Below, one piece after another: positions 1 to 64,000 of a DNA stretch of 64,000 nt. This stretch comes from Rugalucina vietnamica (lineage: Eukaryota; Mollusca; Bivalvia; Lucinida; Lucinidae): contig OZ024876.1 of assembly GCA_964017185.1 (NCBI GenBank), positions 36,260,406-36,324,405 on the forward strand, read 5' to 3'. The first letter of the stretch is position 1; the number at the start of each line of letters is the position of its first letter. The notes under the pieces were generated by a model, which saw only the letters and a program-made list of their open reading frames with translations, was not told the DNA's origin and ran no database searches. The position numbers were made by a program, and so were the translations under genes.

Positions 1-229
1 AGAGGGTACCTTGTGTGCGCAACTCCTCCTACAATTTAATACCGATACTTTTGAAACTTTGCAGACATTGTGACCATGCTTTGAAGATATGCATGTGGTT
101 GGGATATACTCCTCAGATTAATTTTTGTCACTTTTTTACAATTTGAACTTAGTCATTTTTTGGACATTTTTACATCTTGAAAGTGACTTACCTGTTGGGG
201 GCATAGTGTTTCATAAACACATTTTCTAG
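1..229 (+). mobile_element. Helitron-like non-autonomous element, family H1, 3' end
   Basis: The window opens inside a copy of family H1. The segment carries the core repeat (TACCTTGTGTGCGC and ACTCCTCCTAC) and the 3' terminus: GTTGGGGGCATA, a GTGTTT-CAT-AAACAC hairpin, then CTAG with T following at 230. The same terminus recurs at 1190-1222 and 9175-9212. Confidence 0.75.
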
Positions 230-352
230 TTCTCATTTTTGCTCAAAACATGTTAGAACCACCTTGCCGAGGCGGTTCTAGCGAGTACCCACAATCTATG
301 TTTTGGAGCAAAAATAAGAAAAATAGGTATACCTTTGCATACCCCAGTTTTT

Positions 353-1222
353 ATGTCCCCAACTTAGAAGAAGTTGAGGGGGCATATTGGTTTGGGTCTG
401 TCTGTGCAGTGAGTGAGTGCGTGCCGTCAGTCAGTCTGTGATGCGTGAGCACTTGGTCAGGAACCGTTAGAGCTAGGATCTTGAAATTTGGTACATGTAT
501 GTAGTTTGTATATGAAAATTAAGAGGACCCGTATTTTTTCTTTCAGGTAAATTCAAGGGGCTAGGGGCCAATTCTGTGAGAGTTATTTCCCTTTTTAATT
601 CTTGATAAAGTGAATAGATAGTGGATACCTTGTGTGCGCAACTCCTCCTACAGTTTTATTCCGATTCTCTTGAAACTTTACAGATGTTGTGACCATGCTT
701 TGAAGATATGCATGTGGTTTGGATATAATCCTCAGATTAAGTTTTGTCACTTTTTTCACAATTTGAACTTAGCCATTTTTCGGGCATTTTGACAATGAAA
801 GTGAATGGGCAGTGGGTACCTTGTGTGCGCAACTCCTCCTACAGTTTCATGCCAATTCATTTAAAACTGTACATGTATTATGGGCATGGTCTGAAGATAT
901 GCATGTGGTTTGGATATAATCCTTGGATTATTTTTTGTCATTTTTTTCACAATTTGAACTTAGTCATTTTTTCGGGCATTTTAGTGGATGGATAGAGGGT
1001 ACCTTGTGTGCGCAACTCCTCATACAATTTAATACCGATACCTTTGGAACTTTGCAGACATTGTGACCATGCTTTGAAGATATGCATGTGGTTGGGATAT
1101 ACTCCTCAGATTAATTTTTGTCACTTTTTTACAATTTGAACTTAGTCATTTTTTGGACATTTTTACATCTTGAAAGTGGCTTACCAGTTGGGGGCATAGT
1201 GTTTCATAAACACATTTTCTAG
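353..1222 (+). mobile_element. Helitron-like non-autonomous element, family H1, complete
   Basis: The 5' end is ATGTCCCCAACTT followed at once by a near-complementary AAGTTGAGGGGGCAT. The core is about four imperfect units of roughly 200 bases with TACCTTGTGTGCGC. The 3' end is GTTGGGGGCATA, then a GTGTTT/AAACAC hairpin, then CTAG. It is inserted in a T-run of a fold-back MITE whose two halves (up to 352 and from 1223) read as one element when this copy is removed. Subterminal inverted repeats, 3' hairpin and T-T insertion match Helentron/HINE-type elements; that class call is inference. Confidence 0.78.
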
Positions 1223-1279
1223 TTCTATATGAAAGTGGGGTTCAAGGGGGTATACTTTTCACGGACATGTTTTCCTGAC

Positions 1280-2424
1280 ATTATTACAATAGTCTCTGAG
1301 CATTTCAATTCACCAGGACATTCAATCAAAGACTTTCCATTTGTGCCTTTTGATAGAGTAACCTGCACGCGGAAAAGGCTTTTGAAGGAGACTTCCTGGA
1401 TGCACCGTTTTGGAACGGTGTTTCCCCAAAATTATGTATTAAGTCATTGTTAAGTTTTTACTGACTTATGTGATTTTTACATGACACTCGTATTTCTGTC
1501 AGTAATCAGTATCTGTGAAGATCATTTACGCCAACTGATGTGTTTCTACTTTTCATCATCATTGACGTCATGTGATGTTGACGTCATTTCCTGTCTTATT
1601 TGTTTTCATTACACTTGAAAAAGGCCATGAGGCTGAAACCTGTAAATAAACAGTAAATCCGTGTTTGGTGTTATTGTCTGCAATTTATCCAATAAGATCT
1701 CCTTACCAAAATTCATGAAATTCCCACCATTTAATCATTCTATTTGGAAAGGGAAATCTTCCTATTTGGCTTCCTAATGTATCGTATGAAGTTTGCTTTC
1801 AGCCACAAAATAGGGTTGATTCTATAAATATGAAATTCCATCAGGTCCTAAAACTTCCAGATTTTTAGAAGACTTCTTGAAATGAACCGCACCATGAGAA
1901 AACCAACAATTTGCATATGTGAAACCAACGGCGCAGAACTGCGAAGCTGAACAGTGCCTTTGTTTTCTTTTTAAGAGGACAAAGGATTGTACTTTCTATA
2001 AAGCAAAACAAAGGTGTTGGTTTCTTCACAGCTGATTTGTGTTATTGTTTTCGCATAGCTATGTCGTAAAGTAGGTTTTGCCTATGTGAAAACAAAGGCG
2101 CAGATCAGCTTCGCAGTAACTGCGAAGCTGATCATCGCCTTTGTTTTCACTACATGGATAGTACATTATAATTATCAGGAAACCATGTTCGTAAAATGTA
2201 TACCCCTTTACATTGCAAAATTGAGGTATGCTGGGATATACCTATTTTTCTTAGTTTTATTCTAAAACATAGATTGTGGGTGCTTGTTAGAACTGCCTCT
2301 AACGAGTGCCTGCAATTAATGTTTTGAGCAAAAATATTAAAAAATATCAATTTTTTTCCAGTGGAATTTTTACAGCTGAAAAAATCTCTGTATATTTCAT
2401 GGACAATTTTTCATAATGTTGTAG
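1280..2424. other. Intron 5' of window exon 1: no gene seen
   Basis: 1280-1880 is unrecognised, with CATTGACGTCATGTGATGTTGACGTCATT direct/palindromic words near 1560-1590. About 1883-2160 holds degraded GAGCC MITE sequence; 2265-2345 is a fold-back MITE remnant. Confidence 0.6.
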
Positions 2425-2545
2425 CTCTATACTGACTGGTGTGACAAGGATTCTAGATCTGAATACAGACTCTGGCCTATCTCATGTGAATCAGTCAACA
2501 ACTTTAGAGACTAGTGAGGCACACACAACAGATAAAGTAGTAAAG
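2425..2545 (+). CDS. PKD1-like exon 1 of window: GAIN region
   Basis: The acceptor is TAG at 2422-2424 and the donor is GTAAAT from 2546. The first base closes a split codon and 40 codons follow, beginning ILTGVTRILDLNT. This helical stretch fits the start of the GAIN subdomain that follows the REJ region in polycystin-1 family proteins. The incoming phase shows that at least one more exon lies upstream, outside the window; no plausible exon is visible in 1-2424, which is transposon sequence and unrecognised DNA. The outgoing phase is 0, matching the next exon. Confidence 0.78.
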
Positions 2546-5500
2546 GTAAATGGTGATTCATATACAGCGTATATACATAGGTTTAACATGAATTTTCATC
2601 CATAGGTTTTACATATTTTGATCCATGGGTTTCATGTGTATGATAATTTTCATCCATAGACTTCATGTGGATTTTCAATCATAGGTTTCATTTGGACTCT
2701 AATTCGCATGAAACATATAGGTTCACATATTTTCATGGAAAGGAAATGGTGGAATTGTTTCTGTATCAGATTTTCAAACTCCCTTGAGTGATAATTTCCA
2801 TTGTTTGGAAAGGGTGACTAATAATTTCTATGTAATCTAGAATAGTCTGGCCTAAACCCTTATAAATGTTACTAAGGCTTTTCTCACATCAATGCTTAAC
2901 TCATATAAGCCTGGCTTCCTTTTTGTGGGACATAGGCAAACAGCATAGCCCCAGATGTGACACCGCAGAACGCGGTGTCCCATCTGTGGCTATTCTGTTT
3001 GCTTAGAGGAATTTCAAAAATGGAATAAAATTTTAAAATCACTCGTAACACCCCTAAAACTAAAAGTGGACCCATCCAATTGATAATGATGGGAAAATCC
3101 ATTCGTCAAATATGGGTTAATCTTGTTTGTAGGCCAGAAACTCCACAGAGAAACTCCTGAAGACTATTGACACAGTTTCCAGCACTATGATGGTACAACA
3201 GCCTACAGGGGGCAACACCACCATGTTTTTCACGGAGAGTATGACCATCGGTATTCAGAAACTCACCAGACATGGTCTCTCTAAAGCAAGCTACTCGGTG
3301 ACTGGGGAAGGGAATAATACAGGGGACTTTGTCTTCCCAAATATAGCCAGTAAACTGGCCAGTGGACAGGACTTTGGAGTAAAGGTGAAAATTGAAATAA
3401 ATTTTAACAGCATGGTATTGCATTCATCAATTTGAAAGGGTAAAATATAAAGGTAAATCATTTGGAATGCTTGACCTTGACCTATTTTACTGCTAGGTCA
3501 ACATAGGTAGCCCATGCATTTGAATGGGTAAAATTGTTAAAATGTCATTTGAAGGCAAACAATTACAGGAAATGGGCAAATGGACTGAAGAATATGATTC
3601 TGAAAAAATTGGAACACCAGGGGTTGGTCTGCCCCCACCCTGGTGCAATGCATGATGATACATGTATATAACCATAATATTCAAAACTCTTCTTCTGTGA
3701 AACCAGCTAAATTTTATAGGAAGCATCTATACAAAGCGGCAACCAATGTATTAATAAATCCAGGTCACATGACCAAGATGGCCACCATGTCCATATATGT
3801 TAAAAGCCCTTCAAAAGTCTTCTTCACTGAAACAGATGAACAGATTTCAAGGAAAGTTGGCATGTTGCATTAGGGAGTATAGTATGACAATGTGATTATA
3901 CAGTCAATAGACATAATTGTTCGTCACTTTTGAAAACTCCGTAGACTTCAATGTATTTTCACATTTACAATAAAAATTATCCTACTTCTGGTAGGCATAT
4001 TTTTATGATTTTGGTGTCGTTGGAAAGTGAAATAAATAAAGCAATAAACAAAGGTCATTTGGTGAAGTTTCGACTTTTCACTTTTGAAATACAAAAGTTT
4101 AAATTTTAGAGAAATTTTGAAAAAGACGTTTTCCCATTGACGTCAATGGTGACGTTGCCCAAAAATTGCCAAAGAAATTCTCGCGACTTTTTAAAAATTT
4201 GTAGCTTGAAAACGCATGCATGGAATTTAATGAAAAGACCTTTGTTTATTGCGTTATTCATTTACCTTTCAAATGACACCAAAAACAATAAAATGTGTTG
4301 ACCAGGAGAAGCAGGATACATTTTCTTGCAAACATGAAAATACATTGAAGTCTATGGAGTTTTCCGAAGGTGACGAACAATTATGTCTATTGACTGTAAA
4401 TCATTACCCTGTGATGACCTTGACCTATTTTAGGGTAAGATTAACATAAGTTGCCTACCGTGATGCATTTGAATGGGGAAAACTGTTAATATGTCATTTG
4501 AAAGAAAACAATTATAGGAAATAGGCAAATGGACAGAGGATATCAATGATTCTGAAAAATTTGGGATCCCAAGGGTTGGTCTGGCCCCACCCTGGTGTAA
4601 TATACATGTATAATATTCACGTTAGAAGCGGTCTAACAAGTGCCCACAATCTATTTTTTTTTGGAGCAAAAATAAGAAACATAGGTGGTAAACCCTTGTA
4701 TACCCCAGTTTTACTATATAAATGTGGGATATAAGGGGGTGCATATTACATGGACTTGTTTTCCTGATGGGTCTGTTTAGAAACCCTGTAGTCTTGGTTC
4801 TTGCATTCATCTGAATATAATTTGACCCACCACATAAAACCTTTAATGACCCATCACGGTTGATGCATCGTTAAACAAACAAACAAACAAACATAAGAAA
4901 ACCAACAACATCTATAGGTGAAAATAAAGAGCAGATCATAGCATCTTTGTTTTTCTCTTCACAGATAGAACAATCCCTCTTCTTCTTAAATCTGAAATTT
5001 CATGCTTCTTGCCTACTTCTGTGACTGTACAGGCCGCTTTTTGTCTGACCTGGTTGGTAACCCAGATTGTTGGTTTTCGAAGGCTAATTCAGTGTTTTGC
5101 CTGTACAGATGATGTACATGAAGAAGAATCCCTATGTGTGGAGTGATTCCTCCAGAGATGTGACATCTCCTGTGATGGCGGTATCACTAAACAGTGGAAA
5201 CAATACAGCTGTCAATGTAGATAACCTTGATGAACCTGTAGCCATCTCTCTCACTAACTTTGGTAAGGGATCACTAAAAAGTGGAAACAATATGCCAGTC
5301 AATGTAGATAACCTTGATGAACCTGTAGCCATCTCACTCACTAACTTTGGTAAGGTATCACTGAACAGAGGAAACAATATGGCAACCTTGATAAACCTGT
5401 AGCCAGCTCACTAACTTTGGTAAGGTGTCATTAAACAGTGGAAACAATACGGCAGTCAGTGTAGATAACCTTGATAAACCTGTAGCCATCTCACTGACCA

Positions 5501-8500
5501 ACTTTGGTAAGGTATCACTAAGCAGTGGAAACAATACGGCAGTCAGTGTAGATAACCTTAATAAACCTGTAGCCATCTCACTGACTAACTTTGGTAAGGT
5601 ATCACTAAGCAGTGGAAACAATACGGCAGTCAGTGTAGATAACCTTAATAAACCTGTAGCCATCTCACTGACTAACTTTGGTAAGGTATCACTAAGCAGT
5701 GGAAACAATACGGCAGTCAGTGTAGATAACCTTAATAAACCTGTAGCCATCTCACTGACTAACTTTGGTAAGGTATCACTAAGCAGTGGAAACAATACGG
5801 CAGTCAGTGTAGATAACCTTAATAAACCTGTAGCCATCTCACTGACCAACTTTGGTAAGGTATTACTAAACAGTGGAAACAATACGCCAGTCAGTGTAGA
5901 TAACCTTAATAAACCTGTAGCCATCTCACTGACTATTTGGTTAGGTATCACTAAACAGTGGAAACAATATGGCAACCTTGATAAACCTGTAGCCAGCTCA
6001 CTAACTTTGGTAAGGTATCGCTAAACAGTGGAAACAATATGGCTGTCAGTGTATATAACCTTGATAAACCTGTAGCCAGCTCACTAACTGGTAAGGTGTC
6101 ACTAAACAGTGAAAACAATACGGCAGTCAGTGTAGATAACCTTGACAAACCTGTAGCCATCTCACTAACTTTGGCAAGGTATCACTAAACTGGTGCAGAA
6201 ATCCGCTTTCTCATGATGCGGCCCATATTATGCTCTATTTCACACCCACTAAACGGTCAATTTGTACACCGTCGGAGTGAATCGTATATATAATTTGACC
6301 ATTTTCCGGAGTGAAAGTTGACCTGGTAAACAAACCGTAAAAAAGGAGAGAGAGTTAAACTAACGTAAGTTTATTTTGTTATTTTACTTTTGTTTAAAAA
6401 TACGAGAATGTCATATGATGGGTATTTGAATAAAGATCATACACGCACAAAAGCACATCCAAAAGCTTATGCATTTTGCCAAAATCATTTTCGGCGTGGA
6501 AAATACCTACGTGAAAAATGTTGCATCGAGATGAAATGCAACCTGGCATTCCAATCTAAACAGTCTGGCTAGGTTTTTATATGCCAGGGATGCCAATAAT
6601 ATTGGGAAATAATTATTAATCATGCCGTTTTGGAAATCATGCGTTTGTGTAATCTGCGGAAGGGCCGTATTTCCAAAGCGTACTAATTGACCAGCGGAGC
6701 CCAATTTAACTAACAGAAAAATGTGTTTGAAATGTTTAAGCGTTTTTCATGAAACATATCAAACTCCAGAACTGAAATACAGTTGAATTTTCTTGATTAT
6801 TAAATATATGTTATAATTCAAATAAAAAAGAAAAGAAAAATGACACGAACGTTTAAGAGAAACGTTCATTTGTACTTCCCTTTGAGACTCTGCATGTCTC
6901 TTTTATGTTAATATCTGGAGGTGTCATATTTTATCAGGCAAGAAATTTGGTGAGAAAAAACGAGGGAAAAGATGCTTACCTTGCAGGAATTTATTTTTTT
7001 CTTATTTGTGTACCATTTGACAGCTTGGTGTAAAATTTGACATATGGAAAAATATTATAGCTGATATGTACCTCCCAGGTTCGGATTGGCAAGTGCAGCT
7101 GGTACCACACTATTGGTGGGGGGCAAGAGCCCAATAAATACAATTGCGATAAGGAATATGAGCCGTCTCGTTAGAAAACCTTTTTCAGCGTAGCTGATCA
7201 GCATATCTTTTTTCGATACAAGAAAGTCCAATTACTTCGCTTTCTATAGTGTCAGACATGTAGCCCAATTAGTTTTCTTTCTATATTAGAAGTACTCAAT
7301 ATATAGCCATCTTCTGTGAGTGTACAACCTGATCCGGTCAAAATGCCCAAACCGCATTTTTGCTCATTTGATGAGTAACTCTCGGCACCTTGAGATATTT
7401 TTAATTAGACATCAGAACTCTGCAAACTGTAAGTGAACGAGATACTGAGTAACCAGAGTGTAGGTTAGCCTGTGGCTTCTTTCAAATTTCCAGTACACTG
7501 ATTTCAATGGCAATCCACAGGAAAACAGAGAAATAACATAGATAAAAAATAGTTTACAAATTTCGGTCTTTGCTTTTACTATATTGGAATGTTTTTTTGT
7601 TGTTTTTTTTTTTTTTTTTCGCTTTGCATGCAATGTCTGGATTATACTTAATCATTTGCTCACAGTATGAAATAATTGGTTGTCGTGTCGGCCGGTATGT
7701 GAAAATAGGGTTTTATGATAAAAATAGACCCCCACAAATGCAAAGAATGCTATTTCTATGGTTCTTCTTTGCGCTACTACAACGTCTACTGGTCGAATGT
7801 ATAACAATTGTACTTGATTTTAAAAGAAGATATTATATAGATAGATGCATCTGGGAATACAGCTGTATATTTTATTCTATTCAAAATTCTAAAAATCATT
7901 TTACCACAATCTGAGGGGGAAACGGCTCTTAAACACTTTACTCCTTTATTTTTAACGATTTGTTAAGTCCCGATGCCATTCGAATTTAAGCAGGAATAAT
8001 AAATCAGATTCTTTGATGGGATATTTATGCCCCCAACTTTGAAAAAGTTGGAAGGGCATATTGCTTTCGGCTTGTCTGTTTGTCTGTATGTGTGTGGGTG
8101 CGTCTGTTAACTTTTGAACCATGAATGCTAGGGTTTTGAAATTTCATATGCACATTCCTCATGAAAAAATAGTTGACCCGTATTTTTTTTTCATATCCGA
8201 GTTATGCCCCTTTTCTGAGTTATGTCCCTTTGAAAACAAAATTTGAAAGGCTTGTGTGCAAGATATCTCAAGAAGTATTTGAGCTAGAGCCTTCATATTT
8301 GGTATATTGGTTGGGGCTGAGGAGTAGATTACCTGATTAACTTTTGAGAACTTTACCGCAAATTTTGACAAAATATGGAATTTTGAAAGTTTGCTTATTT
8401 TTTCAACTTTTCAGTGAAATTTGAAACTTTAAACTGAGAATGCTAGGGTTTTGAAATTTCATATACATATTCCTCATGAAAAAATAGTGGATACATATTT

Positions 8501-11500
8501 TTGTTCATGCCCAAGCTATGCCCCTTTTCTGAGTTATGTCCCTTTGAAAACAAAATTTGAAAATCTTGTGTGCAAGATATCTCTAAAGGTATTTTAGCTA
8601 GAGCCATCATATTTGGTATACTGATTTTTGCTGAAGAGAAGATCACCTGATTAACTTTTGAGAACTTCATCTCATATTTTGACAAAATTAGGCAATTTTG
8701 AAATTTTGATTGATTTTTCCAATTTTCGGTGAAGTTTGAAATTTTTCGAGGGTGAATGCTAGGGTTTTGAAATTTCATTTACAGATTCCTTATGAAACAA
8801 AAGTTGACCCGTAATTTTTTCATGTCCGAGTTATGCACCCTTTTTGAGTTATGTCCCTTTGGAAGCAAAATTTGAAAATCTCATGTGCAAGATATCTCAA
8901 AAAGTATTTTAAGTAGAGCCTTCATATTTGGTATACCGATTGGGGTGGAGAAGAAGATCACCTGATCAACTTTTAAGGACTTTAATTCAAAGTTTGACAG
9001 AATTACGGAATTGTGAAATTTTAACTCCATTTTTAAGTGTGCATCTGTTATCACTGTTAGTCCTCAAGTTTGCTATTTGTGCCCAGGTCTACTATGTTTG
9101 CATACATGATTTTCATAAAAAAATAATGAAATAAATGAATCACATAAACTGTGCCAGGTTAGAGGCAAGCATACAGTTGGGGGCATAGTGTTTTACAAAC
9201 ACTTATTTCTAGTTTTAATCTGAAAAACAGGTGATTTGTAGCTTTTTGAATGCATCATTTTGCTTTTTTAAACCTTATACTTGTTACTCTAACCATCATT
9301 CAAAAATACATCCATTTATCGACGTTGTTTGCTTTTTGTAGGATGGAAAATGTCAGGAGAAAAGCATTTGAATGCGACACGTGTAAGAAGCAGTACACCC
9401 GGTTTAAGCCCGCCAGTAATTTTATATTACTGATCGTTCCAAGGCGATACTTCTGTGGTGGTTCTTTTAGTTAAGTTTGGGTAACTGAGTGGCCACCTAT
9501 TGGGAAATTAGCTACTCATTCGGCTTACTATATGTTTTCATGGTATGAGAACCTGATTGCTCTTTTATTTTTTTTCCCACCTTGGTTTTTGGAGTGGGAA
9601 TCTCTTTCTGATTGCGCCTTTTCCTGATCTTTGCCTACTTGTACCTTTTATTTTGATCTTTTCAACGTTCTTTTTGCCCGAATAAGCTATTGACACGTTG
9701 ACAGGCGAATTTCCTTGGTGGCTGACGACAGCAGTCTTGATCATCGATCATCTAACCATTGTCGCTCGTTCAAACGTGGCAAAACCAAGTTCTGCTTGTG
9801 GGTGTGTCTTTAGGTTTGGCCAAACCTATACCGAATGTTTCATCTCTATATAGTAGAAATAATCTTGAAAGGTACGAACTGAATAAAGAATATCTAATCG
9901 TGAAAACACAATTAAATAAAAATTGTTAATTTCGAAGTACTACATACTAAATGCTGTAGTCGTAGTTTGTTCTCGTTACTATAGTGTAACGCAGTCAGTT
10001 AGGAGTAGTCAAAGGTGGCCAATAAAATCAAAACCCCACTTTAAGGCAGTGTAAATGAGAAAGAATGTCGAAGAGTGAGACACGTCAGTTATTGTGGCTG
10101 GATTTATACGAGTCAAATTGGACACTCCACTGTCAAATAGCACACCTATAAAATCTAAGCGTAAAGTTAAAGAATGCTAAAATTTCTCGCGCTTGATACC
10201 CATATTTATCGTGCATACACATCTATACTACATTGTAAATATACTGACAACCACTTAATATTAGATACCTGGTTGTACTGACCACCATTCAGTCACTTTC
10301 ATGAGTTTGCAACAGAAAAAAGCAAGAGAATCTTATGATATCTAGATGTATGAAACTGATAGTATGTAAGAATAGTAGCTTATCATAAACATACACGAAA
10401 TACAACGTAGCGAAAATACTGATGACCCGAATTTAAACTAGGCCAAATAGCATTGCAAATGTCATAAGTTAAATTGTACACCACTAGTCAATTGGTACGC
10501 TCGCAAAAATTTGGACCCATTCTCAAAACTGAGGGCAACCCTTTCAAATTTAATGCCTTGAATTGAAAGAGTATTCATAAATCTTGGTATTTTGTTGCTA
10601 AGATGTTTTTGGGACTGTTAAAAAAGCTTTCCTCAGACAATTTTAGCTCGGTCTAGATTTTAAAATTAAAATATTGTATACGCCAAAAATGATAATTACA
10701 TAATCTTGTGACTTTTTAGCTCACCTGAGCCGAAGGCTCACAAGGTGAGCTTATAGGATGGCCATGATCCGGCGTCCGTCCGTCGTCCGTCCGTCGTCGT
10801 CGTCGTCGTCCACAATTTCAAAGATCTTCTTCTCTGAAACCGCGTGGCCGATCTAGTTGAAATTTTATGTGGAGCCTCCTTGGGAAGGGGCATTTCAAGT
10901 TTGATCGCGAAATCCAGGTCACATGACCAAGATGGCCGCCACGCCCATATATGGTAAAAACCCTTCAAAAATCTTCTTCTCCAGAACCGGTGGGCCGATT
11001 TCCACGAAACTTGGTATGTAGCATCAGGGACTTCAGCCCATCATAGTTTGATAAAATGATGACCCTTGGATGACCTTGACCTATTTTACGGCAAGGTCAA
11101 ATTTGGAAACATAGGCTTTTACATGGGAAAAAGTGAAAACTATGGATTTTTTGAAAAATATTGCAGCCTGAGGCCTGAAAAGTGGTAGATGCAAACAACT
11201 AATGGAGTAGATGAAGGTATGTGATTAATGTAGGTCAAGGTCATCTCTTGACCTTGGCCAGTCTGTCGTCCATTCACACTTTTCAAAGATCTTCTCTGAA
11301 ACTGCTGGGCCAATCGAAGTGAAATTTTATGTGGAGCATCCATGGGTAGAGGAGACGAAAGTTTGATTGCGAAATCCAGGTCACATGACCAAGATGGCTG
11401 CCACGCCCATATATGGTAAAAACCACTCAAAAATCTTCTTCTCCAGAACCGGCAGGCCGATTTTCATGAAACTTGGTATGTAGCATTTGGGACTCCAGCC

Positions 11501-14500
11501 CATCATAGTTTGATAAAATTATGACCCTAGGATGACCTTGACCTAATTTACGGCAAGATCAATTTTGGAAACATAGGCTTTAACATGGGAAAAAGTGAAA
11601 ACTATGGATTTTTTGAAAACTATTGCAGCCTGATGCCTGAAAAGTGGTAGATGCAAACAACTAATGGAGTAGATGAAGGTATGTGATTAATGTAGGTCAA
11701 GGTCATCTCTTGACCTTGGCCAGTCTGTCGTCCATACACACTTTTCAAAGATCTTCTTCTCTGAAACTGCTGGGACAATCAAAGTGAAATTTTATGTGGA
11801 GCATCCATGGGTAGGGGAGACAAAAGTTTAAATGCGAAATCCAGGCCACATGACCAAGATGGCTGCCACGCCCATATATGGTAAAAAGCACTCAAAAATA
11901 TTCTTCTCCAGAACCGGTTGGCTGATTTCCACGAAACTTGGTATGTAGCATTGGGAACTTCAGCCCATCATAGTTTGATAAAATGATGACCCTTGGATGA
12001 CCTTGACCTAATTTACGGCAAGGTCAAATTTGGAAACATAGGCTTTTACATGGGAAAAAGTGAAAACTATGGATTTTTTGAAAACTATTGCAGCCTGATG
12101 CCTGAAAAGTGGTAGATGCAAACAACTAATGGAGTAGATGAAGGTATGTGATTAATGTAGGTCAAGGTCATCTCTTGACCTTGACCAGTCTGTTGTCCAT
12201 ACACACTTTTCAAAGATCTTCTCTGAAACTGCTGGGCCAATCAAAGTGAAATTTTATGTGGAGCATCCATGGGTAGGGGAGACGAAAGTTTGATCACGAA
12301 ATCCAGGTCACATTACCAAGATGGCCGCCACGCCCATATATGGTAAAAACCACTCAAAAATTTTCTTCTCCAGAACCGGCAGGCCAATTTTCGCGAAACT
12401 TGGTATGTAGCATTTGGGACTCCAGCCCATCCTAGTTTGATCAAATGATGACCATAGGATGACCTTGACCTATTTTACGGCAAGGTCAATTTTGGAAACA
12501 TAGGCTTTTACATGGGAAAAGGCGGAAACAATGGATATTTTGGAAACTGTTGCAGTCTGAGACCTGGAAGTTGCTAGATGCAGACAACCAATGGAGTCAG
12601 TGAAGGTAAGTAATTAATGAAGGCCAAGGTCATTTCTTGACCTTGACCCAAGGTCATTTAAATATCAAAATTAAAATTGTGGTTTTCTCATAAATCACTG
12701 GGTTTGGAAACTATTGCAGCCTGAGACCTGAAACTTTGCAGATGCAGACAACTTATGAATTCAATAAAGGTGTGTGAGTATTCAAGGTCAAGGTCATTTC
12801 ATGATGACTTAATACTGCAGGATCAGGCTTCAGGTGAGCGTTCTCAGGACCAATGGTCCTCTGGTTTTATGAAGTCTCGGTGTCTTAGAAGCCGCAAATT
12901 TATAGTCCATCATATGACATTTTCGGATTTTGTATAAAACTAAAATAGAAGAAGTTATCTTACTTTGATTGCGATAGTCCTGATGTTTCCGTCCTATTTA
13001 TACCGGTCAACTTGTACTCCGGAACTGGTCAAATTATTTCATAATTGTACGCCTTCGGTGTACAAATTGACCGTTTACCCGGCGTGTATTTTGATGTGGC
13101 ATTTAGATGTAACATGGATCATTGTCGTATACTAAAAGATTAAAAGACAGATTTTTCTATATTTAATTTGCATTGTAGCCTTTGGATATCTAAATCACAC
13201 AAATTGATTTGGATTCAAAAGATAGCATTATCAAGAGAGCCCCGTCGTGAGAAAACTGGATTTTTGCCGATGTGAAAACAAAGGCCCAGATCAGCTTCGC
13301 TGTAAGCACCTTTGTTTTAGCTACACGCATAGTACAATTTCTCTTTTTCTTAAATCCGAAATTTCAAGCTTCTAGCCTGCTTCTGTAACTGTATAGATTG
13401 GTTTGTGTCAGATCTGGTCGAAAACCCCGTTTTCTTGCATCGTGGCTCAAGAGGTTGTGGGGCACTTTACCTGATGCAAATTCAGTCTTCAATTTGCTCA
13501 AATTTAATGTCCATCAAGAATTGCAAATCTAAATAATTTTATTGGAACCGCCTCATCAGAAAACCAACAATCTGCATATTATGCAAAATCAAACGTGCAG
13601 ATCATCTGTGCAGTAATAGACAGCACAGCTGATCAGTGCCATTTTTTTTCGCTCCATAGATAGTATGATGATGCTTCTTTCTAAATCTGATATTTTTTTC
13701 CTTCACAGGGCCTGAGGCTTCCTCTGTCCACACATTTCAAGTTGCTCTGCGGAAAACAGTCGGAAATTCAACAGATAAGGTGACCGGCAACCTGACTGGA
13801 AATGTGACCGGCAGTGTGACCAGCAATGTGACTGGCAATTTCACCTTTCTGGCATCCAGAGCAAATATGTTGAGCTTCAATGTCAGTGCTGTCACAGGCA
13901 GAACTTTAACTATTAATATTGCCCCTGTCAGTAATGTAACATCCTTTAAAATGCTTATAAGAACAGACAGGAAACCCAGTTTTGATGATATAATAAACGA
14001 GGGGTTCTTGTATCCAGATGAACTTCAACATTCACATTTTGCTAGTTTCAAATACCTGCAAACAAATTATACCCCAGCAAGTTTGGATGCGGAAAGGACA
14101 ATATATATAACTGAAGACAGCCCGTTTTTGTCCAGTTCCAACTTCTCAGGAACCTACTATATTGGTCTGACATTAGATCTTAATCATACAGAGACAGTGG
14201 ATACATTAATAGCAGATTACCGGGACTGTTTAGGAAGTAACGTTACTGACTGTAGTGACGTCGTCAATGTGACTATTGATATCCAGACCAAACAGTTAGG
14301 GTGTATCTACTGGGTTGAGGGTAACAAGACCTGGTCTAGTCAAGGTTGCGAGGTACGAGCACTGTTCTATCATCTAAATTGGTCAAAATAAGCTAAAAGC
14401 CCCATGTCAGTTTTTCTCCATAGGCATAAAGTTAAATTACTGAAGTTGTTGATAACTTTTTATTTCAAAAATTGCAAAAGCTATTGAAAACGCTTCCCAA

Positions 14501-15584
14501 ATCCATGTTAGACAACAACATCTAAAACATAATTACACAAAGTTTTAAGAGGAAATAGTGCAATTCCTTTACTTTGTAAATCCAAAATTTCCAGCCTCTA
14601 GCCGTCTTTAGTGCTTGTACAGCTCGGTTTGTATCGGACCCGTGTTCAGAAACCACTGTTGGTTTTCTCACATCGGGGCTCAATTATCATTTTTAGGTTT
14701 CTCCTTATACGACTCGGGACCAGATAGAATGCCTGTGTAGTCATCTGACAGCATTTTCCGGCAGTATCCTTGTTCTCCCCAACATGGTGGACCCATTCGA
14801 TGTATCGCTGTTCCTGACTTTCTTTGACAATCCCGTGGTAGTTACGGCCGTGATAATTGTCTGGGTGATCTATTTCTTTCTGATACACTGGGCAAGACAA
14901 GAGGACAAGAAAGATACAGAAAAGGTACAAGAAAATATTAACAAAGGAAAACAATTCAGGGTTTCTGAATGGTACACGAAGTCACTTACAAAACCCCCCA
15001 TGCCCATATTGGTATATGTGGACAAAAGCCCCAGCTCTGACACAAACATGACCATACTGTCACAGAGAATGGCTGAAAGCCATTACAAAAACATGCCCAT
15101 GCAATTCAATATACAGAAAAATTTTTGGTTGTAAAAATGAAGATTTTTACTGGAAAAAACTTGATATTTTTGCTCAAAACATAGATTGTGGGAACACGTT
15201 AGAACCGCCACAGCAAGGCAGTTCCAGTGAGTGCCCACAATCTATGTTTTCAATCAAAAATAAGAAAAATATGTATACCCCTACAAACCCCACTTTTACT
15301 ATATAAAAGTGGGGTTTAGGAGGGTAATTTCATTGCACAGACATGTTTTCCTGATGGCTGAAGCTTCAGGATTGGGAAGAAGATGGATTGTTCACAGTTT
15401 TTAAGAGAATTACATTGTCTTCAGTTCAGATTTGATCAGTATGTTGTTAATGTAAGAGAATGTCAGGTAGGTAGAAATTTAATAATTCAATAATTTTTTG
15501 CAAGATTTTTGAAAAAAAAAAAAAAGCACAGTGCTTCCTATGTGTACAGTGGTTGGTGTATTTTTGTTTCATGTTTTTTTTTGT

Positions 15585-15620
<36 letters not shown>

Positions 15621-18600
15621 CAGTTAAACATCCCTTTCAAGATTATTTCAGCTTATATGAGACGGGCCAATCAGTAGGTGGGGCGAAAACGGGAGAACCC
15701 TGAGAAAAACCACCTGACACACCCACAAGCAGAACTTCGCTTGTCTCACATGTGGCCAGGGCGGGGCTCAAACCCACACCAGACACAGCGGTGAGATTCA
15801 TGTTTGTTAATACATGTGTCTATGATAAGCCAACTTATCTTTGATAGCCATTTGACCATCTTAATCCAAAAGGTAATGATCTGTTTGTAGGTTGGAGTGA
15901 TCAACTGTCTAGATAATAGTCCTACAGATAACTATATCTACCTTGTATGTGTTGTCACCGGGTGGTGGAGAGATGCCGGGACAACAGCTAATGTCTTCAT
16001 CTACTTAAAAGGTACATACATCACCAAAACACTCCTACATATGAGCCTCGACGCGAGAAAACCGGTCTTCGGGGTTTCCGACCAGGTCCGACATAAATCG
16101 GCCTGTACAGTTACAGAAGCAGGCTAGAAGCTTGAAATTTCGGATTTAAGAAGAAGAGGAAATGTACTATCCGTGTAGCGAAAACAAAGGCGCTGATCAG
16201 CTTCGCGGTTACCGCGAAGCTGATCTGCGCCTTTATTTTCGCATAGGCAAAAATCCGGTTTTCTCACGATGCGGCTCATATATGAATTATACAGATTATT
16301 ATCTGTAAAAGTGAAAAAATTTTATTTTATTTATTTATTTTTTTTTTTTTTTTGTGCTCAAAACATAGATTGTGGGTTCACATTATATTCTTCTAACAAG
16401 TACTTAGGTCTATATGTTTTATAGCAAAAATAAGAAAAACAGTATGCAATTATACTGATGCATATAAGCCTTAGTTGTTTAAGAACTCTTCACACATAAG
16501 CGAAAATCTCTCAATGCACTGACTTGCGTTTTATTGCAAAATTGATTTCTTGTTTATTTGATTTATTGCTTTACTCACCTTTCAACAGCTAATGTTCCGG
16601 TATGACCATAGGTGTTGACTGGGATGTAAAGCAACAAAACCTAGTTTTTGCAATTAAACGCAAGTCTACGTCGAAAGATTTTCGCTTATGTGTGACAAGG
16701 CCTTTACTTTGGTGGTTATATGTTGTATATTGCAGCATGCGATTTTCATGACATCCTGGGCCCAGTTGTAGCTTAACATCATTGTTAAAACCTCAACTCG
16801 TTAAGTAAATGCAGACTACATAAGCAACTACACTTTTTTTTTTTTGTTGATAGAATGTGAGACTCTTTTGCAATGCAAAGGATTCTCACATTTTATCAAC
16901 AAAAACAGGGTATTTGTACTATTCATGTTTGAAATTTTAACGAATCGTTAAACAACGTTGTTAATTTTGAACAACTTGCCCCTAGTATCAGTAAGGAGCA
17001 TCATTAAATGGAGGCAATACCCATTGGCTTGGCTATAGATGCTGACTCGTTGCAAAAACATGCCCATGTAATATACTGATTTTTCCTAAGTTTTAAATTT
17101 TGAAAATTTGCAGTAGAAAATTTTCGATATTTTTCCTTATTTTTGCTCAAAACAGATTGTGGGCACTAGTTAGAACCGCCTTATCGAGGCGGTTCTAACG
17201 AGTACCCACAATCTGTGTTTTGGAGCAAAAATAAGAAAAATAGGTATACCCCTGCACACCCCAGTTTTTCTATATAAAAGTGGGGTTTAAGGGGGTAAAT
17301 AAAGTATAAAAGTTAGATCCTTTGGAATCAGTGAAAACGTTCAAAGGGAGATAGTATGGGCCATATTGGGCAATTTTGGGTACTGAACCCTCATCAGTGA
17401 ACCTTTATAAACTGGCGAAGATAGCCAGATATCACGGACATGTTATCCTGATGTGGGAAGTAAATCAACAAACAAACATCTGAATATTGCACTACTCATC
17501 TAGGGCACCATAGATAACACTAGCCCTCTTTTCCTCTTTTAAGATTTATTTTTAAGCCTATAGCCATATCAAGGGTTCATACCTGTTTCTGGAACTCATC
17601 TTTTATTTACACTGCAGGGATATTTAGGCAATTTGGGGAAGGGGTGCTAAGGCCTTTCTGATGAGGAAAATTACAAATGCAAACCCTGAATTTGAGAAAT
17701 TTTCAGAACATTCAAAATTGATGGTATTTTCCAAGTTACATAGTTTCTGAATATTATTCATTTAAATATTGACTTAAAATCAAAGTTGAACATTATCTAT
17801 AACAATAAAGTTTGAATTTCACAATTTATGGAAGTGGTGAACTTTTTTTAAGCTGTGATTTAGAATTTTTTTTTCTCCAGATTGGGAAAACAGTCACCTA
17901 AATCCATTGGGGAATGGGGCCTTAGTTTGGCTCCTGAGACACCTGAAAAAAAGGAAAAAGAAAACATGTACAGCTCTCTCTCTCATTGATTTACAATTTT
18001 TTTTTTCATGGATTTAAAACCCAGTTTCTCATGGATTTACAGCCCTGTTTATCATCTACTGTTTCTTCTGCTTTTACATGCCTGTTTCACATGGATCTAC
18101 AGTCATGTTTTTCATGGATCCATTTCTCATGAATTTACATTAGTGTTTCAAATGGATCTACAGTACTGTTTCTAATGAATTTACAGTCCTGTTTCACATG
18201 GATCTACATGCAGTCCTTTTCTCATGGATTTACAATCCTGTTTCACATGGATCTACAGTCATGTTTCTCATGGATTTGCAATCCTGCTTCACATGGATCT
18301 GCAGTCCTGTTTCTCATGACTTTACAGTCCTGTTTCACATGGATCTACATGCAGTCCTTTTCTCATTGATTTACAATCTTGTTATACCCCCCGCAAAACG
18401 AAGTTTTAGGGGGGTATACTGTTTTCAGTCTGTCCGTAATTCCGTCATTCCGTCATTCCGTCAACATTTTGACATCTTTGCTGAATAACTTAAGTAGTTT
18501 ATGCCCTATGTTCTTCAAATTTTCAACACACCTGCACCATTAGACAACACATGTGTGATATGAATTTAGGGGCCAAAGGGTCAGTTTTGCAAGAGTTATG

Positions 18601-21600
18601 GGACTTTTTAAACCTATACATAGAATGTTTGCCATAGTGCTGATAGTGCATACTTTGTGAAATCAACTCCTCCTACAGCTTTCAATATTCTCTTTTGATA
18701 CTTTGCAGATATGTGCCAGATATATTGAAGATATGCATGAAGAAGTATTATACTGAAAAAAATGAATTTTGACAAATTTACAGCATTTTGAACTTAGCCA
18801 ATTTTTGATAATTGCCATATTCAATAATGGTTGGTAGTGCATAGTTTGTGAAATCAACTCCTCCTAGGGCTTTCAGTATTTCTTTTCAATACTTTGCAGA
18901 CATGTTCCACACATATTGAAGATGTGCATGAAGAATTATAATGCTGAAAAAATAATTTTTGACAAATTTACAGCATTTTTCAACATAGCCATTTCTTGAC
19001 CATTGCTTATATACAATAATGGTTGGTGGTTCATAGTTTGTAAAATCAACTCCTCCTAGGGCTTTCAGTATTTCTTTTCAATACTTTGCAGACATGTTCC
19101 ACACATATTGAACATGTGCATGAAGAATTATAATGCTGAAAAAATAATTTTTGACAAATTTACAGCATTTTTTAACATAGCCATTTTTTGACCATTGCTT
19201 ATATACAATAATGGTTGGTAGTTCATAGTTTGTGAAATCAACTCCTCCTAGGGCTTTCAGTATTTCTTTTCAAAACTTTGCAGACATGTTCCACACATAT
19301 TGAAGATGTGCATGAAGAATTATGATGCTGAAAAAATAGTTTTTGACAAATTTACAGCATTTTTTAACATAGCCATTTTTTGACCATTGCTTATATACAG
19401 TAATGGTTGGTAGTGCATACTCCTCCAATGGCTTTCAGTATTTCTTTTCAATACTTTGCAGACATGTTCCTCACATAATGAAGATGTGCATGAAGAATTA
19501 TAATACTGAAAAACTAATTTTTTGACAAATTGACAGCATTTTTTAACATAGCCATTTTTTGACCATTGCTTATATACAGTAATGGTTTGTGAAATCAACT
19601 CCTTCTAGGGCTTTCAGTATTTCTTTTCAATACTTGGCAGACATGTTCCACACATATTGAAGATGTGCATGAATAATTATAATACTGAAAAAGTGATATT
19701 TGACAAATTTACATCATTTTTCAACATATCCATTTCTTGACCATTGCTTATATACAATAATGGTTGGTAGTGCATACTTTGTGAAATCAACTCCTCCTAG
19801 GGCTTTCAGTGTTTCTTTTAAATTCTTTGTAGATTTGTTCCAGATATATTTTAAATGTGCATGAATAATTTTCATGCTGAAAATTTCATTTTTGACAAAT
19901 TTACAGCTTTTATTTAACTTAGCCAATTTTTACCATTTCCCATGATAAACAATGATCATAGTGCATACAGTGAAATCAACCTCAAGCTTTCAACATATTC
20001 TTTTAATATCTTATAGATGTAACTGGCATACTGGGGATGTACATGAAGGATTATAATGCTGAAAAGATATCTTTGACAAATTTTCTGCATGTTTGACTTA
20101 GGAAGTTATTGGCCAGCTTCAGATAATTTTGCGGGGGGTATACTGAAAGCCTTGCTTGCAGCCAATTTCTAGTTTCACATGGATCTACAGTCCTGTTTTT
20201 CATGAATTTACAATCCTGTTTCACATGGATCTACAGTCATGTTTCTCATGGATTCACAACCCTGCTTCACATGGATCTAAGTCATGTTTCTCATTGATTT
20301 TCAATCCTGCTTCACATGGATCTACAGTCATGTTTCTCATTGATTTACAATCCTGTTTCACATGGATCTACAGTCATGTTTCTCATGGATTCACAACTCT
20401 GCTTCACATGGATCTAAGTCATGTTTCTCATTGATTTTCAATCTTGCTTCACATGGATCTAGAGTCGTGTTTCTCATTGATTTTCAATCCTATTTCACAT
20501 GGATCTACAGTCATGTTTCTCATGGATTTACAAACATGTTTCACATGGATCTGCAGTCATGTTTCTCATTGAATTACAACCCTTTTTCTCATAAATTGTC
20601 ATCCCTGTTTCTCATTGATTTACAGCCTAATTTCTGATGTATTAATAGCCCTGTTTCAAATGGATTTACAGCCCCTTTTGAGTTGGCCTACTAGTTTAGA
20701 ATGACATGGTTTCTCCCAGCCTTTCTTGTTTCTAGGCAGCAAAGCTAGCAGTCCTACTCACTGTCTGTCTACAACGGCACGGCCATGTTTCCAGACAGGA
20801 AGTGAAGACTGGTTCCTGGTCACTACAGAGCACAGTCTGGGAGAGTTGAGGGAGGTAACTCTGTGGCATGATAACATGGGAGTTAATCCTTCATGGTAAA
20901 TATGATTTGATCATCGTGATATCTGAACCTTTGTTGGGAGTTTCTAACCAGACTTCCAGAACTTTCCGAATTTACAATACTTTTATGCTTAACTTTCATT
21001 TTTGCTTGTTTGTATAGAGGCTAAACGTCCCAGTCAACAATTTTTCAGTCATGTCGGGACGAAGCCAACTCTTCCTGGGTTTAACCAGTACTGTAGGGAG
21101 TCAAGGTCACAATACAGTGACGCCTGTGGGAATCGAACTCAGGACCTCTCAATTTGGAGTCCGACGCTCTACCACTATGCCACCGCGCCCCCTTACTTTC
21201 ATTTTTTAAGCATCCACACGTTCCTCTGTCAAAGTAGAATTTAATGCACTGCATGGTTTTCAGACATATTGCCTAGTCTGATCACTTGAAATTGGCACAA
21301 ACTAGGCCTTATAAATGTCTCACTACTTAGCTGTATATCAATTTACAGTTTCTGTAGTCTGCTTGTGCTTTCAGGTATCTGAATCATGTCTATGTCAAGG
21401 ACATACAGCTACATAAATCTTGGCATTTCATCTACAACGACTGGTTAGCTGTCAACCGAGGAGCACTCCAGCAAACCTCGGCAACCCTGGAGGCAGTCAC
21501 GGAGGAACAACTCAAATTCAAACAGAAACATAACTTTGTCATGAAATCTACGCAAGACTTGCGGGATGGCCATCTCTGGATAAGCATCTTTTCCAAACCT

Positions 21601-24600
21601 GCTAAAAGTACATTTACGAGGGTTCAAAGACTGACGTGTGCTCTGTCGTTGCTGTTGACGACGATGCTCACCAACATCATGTTCTATGGCATTCCGACGG
21701 ATGACCCGGAAGATCAGGTCGGCGAGGCTGGGGGAATCACCATTTCTTCATCATCCATCATCATCGGCATCGAGAGCAGCCTCATCATGTTCCCCATTAA
21801 CCTGCTCATTCTTCAATTATTCCTAAAAGTGAAACAAAAACCACGGCCACATGAGAAGGAGATATCGGCTGAAACGTACCGGTACCTAGCTTCGATGTAT
21901 GAAACTGGAAGTAAATTGACAGACCTGGTCATCAACAGTATGATGGAAAAACTGACCAGTAAAATGGGGGACTTTGATCAACAGAGTTCTGACAAGGATC
22001 TTGCCTCAGTTGACAAGCGTTCAGACAAGTCGACAGATGGTAAGGATGCCTCCGATAAGAGCTGCGATGTGAGAAAATCGGTCTTCTGGATTTTCAATCA
22101 GGTCCAACACAAACCAGCCTGTCCATGCAGTCTCAGAAAAAGCTTGAAATTTTGGATTTAAGAAGAATAGTTGTACTCTTGAAGTAGTGAAAACAAAAGC
22201 GCTGATCAGGTGTGCAGTTACTGTTCATCTGATCTGCGTCTTTGTTTTCACATGTAGGCAAAAAGTTAGTTGTTTTCACATGTAGGCAAAAAGTTAGTTT
22301 TCTCATGAAGTGGCTCATATTGTTAATGATTCCCAAGAGTTTTTTCCATGCAAATTGTACTCGGTTGATTTATTGCACATGCTCCAAACAGCACACATTC
22401 ACACAATAGGTGCATATAGAATTATACAAAATATTTTTTTAGAATACTTTATTGTACGTTTCTCATATTTCAGAAAAGTCTGAAGATGTCTTGATGGTAT
22501 TAACAATTGAGCTGCGGCGCAAGAAAATCAAAAATCAGTCTTCGGGGTTTCCGACCAGGTCTGACACAAATCAGCCTCTAGTCACAGAAGCAGGCTAAAA
22601 GCTTGAAATCTCGGATGTCAGAAGAAGAGGGATTGTACTATCTGTTTAGCGAAAACAAAGGCGCTGATCAGCTTTGCATTTACTGCGAAGCTGATCTGTG
22701 ACTTTGTTTTCACATAGGCGAAATGTTGGTTTTCTCATTTTGGCAATTTGGCCACAAAATAATTGAGCCACTGCATAACCAACAAAATGCTTGGGCGAAA
22801 ACAAAGGCGCAGATCAGCTTGGCGGTAACTGCGAAGCTGATCAGCGCCTTTGTTTTTCGCTACACGTATAGTACATCCCCTCTTCTACTTAAATACAAAG
22901 TTTCAAACCTCTAACCATCTACTTTGACTTTACATACAGGCCTGTTAGTGTCAGGCCTGTTAGTGTCAGACCTGTTCGGAAATCAGATTGTTTTCTCAGA
23001 CTCATGCAGTGGCTCATGTCATAGTCTACTCCTTACCTCATTAAAGCCTGGCCTCCTTTTTGTGGGACATTGGGTAACAGCATAGCCTCAGATGTGATGC
23101 CGCAAAATACAGCATCCCATCTGTGGATATTCTGTTTGCTCAGTGAAATTTCATGGAAATTTGAAATAAATTTTAAAATCAATCATGATGCCTCTAGAAA
23201 TGAGCCGCCTCGTGGAAAAACCAACAATGTGGTTTCCAAACAGGTCCGACACAAACCGGCCTGTACAAGCACAGAAAAGACCTATAAGCTTGAAATTTCG
23301 GATTTAAGTAGAAGAGGAATTGTACTATCCGAGTAGCGAAAACAAAGGCGCTGATCAGCTTCACGGTTACCGCGAAGCTGATCTGCATCTTTGTTTTTGC
23401 CTATGCAGATTGTTGGTTTTCCCATGAGGCGGCTCAAATGAAAGTGGACTCCTCCAATAAATATCGATGGGAAAGTCCATTCATCACCTCTGGGTTAATT
23501 GTGTTTATTCAGATATGGATAATGGTGTTTATTCAGATACAGATAGATCCAGCAACAGATCATTCAACACACCAAAGCAAAACCCATCCACTGTCAGCAT
23601 TAAATCAAGCCTGGATTCAGTGAAAATAAAGAGTTCTAAAATGTAGGTGATTGTATATTCAGAAATTCATGATCAATGTAACAGATTGTTTTTACTTGGT
23701 TAAAGTTTTGAAAATCAACATGAAGTAAGGGCATTTTTTTTAAAAGCGAAGTAGATCTGCTACACTAGAAAACCAGTCTTTGGGGTTTCCTACACAACCA
23801 GGCCTGTACAGTCATAAAAGATGGCTAGAACATTTAATAAGATGAGTTAATTTACCCATGAAGCAAAAGCAAAGGCACTCACGGATTAGTAGTACAGTTA
23901 CCACACAGCTTATATACAATTCTGTTTTTACATATTGCATATATCTGTAAAGATAGGGTGTTCTCATGAGGCGGCTCTTAAAATTTGGGTTGTCTCTGAC
24001 TAAGTTCTTTGGCTTTGCGTCTTGGTTTATGTTAAGCCTACCTGAAAACCCCAAAAACAGCTCATAATATGGCTTTGACATTTCAGCAGCAACGTGAGAA
24101 AACATTATTTTTTATAAATGAGCCACCACTTCAGAAAACCAACAGTCTACATATGGGAAAACATGGCTCGCCACATAAGGAAACCAACAAGATGCATAGG
24201 CCAAAACAAATTTGCAGATCAGCTGTGGAGTTATTGCCTTTGTTTTTGCTGCAAGGATAGTACAATCCTTCTTCTTTTTAAATCTAAATTTTAAGTTTCT
24301 AGCTTTCTTCTGTGACTGTACAGGCCGGTTTGTGTCAGACCTGATCGGAACCCTAAATCAAATGTTAAAACAAAGATGCAGAACTGAACAGCTGTGCACT
24401 TACTGCACAGCTGATCAGGGCCTTTCCTTTCACGTAAGGGTCAGTACAATCCCGCTTCTTGTCTAACTCATTTAATCCTGGCGTCCTTTTTGTGGGACAT
24501 AGGCAAACAGTATAGCCCCAGATGTGACGCCGCAGAACATGGCGTCCCATCTGGGGCTATACTGTTTGCTAAAAGTAATTTCGTCGAAAAATGAGATAAA

Positions 24601-27600
24601 AAAATAAAAATCACTCCTAACACCCCTAAAAATGAAAGTGGACTCATCCAATTGATAATGATGGACGAATCTATTCATCAAATATGGGTTAATCCAAACT
24701 TTGAAGCTAAAAATCCTACCATCTTCTATGATGGTAACGGCTGTTTGGTGTCAGGCCTGTTTGGAAACCCGAGGACATACCTATTGTGGCTCAATATATC
24801 ATTTGAGCCTTCACATGAGAAAACCAACATTTTGCATGTGCGAAAACAAAGACGCAGATCAGCTGTGCAGTAACTGCACAGCTGATCAGCGCCTTTGTTT
24901 TCGCCACACGGATAGAACAATTTCTCTGCTACTTATATCCAAAGTTTCAAGCTTATAGCTTTATTTTGTGACTGTTCAGCCTTGTTTGTGTCGGACCTGG
25001 TGGGAAACCCAAATTGTTGTTTTTCCCACACACAGGCTCATTTCTTTCACAGTTTGCCATGGTGGTTTCTATATATAGCTTGTTCGGATTCCCCAAAGAC
25101 ATACCTAATGTGGCTCAATATATCATTTCTTTCACAGTTTGCCATGGTGGTTCCTGTATATAGCCTGGGTCATCGTCATATCCACCTGTCTCATTTGTTC
25201 CTACTTCGTGATGCTGTACGGGCTTAAGTACGGCTATAACAGGAGTGTGAGCTGGCTCGTATCGTTTCTCACGGGGTTTACCCAGAGTGCTTTTGTCACC
25301 CAGCCACTGAAGGTGATCGGTATCGCTGTCGTTATAACATTGATCTTCAAGAAACCGGCAGAGTTTGATGACTTTGGACCAGATGTTGAACTAGGTACAA
25401 ACCAGTCCCTGAGGTGATAAAAAAAAATTTGTGCTCAGCTCATCTGAGACTAAAAATTATCCTGCTCATAAATGTTAAAATGCCAACAATTTGTCATTTT
25501 AACATTATTATAAGCAGGATAATTTGCTTGTTTTGATGTTTTTAACCTGAAATTACTACTGATTTAGGCTTGTTCAGTATTAATGAGCAGTTTAAATTTT
25601 AGTCTCAGCTGAGTTGAGCATGAAAAAAGTTTTATAACCTTGAGACCAGGGAGTTGTTTTATTGACTTGAGAATTTATCATGTCCGTCAACAATTGATCA
25701 ATCATGTTAGCATAGATCCACCATTTCCAGACAACAATAACACGGTAGGTAGCCATAACGGCTTCCGAGTGATCAAATCCCCTTGCCTGTGTAACAGTTT
25801 ATCTTGACCCCCTGGAAAGCTTGCCCTCTGGGGGCCAAAATTTCTGGGAAATCTTATCCCCACTCTCATTATTTTCACCCACGAAGGATAAGCTGTCCAG
25901 GCTAGTTCATCTTAAATTTTTCAATTTTTACAGCTCTTAAACTTTAATACTGTATATTGCAGGGAGGTGTTTTGCATTTCATTTTCAGATGAGGATGAGA
26001 TTTACCTTCATGAAGTGGTTGGAGCAGAGGAGATCCACCACCCTACGGTCCAGCCACTGTCTAAAAGTCTCCTCCAGAAGATCAGGGATAGACTGTATGT
26101 TGAATGGCTCATGGATATGACACTACGGGACATCGTGCTGTATGCCATCTATCTGGGCATCGTAACATTTCTAGTCCACGCTCACAGGAATATTAAGCTA
26201 GCGTACAGGAACAATGTTGCTATCGAGGATGTGTTGGTTAACCCAGGCTGTATCAAACTCCATAAATGCTTCTTCTTGGCTAAGGTAACTGGAGAAATGA
26301 GCCACGTCACGAAAAAACCAACAATCTGCATATGTGAAAACAAAGATGCAGATCAGCTTCGCGGTTACCGCGAAGCCGATTAGCATCTTTGTTTTCGCTA
26401 CACGGACAGGATAGAACAATTCCTCTTCTTTCTCAATCCAAATTTTTAGTCTGTAGCCATCTTCTGTGACTGTACAGGCCGGCTTTGTCAAACCTGTTCG
26501 AAAACCACATTGTTGGTTTTCCCGTGAGGCGGCTCAAATGAAAGATTCATTTGATCATTTTACTACTGGGGTGTGTAGTATCTTGCTGGAAGAGCATCAG
26601 ACTCCAAATCAATAGGTGCTATGTTCAGATCCTATTGGTAGCAAGGAAGACACAGTAACTTCATCCTGACAAGAATAAAATATTGTTCAGATGTCAAAGC
26701 GACAGAACAAACATATTTTAATACTAAGATTCTCAATTCTTTAAAAGCCATGTATCTGAAACACAAGTTTTAAGCTCACCTGAGCCGGTGAGCTTATAGT
26801 ATACCCATGCTCGTCCGTCCGTCCTTGTCCACAATTTCAAAGATCTTCTCCTCTGAAACCACTAGGCCAATCAAAGCCAAACTTCATGTGGAGCATCCTT
26901 GGGAAGGGGGAACGAAAGTTTGTATAAATGGTCCAGGTCACATGACCAAGATGGCCGCCATGGCTATAAATAGAAAAAAAGATGTTTAAAAATCTTCTCC
27001 AGAACCATTAGGCCTATGATTTTGAAACTTGGTATGAAGCATCAGACAATGGAGTTCTACAAAGTTTATATAAATCATGACCCTGGGATGACCTTGACCT
27101 TTTTTCGGCAAGGTCAACTTAGTTTGCCCATGCATTTGAATGGGAAAAAATAGGAAAATGTCATTTAATGGCAGAAAACTTGCTAGGAATGTGCAAATGG
27201 ACAGAAGATTTATGTTTATGAAAATATTTTGGGACCAGGCAGTTGTCTGCCCCTGGCCAGGGGCTATATACATGTATACGACCATAAATTCAGGGTTGCC
27301 AAGCATCAGGGAAAAGTCAGGGAAATGTAATTTTTTTCAAGGTCAGGGAATTGTCAGTGAATTTTGCAAACTGTCAGGGAAATTTGGAAATTTTGGTAAA
27401 TGTCAGGGAATTGTCAGGGAATTTTAATAATTCCAGACTCAAGTCCAGTTACTGAGTGAATTCATCATCATCCCATTAATGTTTTAGTGAATTCATCATC
27501 ATCCCATTAATGTTTTTGGGGCAGTCATACGCCAGATGGTATCCAGAAGTGCATTTTATGTTGAATTAAGTTCTGATTGGAATGTTGTTGTAATTAATGA

Positions 27601-30600
27601 CATTCCAAAATTTAAGAACTGACATATTTAGCTGCATATAGATACCACACTCCAAGATGTTATTGTCAGCGAAATTTGAAATTCTGTCAGGGAAATGTCA
27701 GGGAATTTTGTTTCCGCCTGAGCCTGGCAACCCTGATAATATTCAAACAGCTTAATTCTTCTCTGAAACCATTTTGCCAATCAAAGCCAAACTTTATGTG
27801 GAGCATCCTTAGGAAGAGTGAATGAAAGTTTTATAAATGGTCAAGGTCACATGACCAAGATGGCCACCCTGGCTATAAATAGCAAAAACCTTAAAAAACC
27901 TTCTTCAGAACCCAGAAGGCCTATGATTTTGCAATTGGCATGAAGTATCTGGGAATGGAGTTTTACAAAGTTTATATAAATCATGACCCTAGGATGACCT
28001 TGACCTTTTTACGGCAAGGTCAACACAGGGCACCCATACATTTGAATGGGAAAAATAGGAAAATGTCATTTTATGCCAGAAAACTTGCTAGGAATGAGCA
28101 AATGGACAGAAGATCTATGTTCATGAAAATATTTTGGCCACGTCTGCCCCTGTCCCGGGGCTATATACATATGTATATGACCAAAATATTCAAAAAAGAT
28201 GCATTGTTAGAAAATGCTGTATGACAACAAATTTCTAATTTGAGATTAGCATATGTAACAGATCTCAGGTGAGTGATTACAGAATCATTGGTCCTCTTGT
28301 GTATTTTTATTGCTCATAGATATCAAATGTCGTAGTATCTTCATCCTGATGTCTTGGTGATTCTATGCTTACTATGCACAGATGATTTTTATTTATACAT
28401 GTATGTAGATATTCAAAATGAATTTTTAGCAGCAAAAAGATCATCTGTATAAACCTGTAGTCATACTTTATATTCACTCAAAAGTTGCAGATCTTTTGGA
28501 CCAAACTTTCTCAAAAACCTTTGCATGGGAAAACCAAGAATTTGCATAGGCAAAAACAAAGGCGTAGATCAGCTTCTCAGTAACTGCGAAGCTGATCAGT
28601 GCCTTTGTTTTCGCTACACGGATAGTACAATTCCTCTTCTTTCTAAATCCAAAATTTCCAGCCTCTAGCCATCTTCTGTGCTTGTACAGGCCACTTTGTG
28701 TCTGACCTGGTCGGAAACACAAATCGTTGGCTCTCATATTATAGCTTAATGTTACAGGCTGATAAAGTTGAGTTGATGTACCAGTACTTTGAGGATGTCT
28801 TGTTCCCATCCCTGGCTGATATGTCTGTAGCAGATCATGACTACGCTACGCCGGGCTCCAGTCATTTCCTGCTCGGACCATTCAGGCTGAGACAACAGAG
28901 GATTGAATCAGGTACAAACCATTTAAAGTTGGTAATTTTTTTCGACTTGCTATAATTACTTTAGTACATATAGTTAAAAGTTCAAATGGTATTGTCCAAA
29001 ATATTCACCTGGTGTTGAGCTTTATGCATTGCATAAGTTAAATCACTGTGACGCAGTATAATAAAGAATCGCCTCTGGTTCAAACACTATCGTTAAGACT
29101 CAATAAAGTATGTGAAGAATGTGTCCCCCATATCAAAGCCAATTTACCACAATGTTATCTCAAGAGCCATAGCTCAGGGTTTGTAACTTGGTGGTCCCTG
29201 GTTCGAATCACACAGAGGGAGAAAATTTAAAGAGTTATTTTTTTTTATTTTATATACATGTAATAAAATGCACATTTTATCAAAAGTAATCACACAGAGA
29301 ACATGATTTTCTTGCTTTCTGGCTCTTTTCATTTGCCATATTGTGCAACATGGGTTTACAAACACAACATATCGACAATATGTCTAAGCAGAAGTCAAAC
29401 CATATTCTATCTTCCAAAGCAAAAGAAATTATTAATATTTCTGACACATTAAAAAAAAAAAAAAAAATGAAAAGTATACATAAGAAATAATAATAAAAAA
29501 TGTGTTGATCCTGGGACTCGAACCACCGACTGTAGGAGTTTTGATTGTAAAATGTCAAGTAACACTGTTGAGATCTGCGTGCTCTACCATTTGAACCATG
29601 CGCTCCTGACAATGTTATCTAGCATAGCAACTAAGACCTTATATATGCTAACAATCATGAAGAGTCGTGAAGATCATACAAACAATTACGAAGTGTCCCA
29701 AAGATATATTTAGAATTGCAATGAACTGTACACTAATAGAGTTCGACGTTGGTAAACAATATATCCAAATGGGTCTTTAGAAGTTGCATAGCAGCATAGG
29801 TCTCAACACCCACAATCTATGTTTAAATATATGAAAACTATCCAAACTTTTTGACTGAAAATTTTCAGTTTTTACAACTTGAAAATCTGTTTTATTGCAT
29901 GGAATGGTCTGTATTTGCAGGTACATGTAAAAGCACACACAGATCTCTATCGGCCAGATTTGGGGAGACATTCCCAGAGTGTGTAGGTTCCTACTGGCTG
30001 GGTGACGAGGACACTGGCTCGTACAATAATTCCTGGGCCAAACCGCTGACAGACCCACCGACTGACGGTGTTGATCACTGGTCACATCAGTCTATGTGGA
30101 AACTCAAAACAGTGCCGTACAGTGGAATTCATGCCACCTACTCTGGCGGTGGTTATGTCCTGGAGTTCCCGCAAGCTGCCGACTGGACCAGTATTTTAGA
30201 TAGTATGAAGAACACCGACTGGATTGACCCTCGGACTAGAGCTATTTTTGCCGAGTTTAATCTGTATAATCCTAATGCAGATCTGTTTAGTGTGGTCATG
30301 ATATTCTTTGAATTTACAAACATTGGAGGAATATTTCCCAATCATCAGATATTCACGGCTAAACTGTATCATTATTCTTCAAACATAGGAACCTATGTGG
30401 CAACATGTGAGTTTTTCTTCCTACTCTTCAATATTGCTTTCACTTACATTGAAGTGAAACGTTACAAAAAATTGGGAAAGAAGCAGTACTTTGAAGACAT
30501 ATGGAGTATTGGCGAAGTGATCCAGTTAGCTCTATCTTACACTGTCATTGGGCTCTTCTTCAAGAGGATGTTATCGGTCAATGATATTATGTACGACTTC

Positions 30601-31128
30601 AGGATGAGCGATGGACAGACATTTATAAGCTTCTATACTGCCATTGCGTGGGATTTCATCCTGGGCTACGTGATGGCGTTTCAGCTTGCATTCGTAACAT
30701 TAAAATCTGTGAAACTGCTCAGATTTAACAAGAGAATGTTCATGATTTCGGACACAATTACATTTGCGCGGAGCAATCTCATTAGCTTCGCCTTCATGTT
30801 TGTAGTATTCATGATAGCCTTTGGCCACTTTACAAGCCAGGCATTCGGTTCCATTCTATATGGCTACAAGAACTTTGGTAGCAGCATTTTTACCATGCTC
30901 AATTTTGCCCTCGGGGCTTCTGATCTGCCCGGTATGTATGCGGCCAATAGGATTCTAGGGCCAATTTTCTTTGCCGTTTTTGTGTTCTTTTCTCAGTGGT
31001 GTTTTCTGACCATCTTTGTTGCCATCCTGAATTTTGGTATTAGTGATTCCAAGACAAAATCTGAAGAAAGGAGGAATAAATTTGAACTTATTGACTATGT
31101 TTTAGATAAAGTTAAATCAGTTTTCTGA
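2425..31128 (+). CDS. Polycystin-1 family (PKD1-like) receptor-channel gene, 5' part missing
   Basis: Thirteen exons join in one frame: 2425-2545, 3133-3384, 5109-5262, 13709-14352, 14697-14924, 15891-16011, 20736-20895, 21375-22039, 23513-23642, 25138-25394, 25989-26284, 28758-28911, 29921-31128. All introns are GT-AG, and the phases match at all twelve junctions, giving 1462 residues plus stop. Domain order is GAIN part (1-370), GPS (about 374-410), TM1 (436-455), PLAT (about 470-590), TM2-TM5, TM6, extracellular polycystin (TOP) loop, TM7-TM11 with the pore between TM10 and TM11. This is the 11-helix plan of polycystin-1 family proteins, which are autoproteolysed membrane proteins that partner with or form TRPP-type cation channels. 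The upstream ectodomain (REJ, PKD or lectin modules) would lie before position 1. It could be PKD1, PKD1L1, PKD1L2 or PKD1L3-like; the sequence here does not decide which. Confidence 0.93.
2892..3120. mobile_element. TTAA-ended MITE (family T)
   Basis: It starts TTAACTCATATAAGCCTGG, carries a GTGACACCGCAGAACGCGGTG imperfect palindrome and CCATCTGTGGCTATTCTG, and ends CAAATATGGGTTAA. It stops 12 bases before window exon 2. Related copies are at 23036-23496 (split by a family G MITE) and 24464-24695. Confidence 0.7.
3133..3384 (+). CDS. PKD1-like exon 2 of window: GAIN region
   Basis: Exactly 84 codons lie between the TAG acceptor (3130-3132) and the GTGAAA donor (3385). The segment runs from ARNSTEKLLKTID to GQDFGVK and contains two N-glycosylation sequons (NST, NTT). 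The pattern of a helix, then a strand with TTMFFTESMTIGIQKL, is typical of the GAIN domain just before its beta-sandwich in polycystin-1 family members. The downstream intron immediately enters a Helitron-like repeat fragment. Confidence 0.85.
3440..4615 (+). mobile_element. Headless Helitron-like core fragment (family H2)
   Basis: H2-type core units (CATTTGAATGGGTAAAATTG, GGTTGGTCTGCCCCCACCCTGG, CACATGACCAAGATGGCC, GATGACCTTGACCTA) lie on both sides of the 3901-4396 MITE. No head or tail motif is present. Confidence 0.6.
3901..4396. mobile_element. Long-inverted-repeat MITE, Tc1/mariner-like
   Basis: About 496 bp with extended inverted ends, CAGTCAATAGACATAATTG and CAATTATGTCTATTGACTG, flanked by TA on both sides. 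The inverted similarity continues inward (TAGACTTCAATGTATTTT / AAAATACATTGAAGTCTA). CAGT ends and a TA duplication suggest a Tc1/mariner-type MITE. It is nested in a Helitron-like core fragment (about 3440-4615). Confidence 0.75.
4615..4769. mobile_element. Fold-back MITE, family F, 5'-truncated
   Basis: It carries the second arm of the palindrome (CCCACAATCTAT), the CCCCAGTTTTACTATATAA segment and the right end GTTTTCCTGATG. The first arm is lost. Shorter remnants are at about 2265-2345 and 16350-16450. Confidence 0.6.
5109..5262 (+). CDS. PKD1-like exon 3 of window: GAIN region, source of the 87-bp repeat
   Basis: The acceptor is CAG at 5106-5108 and the donor is GTAAGG at 5263. The exon has 51 codons plus one base (phase 1). 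It begins MMYMKKNPYVWSD, matching the conserved Met-rich and Asn-Pro-aromatic stretch of polycystin-1 GAIN domains, and ends in NLDEPVAISLTNFG. From 5183 onward the exon is the first copy of a tandem array that continues past the donor. A second identical donor at 5350 is reached in frame and would add exactly 29 residues. The third lies beyond an in-frame stop at 5400-5402. The phase to exon 13709 is correct with the first donor and also with the second. Confidence 0.88.
5183..6190 (+). repeat. 87-bp tandem array derived from a coding exon and its splice donor
   Basis: Twelve units start near 5183, 5270, 5357, 5427, 5514, 5601, 5688, 5775, 5862, 5947, 6017 and 6098. Most spacings are exactly 87 bases (29 codons); two units carry a 17-base deletion (period 70), and the last few are 81-85. 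Each unit encodes a version of VSLNSGNNTAVSVDNL and NKPVAISLTNFGK, and most contain the donor-like TTTGGTAAGG. Central units are nearly identical, which suggests recent unequal exchange or slippage. The first unit is functional exon sequence (5109-5262); the rest lies in the downstream intron. Confidence 0.95.
8027..9212 (+). mobile_element. Helitron-like non-autonomous element, family H1
   Basis: The 5' end TATGCCCCCAACTTTG is followed by its hairpin complement, and a GTCTGT-rich lead follows. Three units of about 300 bases each contain TTTTGAAATTTCAT, GAGTTATGTCCC and CAAGATATCTC. The 3' end is CAGTTGGGGGCATAG, a GTGTTTTACAAACAC hairpin, then CTAG before TTTT. It lies inside the larger 6241-13086 element. 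Confidence 0.78.
9213..10716. other. Unrecognised interior of element A
   Basis: AT-rich, no supported ORF. One possible exon start (9343) reads MENVRRKAFECDTCKKQYTR, which resembles half of a C2H2 finger, and is then cut by a repeat beginning near 9411 (AGTAATTTTATATTACTGATCG) that is also present near 48970-49110. Confidence 0.4.
10717..12864 (+). mobile_element. Helitron-like non-autonomous element, family H2
   Basis: The 5' end AGCTCACCTGAGCC is followed by GGCTCACAAGGTGAGCT (hairpin) and a CGTCC/GTCGTC microsatellite-like lead. Four core units of roughly 420 bases contain CACATGACCAAGATGGC, GCCCATATATGG and GATGACCTTGACCTA. The 3' end is CTTCAGGTGAGCG, then the AGGACCAATGGTCCT hairpin, then CTGG before TTTT. 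It lies inside the 6241-13086 element. Confidence 0.8.
13237..13448. mobile_element. GAGCC MITE (family G), target duplication AAGA
   Basis: About 212 bp with a deletion through the central palindrome. AAGA flanks both sides. It lies between the 6241-13086 element and window exon 4. Confidence 0.8.
13554..13705. mobile_element. GAGCC MITE (family G), truncated at a splice acceptor
   Basis: It starts GGAACCGCCTCATCAG and runs through the palindrome to the CTTCTTTCTAAATCTGA stretch, where it stops at the acceptor of window exon 4. The pyrimidine-rich tract used by that acceptor appears to be MITE sequence or to abut it directly. Confidence 0.65.
13709..14352 (+). CDS. PKD1-like exon 4 of window: GAIN beta-sandwich and start of GPS
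   Basis: The acceptor is CAG at 13706-13708. Two bases complete a Gly codon, then 214 codons run to the GTACGA donor at 14353. The exon is rich in N-glycosylation sequons, including a VTGN-type four-residue repeat near its start. Its end, with Cys374, Trp377, Trp384 and Cys389 (numbering from window exon 1), forms the first half of the GPS motif. The exon encodes most of the beta-sandwich that performs autoproteolysis in GAIN domains. The intron upstream is about 8.4 kb, inflated by a 6.8-kb inverted-repeat element. Confidence 0.92.
13780..13842 (+). repeat. 12-bp in-frame repeat encoding VTGN-type glycosylation sequons
   Basis: Within window exon 4, a 12-base unit (four codons, Val/Leu-Thr-Gly/Ser-Asn/Ser) repeats five times with point differences. 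It creates four N-x-T sequons in about 20 residues (NLT, NVT, NVT, NFT). It sits in the extracellular GAIN region, so it is predicted to be a glycosylated spacer. Confidence 0.85.
14550..14681. mobile_element. GAGCC MITE (family G), 3' half
   Basis: Matches the second half of the family (CAATTCCTTTACTTTGTAAATC, GCCTCTAGCCGTC, GTACAGCTCGG, GGTTTTCTCACATCGGGGCTC). It ends 15 bases before the start of window exon 5. Confidence 0.7.
14697..14924 (+). CDS. PKD1-like exon 5 of window: GPS cleavage site and TM1
   Basis: This exon has 76 codons, phase 0 at both ends, between a TAG acceptor and a GTACAA donor. It carries the second half of the GPS: Cys402 and Cys404, then Ser-His-Leu-Thr, with predicted self-cleavage between Leu407 and Thr408. 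The tethered segment AFSGSILVLPN follows, then the first membrane helix at about 436-455 (PVVVTAVIIVWVIYFF). The tail ARQEDKKDTEK is cytoplasmic by family topology. The catalytic His-Leu-Thr triad is intact, so cleavage competence is expected. Confidence 0.95.
15081..15356. mobile_element. Fold-back MITE, family F, complete copy
   Basis: The left end is CATTACAAAAACATGCCC and the right end is GACATGTTTTCCTGATG. The palindrome around 15172-15250 has GATTGTGGG/CCCACAATC arms. The flanks are GCTGAAAGC on the left and GCTGAAGC on the right, a probable 8-9 bp target duplication with one change. It begins 157 bases downstream of window exon 5. Confidence 0.75.
15565..15815 (-). mobile_element. tRNA-derived SINE with poly(A) tail
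   Basis: Minus strand: a box-B-like GGGTTTGAGCCCCGCCC near 15770, a central AGGGTTCTCCCGTTTTCGCCCC segment typical of SINE core domains, and a long poly(A) (poly-T on the plus strand at 15590-15616). It lies between window exons 5 and 6. Confidence 0.65.
15891..16011 (+). CDS. PKD1-like exon 6 of window: PLAT domain, first part
   Basis: The acceptor is TAG at 15888-15890 and the donor is GTACAT at 16012. The exon has 40 codons plus one base. The sequence includes YIYLVCVVTGWWRDAGTTAN, the signature first strands of a PLAT/LH2 domain (strand, TG, then a Gly-Thr-x-Ala turn). PLAT domains are intracellular lipid- and protein-binding beta-sandwiches located between TM1 and TM2 in polycystin-1 family proteins. 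Confidence 0.93.
16043..16277. mobile_element. GAGCC MITE (family G), complete, target duplication ATAT
   Basis: A 235-bp element with inverted ends GAGCCTCGACGCGAGAAAACC and GGTTTTCTCACGATGCGGCTC. It has an off-centre perfect palindrome GATCAGCTTCGCGGTTACCGCGAAGCTGATC flanked by AAACAAAGGCGC. It is flanked by ATAT on both sides and sits in the intron after window exon 6. Confidence 0.88.
17049..17453. mobile_element. Fold-back MITE, family F, interrupted
   Basis: The palindrome is at about 17144-17230, followed by TATACCCCTGCACACCCCAG and AAGTGGGGTTTAAGGGGG. Then an unrelated segment of about 135 bases (about 17296-17430) precedes the right end (CACGGACATGTTATCCTGATG). The inserted segment resembles 45128-45245. 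Confidence 0.65.
17995..20650. repeat. 23-bp tandem array split by a Helitron-like element
   Basis: The unit is TTTCWCATGGATYTACARTCMTG, often as a 46-bp dimer (CTCATGGATTTACAATCC then CACATGGATCTACAGTC). It occupies 17995-18381 and 20173-20650; the H3 element fills the gap. Open frames across it (for example 20156-20434) are repeat artefacts. Confidence 0.88.
18382..20172 (+). mobile_element. Helitron-like non-autonomous element, family H3
   Basis: The 5' end TATACCCCCCGCAAAA is followed by a near-complementary hairpin arm (TTTTAGGGGGGTATA). The core has about eight units of roughly 185 bases (AAATCAACTCCTCCTA, TTTCAGTATTTCTTTT, GACATGTTCCACACA). The 3' side carries TTTTGCGGGGGGTATA and ends TTTCTAG before TTT. 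It splits a 23-bp tandem array at a GTTTCAC step. Termini and target mirror those of family H1. Confidence 0.78.
20736..20895 (+). CDS. PKD1-like exon 7 of window: PLAT domain, middle
   Basis: The acceptor is TAG at 20733-20735 and the donor is GTAAAT at 20896. Two bases close a Gly codon, 52 codons follow, and two bases begin a Trp codon. It contains the PLAT signature CFQTGSEDWFLVTT then SLGELREVTLWHDNMGVNPS, the conserved Trp-His-Asp-Asn-x-Gly core of the domain. The 4.7-kb intron before it holds a GAGCC MITE, a broken fold-back MITE, a 23-bp tandem array and a Helitron-like element. Confidence 0.94.
21000..21195 (-). mobile_element. tRNA-derived SINE
   Basis: On the minus strand the head reads GGGGGCGCGGTGGCATAGTGG, TAGAGCGTCGGACTCCAAATT and a box B GAGTTCGATTCC, a tRNA-like half with RNA polymerase III boxes and a Trp-like CCA anticodon loop. 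The body continues GACATGACTGAAAAATTGTT and GGGACG. It lies in the intron between window exons 7 and 8. It is not counted as a functional tRNA because it lacks a proper acceptor pairing and continues into a SINE body. Confidence 0.8.
21375..22039 (+). CDS. PKD1-like exon 8 of window: end of PLAT, TM2 and TM3
   Basis: The first base completes the Trp codon of the PLAT Pro-Ser-Trp-Tyr motif. The PLAT domain then ends with HVYVKDIQLHKSWHF. The amphipathic linker leads to TM2 (about 646-664, LTCALSLLLTTMLTNIMFYG) and TM3 (about 687-711). The SIIIGIESSLIMFPINLLI segment is a hallmark of polycystin-1 family members. A Ser/Asp/Lys-rich cytoplasmic loop follows to the GTAAGG donor at 22040. The outgoing phase is 1. 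A GAGCC MITE begins only about 19 bases into the next intron. Confidence 0.95.
22059..22316. mobile_element. GAGCC MITE (family G), with small internal duplication
   Basis: It runs from GAGCTGCGATGTGAG to TCATGAAGTGGCTC, with an internal direct duplication of TTTTCACATGTAGGCAAAAAGTTAG. It begins 19 bases after the donor of window exon 8. Confidence 0.78.
22509..23015. mobile_element. Two adjacent GAGCC MITEs (family G)
   Basis: One copy runs from GAGCTGCGGCGC (22509) to about 22745 with a decayed right end. The second runs from GAGCCACTGCAT (22765) to CATGCAGTGGCTC (23015) and contains a duplicated GGCCTGTTAGTGTCA segment. Both keep the central palindrome. Confidence 0.75.
23036..23496. mobile_element. 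TTAA-ended MITE (family T), split by a GAGCC MITE
   Basis: Left half 23036-23201 (CTGGCCTCCTTTTTGTGGGAC, GATGCCGCAAAATACAGCAT); right half 23436-23496 (AAATGAAAGTGGACTCC to CTGGGTTAA). Its right end is 16 bases before the acceptor-defined start of window exon 9. Confidence 0.72.
23202..23435. mobile_element. GAGCC MITE (family G), complete, target duplication AAAT
   Basis: 234 bp, ends GAGCCGCCTCGTGG and CCCATGAGGCGGCTC, flanked by AAAT on both sides. It interrupts another MITE (23036-23496) whose halves match the intact copy at 24464-24695, proving the boundaries. Confidence 0.9.
23513..23642 (+). CDS. PKD1-like exon 9 of window: cytoplasmic loop, with tandem acceptors
   Basis: This exon was found by phase requirement: it needs phase 1 in and phase 2 out. 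It has an acceptor TTTATTCAG ending at 23512, 42 codons (MDNGVYSDTDRSSN to KIKSSK) and a GTAGGT donor at 23643. The split codon joins it to the next exon as Ile, followed by LPWWF. It is Ser/Asn/Lys-rich with no domain, as expected for the variable loop between TM3 and TM4. A second acceptor with the same TTTATTCAG core lies 24 bases downstream (exon start 23537) and keeps the frame, so it would drop eight residues. Confidence 0.72.
24464..24695. mobile_element. TTAA-ended MITE (family T), uninterrupted copy
   Basis: From AACTCATTTAATCCTGGCG to AAATATGGGTTAA with a GACGCCGCAGAACATGGCGTC palindrome. It provides the intact reference for the split copy at 23036-23496. Confidence 0.72.
24805..25039. 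mobile_element. GAGCC MITE (family G), complete, target duplication ATTT
   Basis: 235 bp, flanked by ATTT on both sides. It is inserted within the first of two tandem copies of an intron-exon boundary segment, 12 bases upstream of the decoy acceptor at 25052. The palindrome is GATCAGCTGTGCAGTAACTGCACAGCTGATC, a sequence variant of the usual TTCGC type. Confidence 0.9.
25138..25394 (+). CDS. PKD1-like exon 10 of window: TM4 and TM5
   Basis: One base closes the incoming codon; 85 codons plus one base follow to the GTACAA donor at 25395. It starts LPWWFLYIAWVIVI, a near-invariant block of polycystin-1 family proteins, then a second helical region with SWLVSFLTGFTQSAFVTQPLKV. TM4 is at about 829-853 and TM5 at about 865-895. 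A partial duplicate of this acceptor and exon start lies 85 bases upstream (25053); using it would shift the frame. Confidence 0.95.
25411..25652. mobile_element. MITE (family S) with CTCAGCTGAG/GGTTATAAAAC motifs
   Basis: Inverted features are GTGCTCAGCTCATCTGAGACT at the left and AGTCTCAGCTGAGTTGAGCA at the right, with ATGTTAAAATGCCAAC palindromic blocks and an AGTTTTATAACCTTGAGACC terminus. A second copy lies at 33208-33452. It sits between window exons 10 and 11. Confidence 0.65.
25989..26284 (+). CDS. PKD1-like exon 11 of window: start of polycystin channel unit (TM6)
   Basis: The acceptor is CAG at 25986-25988. Two bases complete Asp, and 98 codons run to an AAG/GTAACT donor at 26285. 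The acidic lead DEDEIYLHE and the helix LLQKIRDRLYVEWLMDMTLRD precede TM6 (about 957-976, S1 of the TRPP-type unit), followed by the start of the extracellular loop. The donor choice after FFLAK is inferred from splice strength and from phase 0 to the next exon. A GAGCC MITE starts 15 bases downstream of the donor. Confidence 0.88.
26299..26535. mobile_element. GAGCC MITE (family G), complete, target duplication AAAT
   Basis: 237 bp with ends GAGCCACGTCACG and CGTGAGGCGGCTC, flanked by AAAT on both sides. It starts 15 bases after the donor of window exon 11. Confidence 0.88.
26565..26662 (+). repeat. tRNA-like SINE remnant
   Basis: GTGTAGTATCTTGCTGGAAG then AGCATCAGACTCCAAATC and GTTCAGATCCTATTGG resemble decayed A and B boxes with the same CTCCAAAT anticodon loop as the SINE at 21000. 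A similar short trace, CATAGCTCAGG to GGTTCGAATCACAC, is at 29168-29216. Confidence 0.45.
26772..28299 (+). mobile_element. Helitron-like element, family H2, interrupted by a hAT-like MITE
   Basis: The head is AAGCTCACCTGAGCC at 26772, two core units follow, and the tail is TCTCAGGTGAGTG then CATTGGTCCTCTTG before T at 28300. It is interrupted at 27291-27735 by a MITE with CAGGGTTGCCA ends. It sits in the intron between window exons 11 and 12. Confidence 0.75.
27291..27735. mobile_element. hAT-like MITE nested in a Helitron-like element
   Basis: 445 bp with ends CAGGGTTGCCA and TGGCAACCCTG. The interior repeats CAGGGAAATG and GTCAGGGAATT. The flanks are ATAAATT and ATAATATT, an imperfect 8-bp duplication of a site seen intact (ATAATATTC) in sister H2 units. 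CAGGG ends and an 8-bp site fit hAT. Confidence 0.78.
28758..28911 (+). CDS. PKD1-like exon 12 of window: extracellular polycystin loop
   Basis: The acceptor is CAG at 28755-28757 and the donor is GTACAA at 28912. The exon has 51 codons plus one base. It reads ADKVELMYQYFEDVLFPSL, matching the helix that precedes the TOP (polycystin mucolipin) domain, and ends SHFLLGPFRLRQQRIES, the family's Leu-Gly-x-x-Arg-hydrophobic-Arg-Gln motif. The upstream GAGCC MITE remnant ends about 25 bases before the acceptor. Confidence 0.92.
29500..29612 (-). repeat. tRNA-like remnant, split
   Basis: Minus strand: GGAGCGCATGGTTCAAATGG, TAGAGCACGC (box A-like), a spacer of about 40 bases, then GGTGGTTCGAGTCCCAGGATC (box B-like). 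The spacing is too long for a normal tRNA. Probably a SINE head or tRNA pseudogene. Confidence 0.5.
29921..31128 (+). CDS. PKD1-like terminal exon: TOP domain, TM7-TM11, pore and C-terminus
   Basis: The exon starts after the CAG at 29918-29920 and runs 401 codons to a TGA ending at 31128. It contains the TOP domain with paired Cys residues (1063, 1081), the YSGGGYVLEF block and the AIFAEFNLYNPNADLFSVV core. Helices follow: TM7 (1219-1238), TM8 (1256-1274), TM9 (1297-1321), TM10 (1346-1365), a pore segment (about 1380-1400) and TM11 (1405-1432, ANRILGPIFF onward). The cytoplasmic tail is short, about 30 residues (SDSKTKSEERRNKF), with no clear long coiled coil. At the filter position, family channels such as PKD2 have Leu-Gly-Asp; here it reads Leu-Gly-Ala-Ser-Asp. 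Single-exon coding for this region is itself notable. Confidence 0.96.
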
Positions 31129-31147
31129 GAAGAGTTGTTCAGTAAAT

Positions 31148-31368
31148 GAGCCAAGCCATGAGAAAACTAACAATTTTGTTTCCGAACAGGTCCACCACAA
31201 ACCAAGCTGTGCATGCACAGGGGATGGCTGGATGCTTGAAATTTCGGATGTAGAAAGTAGTGGAATTGTACTATCCATGTAGTGAAAACAAAGGGGCTGA
31301 TCAGCTTTGCAGTAACTGTGCCTTTGTTTTTGCATATGCAAAATGTTGATTTTCTCATGATGCGGCTC
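31148..31368. mobile_element. GAGCC MITE (family G) in the polycystin 3' untranslated region
   Basis: Ends GAGCCAAGCCATGAG and CTCATGATGCGGCTC. It starts 20 bases after the TGA stop at 31126-31128, so it is probably transcribed in the 3' UTR. Part of the central palindrome is deleted. Confidence 0.78.
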
Positions 31369-31644
31369 AACAATGAAAAGAAATGAGCTGTGTCATGAGG
31401 AAACCTGTCTTTGGAGTTTCTGACTAGAATGGACACAAACCAGCCTGTAATGTACGGTCAAAGAACACACAAGAAAGCCAACAATCTGAGTTTCTGACCA
31501 GGTCTGACACAAATCAGGCTGTACAGCTTGAAATTTCAGATTTAAGCAGAAGAAGGACTGTGCTATCTGTATAGCGAAAACAAAGGTGCTGATCAGCTGT
31601 GCAGTTACAGCACAGCTGTTCAGTGTCATTTTTTTGCATATGCA

Positions 31645-32479
31645 CAGGCTGTCATCTGATTCCTATATTCCTATTAAACTCCTATATTTTGGGTCCAAAT
31701 CCTATATTTTTAAGCACCTCCTATATTCCTATAAGTTCTCCTATATTTTAAAAATATTTCCTATATTTTTAGGAAAATTTGTTGCCGATGAATATATAGT
31801 AAATAGTAGTGCTCTGATAGTGCCTTTTGCCTCTTTATTTTTCATTTTTTATTTTTTAAAATAAAATCATATTCATACTGTTTGTTAAATAGTGCATAAA
31901 ATTTAATGGTCATTATGTCACTCCTTAGTCAGGGTAACTTTTAAGTCCAAAGCATGTCCCATTTTCATAACAATTAATAAATTATATATCCTAGTTTCCA
32001 TGAGTCATGTTTTTATATTGTGTCTTTTTTATCTATTTTCTTTCTTCCTTTGCCTTAATTTTGTGGTAAATTGATGCAACTGTACACTAGTGTACAATTG
32101 ATCCCAGGAAAGGCTGAGATCACAGAAGACAAAGGTATGTACTCTTTAGCTTCTGGGGGCATTAGCGGCCCCCAGACCCCCGCCTAATTACATACAGTAC
32201 ATGTATTATAATTACATTCTGTTTCTTCATTATGGACGTTGGAACAGAGTTGTGGATTTATTTTACCTTTGAGAAAGAATATGATAGCTCACTCTTTCAC
32301 TATGAAATTTTTATATTTTTTACTATTATAAATGATCAGTGTGAAAAATAAAAGTAGGTCTAAGATTTAGAGAAAAAGTTGACCTTAATTTTCTATTTAT
32401 TCTTTGTATATATATATATATATATATTCAATGAAAAAGCCTGTATTTGCCAAAAAATGCCTTTTTATATATATATATA

Positions 32480-32515
<36 letters not shown>

Positions 32516-32868
32516 ACACACTTTAATTCTGTGAGAGTCAGCTAATGGGCCTGTGTAGTATCACCATCCTGCATAATGCTTCATCACACATCATCACATG
32601 AATGGTCACCTGTCTGGATTGTGATGCTTTGGAACTGAATGGTTACTTTATCTAGATTTTAGACATTAATTAATGTAGATAAAGTGAGTGTGGAGATAAG
32701 GATTGTTAGTATTAGAGCATAGAATGAAGCGATTTCCACTATAAAACTCCCATATTTTTCCCTTAAAATGAGCTAAAACCTCCTATTTGAGCTAAAACCT
32801 CCTATATTTCCTTGAAAAATTTCCTATATAAACTCCTATATTTTTTACAAGACTTGGTTGACAGCCTG
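31645..32868. mobile_element. 1.2-kb inverted-repeat element with CCTATATT array
   Basis: Ends CAGGCTGTCA and TGACAGCCTG are perfect 10-bp inverted repeats, and TATGCA flanks both sides (31639-31644, 32869-32874). The interior has repeated CTCCTATATTT motifs near both ends, an AT microsatellite and a poly(A) tract. No coding region is seen. It splits a GAGCC MITE. Confidence 0.78.
32410..32515. repeat. TA microsatellite and poly(A)
   Basis: Two (TA)n runs (32408-32428, 32467-32483) followed by about 30 A and CACACA. Inside the 31645-32868 element. A similar poly(A) plus (ACGAT)6 block is at 47176-47252, and a (CAA)n at 42558-42578. Confidence 0.85.
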
Positions 32869-33207
32869 TATGCAGATTTTTGGCTTTTTGGTGTGGCGGC
32901 TTATTTTAGAAGAAGAACTGGATTGTACAATCTGTTAAGCAAAACTTAAGATGTTGCACAGCATAACAGCATCTTTGTTTCGGCAAAATGTAAAAAGTTG
33001 GTTTTCTCATGATGCATCTGAAATTGAGTTGGACACAATTTATTGATAAACTGTAAAGGTTCAGATCAGCATCAACAGAATGTAGATATGATCAGCATTG
33101 CTTGCACCCTATGCTGCCTACAGTTTGTTTTATATGTGTGAATTTGTTTACATCATGTTTGGTTTTTGTTGGTGCTTCAATATGAGCCACGATACAAGAA
33201 AACTGGT

Positions 33208-33452
33208 CCCGAGGTTATAAAACATTTTTCAAGCTCAGCTCAGCTGAGCATGAAATTTCAGCTGCTCATAAATGTTGAAATAGTCAAAATTAGTGGAAAA
33301 TTCAGGTTCTAAACTCAAAAACTAGTAATTTATCCTGCTAATAAATGTTAAAATGCCAACAATTGTTGGCATTTTAACATTTATGAGCAGGATAAATTTT
33401 AGTCTCAGCTGAGTTGAGCATGAAAATAGTTTTATAACCTTGGGACCTGGTC
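33208..33452. mobile_element. MITE (family S), inserted in a GAGCC MITE with flank duplication
   Basis: Inverted termini GGTCCCGAGGTTATAAAAC and GTTTTATAACCTTGGGACC are nearly perfect. Inside are AAATGCCAACAATTGTTGGCATTT and CAGCTCAGCTGAGC. AATATGAGCCACGATACAAGAAAA occurs on both sides (about 33180 and 33450), a longer direct duplication than a normal target site. Confidence 0.72.
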
Positions 33453-33550
33453 TAATATGAGCCACGATACAAGAAAATTGGTCATCAGGGTTTCCTACCA
33501 GGTCTGATACAAATCGTCCTGTGTAGCTACAGAAGATGGCTAGAAGCCTT

Positions 33551-33829
33551 CATTACGAAAACATGTCCATGTAATATACAGAGATTTTTAAAGTTGTAAA
33601 AAATGAAATTTTTCAGTAGAAAAATTTCAATATTTTTCTTATTTTTGCTCAAAACATAGATTGTGGGTACATGTTAGAACCGCCTCGCCGAGGCGGCTCT
33701 TACGAGTACCCACAATCTATGTTTTGGAGCAAAAATATGAAAAATAGGTGTACCCCTGCATACCCCAGTTTTGCTGTATAATAGTGGGGTATAAGGGGGT
33801 GTTCATTACAGGGACATGTTTTCGTGATG
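33551..33829. mobile_element. Fold-back MITE, family F, nested in a GAGCC MITE
   Basis: The ends are CATTACGAAAACATGTCC and GGACATGTTTTCGTGATG, nearly perfect inverted repeats. The internal palindrome around 33650-33730 includes a GCCTCGCCGAGGC centre. Both flanks belong to one GAGCC MITE (left GGCTAGAAGCC, right AATTTCGGATTT), so this is a nested insertion. Confidence 0.8.
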
Positions 33830-33879
33830 TTTAATTTCGGATTTTGAAAGTAGAGGAATTGTACTGAGTAGCGAAAGAT

Positions 33880-34165
33880 CTCGGATGAGTTACAAATCTG
33901 GCCAGATCCCATTACTGATTGCGGAGTGAGCTGTCCTTGAAGGTCTGAAAAATTGATATTAAGTGTTGTCAACACTCTAGCCCCTTCATTTTGATCAGAT
34001 CTTCTTTATTCTTGGCAATAGCAAGGACAGTCATAATATCTTGGATGAGTTCGAATTTCGACCAGATTCCACCTCTGATTGTGGAGTTAGCTGCCCTTGA
34101 GTGTTTGAAAAATTGATATTTAGTGTTGTCAACACTCTAGCGCCTTCATTCTTGATCAGATCTTC
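33880..34165. repeat. Two-copy direct repeat
   Basis: Two copies of roughly 160 bases share GATGAGTT, CCAGATTCC, TGATTGYGGAGT, GAAAAATTGATATT and AGTGTTGTCAACACTCTAGC. No function recognised. It abuts the head of the H4 Helitron-like element. Confidence 0.65.
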
Positions 34166-34170
34166 ATCAT

Positions 34171-34980
34171 TATACCCCCGGCATTTATGCCAACGGGTAT
34201 ATAGTTTTCGTCTTTCCGTTCGACCGTTTGTATGTTCGTTAGTTTGCTAGTTCACTACATTTTACATCAAAGTTTTTTGTGGAGTATATCTTATACACCA
34301 ACGGTCAGAAACCATTCATATTTGGACCAAAGGTACCCTATAGCGTTAACTTTGTTGCCATGAGTTCGAGCCCCAGGGTCCATGCCCGGGGGTGGGGCTA
34401 GAGATCAAAATCTAGGTCACCTTTAGATTGCATCAAAGTTTTTTGGTTAAAGTTTCTCTAGTGATGTATATCTCATATACCAATGGTCAGAAACCATTCA
34501 TGTTTGGACCATAGGTACCCTATAGGGTTTGCTTTGTTTCAATGAATTCGAGTCCCAGGGTCTATGCCCGGGGGTGGGGCTACAGGTTAAAAACTAGAAC
34601 ACTGTGAAAAATGGATGTTCTGTGTGTAACTTTTACAAAGAGTCCATATCTTGACAATAACTTATCATAAAGCATTCATACTTTATACACTTTAGGTTCA
34701 ATGACAACGGACCACTGGGTCGTAGTCAGGGGGGTGGGGCTAGAGGTCAAAATCTAGAACTTCTCTAAAAATTGTATTTTCTATACTTTTGTTTACAACT
34801 ATGTTTAGAAATCATTCATACTTGGACCATAGGTACTCTATAAGGTGTGCTTTGTCCCTAATTACATTAGACTGTAGGGTTCATGCCAAGGGTGGGGCTA
34901 GAGGTCAAGAACAAGAACATCTTATATTTAATACTACTATTGAAGAATGACATTCTATTTTCCATCTAGGACCGAGGACC
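34171..34980 (+). mobile_element. Helitron-like element, family H4 (3' end unresolved)
   Basis: The head is TTATACCCCCGGCA with a hairpin partner (ATGCCAACGGGTATA). The core has four or five degenerate units of about 160-175 bases with CATTCATRYTTGGACC, GGGGTGGGGCTA and AAAATCTAGAAC. No clear CTAG terminus was seen; the end coordinate is approximate. Related core units occur at 62352-63015. Confidence 0.55.
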
Positions 34981-35081
34981 TGACCCTCAATGTCCGCGAT
35001 CAAGTCCTTGATTGAGTATGCAAGTCAGCTCTGTATACTGCTCTAAAATAGATCTGTCATTGAACTGTGATATCAATATGT

Positions 35082-35315
35082 GAGTAGCGACGCAAGAAAA
35101 CTGGTTTTCCGGGTTTCCATCCAGGTCAAACGCAAATCATCCTGTGTAGTTGTAGAAGAAGGCTAGAAGCTTGAAACTTTGGATTTAAGAAGAAGAGGGA
35201 TTGTACTTTCTATGTAGCGAAGACAAAGGGGCTAATCAGCTGTGCAGTCACTGAAAAGCTGATCTGCGCCTTTGTTTTTACATAGGCAAAATCAGGTTTT
35301 CTCAGGATGCGGCTC
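35082..35315. mobile_element. GAGCC MITE (family G), complete, target duplication ATGT
   Basis: 234 bp. The left end is mutated to GAGTAGCGACGC, the right end is CAGGATGCGGCTC, and ATGT flanks both sides. The palindrome is decayed. Confidence 0.82.
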
Positions 35316-35571
35316 ATGTTATACACTGCCCTATATTCAAATATTATAAAATAATGTTATTTGGTTTTTCTCAAGCTTACAAATGTTACTTTACAATTGT
35401 TAAATCAATATAGTTATAATGTTTGTTAAAATGTTGTTTTACAATTGTTATAAAAGAGTTATATGCAAAAAATAAATCTATCACAATTTTCTATGTTATT
35501 CAGCTACTCACCTTGTAAAGGGGCGGTCACAGGTTTAATCCTTTAAACATAGGATTCTTCTCTATATGAAC

Positions 35572-38349
35572 CATTATGAAAACATGCCCATGTGATATAC
35601 AGAGATTTTTAAGTTGAAAATTTTTTTTTAAAAAAATCTGACAGTAGAAAAATTTTGTTATTTTTCTTATTTTTGCTCAAAACATATATTATCGGTACAC
35701 ATTAGAACCGTCTGGCTGAGGTGGTTCTAACGAGAACCCACAATCTATGTTTTGGAGCAACATAAGAAAAATAGGTATACCCTTGCATACCCCAGTTTTT
35801 AGCTCACCTGAGCCATTAGGCTCACAAGGTGAGCTTGTAATATACCCATGCTCCGTTGTGGTTGTTGTGGTCGTCATTGTTCACACTTTTCAAACATCTT
35901 CTTCTCTAAAACCGCTTGGCCAATCAAATTCAAATTTCATGTGGAGCATCCTTAGGAAGGGGGAACCAAAGTTTGTATAAATCGTCCAGGTCGCATGACC
36001 AAGATGGCCGCCAGGGCTATAAATAGCAAAAACCTTAAAAAATCTTCTTATCCAGAACCAGAAGGCCTATGATTTTAAAACTTGGCATGAAACATCAGGC
36101 AATGGAGCTCTACAAAGTTTATATAAATCATGACCCTAGGATGACCTTGACTTTTTTTATGGCAAGGTCAACTTAGGTCGCCCATACATTTGAATGGGAA
36201 AAAAAAACAACAGGAAAATGTAATTTAATGGCAGAAATCTTGCTAGGAATGAGCAAACGGACAGAAGATTTATGTTTATGAAAATATTTTGGGCCCAGGG
36301 GGTTGTCTGCCCCTGCCTCGGGGCTATATACATGTACATGTATATGACCATAATATTCAAACATCTTCTACTCTGAAATCACCTGGCCATTCAAAGCCAA
36401 ACTTTATGTGGAGCATCCTTAGCAAGAAGGAATGAAAGTTTGTATAAATTGCCAAGGTCATAGGACCAAGATGGCTGCCATGGCTATAAATAGCAAAAAC
36501 CTTTAAAAATCCTCTTCTTCAGAACTAGAAGGCCTATGATTTTGAAACTTGGCCTGAAGCATCAGGCAATGGAGCTCTACAAAATTTATATAAATCATGA
36601 CCCTGTGATGACCCTGACCTATTTTATGGCAAGGTCAACTTAGGTTGCCCATGCATTTGAATGGGGAAAAAAAAACAACAGGAAAATGTAATTTAATGGC
36701 AGAAATCTTGCTAGGAATGAGCAAATGGACAGAAGATTTATGTTTATGAAAATATTTTGGGCCCAGGGGGTTGTCTGCCCCTGCCTCGGGGCTATATACA
36801 TGTACATGTATATGACCATAATATTCAAACATCTTCTACTCTGAAATCACTTGGCCATTCAAAGCCAAACTTGATGTGGAGCATCCTTAGCAAGAAGGAA
36901 TGAAAGTTTGTATAAATTGCCAAGGTCATAAGACCAAGATGGCCTCCATAGCTATAAATAGCAAAAACCTTTAAAAATCCTCTTCTTCAGAACCAGAAGG
37001 CCTATGATTTTGAAACTTGGCCTGAAGCATCAGGCAATGGAGCTCTACAAAATTTGTATAAATCATGACCCTGTGATGACCCTGACCTATTTTATGGCAA
37101 GGTCAACTTAGGTCGCCCATGTATTTGAATGGGAAAAAAAACAACAGGAAAATGTCATATAATGGCAGAAATCTTGCTAGGAATGAGCAAATGGATGGAA
37201 GATTTATACTTATGTAAATATTTTTGGCACAGGGGGTTGTCTGCCCCTACCCCAGGGCTATATATATGTATATGACCATAATATTCAAACATCTTCTCTG
37301 AAACCGCTTTGCAATTCAAAGCCAAACTTTATGTGGAGCATCCTTAGCAAGAGGGAATGAAAGTTTGTATAAATAGTCAAGGTCACATGACCAAGATTTT
37401 GAAACTTGGCATGAAGCATCAAGGAATGGAGGTCTACAAAATTTGTATAAACCATGACCCTGGGATGACCTTGACCTATTTTACGGCAAGGTCAACTTAG
37501 GTCGCCCATGCATTTGAATGGGGGAAATTGTTAAAATGTCATTTGAGGGGCAAAACTTGCTGTAAATTGGCAAATGAACTGAATTTTTATGATTTGAAAA
37601 AGACATTGACTCCAGGGGTTATTCTGACCCGCAGCCCAGGGGTTATTTACATATTGTCATTCTAGTCAAGTTAATTGGTATCACAGGTCTCAGGTGAGCA
37701 TTTACAGGCCCAATGGTCCTCTGGTTCTGTATACAAGTGGGGTTTAAGGGGATTAAAAGAATCTATGATGGGGTTGAGGCCGAGACAAGGAAATCTCAGG
37801 CAAGTTTTCAGATTATTCAAGTCTCTGCCGAGGATAAGACTTGAATAATCTGAAAACGAGCCTGAGATTTCCTTGTTTAGGCTTCAACACCATCATTGAC
37901 TATTTTTCTCACTCACCTTTTAAAACATTTTGACACTGAATAGGCTTCAAGTTCTGTTCAGGCAGCCATTTTGTTTGGACATAAAACAATATGCAAATTA
38001 GCCAGTGAAACAAATAAAAATAATTTTGTATTTGCACTCACCTTACAAAAATATTAAATCATCATTTTGTTTTATTCACAAAATTCCCGGCAAAATTAAT
38101 TTTTTAGATTTTTATGAGAGCAGCAGACTACAATTACTCCTGATATCTTCCTGAAATTAACACCTGCTAGGCTATTTTTGTCTCTAGCATGAGGTGTACA
38201 TTTCTATGAGCTAAATACAGAAATGATTGACATTTTGAGACAGCTAAAATTGTACTAGTACTGAGACAGAAATATCTCAGACAGGCACACAAAGGGATAT
38301 GCTTGTCTGGTGGGTGAGAAATACATTTCACGGACATGTTTTCCTGATG
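35572..38349. mobile_element. Fold-back MITE, family F, with two nested insertions
   Basis: The left end is CATTATGAAAACATGCCC at 35572 and the right end is CACGGACATGTTTTCCTGATG at 38349. It is interrupted by the H2 element (35801-37724) and by an AT-rich insert at about 37757-38325. That insert has its own arms (GACAAGGAAATCTCAGGC and GCCTGAGATTTCCTTG) around 37782-37885. Confidence 0.65.
35801..37724 (+). mobile_element. Helitron-like element, family H2
   Basis: The head is AGCTCACCTGAGCC at 35801. Four core units of about 400-470 bases contain GACCAAGATGGC, GGAGCATCCTTAG, CATTTGAATGGG and ATATGACCATAATATTC. The tail is TCTCAGGTGAGCA, CCCAATGGTCC and CTGG before TTCTG. It is inserted at the same T-run of a fold-back MITE as the H1 copy at 353. 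Confidence 0.8.
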
Positions 38350-39572
38350 CAGAGATACACATTTTTCCCCCTATGTATTTACTATATTTGCTCAAACTAA
38401 ATTGTGTTTAATAAGGAAACAAACCAAAGCAAACATGCCTATGCAATGAATACCTCTTATACCGACTTTTATATACAGTGAAAATGGGGTTAATAGGAGT
38501 AAACATTTTTCTTAGTTTTGCTCTAAAACATAGAGGCTACAAACCTGCCAAAGCTTACTTTAGAATAGTGAATCAAATGCAATAAAAATGCAACATCAAT
38601 ACCAGCTACTAGTTGAAGGAAATGCTCAGAATTTATGGGGAATTGAATGAGTCGCCTTAACATTGAAAACAAATGAGCTTAGAAACTTAAATATCTCACT
38701 GTGAGCTTATAGTATATTATTATTTTTCTTTGACCATGCCACTTTATCTTTTAGCAGACATGGGGTAATCATAACCAGTAATTTAATCATCAGTAATTGA
38801 TTACACTTTTTTGAATAATCATGGATAATCAGTAATCACAAAATTTCAAAGTAATTTCAATCATAATCATGTTTTATTAGACTAGCAATCATGATTATTT
38901 ATTCTCTGTGTCATTTAGAAAACCTGCCTAAAATAAGTTTGTAGATACAAGATACAAGAATCTTTATTTCATGTCGGTTTCAATATAACAATTAACATTA
39001 GCTATCTAAGCTATTTTCCGACAAACATATGTAAAGCTAATTAATAACAAGTATAAAAGGCTGTAAAAGGAAAAGCATATTAAGTATCAAGTAAAGCATT
39101 AATAAAAGAAATTCTGCAGCTGAAAATAAGAAATTAGGGGTTATCACATTGCTGAATGTTTGCATTGATGCTGTTTCACACTTAGAATGAATGAAACCAT
39201 GTGTCATGGATTCTATATATATGAAGCACTGCTAAAATAACAGCTGGCCTGACTGACAAACCATATAATAACTGGTCTGACATAACCACTTTCCTAATTT
39301 AGGAAGGGTTGTAGTAACCTTGTACATAATTAGTTGTTTGCTCAGTCATCACATCTAGCAGCCCAACACTTTCTCACAGCTTTAAATGACAGAGATGAGA
39401 AGTGAGACAATACCAGTTGTTTTCAGTTCAATTGTTGAAGGGTAAACATTCAATTTTAAACTTAAAACCAGCCAATTATCTCTCATTTACTCAAACCCTA
39501 TTGTTTCTCATTTACTCAACATTTCCTCTAGAGGATGTGAACTAACACTGAGGTATTTTGTACATTGTATTT

Positions 39573-39806
39573 GAGCCTGTGCATGAGAAAACCAACAATT
39601 TGGGTTCTGACCAGGTCTGACACAAACCGGGCTGTTCTGTCACTGAAGATGGTTACAGGCTGGAAATTTTGGATTTAGAAAGTAGAGGAATTGTACATTC
39701 CAAGTAGCGAAAACAAAGGCGCTGATCAGCTTTGCAGTTACTGCAAAGCTGATCTGTGCCTTTGTTTTCGCCTATGCAGATTGTTGGTTTTCCCATGCAG
39801 TGGCTC
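39573..39806. mobile_element. GAGCC MITE (family G), complete, target duplication ATTT
   Basis: 234 bp with ends GAGCCTGTGCATGAG and CCCATGCAGTGGCTC, flanked by ATTT on both sides. It lies inside the larger 38755-43690 inverted-repeat element. Confidence 0.88.
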
Positions 39807-39929
39807 ATTTAAAAGTGATTGTTGCAAAAGAGCAGTGATTTATATATAAGGAGCCAATGGACCAGATTCTTTTACCACCAGGAAAAATGGTGAGCACTTT
39901 ACAGGATGTGCACCTTTTAAGGCTTTATT

Positions 39930-42436
39930 AGCTCACCTGAGCCGAAGGCTCACAGGTGAGCTAATAGGATAGGCAGGCATCCGGCGTCCGTCGTCGTCGT
40001 CCGTCGTCGTCATCCGTCGTCGTCCGTCGTCCGTCCACAATTTCAAAGAAGAATATTTCTGAAGCTAGTAGGCCGATCTTGATCAAATTTAATGTGAACC
40101 ATAATTGGGTTGGGGGATTGATGGCATTAGGTTTTGGAGCAGATTGTATCAAAATTGTGGTTTCCATGGCAACAGATAGGTCCCATAGACTTACAATGGG
40201 AAAAACTAAAAAAATCTTCTTCTCTGAAACCACTAGGCCCACAGCTTTGATATTTGGTATGTAGCAATGGCTAATGGTCCTCTACGTAAATTGTGCCATT
40301 CATGCCCCTGGGGTCAAATTTGGCCACGCCCCGGGGTGTCGATAGTCTCCATAGACTTACTATGGGAAAAAAATTAAAAAATCTTCTTCTCTGAAACCAC
40401 AGGGCCCACAGCTTTGATATTTGGTATGTGACAATGGCTAATGGTCCTCTACATAAATTGTGCCAGCCATGCCCCTGGGGTCAAATTTGGCCACGCCCCG
40501 GGGGTGGATAGTTTCCATAGACTTACAATTGGAAAAACTAAAAAAATCTTCTTCTCTGAAACCACTAGGCCCACAGCTTTGATATTTGGTATGTAGCAAT
40601 GGCTAATGGTCCTCTACATAAATTGTGCCATTCATGCCCCTGGGGTCAAATTTGGCCACGCCCCAGGGGTTGATAGTCTCCATAGACTTACTATGGGAAA
40701 AAAAATGAAAAATCTTCTTCTCTGAAACCACAGGGCCCACAGCTTTGATATTTTGTAGGTGGCAATGGCTAATGGTCCTCTACATAAATTGTGCCAATCA
40801 TGCCCGGGGGGTCAAATTTGGCCACGCCCCGGGGGTCGATAGTCTCCATAGACCTACAATAGGAAAAAACTAAAAAAATCTTCTTCTCTGAAACCACTAG
40901 GCCCACAGCTTTGATATTTGGTATGTAGCAATGGCTAATGGTCCTCTACATAAATTGTGCCATTCATGCCCCTGGGGTCAAATTTGGCCACGCCCCAGGG
41001 GTTGATAGTCTCCATAGACTTACTATTAGAAAAAAATTAAAAAATCTTCTTCTCTGAAACCACAGGGCCCACAGCTTTGACATTTTGTATTTGGCAATGG
41101 CTAATGGTCCTCTACATAAATTGTGCCAATCATGCCCCTGGGGTCAAATTTGGCCACGCCCCGGGGGTCGATAGTCTCCATAGACCTACAATAGGAAAAA
41201 ACTAAAAAAATCTTCTTCTCTGAATCACAGGGCCCACAGCTTTGATATTTGGTATGTGGCAATGGCTAATGGTCCTCTACATAAATTGTGCCAGCCATGC
41301 CCATGGGGTCAAATTTGGCCACGCCCCGGGGGTGGATAGTTTCCATAGACTTACAGTTGGAAAAACTAAAAAAATCTTCTTCTCTGAAACCACTAGGCCC
41401 ACAGCTTTGATATTTGGTATGTAGCAATGGCTAATGGTCCTCTACATAAATTGTGCTATTCATGCCCCTGGGGTCAAATTTGGCCACACCCCAGGGGTTG
41501 ATAGTCTCCATAGACTTACTATGGGAAAAAAATTAAAAAATCTTCTTCTCTGAAACCACAGGGCCCACAGCTTTGATATTTTGTATGTGGCAATGGCTAA
41601 TGGTCCTCTACATAAATTGTGCCAATCATGCCCCTGGGGTCAAATTTGGCCACGCCCCGGGGGGTCGATAGTCTCCATAGACCTACAATAGGAAAAAACT
41701 AAAAAAACCTTCTTCTCTGAAACCACAGGGCCCACAGCTTTGATATTTTGTATGTGGCAATGGCTAATGGTCCTCTACATAAATTGTGCCAATCATGTCC
41801 CCGGGGTCAAAATTGGCCACGCCCCGGGGGCGGATAGTCTCCATAGACCTACAATAGGAAAAACTAAAAAAATCTTCTTCTCTGAAACCACTAGGCCCAC
41901 AGCTTTGTTATTTGGTATGTAGCAATGGCTAATGGTCCTCTACATAAATTGTGCCATTCATGCCCCTGGGGTCAAATTTGGCCAGGCCCCGGAGGTTGAT
42001 AGTCTCAATAGACTTGCTATGGGAAAAAATTAAAAAATCTTCTTCTCTGAAACCACAGGGCACACAGCTTTGATATTTTGTATGTGGCAATGGCTAATGG
42101 TCCTCTACATAAATTGTGCCAGCCATGTCCCTGGGGTCAAATTTGGCCACGCCCCGGGGGTAGATAGTCTCCATAGACTTACAATGGGAAAAACTAAAAA
42201 AATCTTCTTCTCTGAAACCAAAAGGCCCAGAGCTTCTATATTTTGTATGTAGCAATGTTTGGTAGTCCCCATTATAAATTGTGCCAGTCATGCCCCTGGG
42301 TCAAATTCGGCCATGCCCCGGGGGTCAATAGTGTCCATGCATAGACTTTCATTGGTTGATTCTCAATTAATTTAAATCTCATGAGCTTACAATGTGATAA
42401 TCTCTCAGGTGAGCTACAGGACCAATGGTCCTCTAG
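39930..42436 (+). mobile_element. Helitron-like element, family H2, best-preserved ends
   Basis: The head AGCTCACCTGAGCCGAAG is followed by GGCTCACAGGTGAGCT (hairpin) and a CGTCGTC-rich lead. The core has about 13 units of roughly 165 bases with TCTTCTTCTCTGAAACCAC, GTCAAATTTGGCCACGCC and GCAATGGCTAATGGTC. The tail is CTCAGGTGAGC, the AGGACCAATGGTCCT hairpin, then CTAG before TTCT. Here the 3' tetranucleotide is a perfect CTRR, as in Helitrons. Confidence 0.82.
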
Positions 42437-42632
42437 TTCTAGAATGTACATCCTATGAGGGGGTGTCTATAGTGAAACCAAGTTTCATGGAGATTTAGGA
42501 TAACTACTCCATGCTTCGTTGCAAGTGTCAACAACAGAAAAACAAAAAAAGATGCAGCAACAACAACAACAACAACAATTGTAGTCATTAATCTTAAAAG
42601 TAATCTGATTGCTTTTTCACATCAATCATAAT

Positions 42633-43588
42633 TTAAGGATGTTCGCTGCCAATGAAAAAGTATTCAAACTTTTTTTCTAACCACTCTTTTTTGATTCCAA
42701 AATACAACACAAGACATTTGAAAACAAAATAAATATAGGGTAGTGTGCATTTTTTCAAGTTACAGGCCTTTGAATGAGACCTCTGAGCACCATATTTTAA
42801 ATTTGGTAAAATTGATTTAATTTTTATTTCTTTAAAACATACCTGTCTTGAACGAAAATACACCTAGAATGCTTTCAATAGTCATAATAATTACGTAGCG
42901 CAGACAATTTTGGACCAAAAGCATAGAAAAATTTGCAACTTGGAGTGGATAACAAAATTTTACGATTCCTTTTCCAACCCTACCCCCATACTTGAAAAGT
43001 CGGAAAAAATCAATATTTTGAAATGTACCAAACCCATATTTGTTGATTCAAACTTTTTCTTGTATTTTCACACAACATAGAACTTGGTAATATTGTTCGA
43101 ACAAAAGAAAGAAATATATAGGGTAGTGAGCATATAAGAGAGAACCAACAACTTGAAATTCGCCATTTTCAGCCTTTTTTCGGCTGTTTTGTTTCTAAAA
43201 GCCCATTTCATAAAACCACCTTAAATTTTAAAACCAGCACACCAAAGACACAAAGAATGACTTAGAAGACCATGTACACATATACTGCTGCTAAAATAAA
43301 CATCGAACTAGTGTGATTGATTTGACGATGTGTAATATTCAAGTTTAATCTACCCTACCCCCTAAATTTTACTGACAACTAAAATTTTCTGAAAAGTTGC
43401 AGAAAATGGGGTGAAAAAATGAAGTTTCTTAGATTGACAATTTTCATGGCTCATTCAATGCATTTTATCAATATGTATTCAAATATAAAATATTTGGAAA
43501 ATATCTGCAACCATTTACGATCGAGATATTCAAGAAAAGAAAAACCGGAAGTTCCGAAATGTCAAATGTTAGCAGCGAACATCCTTAA
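42633..43588. mobile_element. TTAA-flanked element with GGATGTTCGCTG ends
   Basis: Inverted ends TTAAGGATGTTCGCTGC and GCAGCGAACATCCTTAA are perfect. A TTAA target fits piggyBac or Kolobok-type elements. About 950 bp, AT-rich, no transposase ORF. Confidence 0.75.
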
Positions 43589-43734
43589 TCAATTACTTCG
43601 AAAAAATGTGTAATCATAATTTAATCATACAGACAGCCCAGTAACTGTAATTTAATCATTACTGATACCCCAGTAATCGCCCCATGTCTGCTTTCATGAC
43701 AACTGATGCAGTCTCCATGACCTAGTCTGAGTGT

Positions 43735-44810
43735 AACGAGCTAGTATAATTGGAAGGTTTATCTCCACTATCCTCTGATCTAGCTGTAAGGTTTATCACC
43801 ACTAAACTCTGATCTCATTATAAATTTTGTCATCACCATGACCCAATGGAATTGTTAGGATTGTCAGCACTACAAACTAGTCTAATTTTAAGCTTAATCA
43901 CCACTATCCTTTGGTCTCATTCTAAGGTTTGCCATCACAACGAGTTAGTATAATTGGAAGGTTTATCACCACTACACTCTGATTTCATTGTAAGGTTTGC
44001 CATCATCATGGGCTAGTCTAATTGTTAGTTTATCACCACTTCACTCTGATCTCATTGTAAGGTTTGTCATCACCATCAACTAGTCTAATTATAAGGTTTA
44101 TCACCACAATACTCTGGTCTCATTGTTAGGTTTGCCATCACCATGGGCTAGTCTTAGTGTAAGCTTTATCACCATAATCTTCTGTTCTCATTAATAGGTT
44201 TGTCATCACCATCAACTAGTCTAATTATAAGGTTTATCACAACTATCCTCTGATCTCATTGTTAGGTTTGTCATCACCATGGGCTAGTCTTATTGTAGGG
44301 TTTATCACCACTATCCTCTGATCTCATTGTTAGGTTTGCCATCACCATGGGCTAGTCTTATTGTAAGGTTTATCACCACTACCCTCTGGTCTCTTTGTCA
44401 TAAGGTTTATCACATCATTGTAAGGTTTGTCATCACCATGGGCTAGCCTTATTGTAAGGTTTATCACCACTACCCTCTGGTCTCTTTGTCATAAGGCTTA
44501 TCACAACTATCCTCTGATCTCATTGTAAGGTTTGCCATCACCATGGGCTAGTCTAATTGTAAGGTTTATCACCGCTATCCTATGGTCTCATTGTAACGTT
44601 TGTCATCACCATGGGTTAGTCTAACCGTAAGGTTTATCACCACTATCCTTTGGTCTCATTGTAAGATGGGCTAGTCTAACCGTAAGGTTTATCACCACTA
44701 TCCTTTGGTCTCATTGTAAGGTTTGCCATCACTATGGGCTAGTCTAATTGTAAGATTTATCACCACTGTCCTCATTGTAAGGTTTGCCATCACCATGGGC
44801 TAGATTAATT
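43735..44810. repeat. 68-bp tandem array (satellite-like)
   Basis: About 15 units of GGGCTAGTCTAATTGTAAGG, TTTATCACCACTATCCTCTG, ATCTCATTGTAAGGTTTGCC, ATCACCAT with point changes and a few shortened units. A degenerate single copy (ACCATGAGCTAGTCTCATAAA) is at about 58830-58890, just outside element E. Confidence 0.88.
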
Positions 44811-45249
44811 CAAACATCGCACAGATTATTTGATGCTCTAATACACAGCTTTAGAGCGCTCAGCAACACGCTTATCAGCAATCGTAAAGTTACTGCCTTG
44901 TTTGAATTTCTTGTCTTCCGTGTGGTATGCAGGGCAAATTTTAGGAACAGATATTACCATAAACATGATCTCCAACTATACTTAAGAACAATCTTTAGAA
45001 GTATTTCGAACAAAAAGTCAATACTTTGGAAGAAAACGTTTATTTACTTTATCTGCTCTAACCAGCGTTCTGCAAATATGATAAATAACACGTTTTTCCC
45101 GCCCAAGAAAAAATAGATTTCCGAGTGGTAAATAAAAATAAAATTGAGATCCTTTAAGAGCAGTGAACATATGAGAAAAGGGATGGGCTATACCGCGGTT
45201 TCGGGAACTTAAGTTAAGCCTCGTCAGTGACCCTATAGATTTGGCAACA

Positions 45250-46070
45250 TGGAGCCAACGAGAATTACTGTAATTTGCATCTTTCAACAGGATAGTCGAT
45301 ACAGAGACTCTTCAGTGACCCAACATATCGTCGACGCTGCTCATGTTCCTCCATTGCCTGCAGGTCCAATTGGCTTCTGTCCTCTGCACTTTCTCCACCT
45401 TATCTGTGACAGTGTCATTATAGGGATGCCAAATAGGAGCTGCATAAGACGAACCAACGTTTTGTATGCAACTTCCTTTGTATACCGAGGTGCAAGAGCC
45501 AAACTGCGCCGAAGAAAGCCCAATGTCTTAATTGCTATAATACAAGAATTTTCAGAAACATGTTGACCCCATTCCAAGTTGCCAGTGATAGTAAGTCCAA
45601 GGTATTTGGCGGATCGAACCTGTTCCAGCGTTTGTTGATGTAGAGAGTAAATGAAGTGTATTTGGTTGCTAGGGAGGTGCCGGGTCACCCTCATTCAATG
45701 ACATTTGGTGACGTTAAATTTCATTTGCCAGTCAGTCTCCCATTGTGCAAGGCTATTCAGGTCATCTTGTAGAACCTGGCAAATCAGTCAGTGAATTAAT
45801 GTTCCTATACAAAAAGCAATCGTCCGCAAAGAGACGAACAGATGACCTGATATTGTCCGGGAGATCGTTAATGAATATCAAGAAAAGGTCCGGTCCCAAT
45901 ACCGATCCTTTAGGGACTCCAGATAAGACCGGAATTGGATCTGAGGCTTGGCCATCCAACACCACTTTTTGATAACGCTAAGAGAGCCATGAAGCGATCC
46001 ACTCGTGAACAGATCCTCTAACCCCATAGTAGTGTAGTTTGTAAAGTAGTCTCTTACGTGGTACCTTGTC
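45250..46070 (-). pseudogene. CR1/jockey-type retrotransposon L-A, C-terminal half of reverse transcriptase
   Basis: Read on the minus strand from 46070: DKVPRKRLLYKLHYYGVRG, a premature stop in the next segment, GVPKGSVLGPDLFLIFINDL, the catalytic RLFADDC box, a region with YLGLTITGNLEWGQHV, then KTLGFLRRSL. Several stops and frameshifts show it is dead. It joins exactly to 53332-54432 once the 46071-53331 element and one 5-bp duplication are removed; together they are one element. Confidence 0.88.
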
Positions 46071-47022
46071 CACAGTTGGGAATCGTACAGAATTTTACAT
46101 CGGAAGCCGCTTGTACTGTACGCACGAAACTCATTAGCCGCTTTACACAATTTTTATAAATAATCGAAAAATCAATACTTTTTGTCAGTTACACATCTCG
46201 GAGGACATATGAATCGAAAGGTAAGAATATTTTCTCTTTAAATTTGCCTAGATTTGTAGTCATAAGAGGTTCTGCTTGGCTCGGTACAATAATTTTGATG
46301 GTGCATCAGTGATTTTTTCAATTTCACGAGAAAACATCGTTCATTTGTAGCAAATTGTAGTTTTTGTGTGCAATTTAGACATATTCTGAAATAGCCAATT
46401 GAAAGACCAACTATTGACAAATATATCACAACACTTGTTCATGAGATATACTTTTCTGTTCCCGAAATATTACCTACTTTTCATGAGGCATGTGATATCG
46501 TCGACTGTACACCTCGCTTCAGCTGTACCCAATCATTAGCTGCACATGTCGAAAAGAAAACTGTACGACTCGCTTTCCACATCAAAATTGTGTGGGCCAT
46601 TAAAATGTGGCTGTATATGTAATCTAAACGAATGTAATCATTGATTTGCACAGAATATCCCTTGGGACACACCCTTGTCAGCGTCGTACCGATGAGAAAG
46701 CGGGGTACTGATTTCAAGCAGGGCAGTGCACAGAGCTGTCATCATTTAGGTAATAAAAATGCTGTTTTTGTGGAGAAAGGGTATTTTTATAATGCTCTAA
46801 AACGCTATGAAAAGGGGTGGAGCGAGGTTATATGATTAAGCTATTAATGGACCAAAATGAATCGGAATATGGTTCTATGCTCCACGTTACAGTTGTGACA
46901 TTTATGTATGGTTTGGTTGCTCCGCGCGTACTTTAATGAACCATTTTTGGTCACGTCATGCATGCTCGCTATCGATAAAAGAAGCCATTCAGAGCATGCT
47001 CGGATTTACATATACCTTAACT

Positions 47023-47422
47023 GAGCCTTCACAGGAAAAAACCAACGATTTGCATATGCGAAAACAAACAGGCAGATCAGCTGTGCAGTGAATGCACATA
47101 GGGGCCTCTATCGTCACTTTAAGGTTTTAGGGGGATGGGTATGTGTATATAGTCTATATATACATACCTATCCCCCTAAAAAAAAAAAAAAAAAATAAAA
47201 AAAAAAAAAAAAAAAAAAATACGATACGATACGATACGATACGATACGATACAGGTCCCTGTGTAACTGCATGTAGCTGATCAGCGCCTTTGTTTTCACC
47301 ACACGGATAATTCTACTTATATCCAACGTTTAAAGCTTCTAGCTTTATGCTGTCACTGTACAGCCTGATTTGTGTCGGACCTGGTCGGGACCCAAATTGT
47401 TGGTTTTCTCACGCACAGGCTC
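47023..47422. mobile_element. GAGCC MITE (family G), split by a simple-repeat-rich insert
   Basis: The left part is from GAGCCTTCACAGG; the right part ends CTCACGCACAGGCTC. The palindrome is interrupted at about 47098-47262 by TAGGGGCC..., a TATATA hairpin region, poly(A) and (ACGAT)n. Other degraded family G copies are at about 1883-2160, 4893-5087, 23760-23975, 24119-24460, 28518-28735 and 33185-33890, with a fragment at 57480-57570. Confidence 0.7.
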
Positions 47423-47439
47423 AAATGGCATTAGTGTGC

Positions 47440-48314
47440 ATGCTCGCAGTTGCAAAAACCTATATGTTAGGAGCGGCCATGCTCCCTGTTGACTGAAAAG
47501 GCAGTTCCGAGCATGCTCGGATTAACCAGTCCGTGCGTCAGTGCGCATGCTCGCATTTGCTTCTAAGCATGCTCCGTGTCGACGAAAACAAAATGTCCCG
47601 AGCATGCTTGGAGTACCATAAAATGGCACTAATGCGCATTTTTATAGCTGAAATAGAAAACAAAAGAGGGAAAGAAAGATGACCAAAGTTCGGCCGGACA
47701 TTATTGAAAAACGATTTATCCATGCATACTCTCGATGCTCCGAGCACGTCTGAGTAAATGGTTGCTCCGTGCATACTTCGATGCTCCGAGCACGACTAAG
47801 TAAACGATTGCTCCGTGCAAACTTCGATGCTCCGATTAAGACCGTGTATACGTTTGCTCCGTGTACACTTCGGTGCTCCGAGCATGACTGAGTAAACAGC
47901 GATTGTTCGGAGCATACTTCGATGCTCCGAGCATTACTGACTGAGTAAACAGGTTGATCAGCGGCCGTGCATACTTCGATGCTCAGAGCATAGCAGAGAA
48001 AAATGTTGCTCCGAACAAACTTCGGAGCTTCGAGCATACCTGAGTAAACGATTGCTCCGTACATACTTTGGAGCTTCGAGCATGAATGAGTAAACGGTTC
48101 CTCAGAGCATACTTCGATGCTCTGAGCATTAGTGCGTAAACGGTTGATCCGAGCCTTCGTCGATGCTAGCAGCACGGCAGAAAAAACGGCTGCTCCGTGC
48201 ATACTTAGGAGCTGCGAGCATGACTTGAGTAAACGGTTGCTCTATGCATACTTCGGTGCTTCGAGTTAGTCTGTCATAAACAGGTGCTCGATGCATACTT
48301 CGAAGCTCCGAGTA
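47440..48314. repeat. GCTCCGAGCAT tandem array
   Basis: At least 13 units of about 46-60 bases of the form TTGCTCCGTGCATACTTCG, ATGCTCCGAGCATGACTGAG, TAAACGG, each with the short palindrome ATGCTCCGAGCAT. It lies in element B and is cut by the 48315-48807 MITE. The antisense 186-codon frame (47642-48202) is a by-product. Confidence 0.82.
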
Positions 48315-48807
48315 CAGTCAATAGACATAAATTGTTCGTCACTTTCGAAAATTCCATAGACTTCAATGTATTTGCCTTTTACAATAAAAATATCCTGCCT
48401 CTTCTGGTTAACATATTTTTTTTATGATTTTGCTATCATTGGAAAGTTAAATAAATCAAGCAAAATACAAAGGTCATTTGGTGAAGTTTCGACTTTTCAC
48501 TTTTGAAAAACAAAAGTTTAAAGTTTAGCGAAATTGTGAAAAAGAAAGTTTCCCATTGACGGATTGACGTCAATGGTGACGTTGCCCAAAAACTGCTAAA
48601 AAAATCTCGCGACTCTTTTTAAAATTTGTAGCTTGAAAACGCATGCATGGAATTCAATGAAAAGACCTTTCATTTACCTTTCAATGACACCAAAAACAAT
48701 CAAATATGTTGACCAGAAGAAGCAGGATAATTTTTCTTGCAAACATGAAAATACATTGAAGTCTATGGAGTTTTCCGAAGGTGACAAACATTTATGTCTA
48801 TTGACTG
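48315..48807. mobile_element. Long-inverted-repeat MITE, Tc1/mariner-like, second copy
   Basis: Same family as 3901-4396: CAGTCAATAGACATAAATTG at the left, ATTTATGTCTATTGACTG at the right, and a central CATTGACGTCAATGG region with a small duplication. TA precedes the left end. It is inserted in the GCTCCGAGCAT tandem array. Confidence 0.75.
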
Positions 48808-50143
48808 ACGGTTGCTTTACGATTTTGGTATGGCACGACCCGGTATCGAATCCATCTCAGACGCTCTAACTTTAAGATGTAGGCTATCCGGGACCAAATG
48901 CAGCGATGATGCGATACAAAGACTGGTCCGGGTTCTTATTCACTAGCAACTCAAACCCTGTTTAAACCACAAGTGATTCTATATTACTGACCGTTCAAAG
49001 GTGTTACATTCGATTTGAAATTGCACACCACAAACATGAATCACTGAATAAGACCACAACAGGTGGACACTCCGCCTCGGAACGATCAGTAGTATAAAAT
49101 TACGGGGGCTTAGTCCAATTTTACGGGACCAAGTTCGTCTTCTGCATTTGTTGAAAACATTTAGTAAGTCTTCCGGTCCTCAACATGAATCTCTTGCTAA
49201 AGAATTGGCTCACATGGTCGAAAAATAAAGGCCCGAGTGTTGACCAGTTTATTTTGGAAAAAATAGATGCTGGCCATCTGTTTTCTTATCCACAGACCAA
49301 CTTCCATAATAAAGCCCCGTTCACACTGTCCCGGTTCTACCCCGGTGAAGACAAGCCAGGTATAGCGCGATAAACCGGGGAACTGTTCTTACCAAAATTG
49401 GTCATGTTCTCACTGTCACGGTGTTATCCCGGTGTTACCCAGGTCGTGTTCCCGGTTCTACCATGGTGTTGTCACGGTGCATGTCGGTGTGTCCCGATTT
49501 TATTACGGTAATAGCTCTGTCACACATTTACGTACCAGCGGCGTATCGCTCATGTATCTATGAGAATTTCAATACGCCGATATCTGAGGCGTATTTTGTT
49601 CAAGCGACGTATGTACCACGTACGAGTTACGTCACTGCTACGTTCACGTGGCGTGTCAGTGACGTATCTGAGTTTGTATGGAATTTCACTTTTGTATGTA
49701 CGGTGTATCAAGGCGTATGTGCTACGTACGTGTGATGTATGTATGGCGTATGAAGTGTACGCGTGACGTATCTACGGCATATGTACTTCGTTCCATTCTT
49801 ATCTGCTGCGTATCTGTTCTGTACCAAATGTTTTTATTACAGTTATCAATTATCAGAGGTCGAGGATGCCACCGAAGAAATCTAGATAATCTAGATTAAC
49901 ACCAAAGAAAACTTTCCCAAGCTTCCCATCCTGGACGTGAGAACAATGGCAGACGCTACATTGAGCGAAGACCTGAAATAACCCTGCACAGCACCCCGGA
50001 CCGTGATCTGATCCCGGACTTCGGAAAAACGAAAATATTAATTTTATATACTAAGTTCCACAGCCAACGCAACTTTATTTTATTTTCCTCTCATCTTTTA
50101 AATTGGTCAATAATGTGAAAACTTTTGTGCCCTATCATCCACA

Positions 50144-50360
50144 GATGACCTTATCCCAAAGAATAGGCGTTGTAGAAATCAACACTCTTTGGCTTTTCAG
50201 ATACCTTCAGCTAGCAAAGAAGCGCACAAAAGTAGTTTTTTTCCACAGACTATCAGGGACTGGAATGACCTCTTTCAAATTGATTCTCTTATCTCCCCTG
50301 CTGAAATGTCTGATGACTGTGTGTCCAAGTTCGCATTTCTTGTGAGAGCCAGGGACTAAT
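50144..50360 (+). pseudogene. Retrotransposon reverse-transcriptase C-terminal tail
   Basis: One frame reads DLIPKNRRCRNQHSLAFQIP, then KSSFFPQTIRDWNDLF and a stop. The Ser-Phe-Phe-Pro-x-Thr-Ile-Arg-x-Trp-Asn motif is a hallmark of the C-terminus of jockey/CR1-type proteins. No upstream palm domain remains, so this is a 5'-truncated insertion. The C-rich stretch at 50384-50399 follows. Confidence 0.8.
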
Positions 50361-51255
50361 TTCCCTCCTGGCGCACCCTCCTCCCCCCCCCCCCCACCCG
50401 CGGTGAGGTATTGTCAATTTGGCGTGTCACCAGTAGACCATTCAGATTCAGATTCGCTCGAAACTCTTTGTGTGCTATCAAATATGAGATTCCAGTGCGC
50501 ATGCGCGGGAACACGCCCCCAATGGTACCGAGATTTCAGTGCGGATGCGCGAGAACACGCCCAATGGTACAAAAATGCATTTTCCGTACCCCTCGCACAC
50601 GGACACGAACTTTCTCAAAACAATTCACACAATTGAAATCTTGGAAGGTCGTCCACTGAGTGTATGGCAATATCAATGTTGACACCCACGGATCAACGCC
50701 AGAAGGGATTTGGGAAGATTTCTTTAGTGAGATTGCCCAAGAAAATTTCAAGTTCCAGGCACATAAAATGGAGTTTATTGCAGTCGAAAAATAAGTTTCT
50801 GTTGTATTTAGAGATGTAATGTTGTGGGTAAGTCAAGAAGTGACTTCTTTAAAAATTGGACATTTTTTTTTAATTTAATATAAACATATAGGAAATCAGG
50901 AAACTTTTTAAAAGACCATGCCCCCCCCCCCCAACCTTGCCCAATCAAAACATTTTGAACACAACTGTATTTTTGTAAATGGCATATTATATCAAAATGT
51001 TTTGTTTGTTTGCTTTTTTGTGCAAGGGGGGGGGGGGAGGCTGTCAAAAAGCTCAAAACCAATGAATGGGCTCAGCTCTATCATTTGCAATGTATCAAGG
51101 CTATGGAAATATACTGTATACGTATGTTCTACCTGAATGAACAGACTATCTGTCCTATTTTAACAGGTAAACACATAAAGTGTACACTTATAATGCATAT
51201 AAATATACTGTGCAAAATATGTTTCCCAATTTTTGATGGTTTATGTTTTATTTAA

Positions 51256-51432
51256 GATATGCCTCCGTGGACTTAAACCCTTACGTTACTTCAGCACCAC
51301 GCAACGATTGCTTTTACCTTCATTTGATACATGCAAGCCATTGTCAGAAGAACTTCCCTAATGAAGACAAAACATGTGGAGTCATTTTTCAAAGTGAAAG
51401 TTACTTAAATTTTTGGAATAGTATATTTAAGG
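51256..51432 (+). other. Exon-like open stretch of unknown origin
   Basis: An open frame (YASVDLNPYVTSAPRNDCFY to SYLNFWNSIFK) is bounded by TTTAAG before it and an AAG/GTACAG donor-like site after it. It has Cys/His residues (HCQKNFPNEDKTCG) but no family I recognise. It lies inside element B and could be a remnant of its coding region or chance. Confidence 0.25.
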
Positions 51433-53331
51433 TACAGGTTTTTTCAAAAGTGATGAACATGTTTTTTTAAGATTTATAAATCTGATAAAAATGATGTACC
51501 TGTTATAGTTTCTACCCAACGTTTTAGGTTGCAATTAGCATACTGTAGTATTTTCTTGATAATCATGGCAAAAAAAAATGTTTTCTGACAAATTATTTTT
51601 TTGAAAATATCTGACCCCCTCCCCCTTTGACACAGATTTATGCTGCAAGTATGTAACACAAAGAGGTTGCCAACATGTTGTTGAATTTATCAAACCTTTA
51701 ATTTTACAGACAATGCAACATATACCTGTATTCTATAATATTAACACAGAAGCTGCCAGAAAAACTCAAACTTTGGGCTGAAAACCTATATAGTTTTCCT
51801 AGATCTTTGGCATTGATTTTCAGTACCCGAAAAATGCTTGTTTTAAGGCGTTCAGCGTCACTTGGTTACATTCACGGTCGACGTCACTGCAGGTGTCAAC
51901 CATGTGCTTTATTTTGTGTTGGCAACCTAGCCCTATTGAATAAAGTGTATTGCAGCCATGGGAAAGTCGTTTTTCAATGCTAAGTTTAGCAAGCAATTCA
52001 TCAAAATCATTTCTCAAAATGACCTCTTCGCAAGTTTTTACGTTATTGTAGTAGATCGAAAATAGTCTGATGTCTGATGTTTACAGGTCGTCTTTAAAAG
52101 CGGTTTGTCTACATATATTCAGAATTTCGTATGAATCGACTGAAACCACGAAAAGTTATTTCAAAATTTAATGACGATATGCGTTGGCTGTGAAACTGAC
52201 GAATGACGTATGTTCGACTTATGCACGGCGTATCGTAGCTGCCACATACGCGCTACGTATTTTGAAGTGCACACACAAAAAAACTTAGCACCTCGGCATT
52301 CGAGGAGTATTAGCTACGTACATATATGCTCGATATACTACGTGTGACGTACGTTATGTATCGAGATACGCGAGTCGATGCACAATAGTGTGGCAGTAGT
52401 GTAATGAACGAAAACGATGGCTCTACAGATAATGCATCAGTCATTAGTATTCATGGGCCTTTGGGGCCGATGAATAGCGGGGCTTTTAAATTTTAAAATG
52501 AGCTAAAAACCAGGCACTACTGGGTCAAATTTGTTGTAAAGTCCATGCTAAAACCCTCGGGGCCTTGGAGGCTGGCAACAATGAAAACCAATAGCTGCGA
52601 GCTGCGTATCATTCTGATAAAATATGAGAGAGTGGGGCGTGGGTTCAAATCATTGGTGCAAAACTTTAAGTTGTAGGCAATTATAGATTCTGTCGCCCAA
52701 CTCAAACACAACCAAATAACACTTTTAAATGTTTATGCATATAGGTGAGATGAAGTAGAGAATCAAAATTAGACAAATCATTGCTCCAGCATCTCGTTAG
52801 TACATTTTCTGACAAAATCAGATCGAATTATGCATACGGTGATAGTCACGGCGAATCGTACAGACAAAATAGCAGTGCTGGAAGCGAAGCGTACAGTCGC
52901 AAATTCTATGGTCCCAGAACAAAACCGAATTTATTTTTACAAAAACACTATAACAACATTAAACGGATACTGATCTACATTGGTGAATAATCCTTCTTTA
53001 GTTAAGCTATTTTTACAAATACGTGAAACTAACGTGGAGATGATAAAATGCGAAAACATGACGCTCATCGTCAGCAAAAACGTGAAAAATCACTGATGCA
53101 GCATCGAAATTGTTGTTTTGTACAAAAGGGGTCACCTTGTGAATCTAAATGGAAACAAATATGAAGAGACAAATGTCTTACCTTTCAATACATATGTCTT
53201 TCACGAGTTTTACATGATCAGATGTATTGATTTTTGCATTATTTAGAACACCTGTGTAAAGCAGCTAACGAGTTTTTTGCGTACAGTACTAGCGGCTTCC
53301 GATGCATAAATCTGTACGATTCTCAACAGTG

Positions 53332-54432
53332 TTGTCAAAGGCCTTAGCGAAATCCATGATGAACACATTCGTTTGTCTGTGACCCCAGTTCAGAGCTCGA
53401 TCCAGGTTACTAACCATGTCATGAAAGAACTGAGCCAGCTGATTCTCGAAAGACCTCTGACTACGGAAACCATGCTGACAGTGAGCAAGAATGTTTTCAA
53501 GGGAAAGAGCTGACTGTTATATGCTCTAAGGTTTTGCAGCAGATGCAAATTAGCGACTTAGCTCCATCATAGTTCTCACTTTTCTTGTTCACCGGGACCA
53601 TGTTTGCCTGTCGCCAATCATCTGGTACAGTTCCCTGAGCAAGCGACTCATTGTAGATAAAGGCCAAGTTAGGAGCAAGTTCAGAACACCCTAGCACTCA
53701 GGCCATCTTGTGAACCTTATACCCATTCAGCAGTTTGAGAACCCCATTAGGATCAACCGTGATTTCAGCATTTCACCCATGGGGATAAATGGGCTTGTGT
53801 CTTTGGAGGGGATTTCAGAGTCAGTCTCATGCATTAATACAGACTGAAATTGTTTATTGCAGATGTTCGCCTTATCAACAGTGTCAGTTTTTAAAATTCG
53901 AGGTGATCCCTGACGCGTCTTTTTGAGGGACATAACAAATGACAAAAACTGTTTAAATTTTCCATTTTTTTCTCGGGCAATCGGGATCATTGTCATCATT
54001 TTCAAAGGAGAAGATATTGGAAATATGTTTCCAATACATATGCATCTCTGATGGCTTTCTGTACATGTGCTCTGAGCTGTATGCCATTTACTTACATGTG
54101 ACTATGGTCAGAAAAAAGGAACGAATCCCTAAATCGCGCTAGATAGTACGGAGTCCTTCCATATCCGCTCTGTTATAGAGATGAATCTCCCGCGGGGCTT
54201 GTTGGGTTCGTTTTGCCTTAATGTCATATTCAACATAGATTATGTCATGATCCGCCTTGCCGATCGAGGGCATCCCCTTCATTCGACCGCGGGGTCGGGA
54301 ATTTGTAAATAAAAGATCAAGAGTTCTGGCGTTACGGGCGGCTTTCTTTACTGCTTGAGATAGGCAGTGGTCTTGTAACCGTACTGTGACGGGATAGCCT
54401 CCATTGGTAGAATATGTTGATGCAACGTACAT
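53332..54432 (-). pseudogene. CR1/jockey-type retrotransposon L-A, endonuclease end and N-terminal half of reverse transcriptase
   Basis: Minus strand, from 54385 down: the end of an EEP endonuclease (ARTLDLLFTNSRPRG, then a ADHDIIYVEY catalytic-type block), a linker (53727-54005, DKANICNKQFQSV), then reverse transcriptase (VPDDWRQANMVPVNKK; HGFRSQRSFENQLAQFF; VFIMDFAKAFD). It contains frameshifts, and about 120 bases at 54010-54130 do not align with the protein. It ends at the Ala-Phe-Asp catalytic motif, where element B is inserted. Confidence 0.85.
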
Positions 54433-54812
54433 GTATTAGCGGCATCTGGTGTGCTAGTAATATGCAAATTAGAAACTCGAAACTTTGTGAAGTTAGTGTC
54501 GCATATACACGTATAGCACAGTAGACCAGCATGCTTTTTCCACCGACGGGGTTTGCTTTGGTTTGCTGTGGCTTGGTTCGGCCCACGTTACATTTGGCTG
54601 ATGACAACTGCCAGAACGGAGTTGCCTTACCCATGTAGTTCCCAGGCCAAGACTCGGGACGAATCTTTTTGGTGGGAGAGGGGGTAATGTGACGGGATAG
54701 CCTCCCTTGGTAGAATACGTTGGTGCAACGTATTAGCGCATCTGGAATGCTAGTAGACCTAATATGCAAATTAGAAACTCGAAACTTTGTGAAGTTAGTT
54801 AGTGTCGCATCT
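54384..54812. repeat. Direct repeat pair
   Basis: Two copies (about 54384-54520 and 54690-54812) share TGTGACGGGATAGCCTCC, TTGGTAGAATAYGTTG, TAATATGCAAATTAGAAACTCG and TTTGTGAAGTTAGT. The left copy abuts the 5' truncation point of retrotransposon L-A. GGTTTGCTKTGGCTT words recur at 54540-54580, 55020 and 55195. Confidence 0.7.
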
Positions 54813-55362
54813 CGGATCCAACAAACCCAGCTTTTTGACAGAAAATCACCAGGTTTTGGTAAAAATTGAGGGGAAAATCAAACCCATTTTAGACCATCCT
54901 TATCCGTTTTTGTGGTAGAGCACTTCAAGTTAAGCAGATACAACATAATAGTGCCATATCCGGATTATTTTGGATCCGAGGTCGCATATACATTGTGTAT
55001 AACAAGATGTGAGCATGCTGGGTTTGCTGTGGCTTATGACTTTTTTGTGATAGAGCACTTAAAATCAAGCAGAGAGAACATAAATTGATAGTTTGCTTTA
55101 CAGTGCCATATCCGGATTATTTTGGATCCGAGGTCGAATATAGTCCTATAAAAGATCATAACACAGTAAACCACTCTTGGTGGAGCTTTTCCACCGATGG
55201 GGTTTGCTGTGGCTTTCTTCTAGAGGATCAGCTGGTTAACTGTCACTCCGCTCCACTTCGATACCTCATTCCTCTTCCCTAACACATGGAGAGGTTTAAC
55301 GGAATACCGATGGAAATATTCCGTCTAGCTTTGTTCGGCCCACGTTACTTACTTACTGTGTT

Positions 55363-57336
55363 CTATCTGTTGTCGACGTCGTAATCAGGCATTTCTGCCT
55401 CTTCGGCTTCCGTCAACGCATTTTGATAATTTCCGTAGATTCTGGTTGGTTGGCCGGGAACGAAACATGCTGGGTCGAACTTGTGTGGATGTTCACGCCA
55501 CCAGGTGTTTAGCCTACTTTTGAAACAATTTAGGGAAGGAGCCTGCACTACTTGTTCTGGTAGACTATTCCAGGTGTCAACGACTCTGTTGCCGAAACTG
55601 TTTGCACGGATCTTTTTTTGAACAGTTTTAGCGAGTGACCTCTTGTTGCTGTGTACTTAGAGCGAGTAAAGAGCTTGCTTTTGTCCACCTTGTCGATGTC
55701 GTGGAGGATTTTGTAGACTTGTATAACATCCGCCCTTTCCCGTCTGTATTCTAGGCTTGGTAATCCTAATTTACGAAGTCTGTCACTGTGTGAGAGATGT
55801 GCAATGCTTTTGACTAATTTCGTGGCACGTCTCTGTACATTTTCGAGTGCAATCATGTCCTTTTTAAAAACTGGTGACCATACTGAAGATGCATACTCAA
55901 TGTGCGAACGGACAATTGACTTGAAAAGATTTAAAAATATATCCTTATCTATGTATGTAAACGTCCGAAATATGAGGCCCAAATTTCTGTTTGCCACTTT
56001 AATCTTTGTGCTTATGTGTTTTGAGAATGTTAACTTGTTATCAATAATAACACCAAGGTCTTTCTCTGCCTCTACTTTTTCAATAGGTACCTCTTCCTGA
56101 TCCTTTTTCATGGTGTAAGTTTGATTCATATCATGTATCCCTAAATGCATATGTTTGCACTTTTGGAAATTAAAGAGCATTTTCCAAACTAGAGCCCAGT
56201 CTACTGAATTGTCCAGAACATCTTGTAACTGTGCGACTTCTGCCAAACTTGACACTATTTGATATATTTTCGCATCATCAGCAAAAAGTTTTATGAATGC
56301 TTGGATTACCAGTGGAAAGTCATTTATAAAGATCAAGAATAGAATTGGCACCAGTACACTACCCTGGGGGATTCCACTTGAAACATCGGCTGTAGTAGAG
56401 GTTTTACCGTCCACTATTACTTTTTGTTTTCTATCTGAGAGAAAGATTTTTATCCAGTTATAAATCTGACCACGGATTCCATAGGCCCATAATTTTTTCA
56501 AAAGTCTCCTGTGAGGCACTTTATCGAAAGCCTTACACAGGTCTAGGTATATCACATCTACATCTTTTCCCTCATCTAATATTTCTGTAAGATCTTCTAG
56601 AAACTCTAACAATTGTGTAGTACAAGATTTACCCTTTATGAAACCATGTTGTTCAGAGGAGTCTGAAAAAGTTGTTTCTTGTCATATGTTCTACTAATTG
56701 GCCCCTTATAAGTCTCTCCATTAATTTTCCAGGTACTGAGGTCAAACTAATGGGTCTATAATTTGCTACTTTTGATCTTGGCCCACTTTTATGGATTGCT
56801 GAAACATGTCCGATTTTCCATATGCTTGGTAGTTGACCCCCCCTCCAGTGATTTAACATAGATTTTTTTCAACGGAGTTATCAAAGACTTTTTTACATTC
56901 CTTTATTAACTTGGGATGGATATTGTCAGGACCTTGTGCTTTTGTCGGCTTTAGTTTGTCAATGGCTTTTGTTATCAATTCCTCAGTAATTTCAGTGTTA
57001 CATGTGTATAGTGGTTCGGTAAAGGGACGATTTTCGAAGTCTGGTAGGTTGTCGTCACTTCCCTCATCTTCAGATACACTAGCAAAGAATTTATTTAGAA
57101 TATTGGCTTTTTCTTGGCTGTCACTAATAAGTTCACCACTAGGCGTTTCTAATTCTCCCAGGCTAGATTTTGTTTTCATCTTGGAGCGGACATAACTCCA
57201 TATTATCGGTCTTAATTTTACTTGCTAGGTCTTTTTCATAATCTTATTTAGCTTTTCTCAACTCAGTTTTAACTTTGTTTCTAGCTGTTTTGTAGCCTAT
57301 GCCCCGGGGCCTATGCATCGTAATTTCGTTACAACT
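55363..57336 (-). pseudogene. CR1-type retrotransposon L-B, reverse transcriptase, frameshifted
   Basis: Minus strand from about 57330: ARNKVKTELRKAK, stop, DYEKDLASKIKTD; then KTKSSLGELETPSGELISD and ITKAIDKLKPTKAQGPDNIH; a frameshift; LPSIWKIGHVSAIHKSG and YRPISLTSVPGKLMERL; a frameshift; then a long frame (55548-56612) with VIYLDLCKAFDKVPHRRLL, SGIPQGSVLVPILFLIFIND, the FADDAK catalytic box and VQRRATKLVKSI. The final segment is at 55363-55548 (LNTWWREHPHKFDP). The catalytic Asp pair is present. Roughly three breaks make it inactive. The endonuclease end is missing beyond the 57337 insertion. Confidence 0.9.
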
Positions 57337-58773
57337 CATAGGCGTAGGAAGAGGGGGGCCAGGGGGGGGGGGGCAGGCCCCCCCCAATAATTGAGAAGGG
57401 GGGGGCAACATATCCTTTGGCCCCTCCAATAATCCACTCATATTTTCCTTCAAGAAAGGTCCAGGCTTTGTTTTTGTTGCATAATCCTCTTCTCTCTAAA
57501 TCTGAAATTTCAAGTCTCTATTTTGTTGCTGTACAGTCTGGTAAGGTTTGTGTTGGACCTGATTGAAAACCAGGATGTTGGACTTTTTTGAGACTTTTAG
57601 ATATTTTAGACTGTCTAGTCCATTAATTGTATTTTCTGTGCAAACGTTTGCTAGACAGAAGTTACAAGTACGTTGCTTTTGTAATAATTCTTTAAACTCG
57701 CTGTATATTGCTCATTTCATATGCATTAATGTTTTTGAACACTGTCACTTCACTCAGGACAGCGTGTTTCTAGTCCGAAAATGGTTTCAATGTGGCCATC
57801 TAGTCATTTTATTCAGGGATGAAAGCCTCGTGCAATACAGAAACAATTTACAAATCTAGTCTGCATAAGGTTTACCTTTTGTGAAATGTTTATCATTCTA
57901 GTCATTTAAATATTTTTAAGCATAATAAAATGTAATCTACAGCATTTGGAAACTATGTCAATGTTACTTGCTGTTATTATTATTTGAAAGAACTGCATAA
58001 AATTATTTTTAATGACATGTTAAATTGGATTACACCTTACCACATTTCAAGAAGTCCATTGATTAAGCTGTTGCAGACTTTTATGCAACTAGTATTTAAG
58101 TTAGAGCTTATGAAGTTTTATGCAACAGAGTCATGTTTCACAGCAACTTTTTAGTAAAAGTGCTACAACTGTAGTGCCTTGATTGTTATGTCAAAACAAA
58201 TAGTTACGTCATTAAGAATAGTCTAGTCTGTTATTACTTTGACAATCAGTTAATCACACTTAATAATATGCCAAATTAAATTTCAGTTTGAATGTTTTTC
58301 ATATTTGTGTTTTGCATATTATTTATCCACAATAATGTTGGTTAATATCTGCTTCCGGTACTGGTTTTCAGCCTAAAAATAATGTTGGAAAAGCAGGTAA
58401 CCTACTTGCAAAATAATTGAATGGGTAGGAACAAATTACTGGGTGTGGAGGATGTTTTGGGCCAATAACATCTGCTTATCCAATGATGATTAGTTTTACT
58501 AAAACAACATTAAATTTAAATATGGCGAATTAATAACAGTAACAAACAAACCAGTGTTCCACTTATATGCCTTTCAACGAACAGTTGATGTGTTTGTGTA
58601 TTTAAAATAAACTTAGAAATTTTTTTTCTAAGTTAAAGCACACAAATGGAGGAAAGTGCCTAGAATGCAGGAAATGGCTTCTTAGAATTCAAAATTTTTC
58701 GGTTTTCAAACTAGAACATTTGCCCCCCCCCCCCCCCCCCCCAACATTATATCCCAACCTTCCTACGCCTATG
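57337..58773. mobile_element. 1.4-kb inverted-repeat element E, target duplication CAACT
   Basis: Perfect 15-bp inverted ends CATAGGCGTAGGAAG and CTTCCTACGCCTATG. CAACT flanks both sides (57332-57336, 58774-58778). G-rich and C-rich tracts lie just inside each end (57352-57415, 58724-58742). The interior carries a GAGCC MITE fragment near 57480-57570. No transposase. It terminates the recognisable part of retrotransposon L-B. Confidence 0.82.
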
Positions 58774-58778
58774 CAACT

Positions 58779-60030
58779 CCATTACAAACGACAATGGGGA
58801 AATGTCTTTTGGGGAGAAACGTGTTATTTCCACCACCATGAGCTAGTCTCATAAAGTTTACCATCTTCATGAGCTAGTTGCGAGGTTTAAGGCTTTTTTT
58901 TTTTTTTTTTTTTTTTTCTTTTTTTTTTTTCGTTTCCCATATGGTACATTATACTTGGTGGATAAATTTTCTTGATATTACTTTTATGTCTACACCGGAT
59001 TCAGCACGCACATGCGCACTTCATCCGGGAAAGCATGGAGGCCAACGTGGAAAAACAAATGAATGATGTGGAAATTTCGAGCAAGAAAAAGGCATGATTA
59101 TCCTTTAGAACGTTTCTTGAGATGCTTTTAACTTACTCTCGAGCCCTGTTCTTCAGACGGGCGGAGCTGAAGCTTGCTAGGGCGATGGGCCACTTCCCGC
59201 GGGCTCTGAAAAGGGTGTGTGGGATTTTCTGTCAAAAAGAACCGTCTCAGATGTTTGGGAAACACAATTACTTGTTAGCTTTGAAATTATTTAATTTGTC
59301 CCATGATGTACTCTCTCGTGATGCAATCTTTCATTTCCCCAAAAATGTGGTCCACTTTACAAACAATGTCACTCTGCAGTCATGGTTGATAAGTGATTGC
59401 ATCATCAAATTCATAACACACATGCATTTGTAAGCTGATGTAAGGATGATAAGACTCGATAATCAATATATAAAGACTAATACAATGTCATCATCTTTAA
59501 CACTTTGAGAAAAAAGAAACATAAACAACATAAAACTTAATTGATTAACTGTAGCAACTCATTTCTTTTAAAATCAAGCTGGTTTTGTCCAAAAATAAAT
59601 AATATGGATTCATCTGGAATAAGTTATGGAGAGGTAATAAGAAAGTCCTTATTTTACATTGATCCATACTCTGTACTGTAGTGAGAAAAAATCACTTTGG
59701 CGCCTATTTGCTAATTCATTCTAGGGTCAGTGGAGAATTTAGAGGGGGTTTGAGGGGTTTGCTCGAACCCCCCTCCGGACCCAAATAATTTCATTTTCAT
59801 GGGGAATTTCAAGACATTTTGTGTTACATTAGGCAAACAAACCCCCTCTTCTAAAATCCTGGATCCGCCCCTGAGGGTGTAACTTAGTAATACCAAGAAC
59901 AGTATCATTTTTAGATTTAATCAGTTTCAGGCGCTTCTAAAACAATATTTTGCCAAAATATTGCAGATTCTTACATTGAGTTAAAGTAAAAGTAAAGATT
60001 TAAAATTATAGACAGTTCCACCAATGTTTT
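58779..60030. other. Intergenic, mostly unrecognised
   Basis: Holds a satellite trace (58830-58890), a poly-T tract (58894-58930), unrecognised AT-rich sequence and the short MITE at 59728. A 103-codon frame at 59122-59433 has no recognisable domain. Confidence 0.5.
59728..59873. mobile_element. Short MITE with CAGNGGMGRAT ends
   Basis: The left end is CAGTGGAGAATTTAGAGGGGG; the inverted right end is CAGGGGCGGATCCAGGATTTT then GAGGGGGTTTG. AGGGT flanks both sides (59723-59727, 59874-59878). About 146 bp. Confidence 0.7.
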
Positions 60031-60138
60031 TAGCTCAACTGCAGGAAGTGTATAGAGCTATTGCAGTCACCCCGGTCGTCCACGTTCCCGTGCGCGTGCG
60101 CGTCACACTTGCGTTAAAGTTTTCTAGAAGTCCATACT

Positions 60139-62351
60139 CACACTCTGCATGCCAATTATCGATATTCGACCAACGCCGGAGTGAAATAGCTAACTCCGAG
60201 GCAATAGCCAACGCCTGAGGAACAGTGTGTGAAGGGTTGTCAGCAAAACTATGAAATATTTTAAAGAGCAAGGGGATAATGTATTTGTAATGATAAGTTA
60301 TTGTTGTAAGATGGTCTTGCTTCCAAACAAAATTTACAAAATGTTACAATACTTTGACTAGAACATATTAAATACAAGAAAACATGCACGATTTTGTGGT
60401 TTTGACTGTAATGATTGATTTAGAAGTCAACAATTCTTTAAAGTCTAAACTTTTCATTCTCTATTCACGCTATAATTTATAACTCATACTCGCCGTGCAA
60501 GCTGTTTTACTTAAAACTCATTTCTGATGAAGCATTTAGACATTATGCGCCATCAAAGACCCCTTGTTGAAAAAAGAATGGGATCGCCAAACGGCCAACG
60601 CCGGAGTAAGGTTACATATGGACATGACCAACGCCTGAGGATGATAACGTTTGCACAGAATGCTGAATCAAAACAAAAACTATTTTTACTCGACTTTTAC
60701 TCCCTAGAGTGGTAGCAACAGTATTTGGCAGCTGTACCTGTAAAATGATACATACGTGCACGCATGTGCACGGTTATGGAAACTTACCGCGATGGATTTT
60801 CTTCCCGTTTTAAGCACATACGACTATCCATTACCGTTATTTAATAAAATTATTACTATTCGTATTTAAAAAGCATGACATGAACATTTAAGTTATGCAT
60901 TGTAACAAAAGGTTTTCTGAATCAATATGAATGACTCGACCGAGTGAAACTGTACAATCTTTATGCCTGCAAAAGAAAATAACTCTGCTCTTTTAGTGCA
61001 TGTTGCATTGCATATATGTGGCGAATCAAGCAAGCCATGATTTTGTTTCAATTATTGCTCGATTGTATCTTCGTGTATAGAAATATTTATAACGTTACTA
61101 AGGATAAACTACGAATTTGAGACAATAAGTGTATTAAGTAGTGATGGGCCGATGATCGATTATAATCGGTAGTCAGTTGGTTTGGGCTTCCGATAGAGAC
61201 AATCGATAGTAAAATGCAGCAATCGATTGTAATCGGTTTCAGTACTCTGGAAGTAGAAAATTTTACTTTATGTATTTTATATTTGCCAATTTTTAGGTTA
61301 GCTAAAAATTTCAAAGTATGAGGTAGATGTCACACATCACTATGTTCTAGAAGTCTTAAGTTGGCATATATAGCTCCATTGGAGAAATTTCTTTTTTTTT
61401 TCATTTTCTTCAGAATATCAGAACAGTATATATGTAGGTAAAATTTTCTAAATGCATTACATCTTATGTTCATGTAAGTGGCATTGTTCGAAATAGATAT
61501 TCACAACTGACAGAGACTTAAGGGTGCTCTCTCCTTGACACCTCAGTCTGCTCATAAACATATGGGCAATTGCACAATATACAGCTGGTTGAACCGATTG
61601 CACAATCGATAGCTAGTTGGTTTAGTCCTTCCGATTATAAACTGATAATCGATAGCAATTTCAAACCGATTGCCCAACACTACACATGTCCTATGTCTAT
61701 GTGTAACAGAAACGTGCGCGCGCGATCCCACGCCACAAGGTAAGCATTTTGTAGGAGATTACAGGCATTACAGACCATTATAGGGTGAAAGTAAATATGA
61801 TTTCTTGGTAAAAAGACCATCAAATCTTGAGAACAAAATCGGGCATCGTAGTTGGTCTTGTCTCTTCTCTAACATTTCCTCCGGCTGCAGTCGTATCTTA
61901 CTCCGGCGTTAACGTTACCCTCATTTCCTCACTAAAGAGGGTCTGTTGATTAAATGCTTGAAAATGTTCAAAATATACCAAATACAAGCGTGCTTTGGTT
62001 CTATTAATGCCAGATATAGATTGTTTCTTCCATATGCACAATTTCAACCACTATCTTCGTACAGAAACACACGTATAGCTGTTTAAATTAGGTTGTTGTG
62101 ATAACGTACATCTTTTATAAATTTATCAAGTATACGAATATCTTTGCGCCTAAAATTGCTTTGAACAACAAACTCATTGTAATGGGATGATACAGAATTA
62201 GCGAAACTGAGTAAACAGTGTGTTTTCCAATTTATTTTGACATTTTTTTGAGAATAACACTCTTTATTTTCCTCAGGCGTAGGCGTTATCCTCGGAGTTG
62301 GCTATCTCACTCCGGCGTTGATCAAATATCGATATTGGCATGCAGAGTGTG
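60139..62351. mobile_element. 2.2-kb inverted-repeat element C, target duplication TACT
   Basis: Ends CACACTCTGCATGCC and GGCATGCAGAGTGTG, with inverted similarity extending about 85 bases (ATCGATATT, CAACGCCGGAGTGA, ATAGC, ACTCCGAGG, AACGCC, CTGAGGA). TACT flanks both sides. A second inverted pair of CCAACGCCGGAGTAAG-type motifs lies inside (60595-60650, 61882-61923). It splits a Helitron-like core unit. No transposase. Confidence 0.82.
61139..61682. mobile_element. hAT-like MITE with ATCGATT repeats
   Basis: Ends TAGTGATGGGCCGAT and the inverted TAGTGTTGGGCAATCGG, close to the AGTGNTGGGC ends of many hAT elements. Both ends are rich in ATCGATTRYAATCGG words. No clean 8-bp duplication is visible. 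It lies inside element C. Confidence 0.6.
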
Positions 62352-63130
62352 TACTTGACAACCACTCATCAGAAAGCATTCATACTTGGACCATAGATAC
62401 CTGTAGGGTTAGCTTTCATTCCATGGCATCGGGCCCCTGGATCCAGGCCAGGGGGTGGGGCTGGAGGTTAAAATCTAGAACACCTTCAAAAATGGCAATT
62501 CTTGTGTTAAAGTTTTCTAGAAGTCCATATCTTGACAACCACTCATCAGAAAGCATTGATACTTGGGCCATTGACACCCTGTAGGGTCGGCTTTCATTCC
62601 ATGGCATCAGATCCCTGGGTCCATGCAAGGGGGTGGGGCTAGAGGTTAAAATCTAGAACACCATTAATTATAATGGCTTTTCTGTGATATAGTATTCTAG
62701 AAGTCTATATATTGAAAACTTTTTATCAGAGGGCTTTCATACTTGGACCATAGGTACCCTGTAGGGTTGAGTTTCATTTCATGGCATCAGATCTCCGAGT
62801 CCATGCCTGAGGGGTGGGGCTGGAGGTTAAAAACTAGAACACTATAAAAAATAGATGTACTGCTGTGTAACTTTTACAAGGAGTCCATATCTTGACAACA
62901 ACTTATCATAAAGCATTCATACTTCATACACTTTAGGTTCCATGACATCGGACCTCTGGGTCGGAGTCAGGGAGGCGGGGCTAGAGTTCAAAATCTAGAA
63001 CTCCCCGAATTTTTTTTCTTTTTATTTCTTAATAGAAACAACTTAGGAAGATGGTTGGTCTTTCATCTTTTGACTTTGTGACACTGACTTGTGTGTCATG
63101 ACGGTAAGGGTCGGTTGACCTACTTTCCAC

Positions 63131-63625
63131 GGTTCAGTGATTTTGCCTTATATCTTGACACTCAATTAGTATATTTTCTTACTTCTTTCAGATTATGAGT
63201 GAGTACGACCAGGCCTTTGACCCCAATATACTTATAGGTCACTGTGACCTAATTTCATGGTTCAGTGATTTTGCCTTATATCTTGACACTCAATTAGTAT
63301 ATTTTCATACTTTTTTCAGATTATGAGTGAGTATGACCAGACCTTTGACCCCAATATACTTATAGGTCACTGTGACCTAATTTCACGGTTCAGTGATTTT
63401 GCCTTATATCTCGGTATTTAAATGGTTTATGAACAAACTTTTTTCAAAGTATGTTTGCGTATGACAAGACCTTTGACCCTGAAGTAGTCCGAGGTCACTG
63501 TGACCTAATTTCACGGTTCATTGATTTTGCCTTATATCTTGACACTCAATTAGTATATTTTCATACTTTTTTCAGATTATGAGTGAGTATGACCAGACCT
63601 TTGACCCCAATATACTTATTAGGGC
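63131..63625. repeat. 128-bp tandem array
   Basis: Four units with an exact 128-base period (starts 63131, 63259, 63387, 63515): GGTTCAGTGATTTTGCCTTA, ATCTTGACACTCAATTAGTA, CAGATTATGAGTGAGTA, CCTTTGACCCCAATATAC and GGTCACTGTGACCTAATTTC. Confidence 0.9.
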
Positions 63626-63629
63626 TGAC

Positions 63630-63740
63630 TATCGATGCCAATTTTGACTATCGCGATAGTATCGCTATCGTGGAAATCACTATCACGATACTATCACTAT
63701 CGTGGCATACTATCACGATACTATCACGATACTATCGGTT
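63630..63740. repeat. CTATCACGATA short tandem and inverted repeats
   Basis: Dense CTATCACGATACTATC and ATCGCGATAGTATCGCTATCG motifs directly after the 128-bp array. Probably the subterminal end of a hAT-like element that extends toward or past the window end. Confidence 0.6.
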
Positions 63741-64000
63741 TTCCACAAAACTGTCTTTAAAAGGTGTTTATTTGGAACAATCTCGAAAATTGTCGCCATT
63801 TTCGGCAGTTGGTTAAAAGTGAAAGTAGAATGGTGTGTTCGATTAGGCCACAACTCAAGTCACACTACAAACCGGGACTAAGATCGAGTCATTCCGGTCC
63901 TTTCAGACCAAAACGATATCGGCTGATACCAATAATAAACCAGACTGTTTTGCATCTTGCCTGGTCGCAAATCTCTCTCAAATGGGATATTAAACCTTCA

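Follow-up and report, generated by a model that had tools for sequence, protein, structure and literature searches.

Gene context of the tandem array

The window, that is, the whole 64,000-nucleotide stretch of DNA that was analysed, carries on its plus strand a polycystin-1-like gene, located on contig C8 of a 1.09-Gb genome of 47 contigs. From position 5183 to about 6190, the final 80 bases of one coding exon of this gene (exon B), together with the first bases of the intron, are repeated in tandem into the following intron (Table 1). The exon model is our own, built from open frames, splice signals and homology. According to this model, exons A, B and C form one continuous reading frame, with junctions of phase 0 and phase 1, and the array is continuous with the coding end of exon B. 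Pfam analysis located a GPS motif in the joined exons (9.8e-9), upstream of the frame encoding the polycystin and PKD channel domains. This order of domains is that of a polycystin-1-like gene, in agreement with the original prediction that the array is hosted by a polycystin gene. The repeated exon had also been assigned to a GAIN domain. Such a label would derive only from the placement of the exon before the GPS motif, as the Pfam hit and the PDB matches to adhesion receptors span just the region around this motif and Pfam returned no GAIN match. Adhesion GPCRs occupied five of the 15 PDB rows (best E 0.013) and all these alignments started at or after query residue 312, whereas the repeated exon corresponds to residues 85-136.

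Table 1. Features of the polycystin-1-like gene and its donor array (positions in the window)
Feature	Position	Strand	Remarks
Exon A	3133..3384	+	Ends in phase 0, donor GTGAAA at 3385; in-frame join to exon B
Exon B	5109..5262	+	51 codons plus 1 base; acceptor AG at 5107-5108; final 80 bases seed the array
First donor, GTAAGG	5263..5268	+	Homologous to the donor of the paralog; phase-1 join to exon C
Second unit, u1	5263..5349	+	Would be retained if donor 5350 were used; adds 29 residues
Second donor, GTAAGG	5350..5355	+	In frame
Third unit, u2 (70 bases)	5350..5419	+	13-base and 4-base deletions; holds the TAG at 5400-5402
In-frame stop, TAG	5400..5402	+	Reached from each of the 10 donors at 5420 and beyond
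Units u3-u11	5420..6173	+	Donors at 5420, 5507, 5594, 5681, 5768, 5855, 5940 (GTTAGG), 6010 and 6091; 6174 (GCAAGG) at the end
Last unit, truncated	6174..6190	+	From the sequence
Exon C	13709..14352	+	Preceded by TTCACAG; first two bases complete the phase-1 codon; related exon in the paralog
Open frame, second half of the GPS motif	14697..15131	+	Pfam, joined exons
Open frame, polycystin domain and PKD channel	29827..31125	+	PF20519, 2e-27; PF08016, 8.8e-40

Anatomy of the array

Each repeat unit contains a splice-donor consensus. Counting from the exon, we found 12 donor positions, ten of them GTAAGG, one GTTAGG and one GCAAGG, and nine of the ten GTAAGG donors have in common the 9-base site of donor 5263. 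Thus, the array of about 12 repeats and the ladder of near-identical 5′ splice sites that had been proposed were both recovered. The period had been given as exactly 29 codons; this holds for six of the 11 donor-to-donor spacings, as their succession is 87, 70, 87, 87, 87, 87, 87, 85, 70, 81 and 83 bases. Similarly, a 17-base deletion had been placed in the third unit, ahead of a stop codon. The stop codon does precede all later donors, but the missing bases correspond to two separate losses, of 13 and 4 bases. Both losses were found, at the same two places of the alignment, in the other 70-base unit, u9 (5940-6009), while the 4-base loss is also present in u11 and is enlarged to six bases in u10. 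The central copies are nearly identical, as had been stated: u4, u5 and u6 (5507-5767) are three consecutive identical units and u7 differs from them by one base. The identity of these units makes the proposed polymorphism in copy number plausible. The losses common to several units, together with the identity of u4-u6 and the near identity of u7, suggest that exchange between units has taken place and that the expansion is recent.

Other readings of the array were considered and discarded. It contains long open frames, of 209 codons on the plus strand and 220 codons on the minus strand, which are explained by a period mostly divisible by three rather than by genes. The plus-strand frame gave nine Pfam rows, two of them clearly over the cut-off and two just over it; we judged them repeat artefacts because the families are unrelated and no single stretch passes by itself. 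A mobile or dispersed repeat was also rejected, since a DNA search of the 1.09-Gb genome yielded at least seven matches, all of them within the array.

Donor clustering against the genomic background

We counted the heptamer GGTAAGG on both strands of the window and of 20 sampled 10-kb loci (42 strand-sequences). Ten sites occurred here in less than 1 kb, while the other 41 strand-sequences contained at most one per 1 kb. The remainder of the plus strand of the window had three further sites, far apart and never more than one per 1-kb stretch. Donor clustering is therefore far beyond chance. We also compared the array with other tandem repeats detected by TRF in 264 kb (period 20-250, at least four copies, overlapping rows merged). 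Only one of the 19 comparable arrays, the polycystin array itself, carried a strong donor in most of its copies, and the next highest value was 0.38 per copy. This background is small, as it comprises the window and 20 10-kb loci located on two contigs, and the donor patterns were of our own choice. Arrays of fewer than four copies were excluded before counting.

One of the excluded arrays is a 128-bp repeat at 63116-63619 of the window (3.9 copies), whose consensus contains TTTTTTCAG ATTATGA GTGAGT, that is, acceptor-like and donor-like sites seven bases apart. Several other elements of the window deserve mention. A long array of 34-bp units at 43740-44810, with ATTGTAAGG in its consensus, showed no strong donor by the background pattern, and the two open frames just past it had no Pfam match. 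A reverse transcriptase frame derived from a retroelement lies on the minus strand at 55548-56681 (PF00078, 1.4e-22).

Predicted strength of the donors and their products

Donors were scored with a donor frequency matrix and by pairing with the U1 5′ end. Predicted U1 pairing of the GTAAGG donors of the array was −8.5 kcal/mol, compared with −6.9 for the donor of exon A and −5.7 for that of exon C. Among the 3,495 GT sites of the window outside the array, pairing as good was found in 34 and a matrix score as high in 38. By the same matrix, donor 6091 (5.43) scored above donor 5263 (3.8). Since nine of the ten GTAAGG donors have an identical 9-base site, the sequence by itself gives 5263 no advantage.

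The consequences of using each donor were read from the three-exon model. With donor 5263, exon B has 154 bases and the model reads 350 codons with no stop. With donor 5350, the exon has 241 bases and the model reads 379 codons in the same phase, as u1 stays open in the reading frame of exon B. The 29 extra residues that had been foreseen are thus encoded, and they are a near-copy of the preceding 29. Products of the ten remaining donors, eight of which are full GTAAGG sites, meet the stop codon in the third unit. Transcripts with a premature stop of this kind are expected to undergo nonsense-mediated decay.

We scanned positions 5263-6300 for acceptors, applying an approximate rule (an AG preceded by C or T, with a pyrimidine content of 60% or more over 18 bases). 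No good acceptor was found, and a single AG passed the rule. With this one weak candidate, the formation of an intron inside the array was discarded on the sequence. Intron gain by tandem duplication would imply a new intron with both splice sites taken from the duplicated segment, and no such intron is apparent here; the position of the intron that follows exon B is common to the paralog described below.

Comparison with a paralog and test for coding constraint on the second unit

Searching the same genome at the protein level produced 20 matches with E values up to 1. Nine of these rows were units of the array itself and five fell in one paralogous polycystin-like gene on contig C2 (72562501-72571800, hereafter L028), where the relative of exon B has 53% identity. 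This exon starts at the homologous methionine, and its last base is the first of a glycine codon, followed by donor GTAAAT. The next exon of L028 opens with the two bases that complete this codon, so that exon end and phase are those of exon B. A blastn comparison of the array with L028 gave one 29-base match (E 0.10), and none of the tandem repeats listed for L028 was a donor array. Since L028 shares exon end and phase with exon B but lacks the array, donor 5263 was most likely inherited, as far as a single paralog can tell. The array would then have arisen in the lineage of this polycystin copy; its loss from L028 appears less likely. Tandem arrays of other kinds do occur between the exons of L028. 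In addition, a 165-bp unit (GATAGTCTCCATAGACTTACAATGGG...) forms arrays both at 40175-42338 of the window and in the L028 region, and is thus a dispersed tandem repeat of the genome.

We then compared the exon copy, u1 and the majority sequence of u3-u7, omitting the first two codons, which contain the donor. Eleven changes could be assigned. Synonymous to nonsynonymous changes were 3:0 in the exon copy, 0:3 in u1 and 1:4 in the array (exon versus the rest, Fisher P = 0.024; neutral synonymous share, 0.24). Taken at face value, these counts hint that the exon evolves like a protein and its copies like an intron. The signal is weak: u10 also has one of the three changes assigned to the exon, and the proline codon found in u1 is present in u8 and L028 as well and may for this reason be ancestral. 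When the doubtful sites were dropped or re-assigned, P became 0.067, 0.083 or 0.18. Raw pairwise counts also varied, from 1:5 for exon versus u1 to 6:2 for exon versus u3. By itself, u1 did not differ from the neutral expectation, its three changes being too few to exclude constraint. The direction of the result fits a non-coding second unit, with low strength. The proposal that the ladder is functional therefore found no support, as L028 has the position of 5263 only and u1 showed no coding constraint in this weak test.

Discussion

Our preferred reading, to which we assign a probability of roughly 0.7, is that an exon boundary has seeded a minisatellite in which 5263 is the dominant donor, 5350 is at most a minor one and later donors are unproductive. 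The duplication is real and probably mostly passive. Starting from what was observed directly, namely the anatomy of the array, its reading frames, the array-free exon end in one paralog and the restriction of DNA matches to the array, the events may have been as follows. A segment made of the terminal 80 bases of exon B plus some 7 intron bases would have been duplicated in tandem, creating a second donor. Exchange between units could then have expanded it into an intronic minisatellite, with each unit bringing its own donor. Such an expansion may have been tolerated in the intron because every unit has the exon end and a donor, and splicing at the first donor leaves the protein unchanged. 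Donor 5263 would remain the main one. Leakage to 5350 would give, at most, a minor in-frame product lengthened by 29 residues ahead of the GPS motif, and use of later donors would lead to the stop at 5400-5402 and, presumably, to decay.

The closest competitor is a two-isoform switch, with 5263 and 5350 both substantially used, a protein with or without the duplicated 29-residue segment before the GPS motif, and the stop in the third unit limiting the ladder to two products. The identical 9-base sites of the two donors and their common frame and phase (exon lengths of 154 and 241) speak for it, and in human IFI6 two repeat units located downstream are reported to serve as donors (PMC4526556). 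The insert is, however, absent from L028 and the 0:3 count in u1, though from a weak test, points the other way, so that we consider a switch unlikely. The opposite extreme, an inert minisatellite of the intron in which splicing never takes place at the extra donors, draws on the same array-free paralog and constraint counts as our preferred reading, of which it is the limiting case, and hence the odds of the two overlap. Complete silence of the extra donors would nevertheless be surprising, given that the extra GTAAGG sites equal the first one and that their predicted U1 pairing is stronger than that of the exon A and C donors; in this strict form, inertness seems rather doubtful.

Models in which the later donors have a regulatory task are far less plausible. 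In one of them, these donors compete with 5263, more units produce more stop-bearing, degraded transcripts and output is tuned by the length of the array. The stop is indeed reached from ten of the 12 donors, most of them (8/10) intact, but the other two have decayed and there is no sign that the donors are maintained, which makes this rheostat very improbable. We attach an equally slight chance to a more elaborate splicing dial, in which array length would be polymorphic and identical tandem donors would share U1 recruitment. The first two would give protein with or without the duplicated 29 residues that precede the autoproteolysis site, and the others would feed decay, so that repeat number would set both isoform ratio and polycystin output. 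The array illustrates how a minisatellite can originate at an exon boundary, and ten near-identical donors in a row constitute a clean natural experiment on the effect of position alone on splice-site choice.

Comparison with known systems

Closely similar cases have already been described in human and yeast genes. The repeat unit of human IFI6 is short, 12 bp, whereas the units of the polycystin array are mostly of 87 bp and only one extra donor is predicted to be productive. The two cases are alike in that the units themselves contain splice donors; in IFI6, the use of two downstream units and three resulting mRNA species are reported (PMC4526556). Variable tandem repeats have also been described at human exon-intron boundaries, where minisatellite expansion is said to alter splicing (PMC2812944). 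The polycystin gene likewise shows a minisatellite expansion at such a boundary. The human repeats lie in segmental duplications, have transcript support and are said to create novel introns (PMC2812944), while the polycystin array multiplies the donor only. Passages on the intronic minisatellites of earthworm metallothionein and sea bream myostatin contain no donor arrays. A literature search covering titles and the starts of abstracts, with most subscription papers outside its scope, returned no array of this type in a polycystin gene.

Intron gain from the tandem duplication of AGGT segments has been reported for ATP2A1/ATP2A2, for 24-bp repeats in fission yeast and for a potato RdRp (PMC4974935). 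As in those cases, new splice sites in the polycystin gene come from tandem duplication, and in fission yeast several copies also stand in a row. In the polycystin gene, by contrast, the duplicated segment already held the donor of the exon, and no convincing new acceptor or new intron is apparent. The polycystin array is, at this stage, an anatomical case with known parallels and a useful test bed for splice-site choice, and our preferred explanation fits the reports on IFI6, on human exon-intron boundary repeats and on tandem AGGT duplications.
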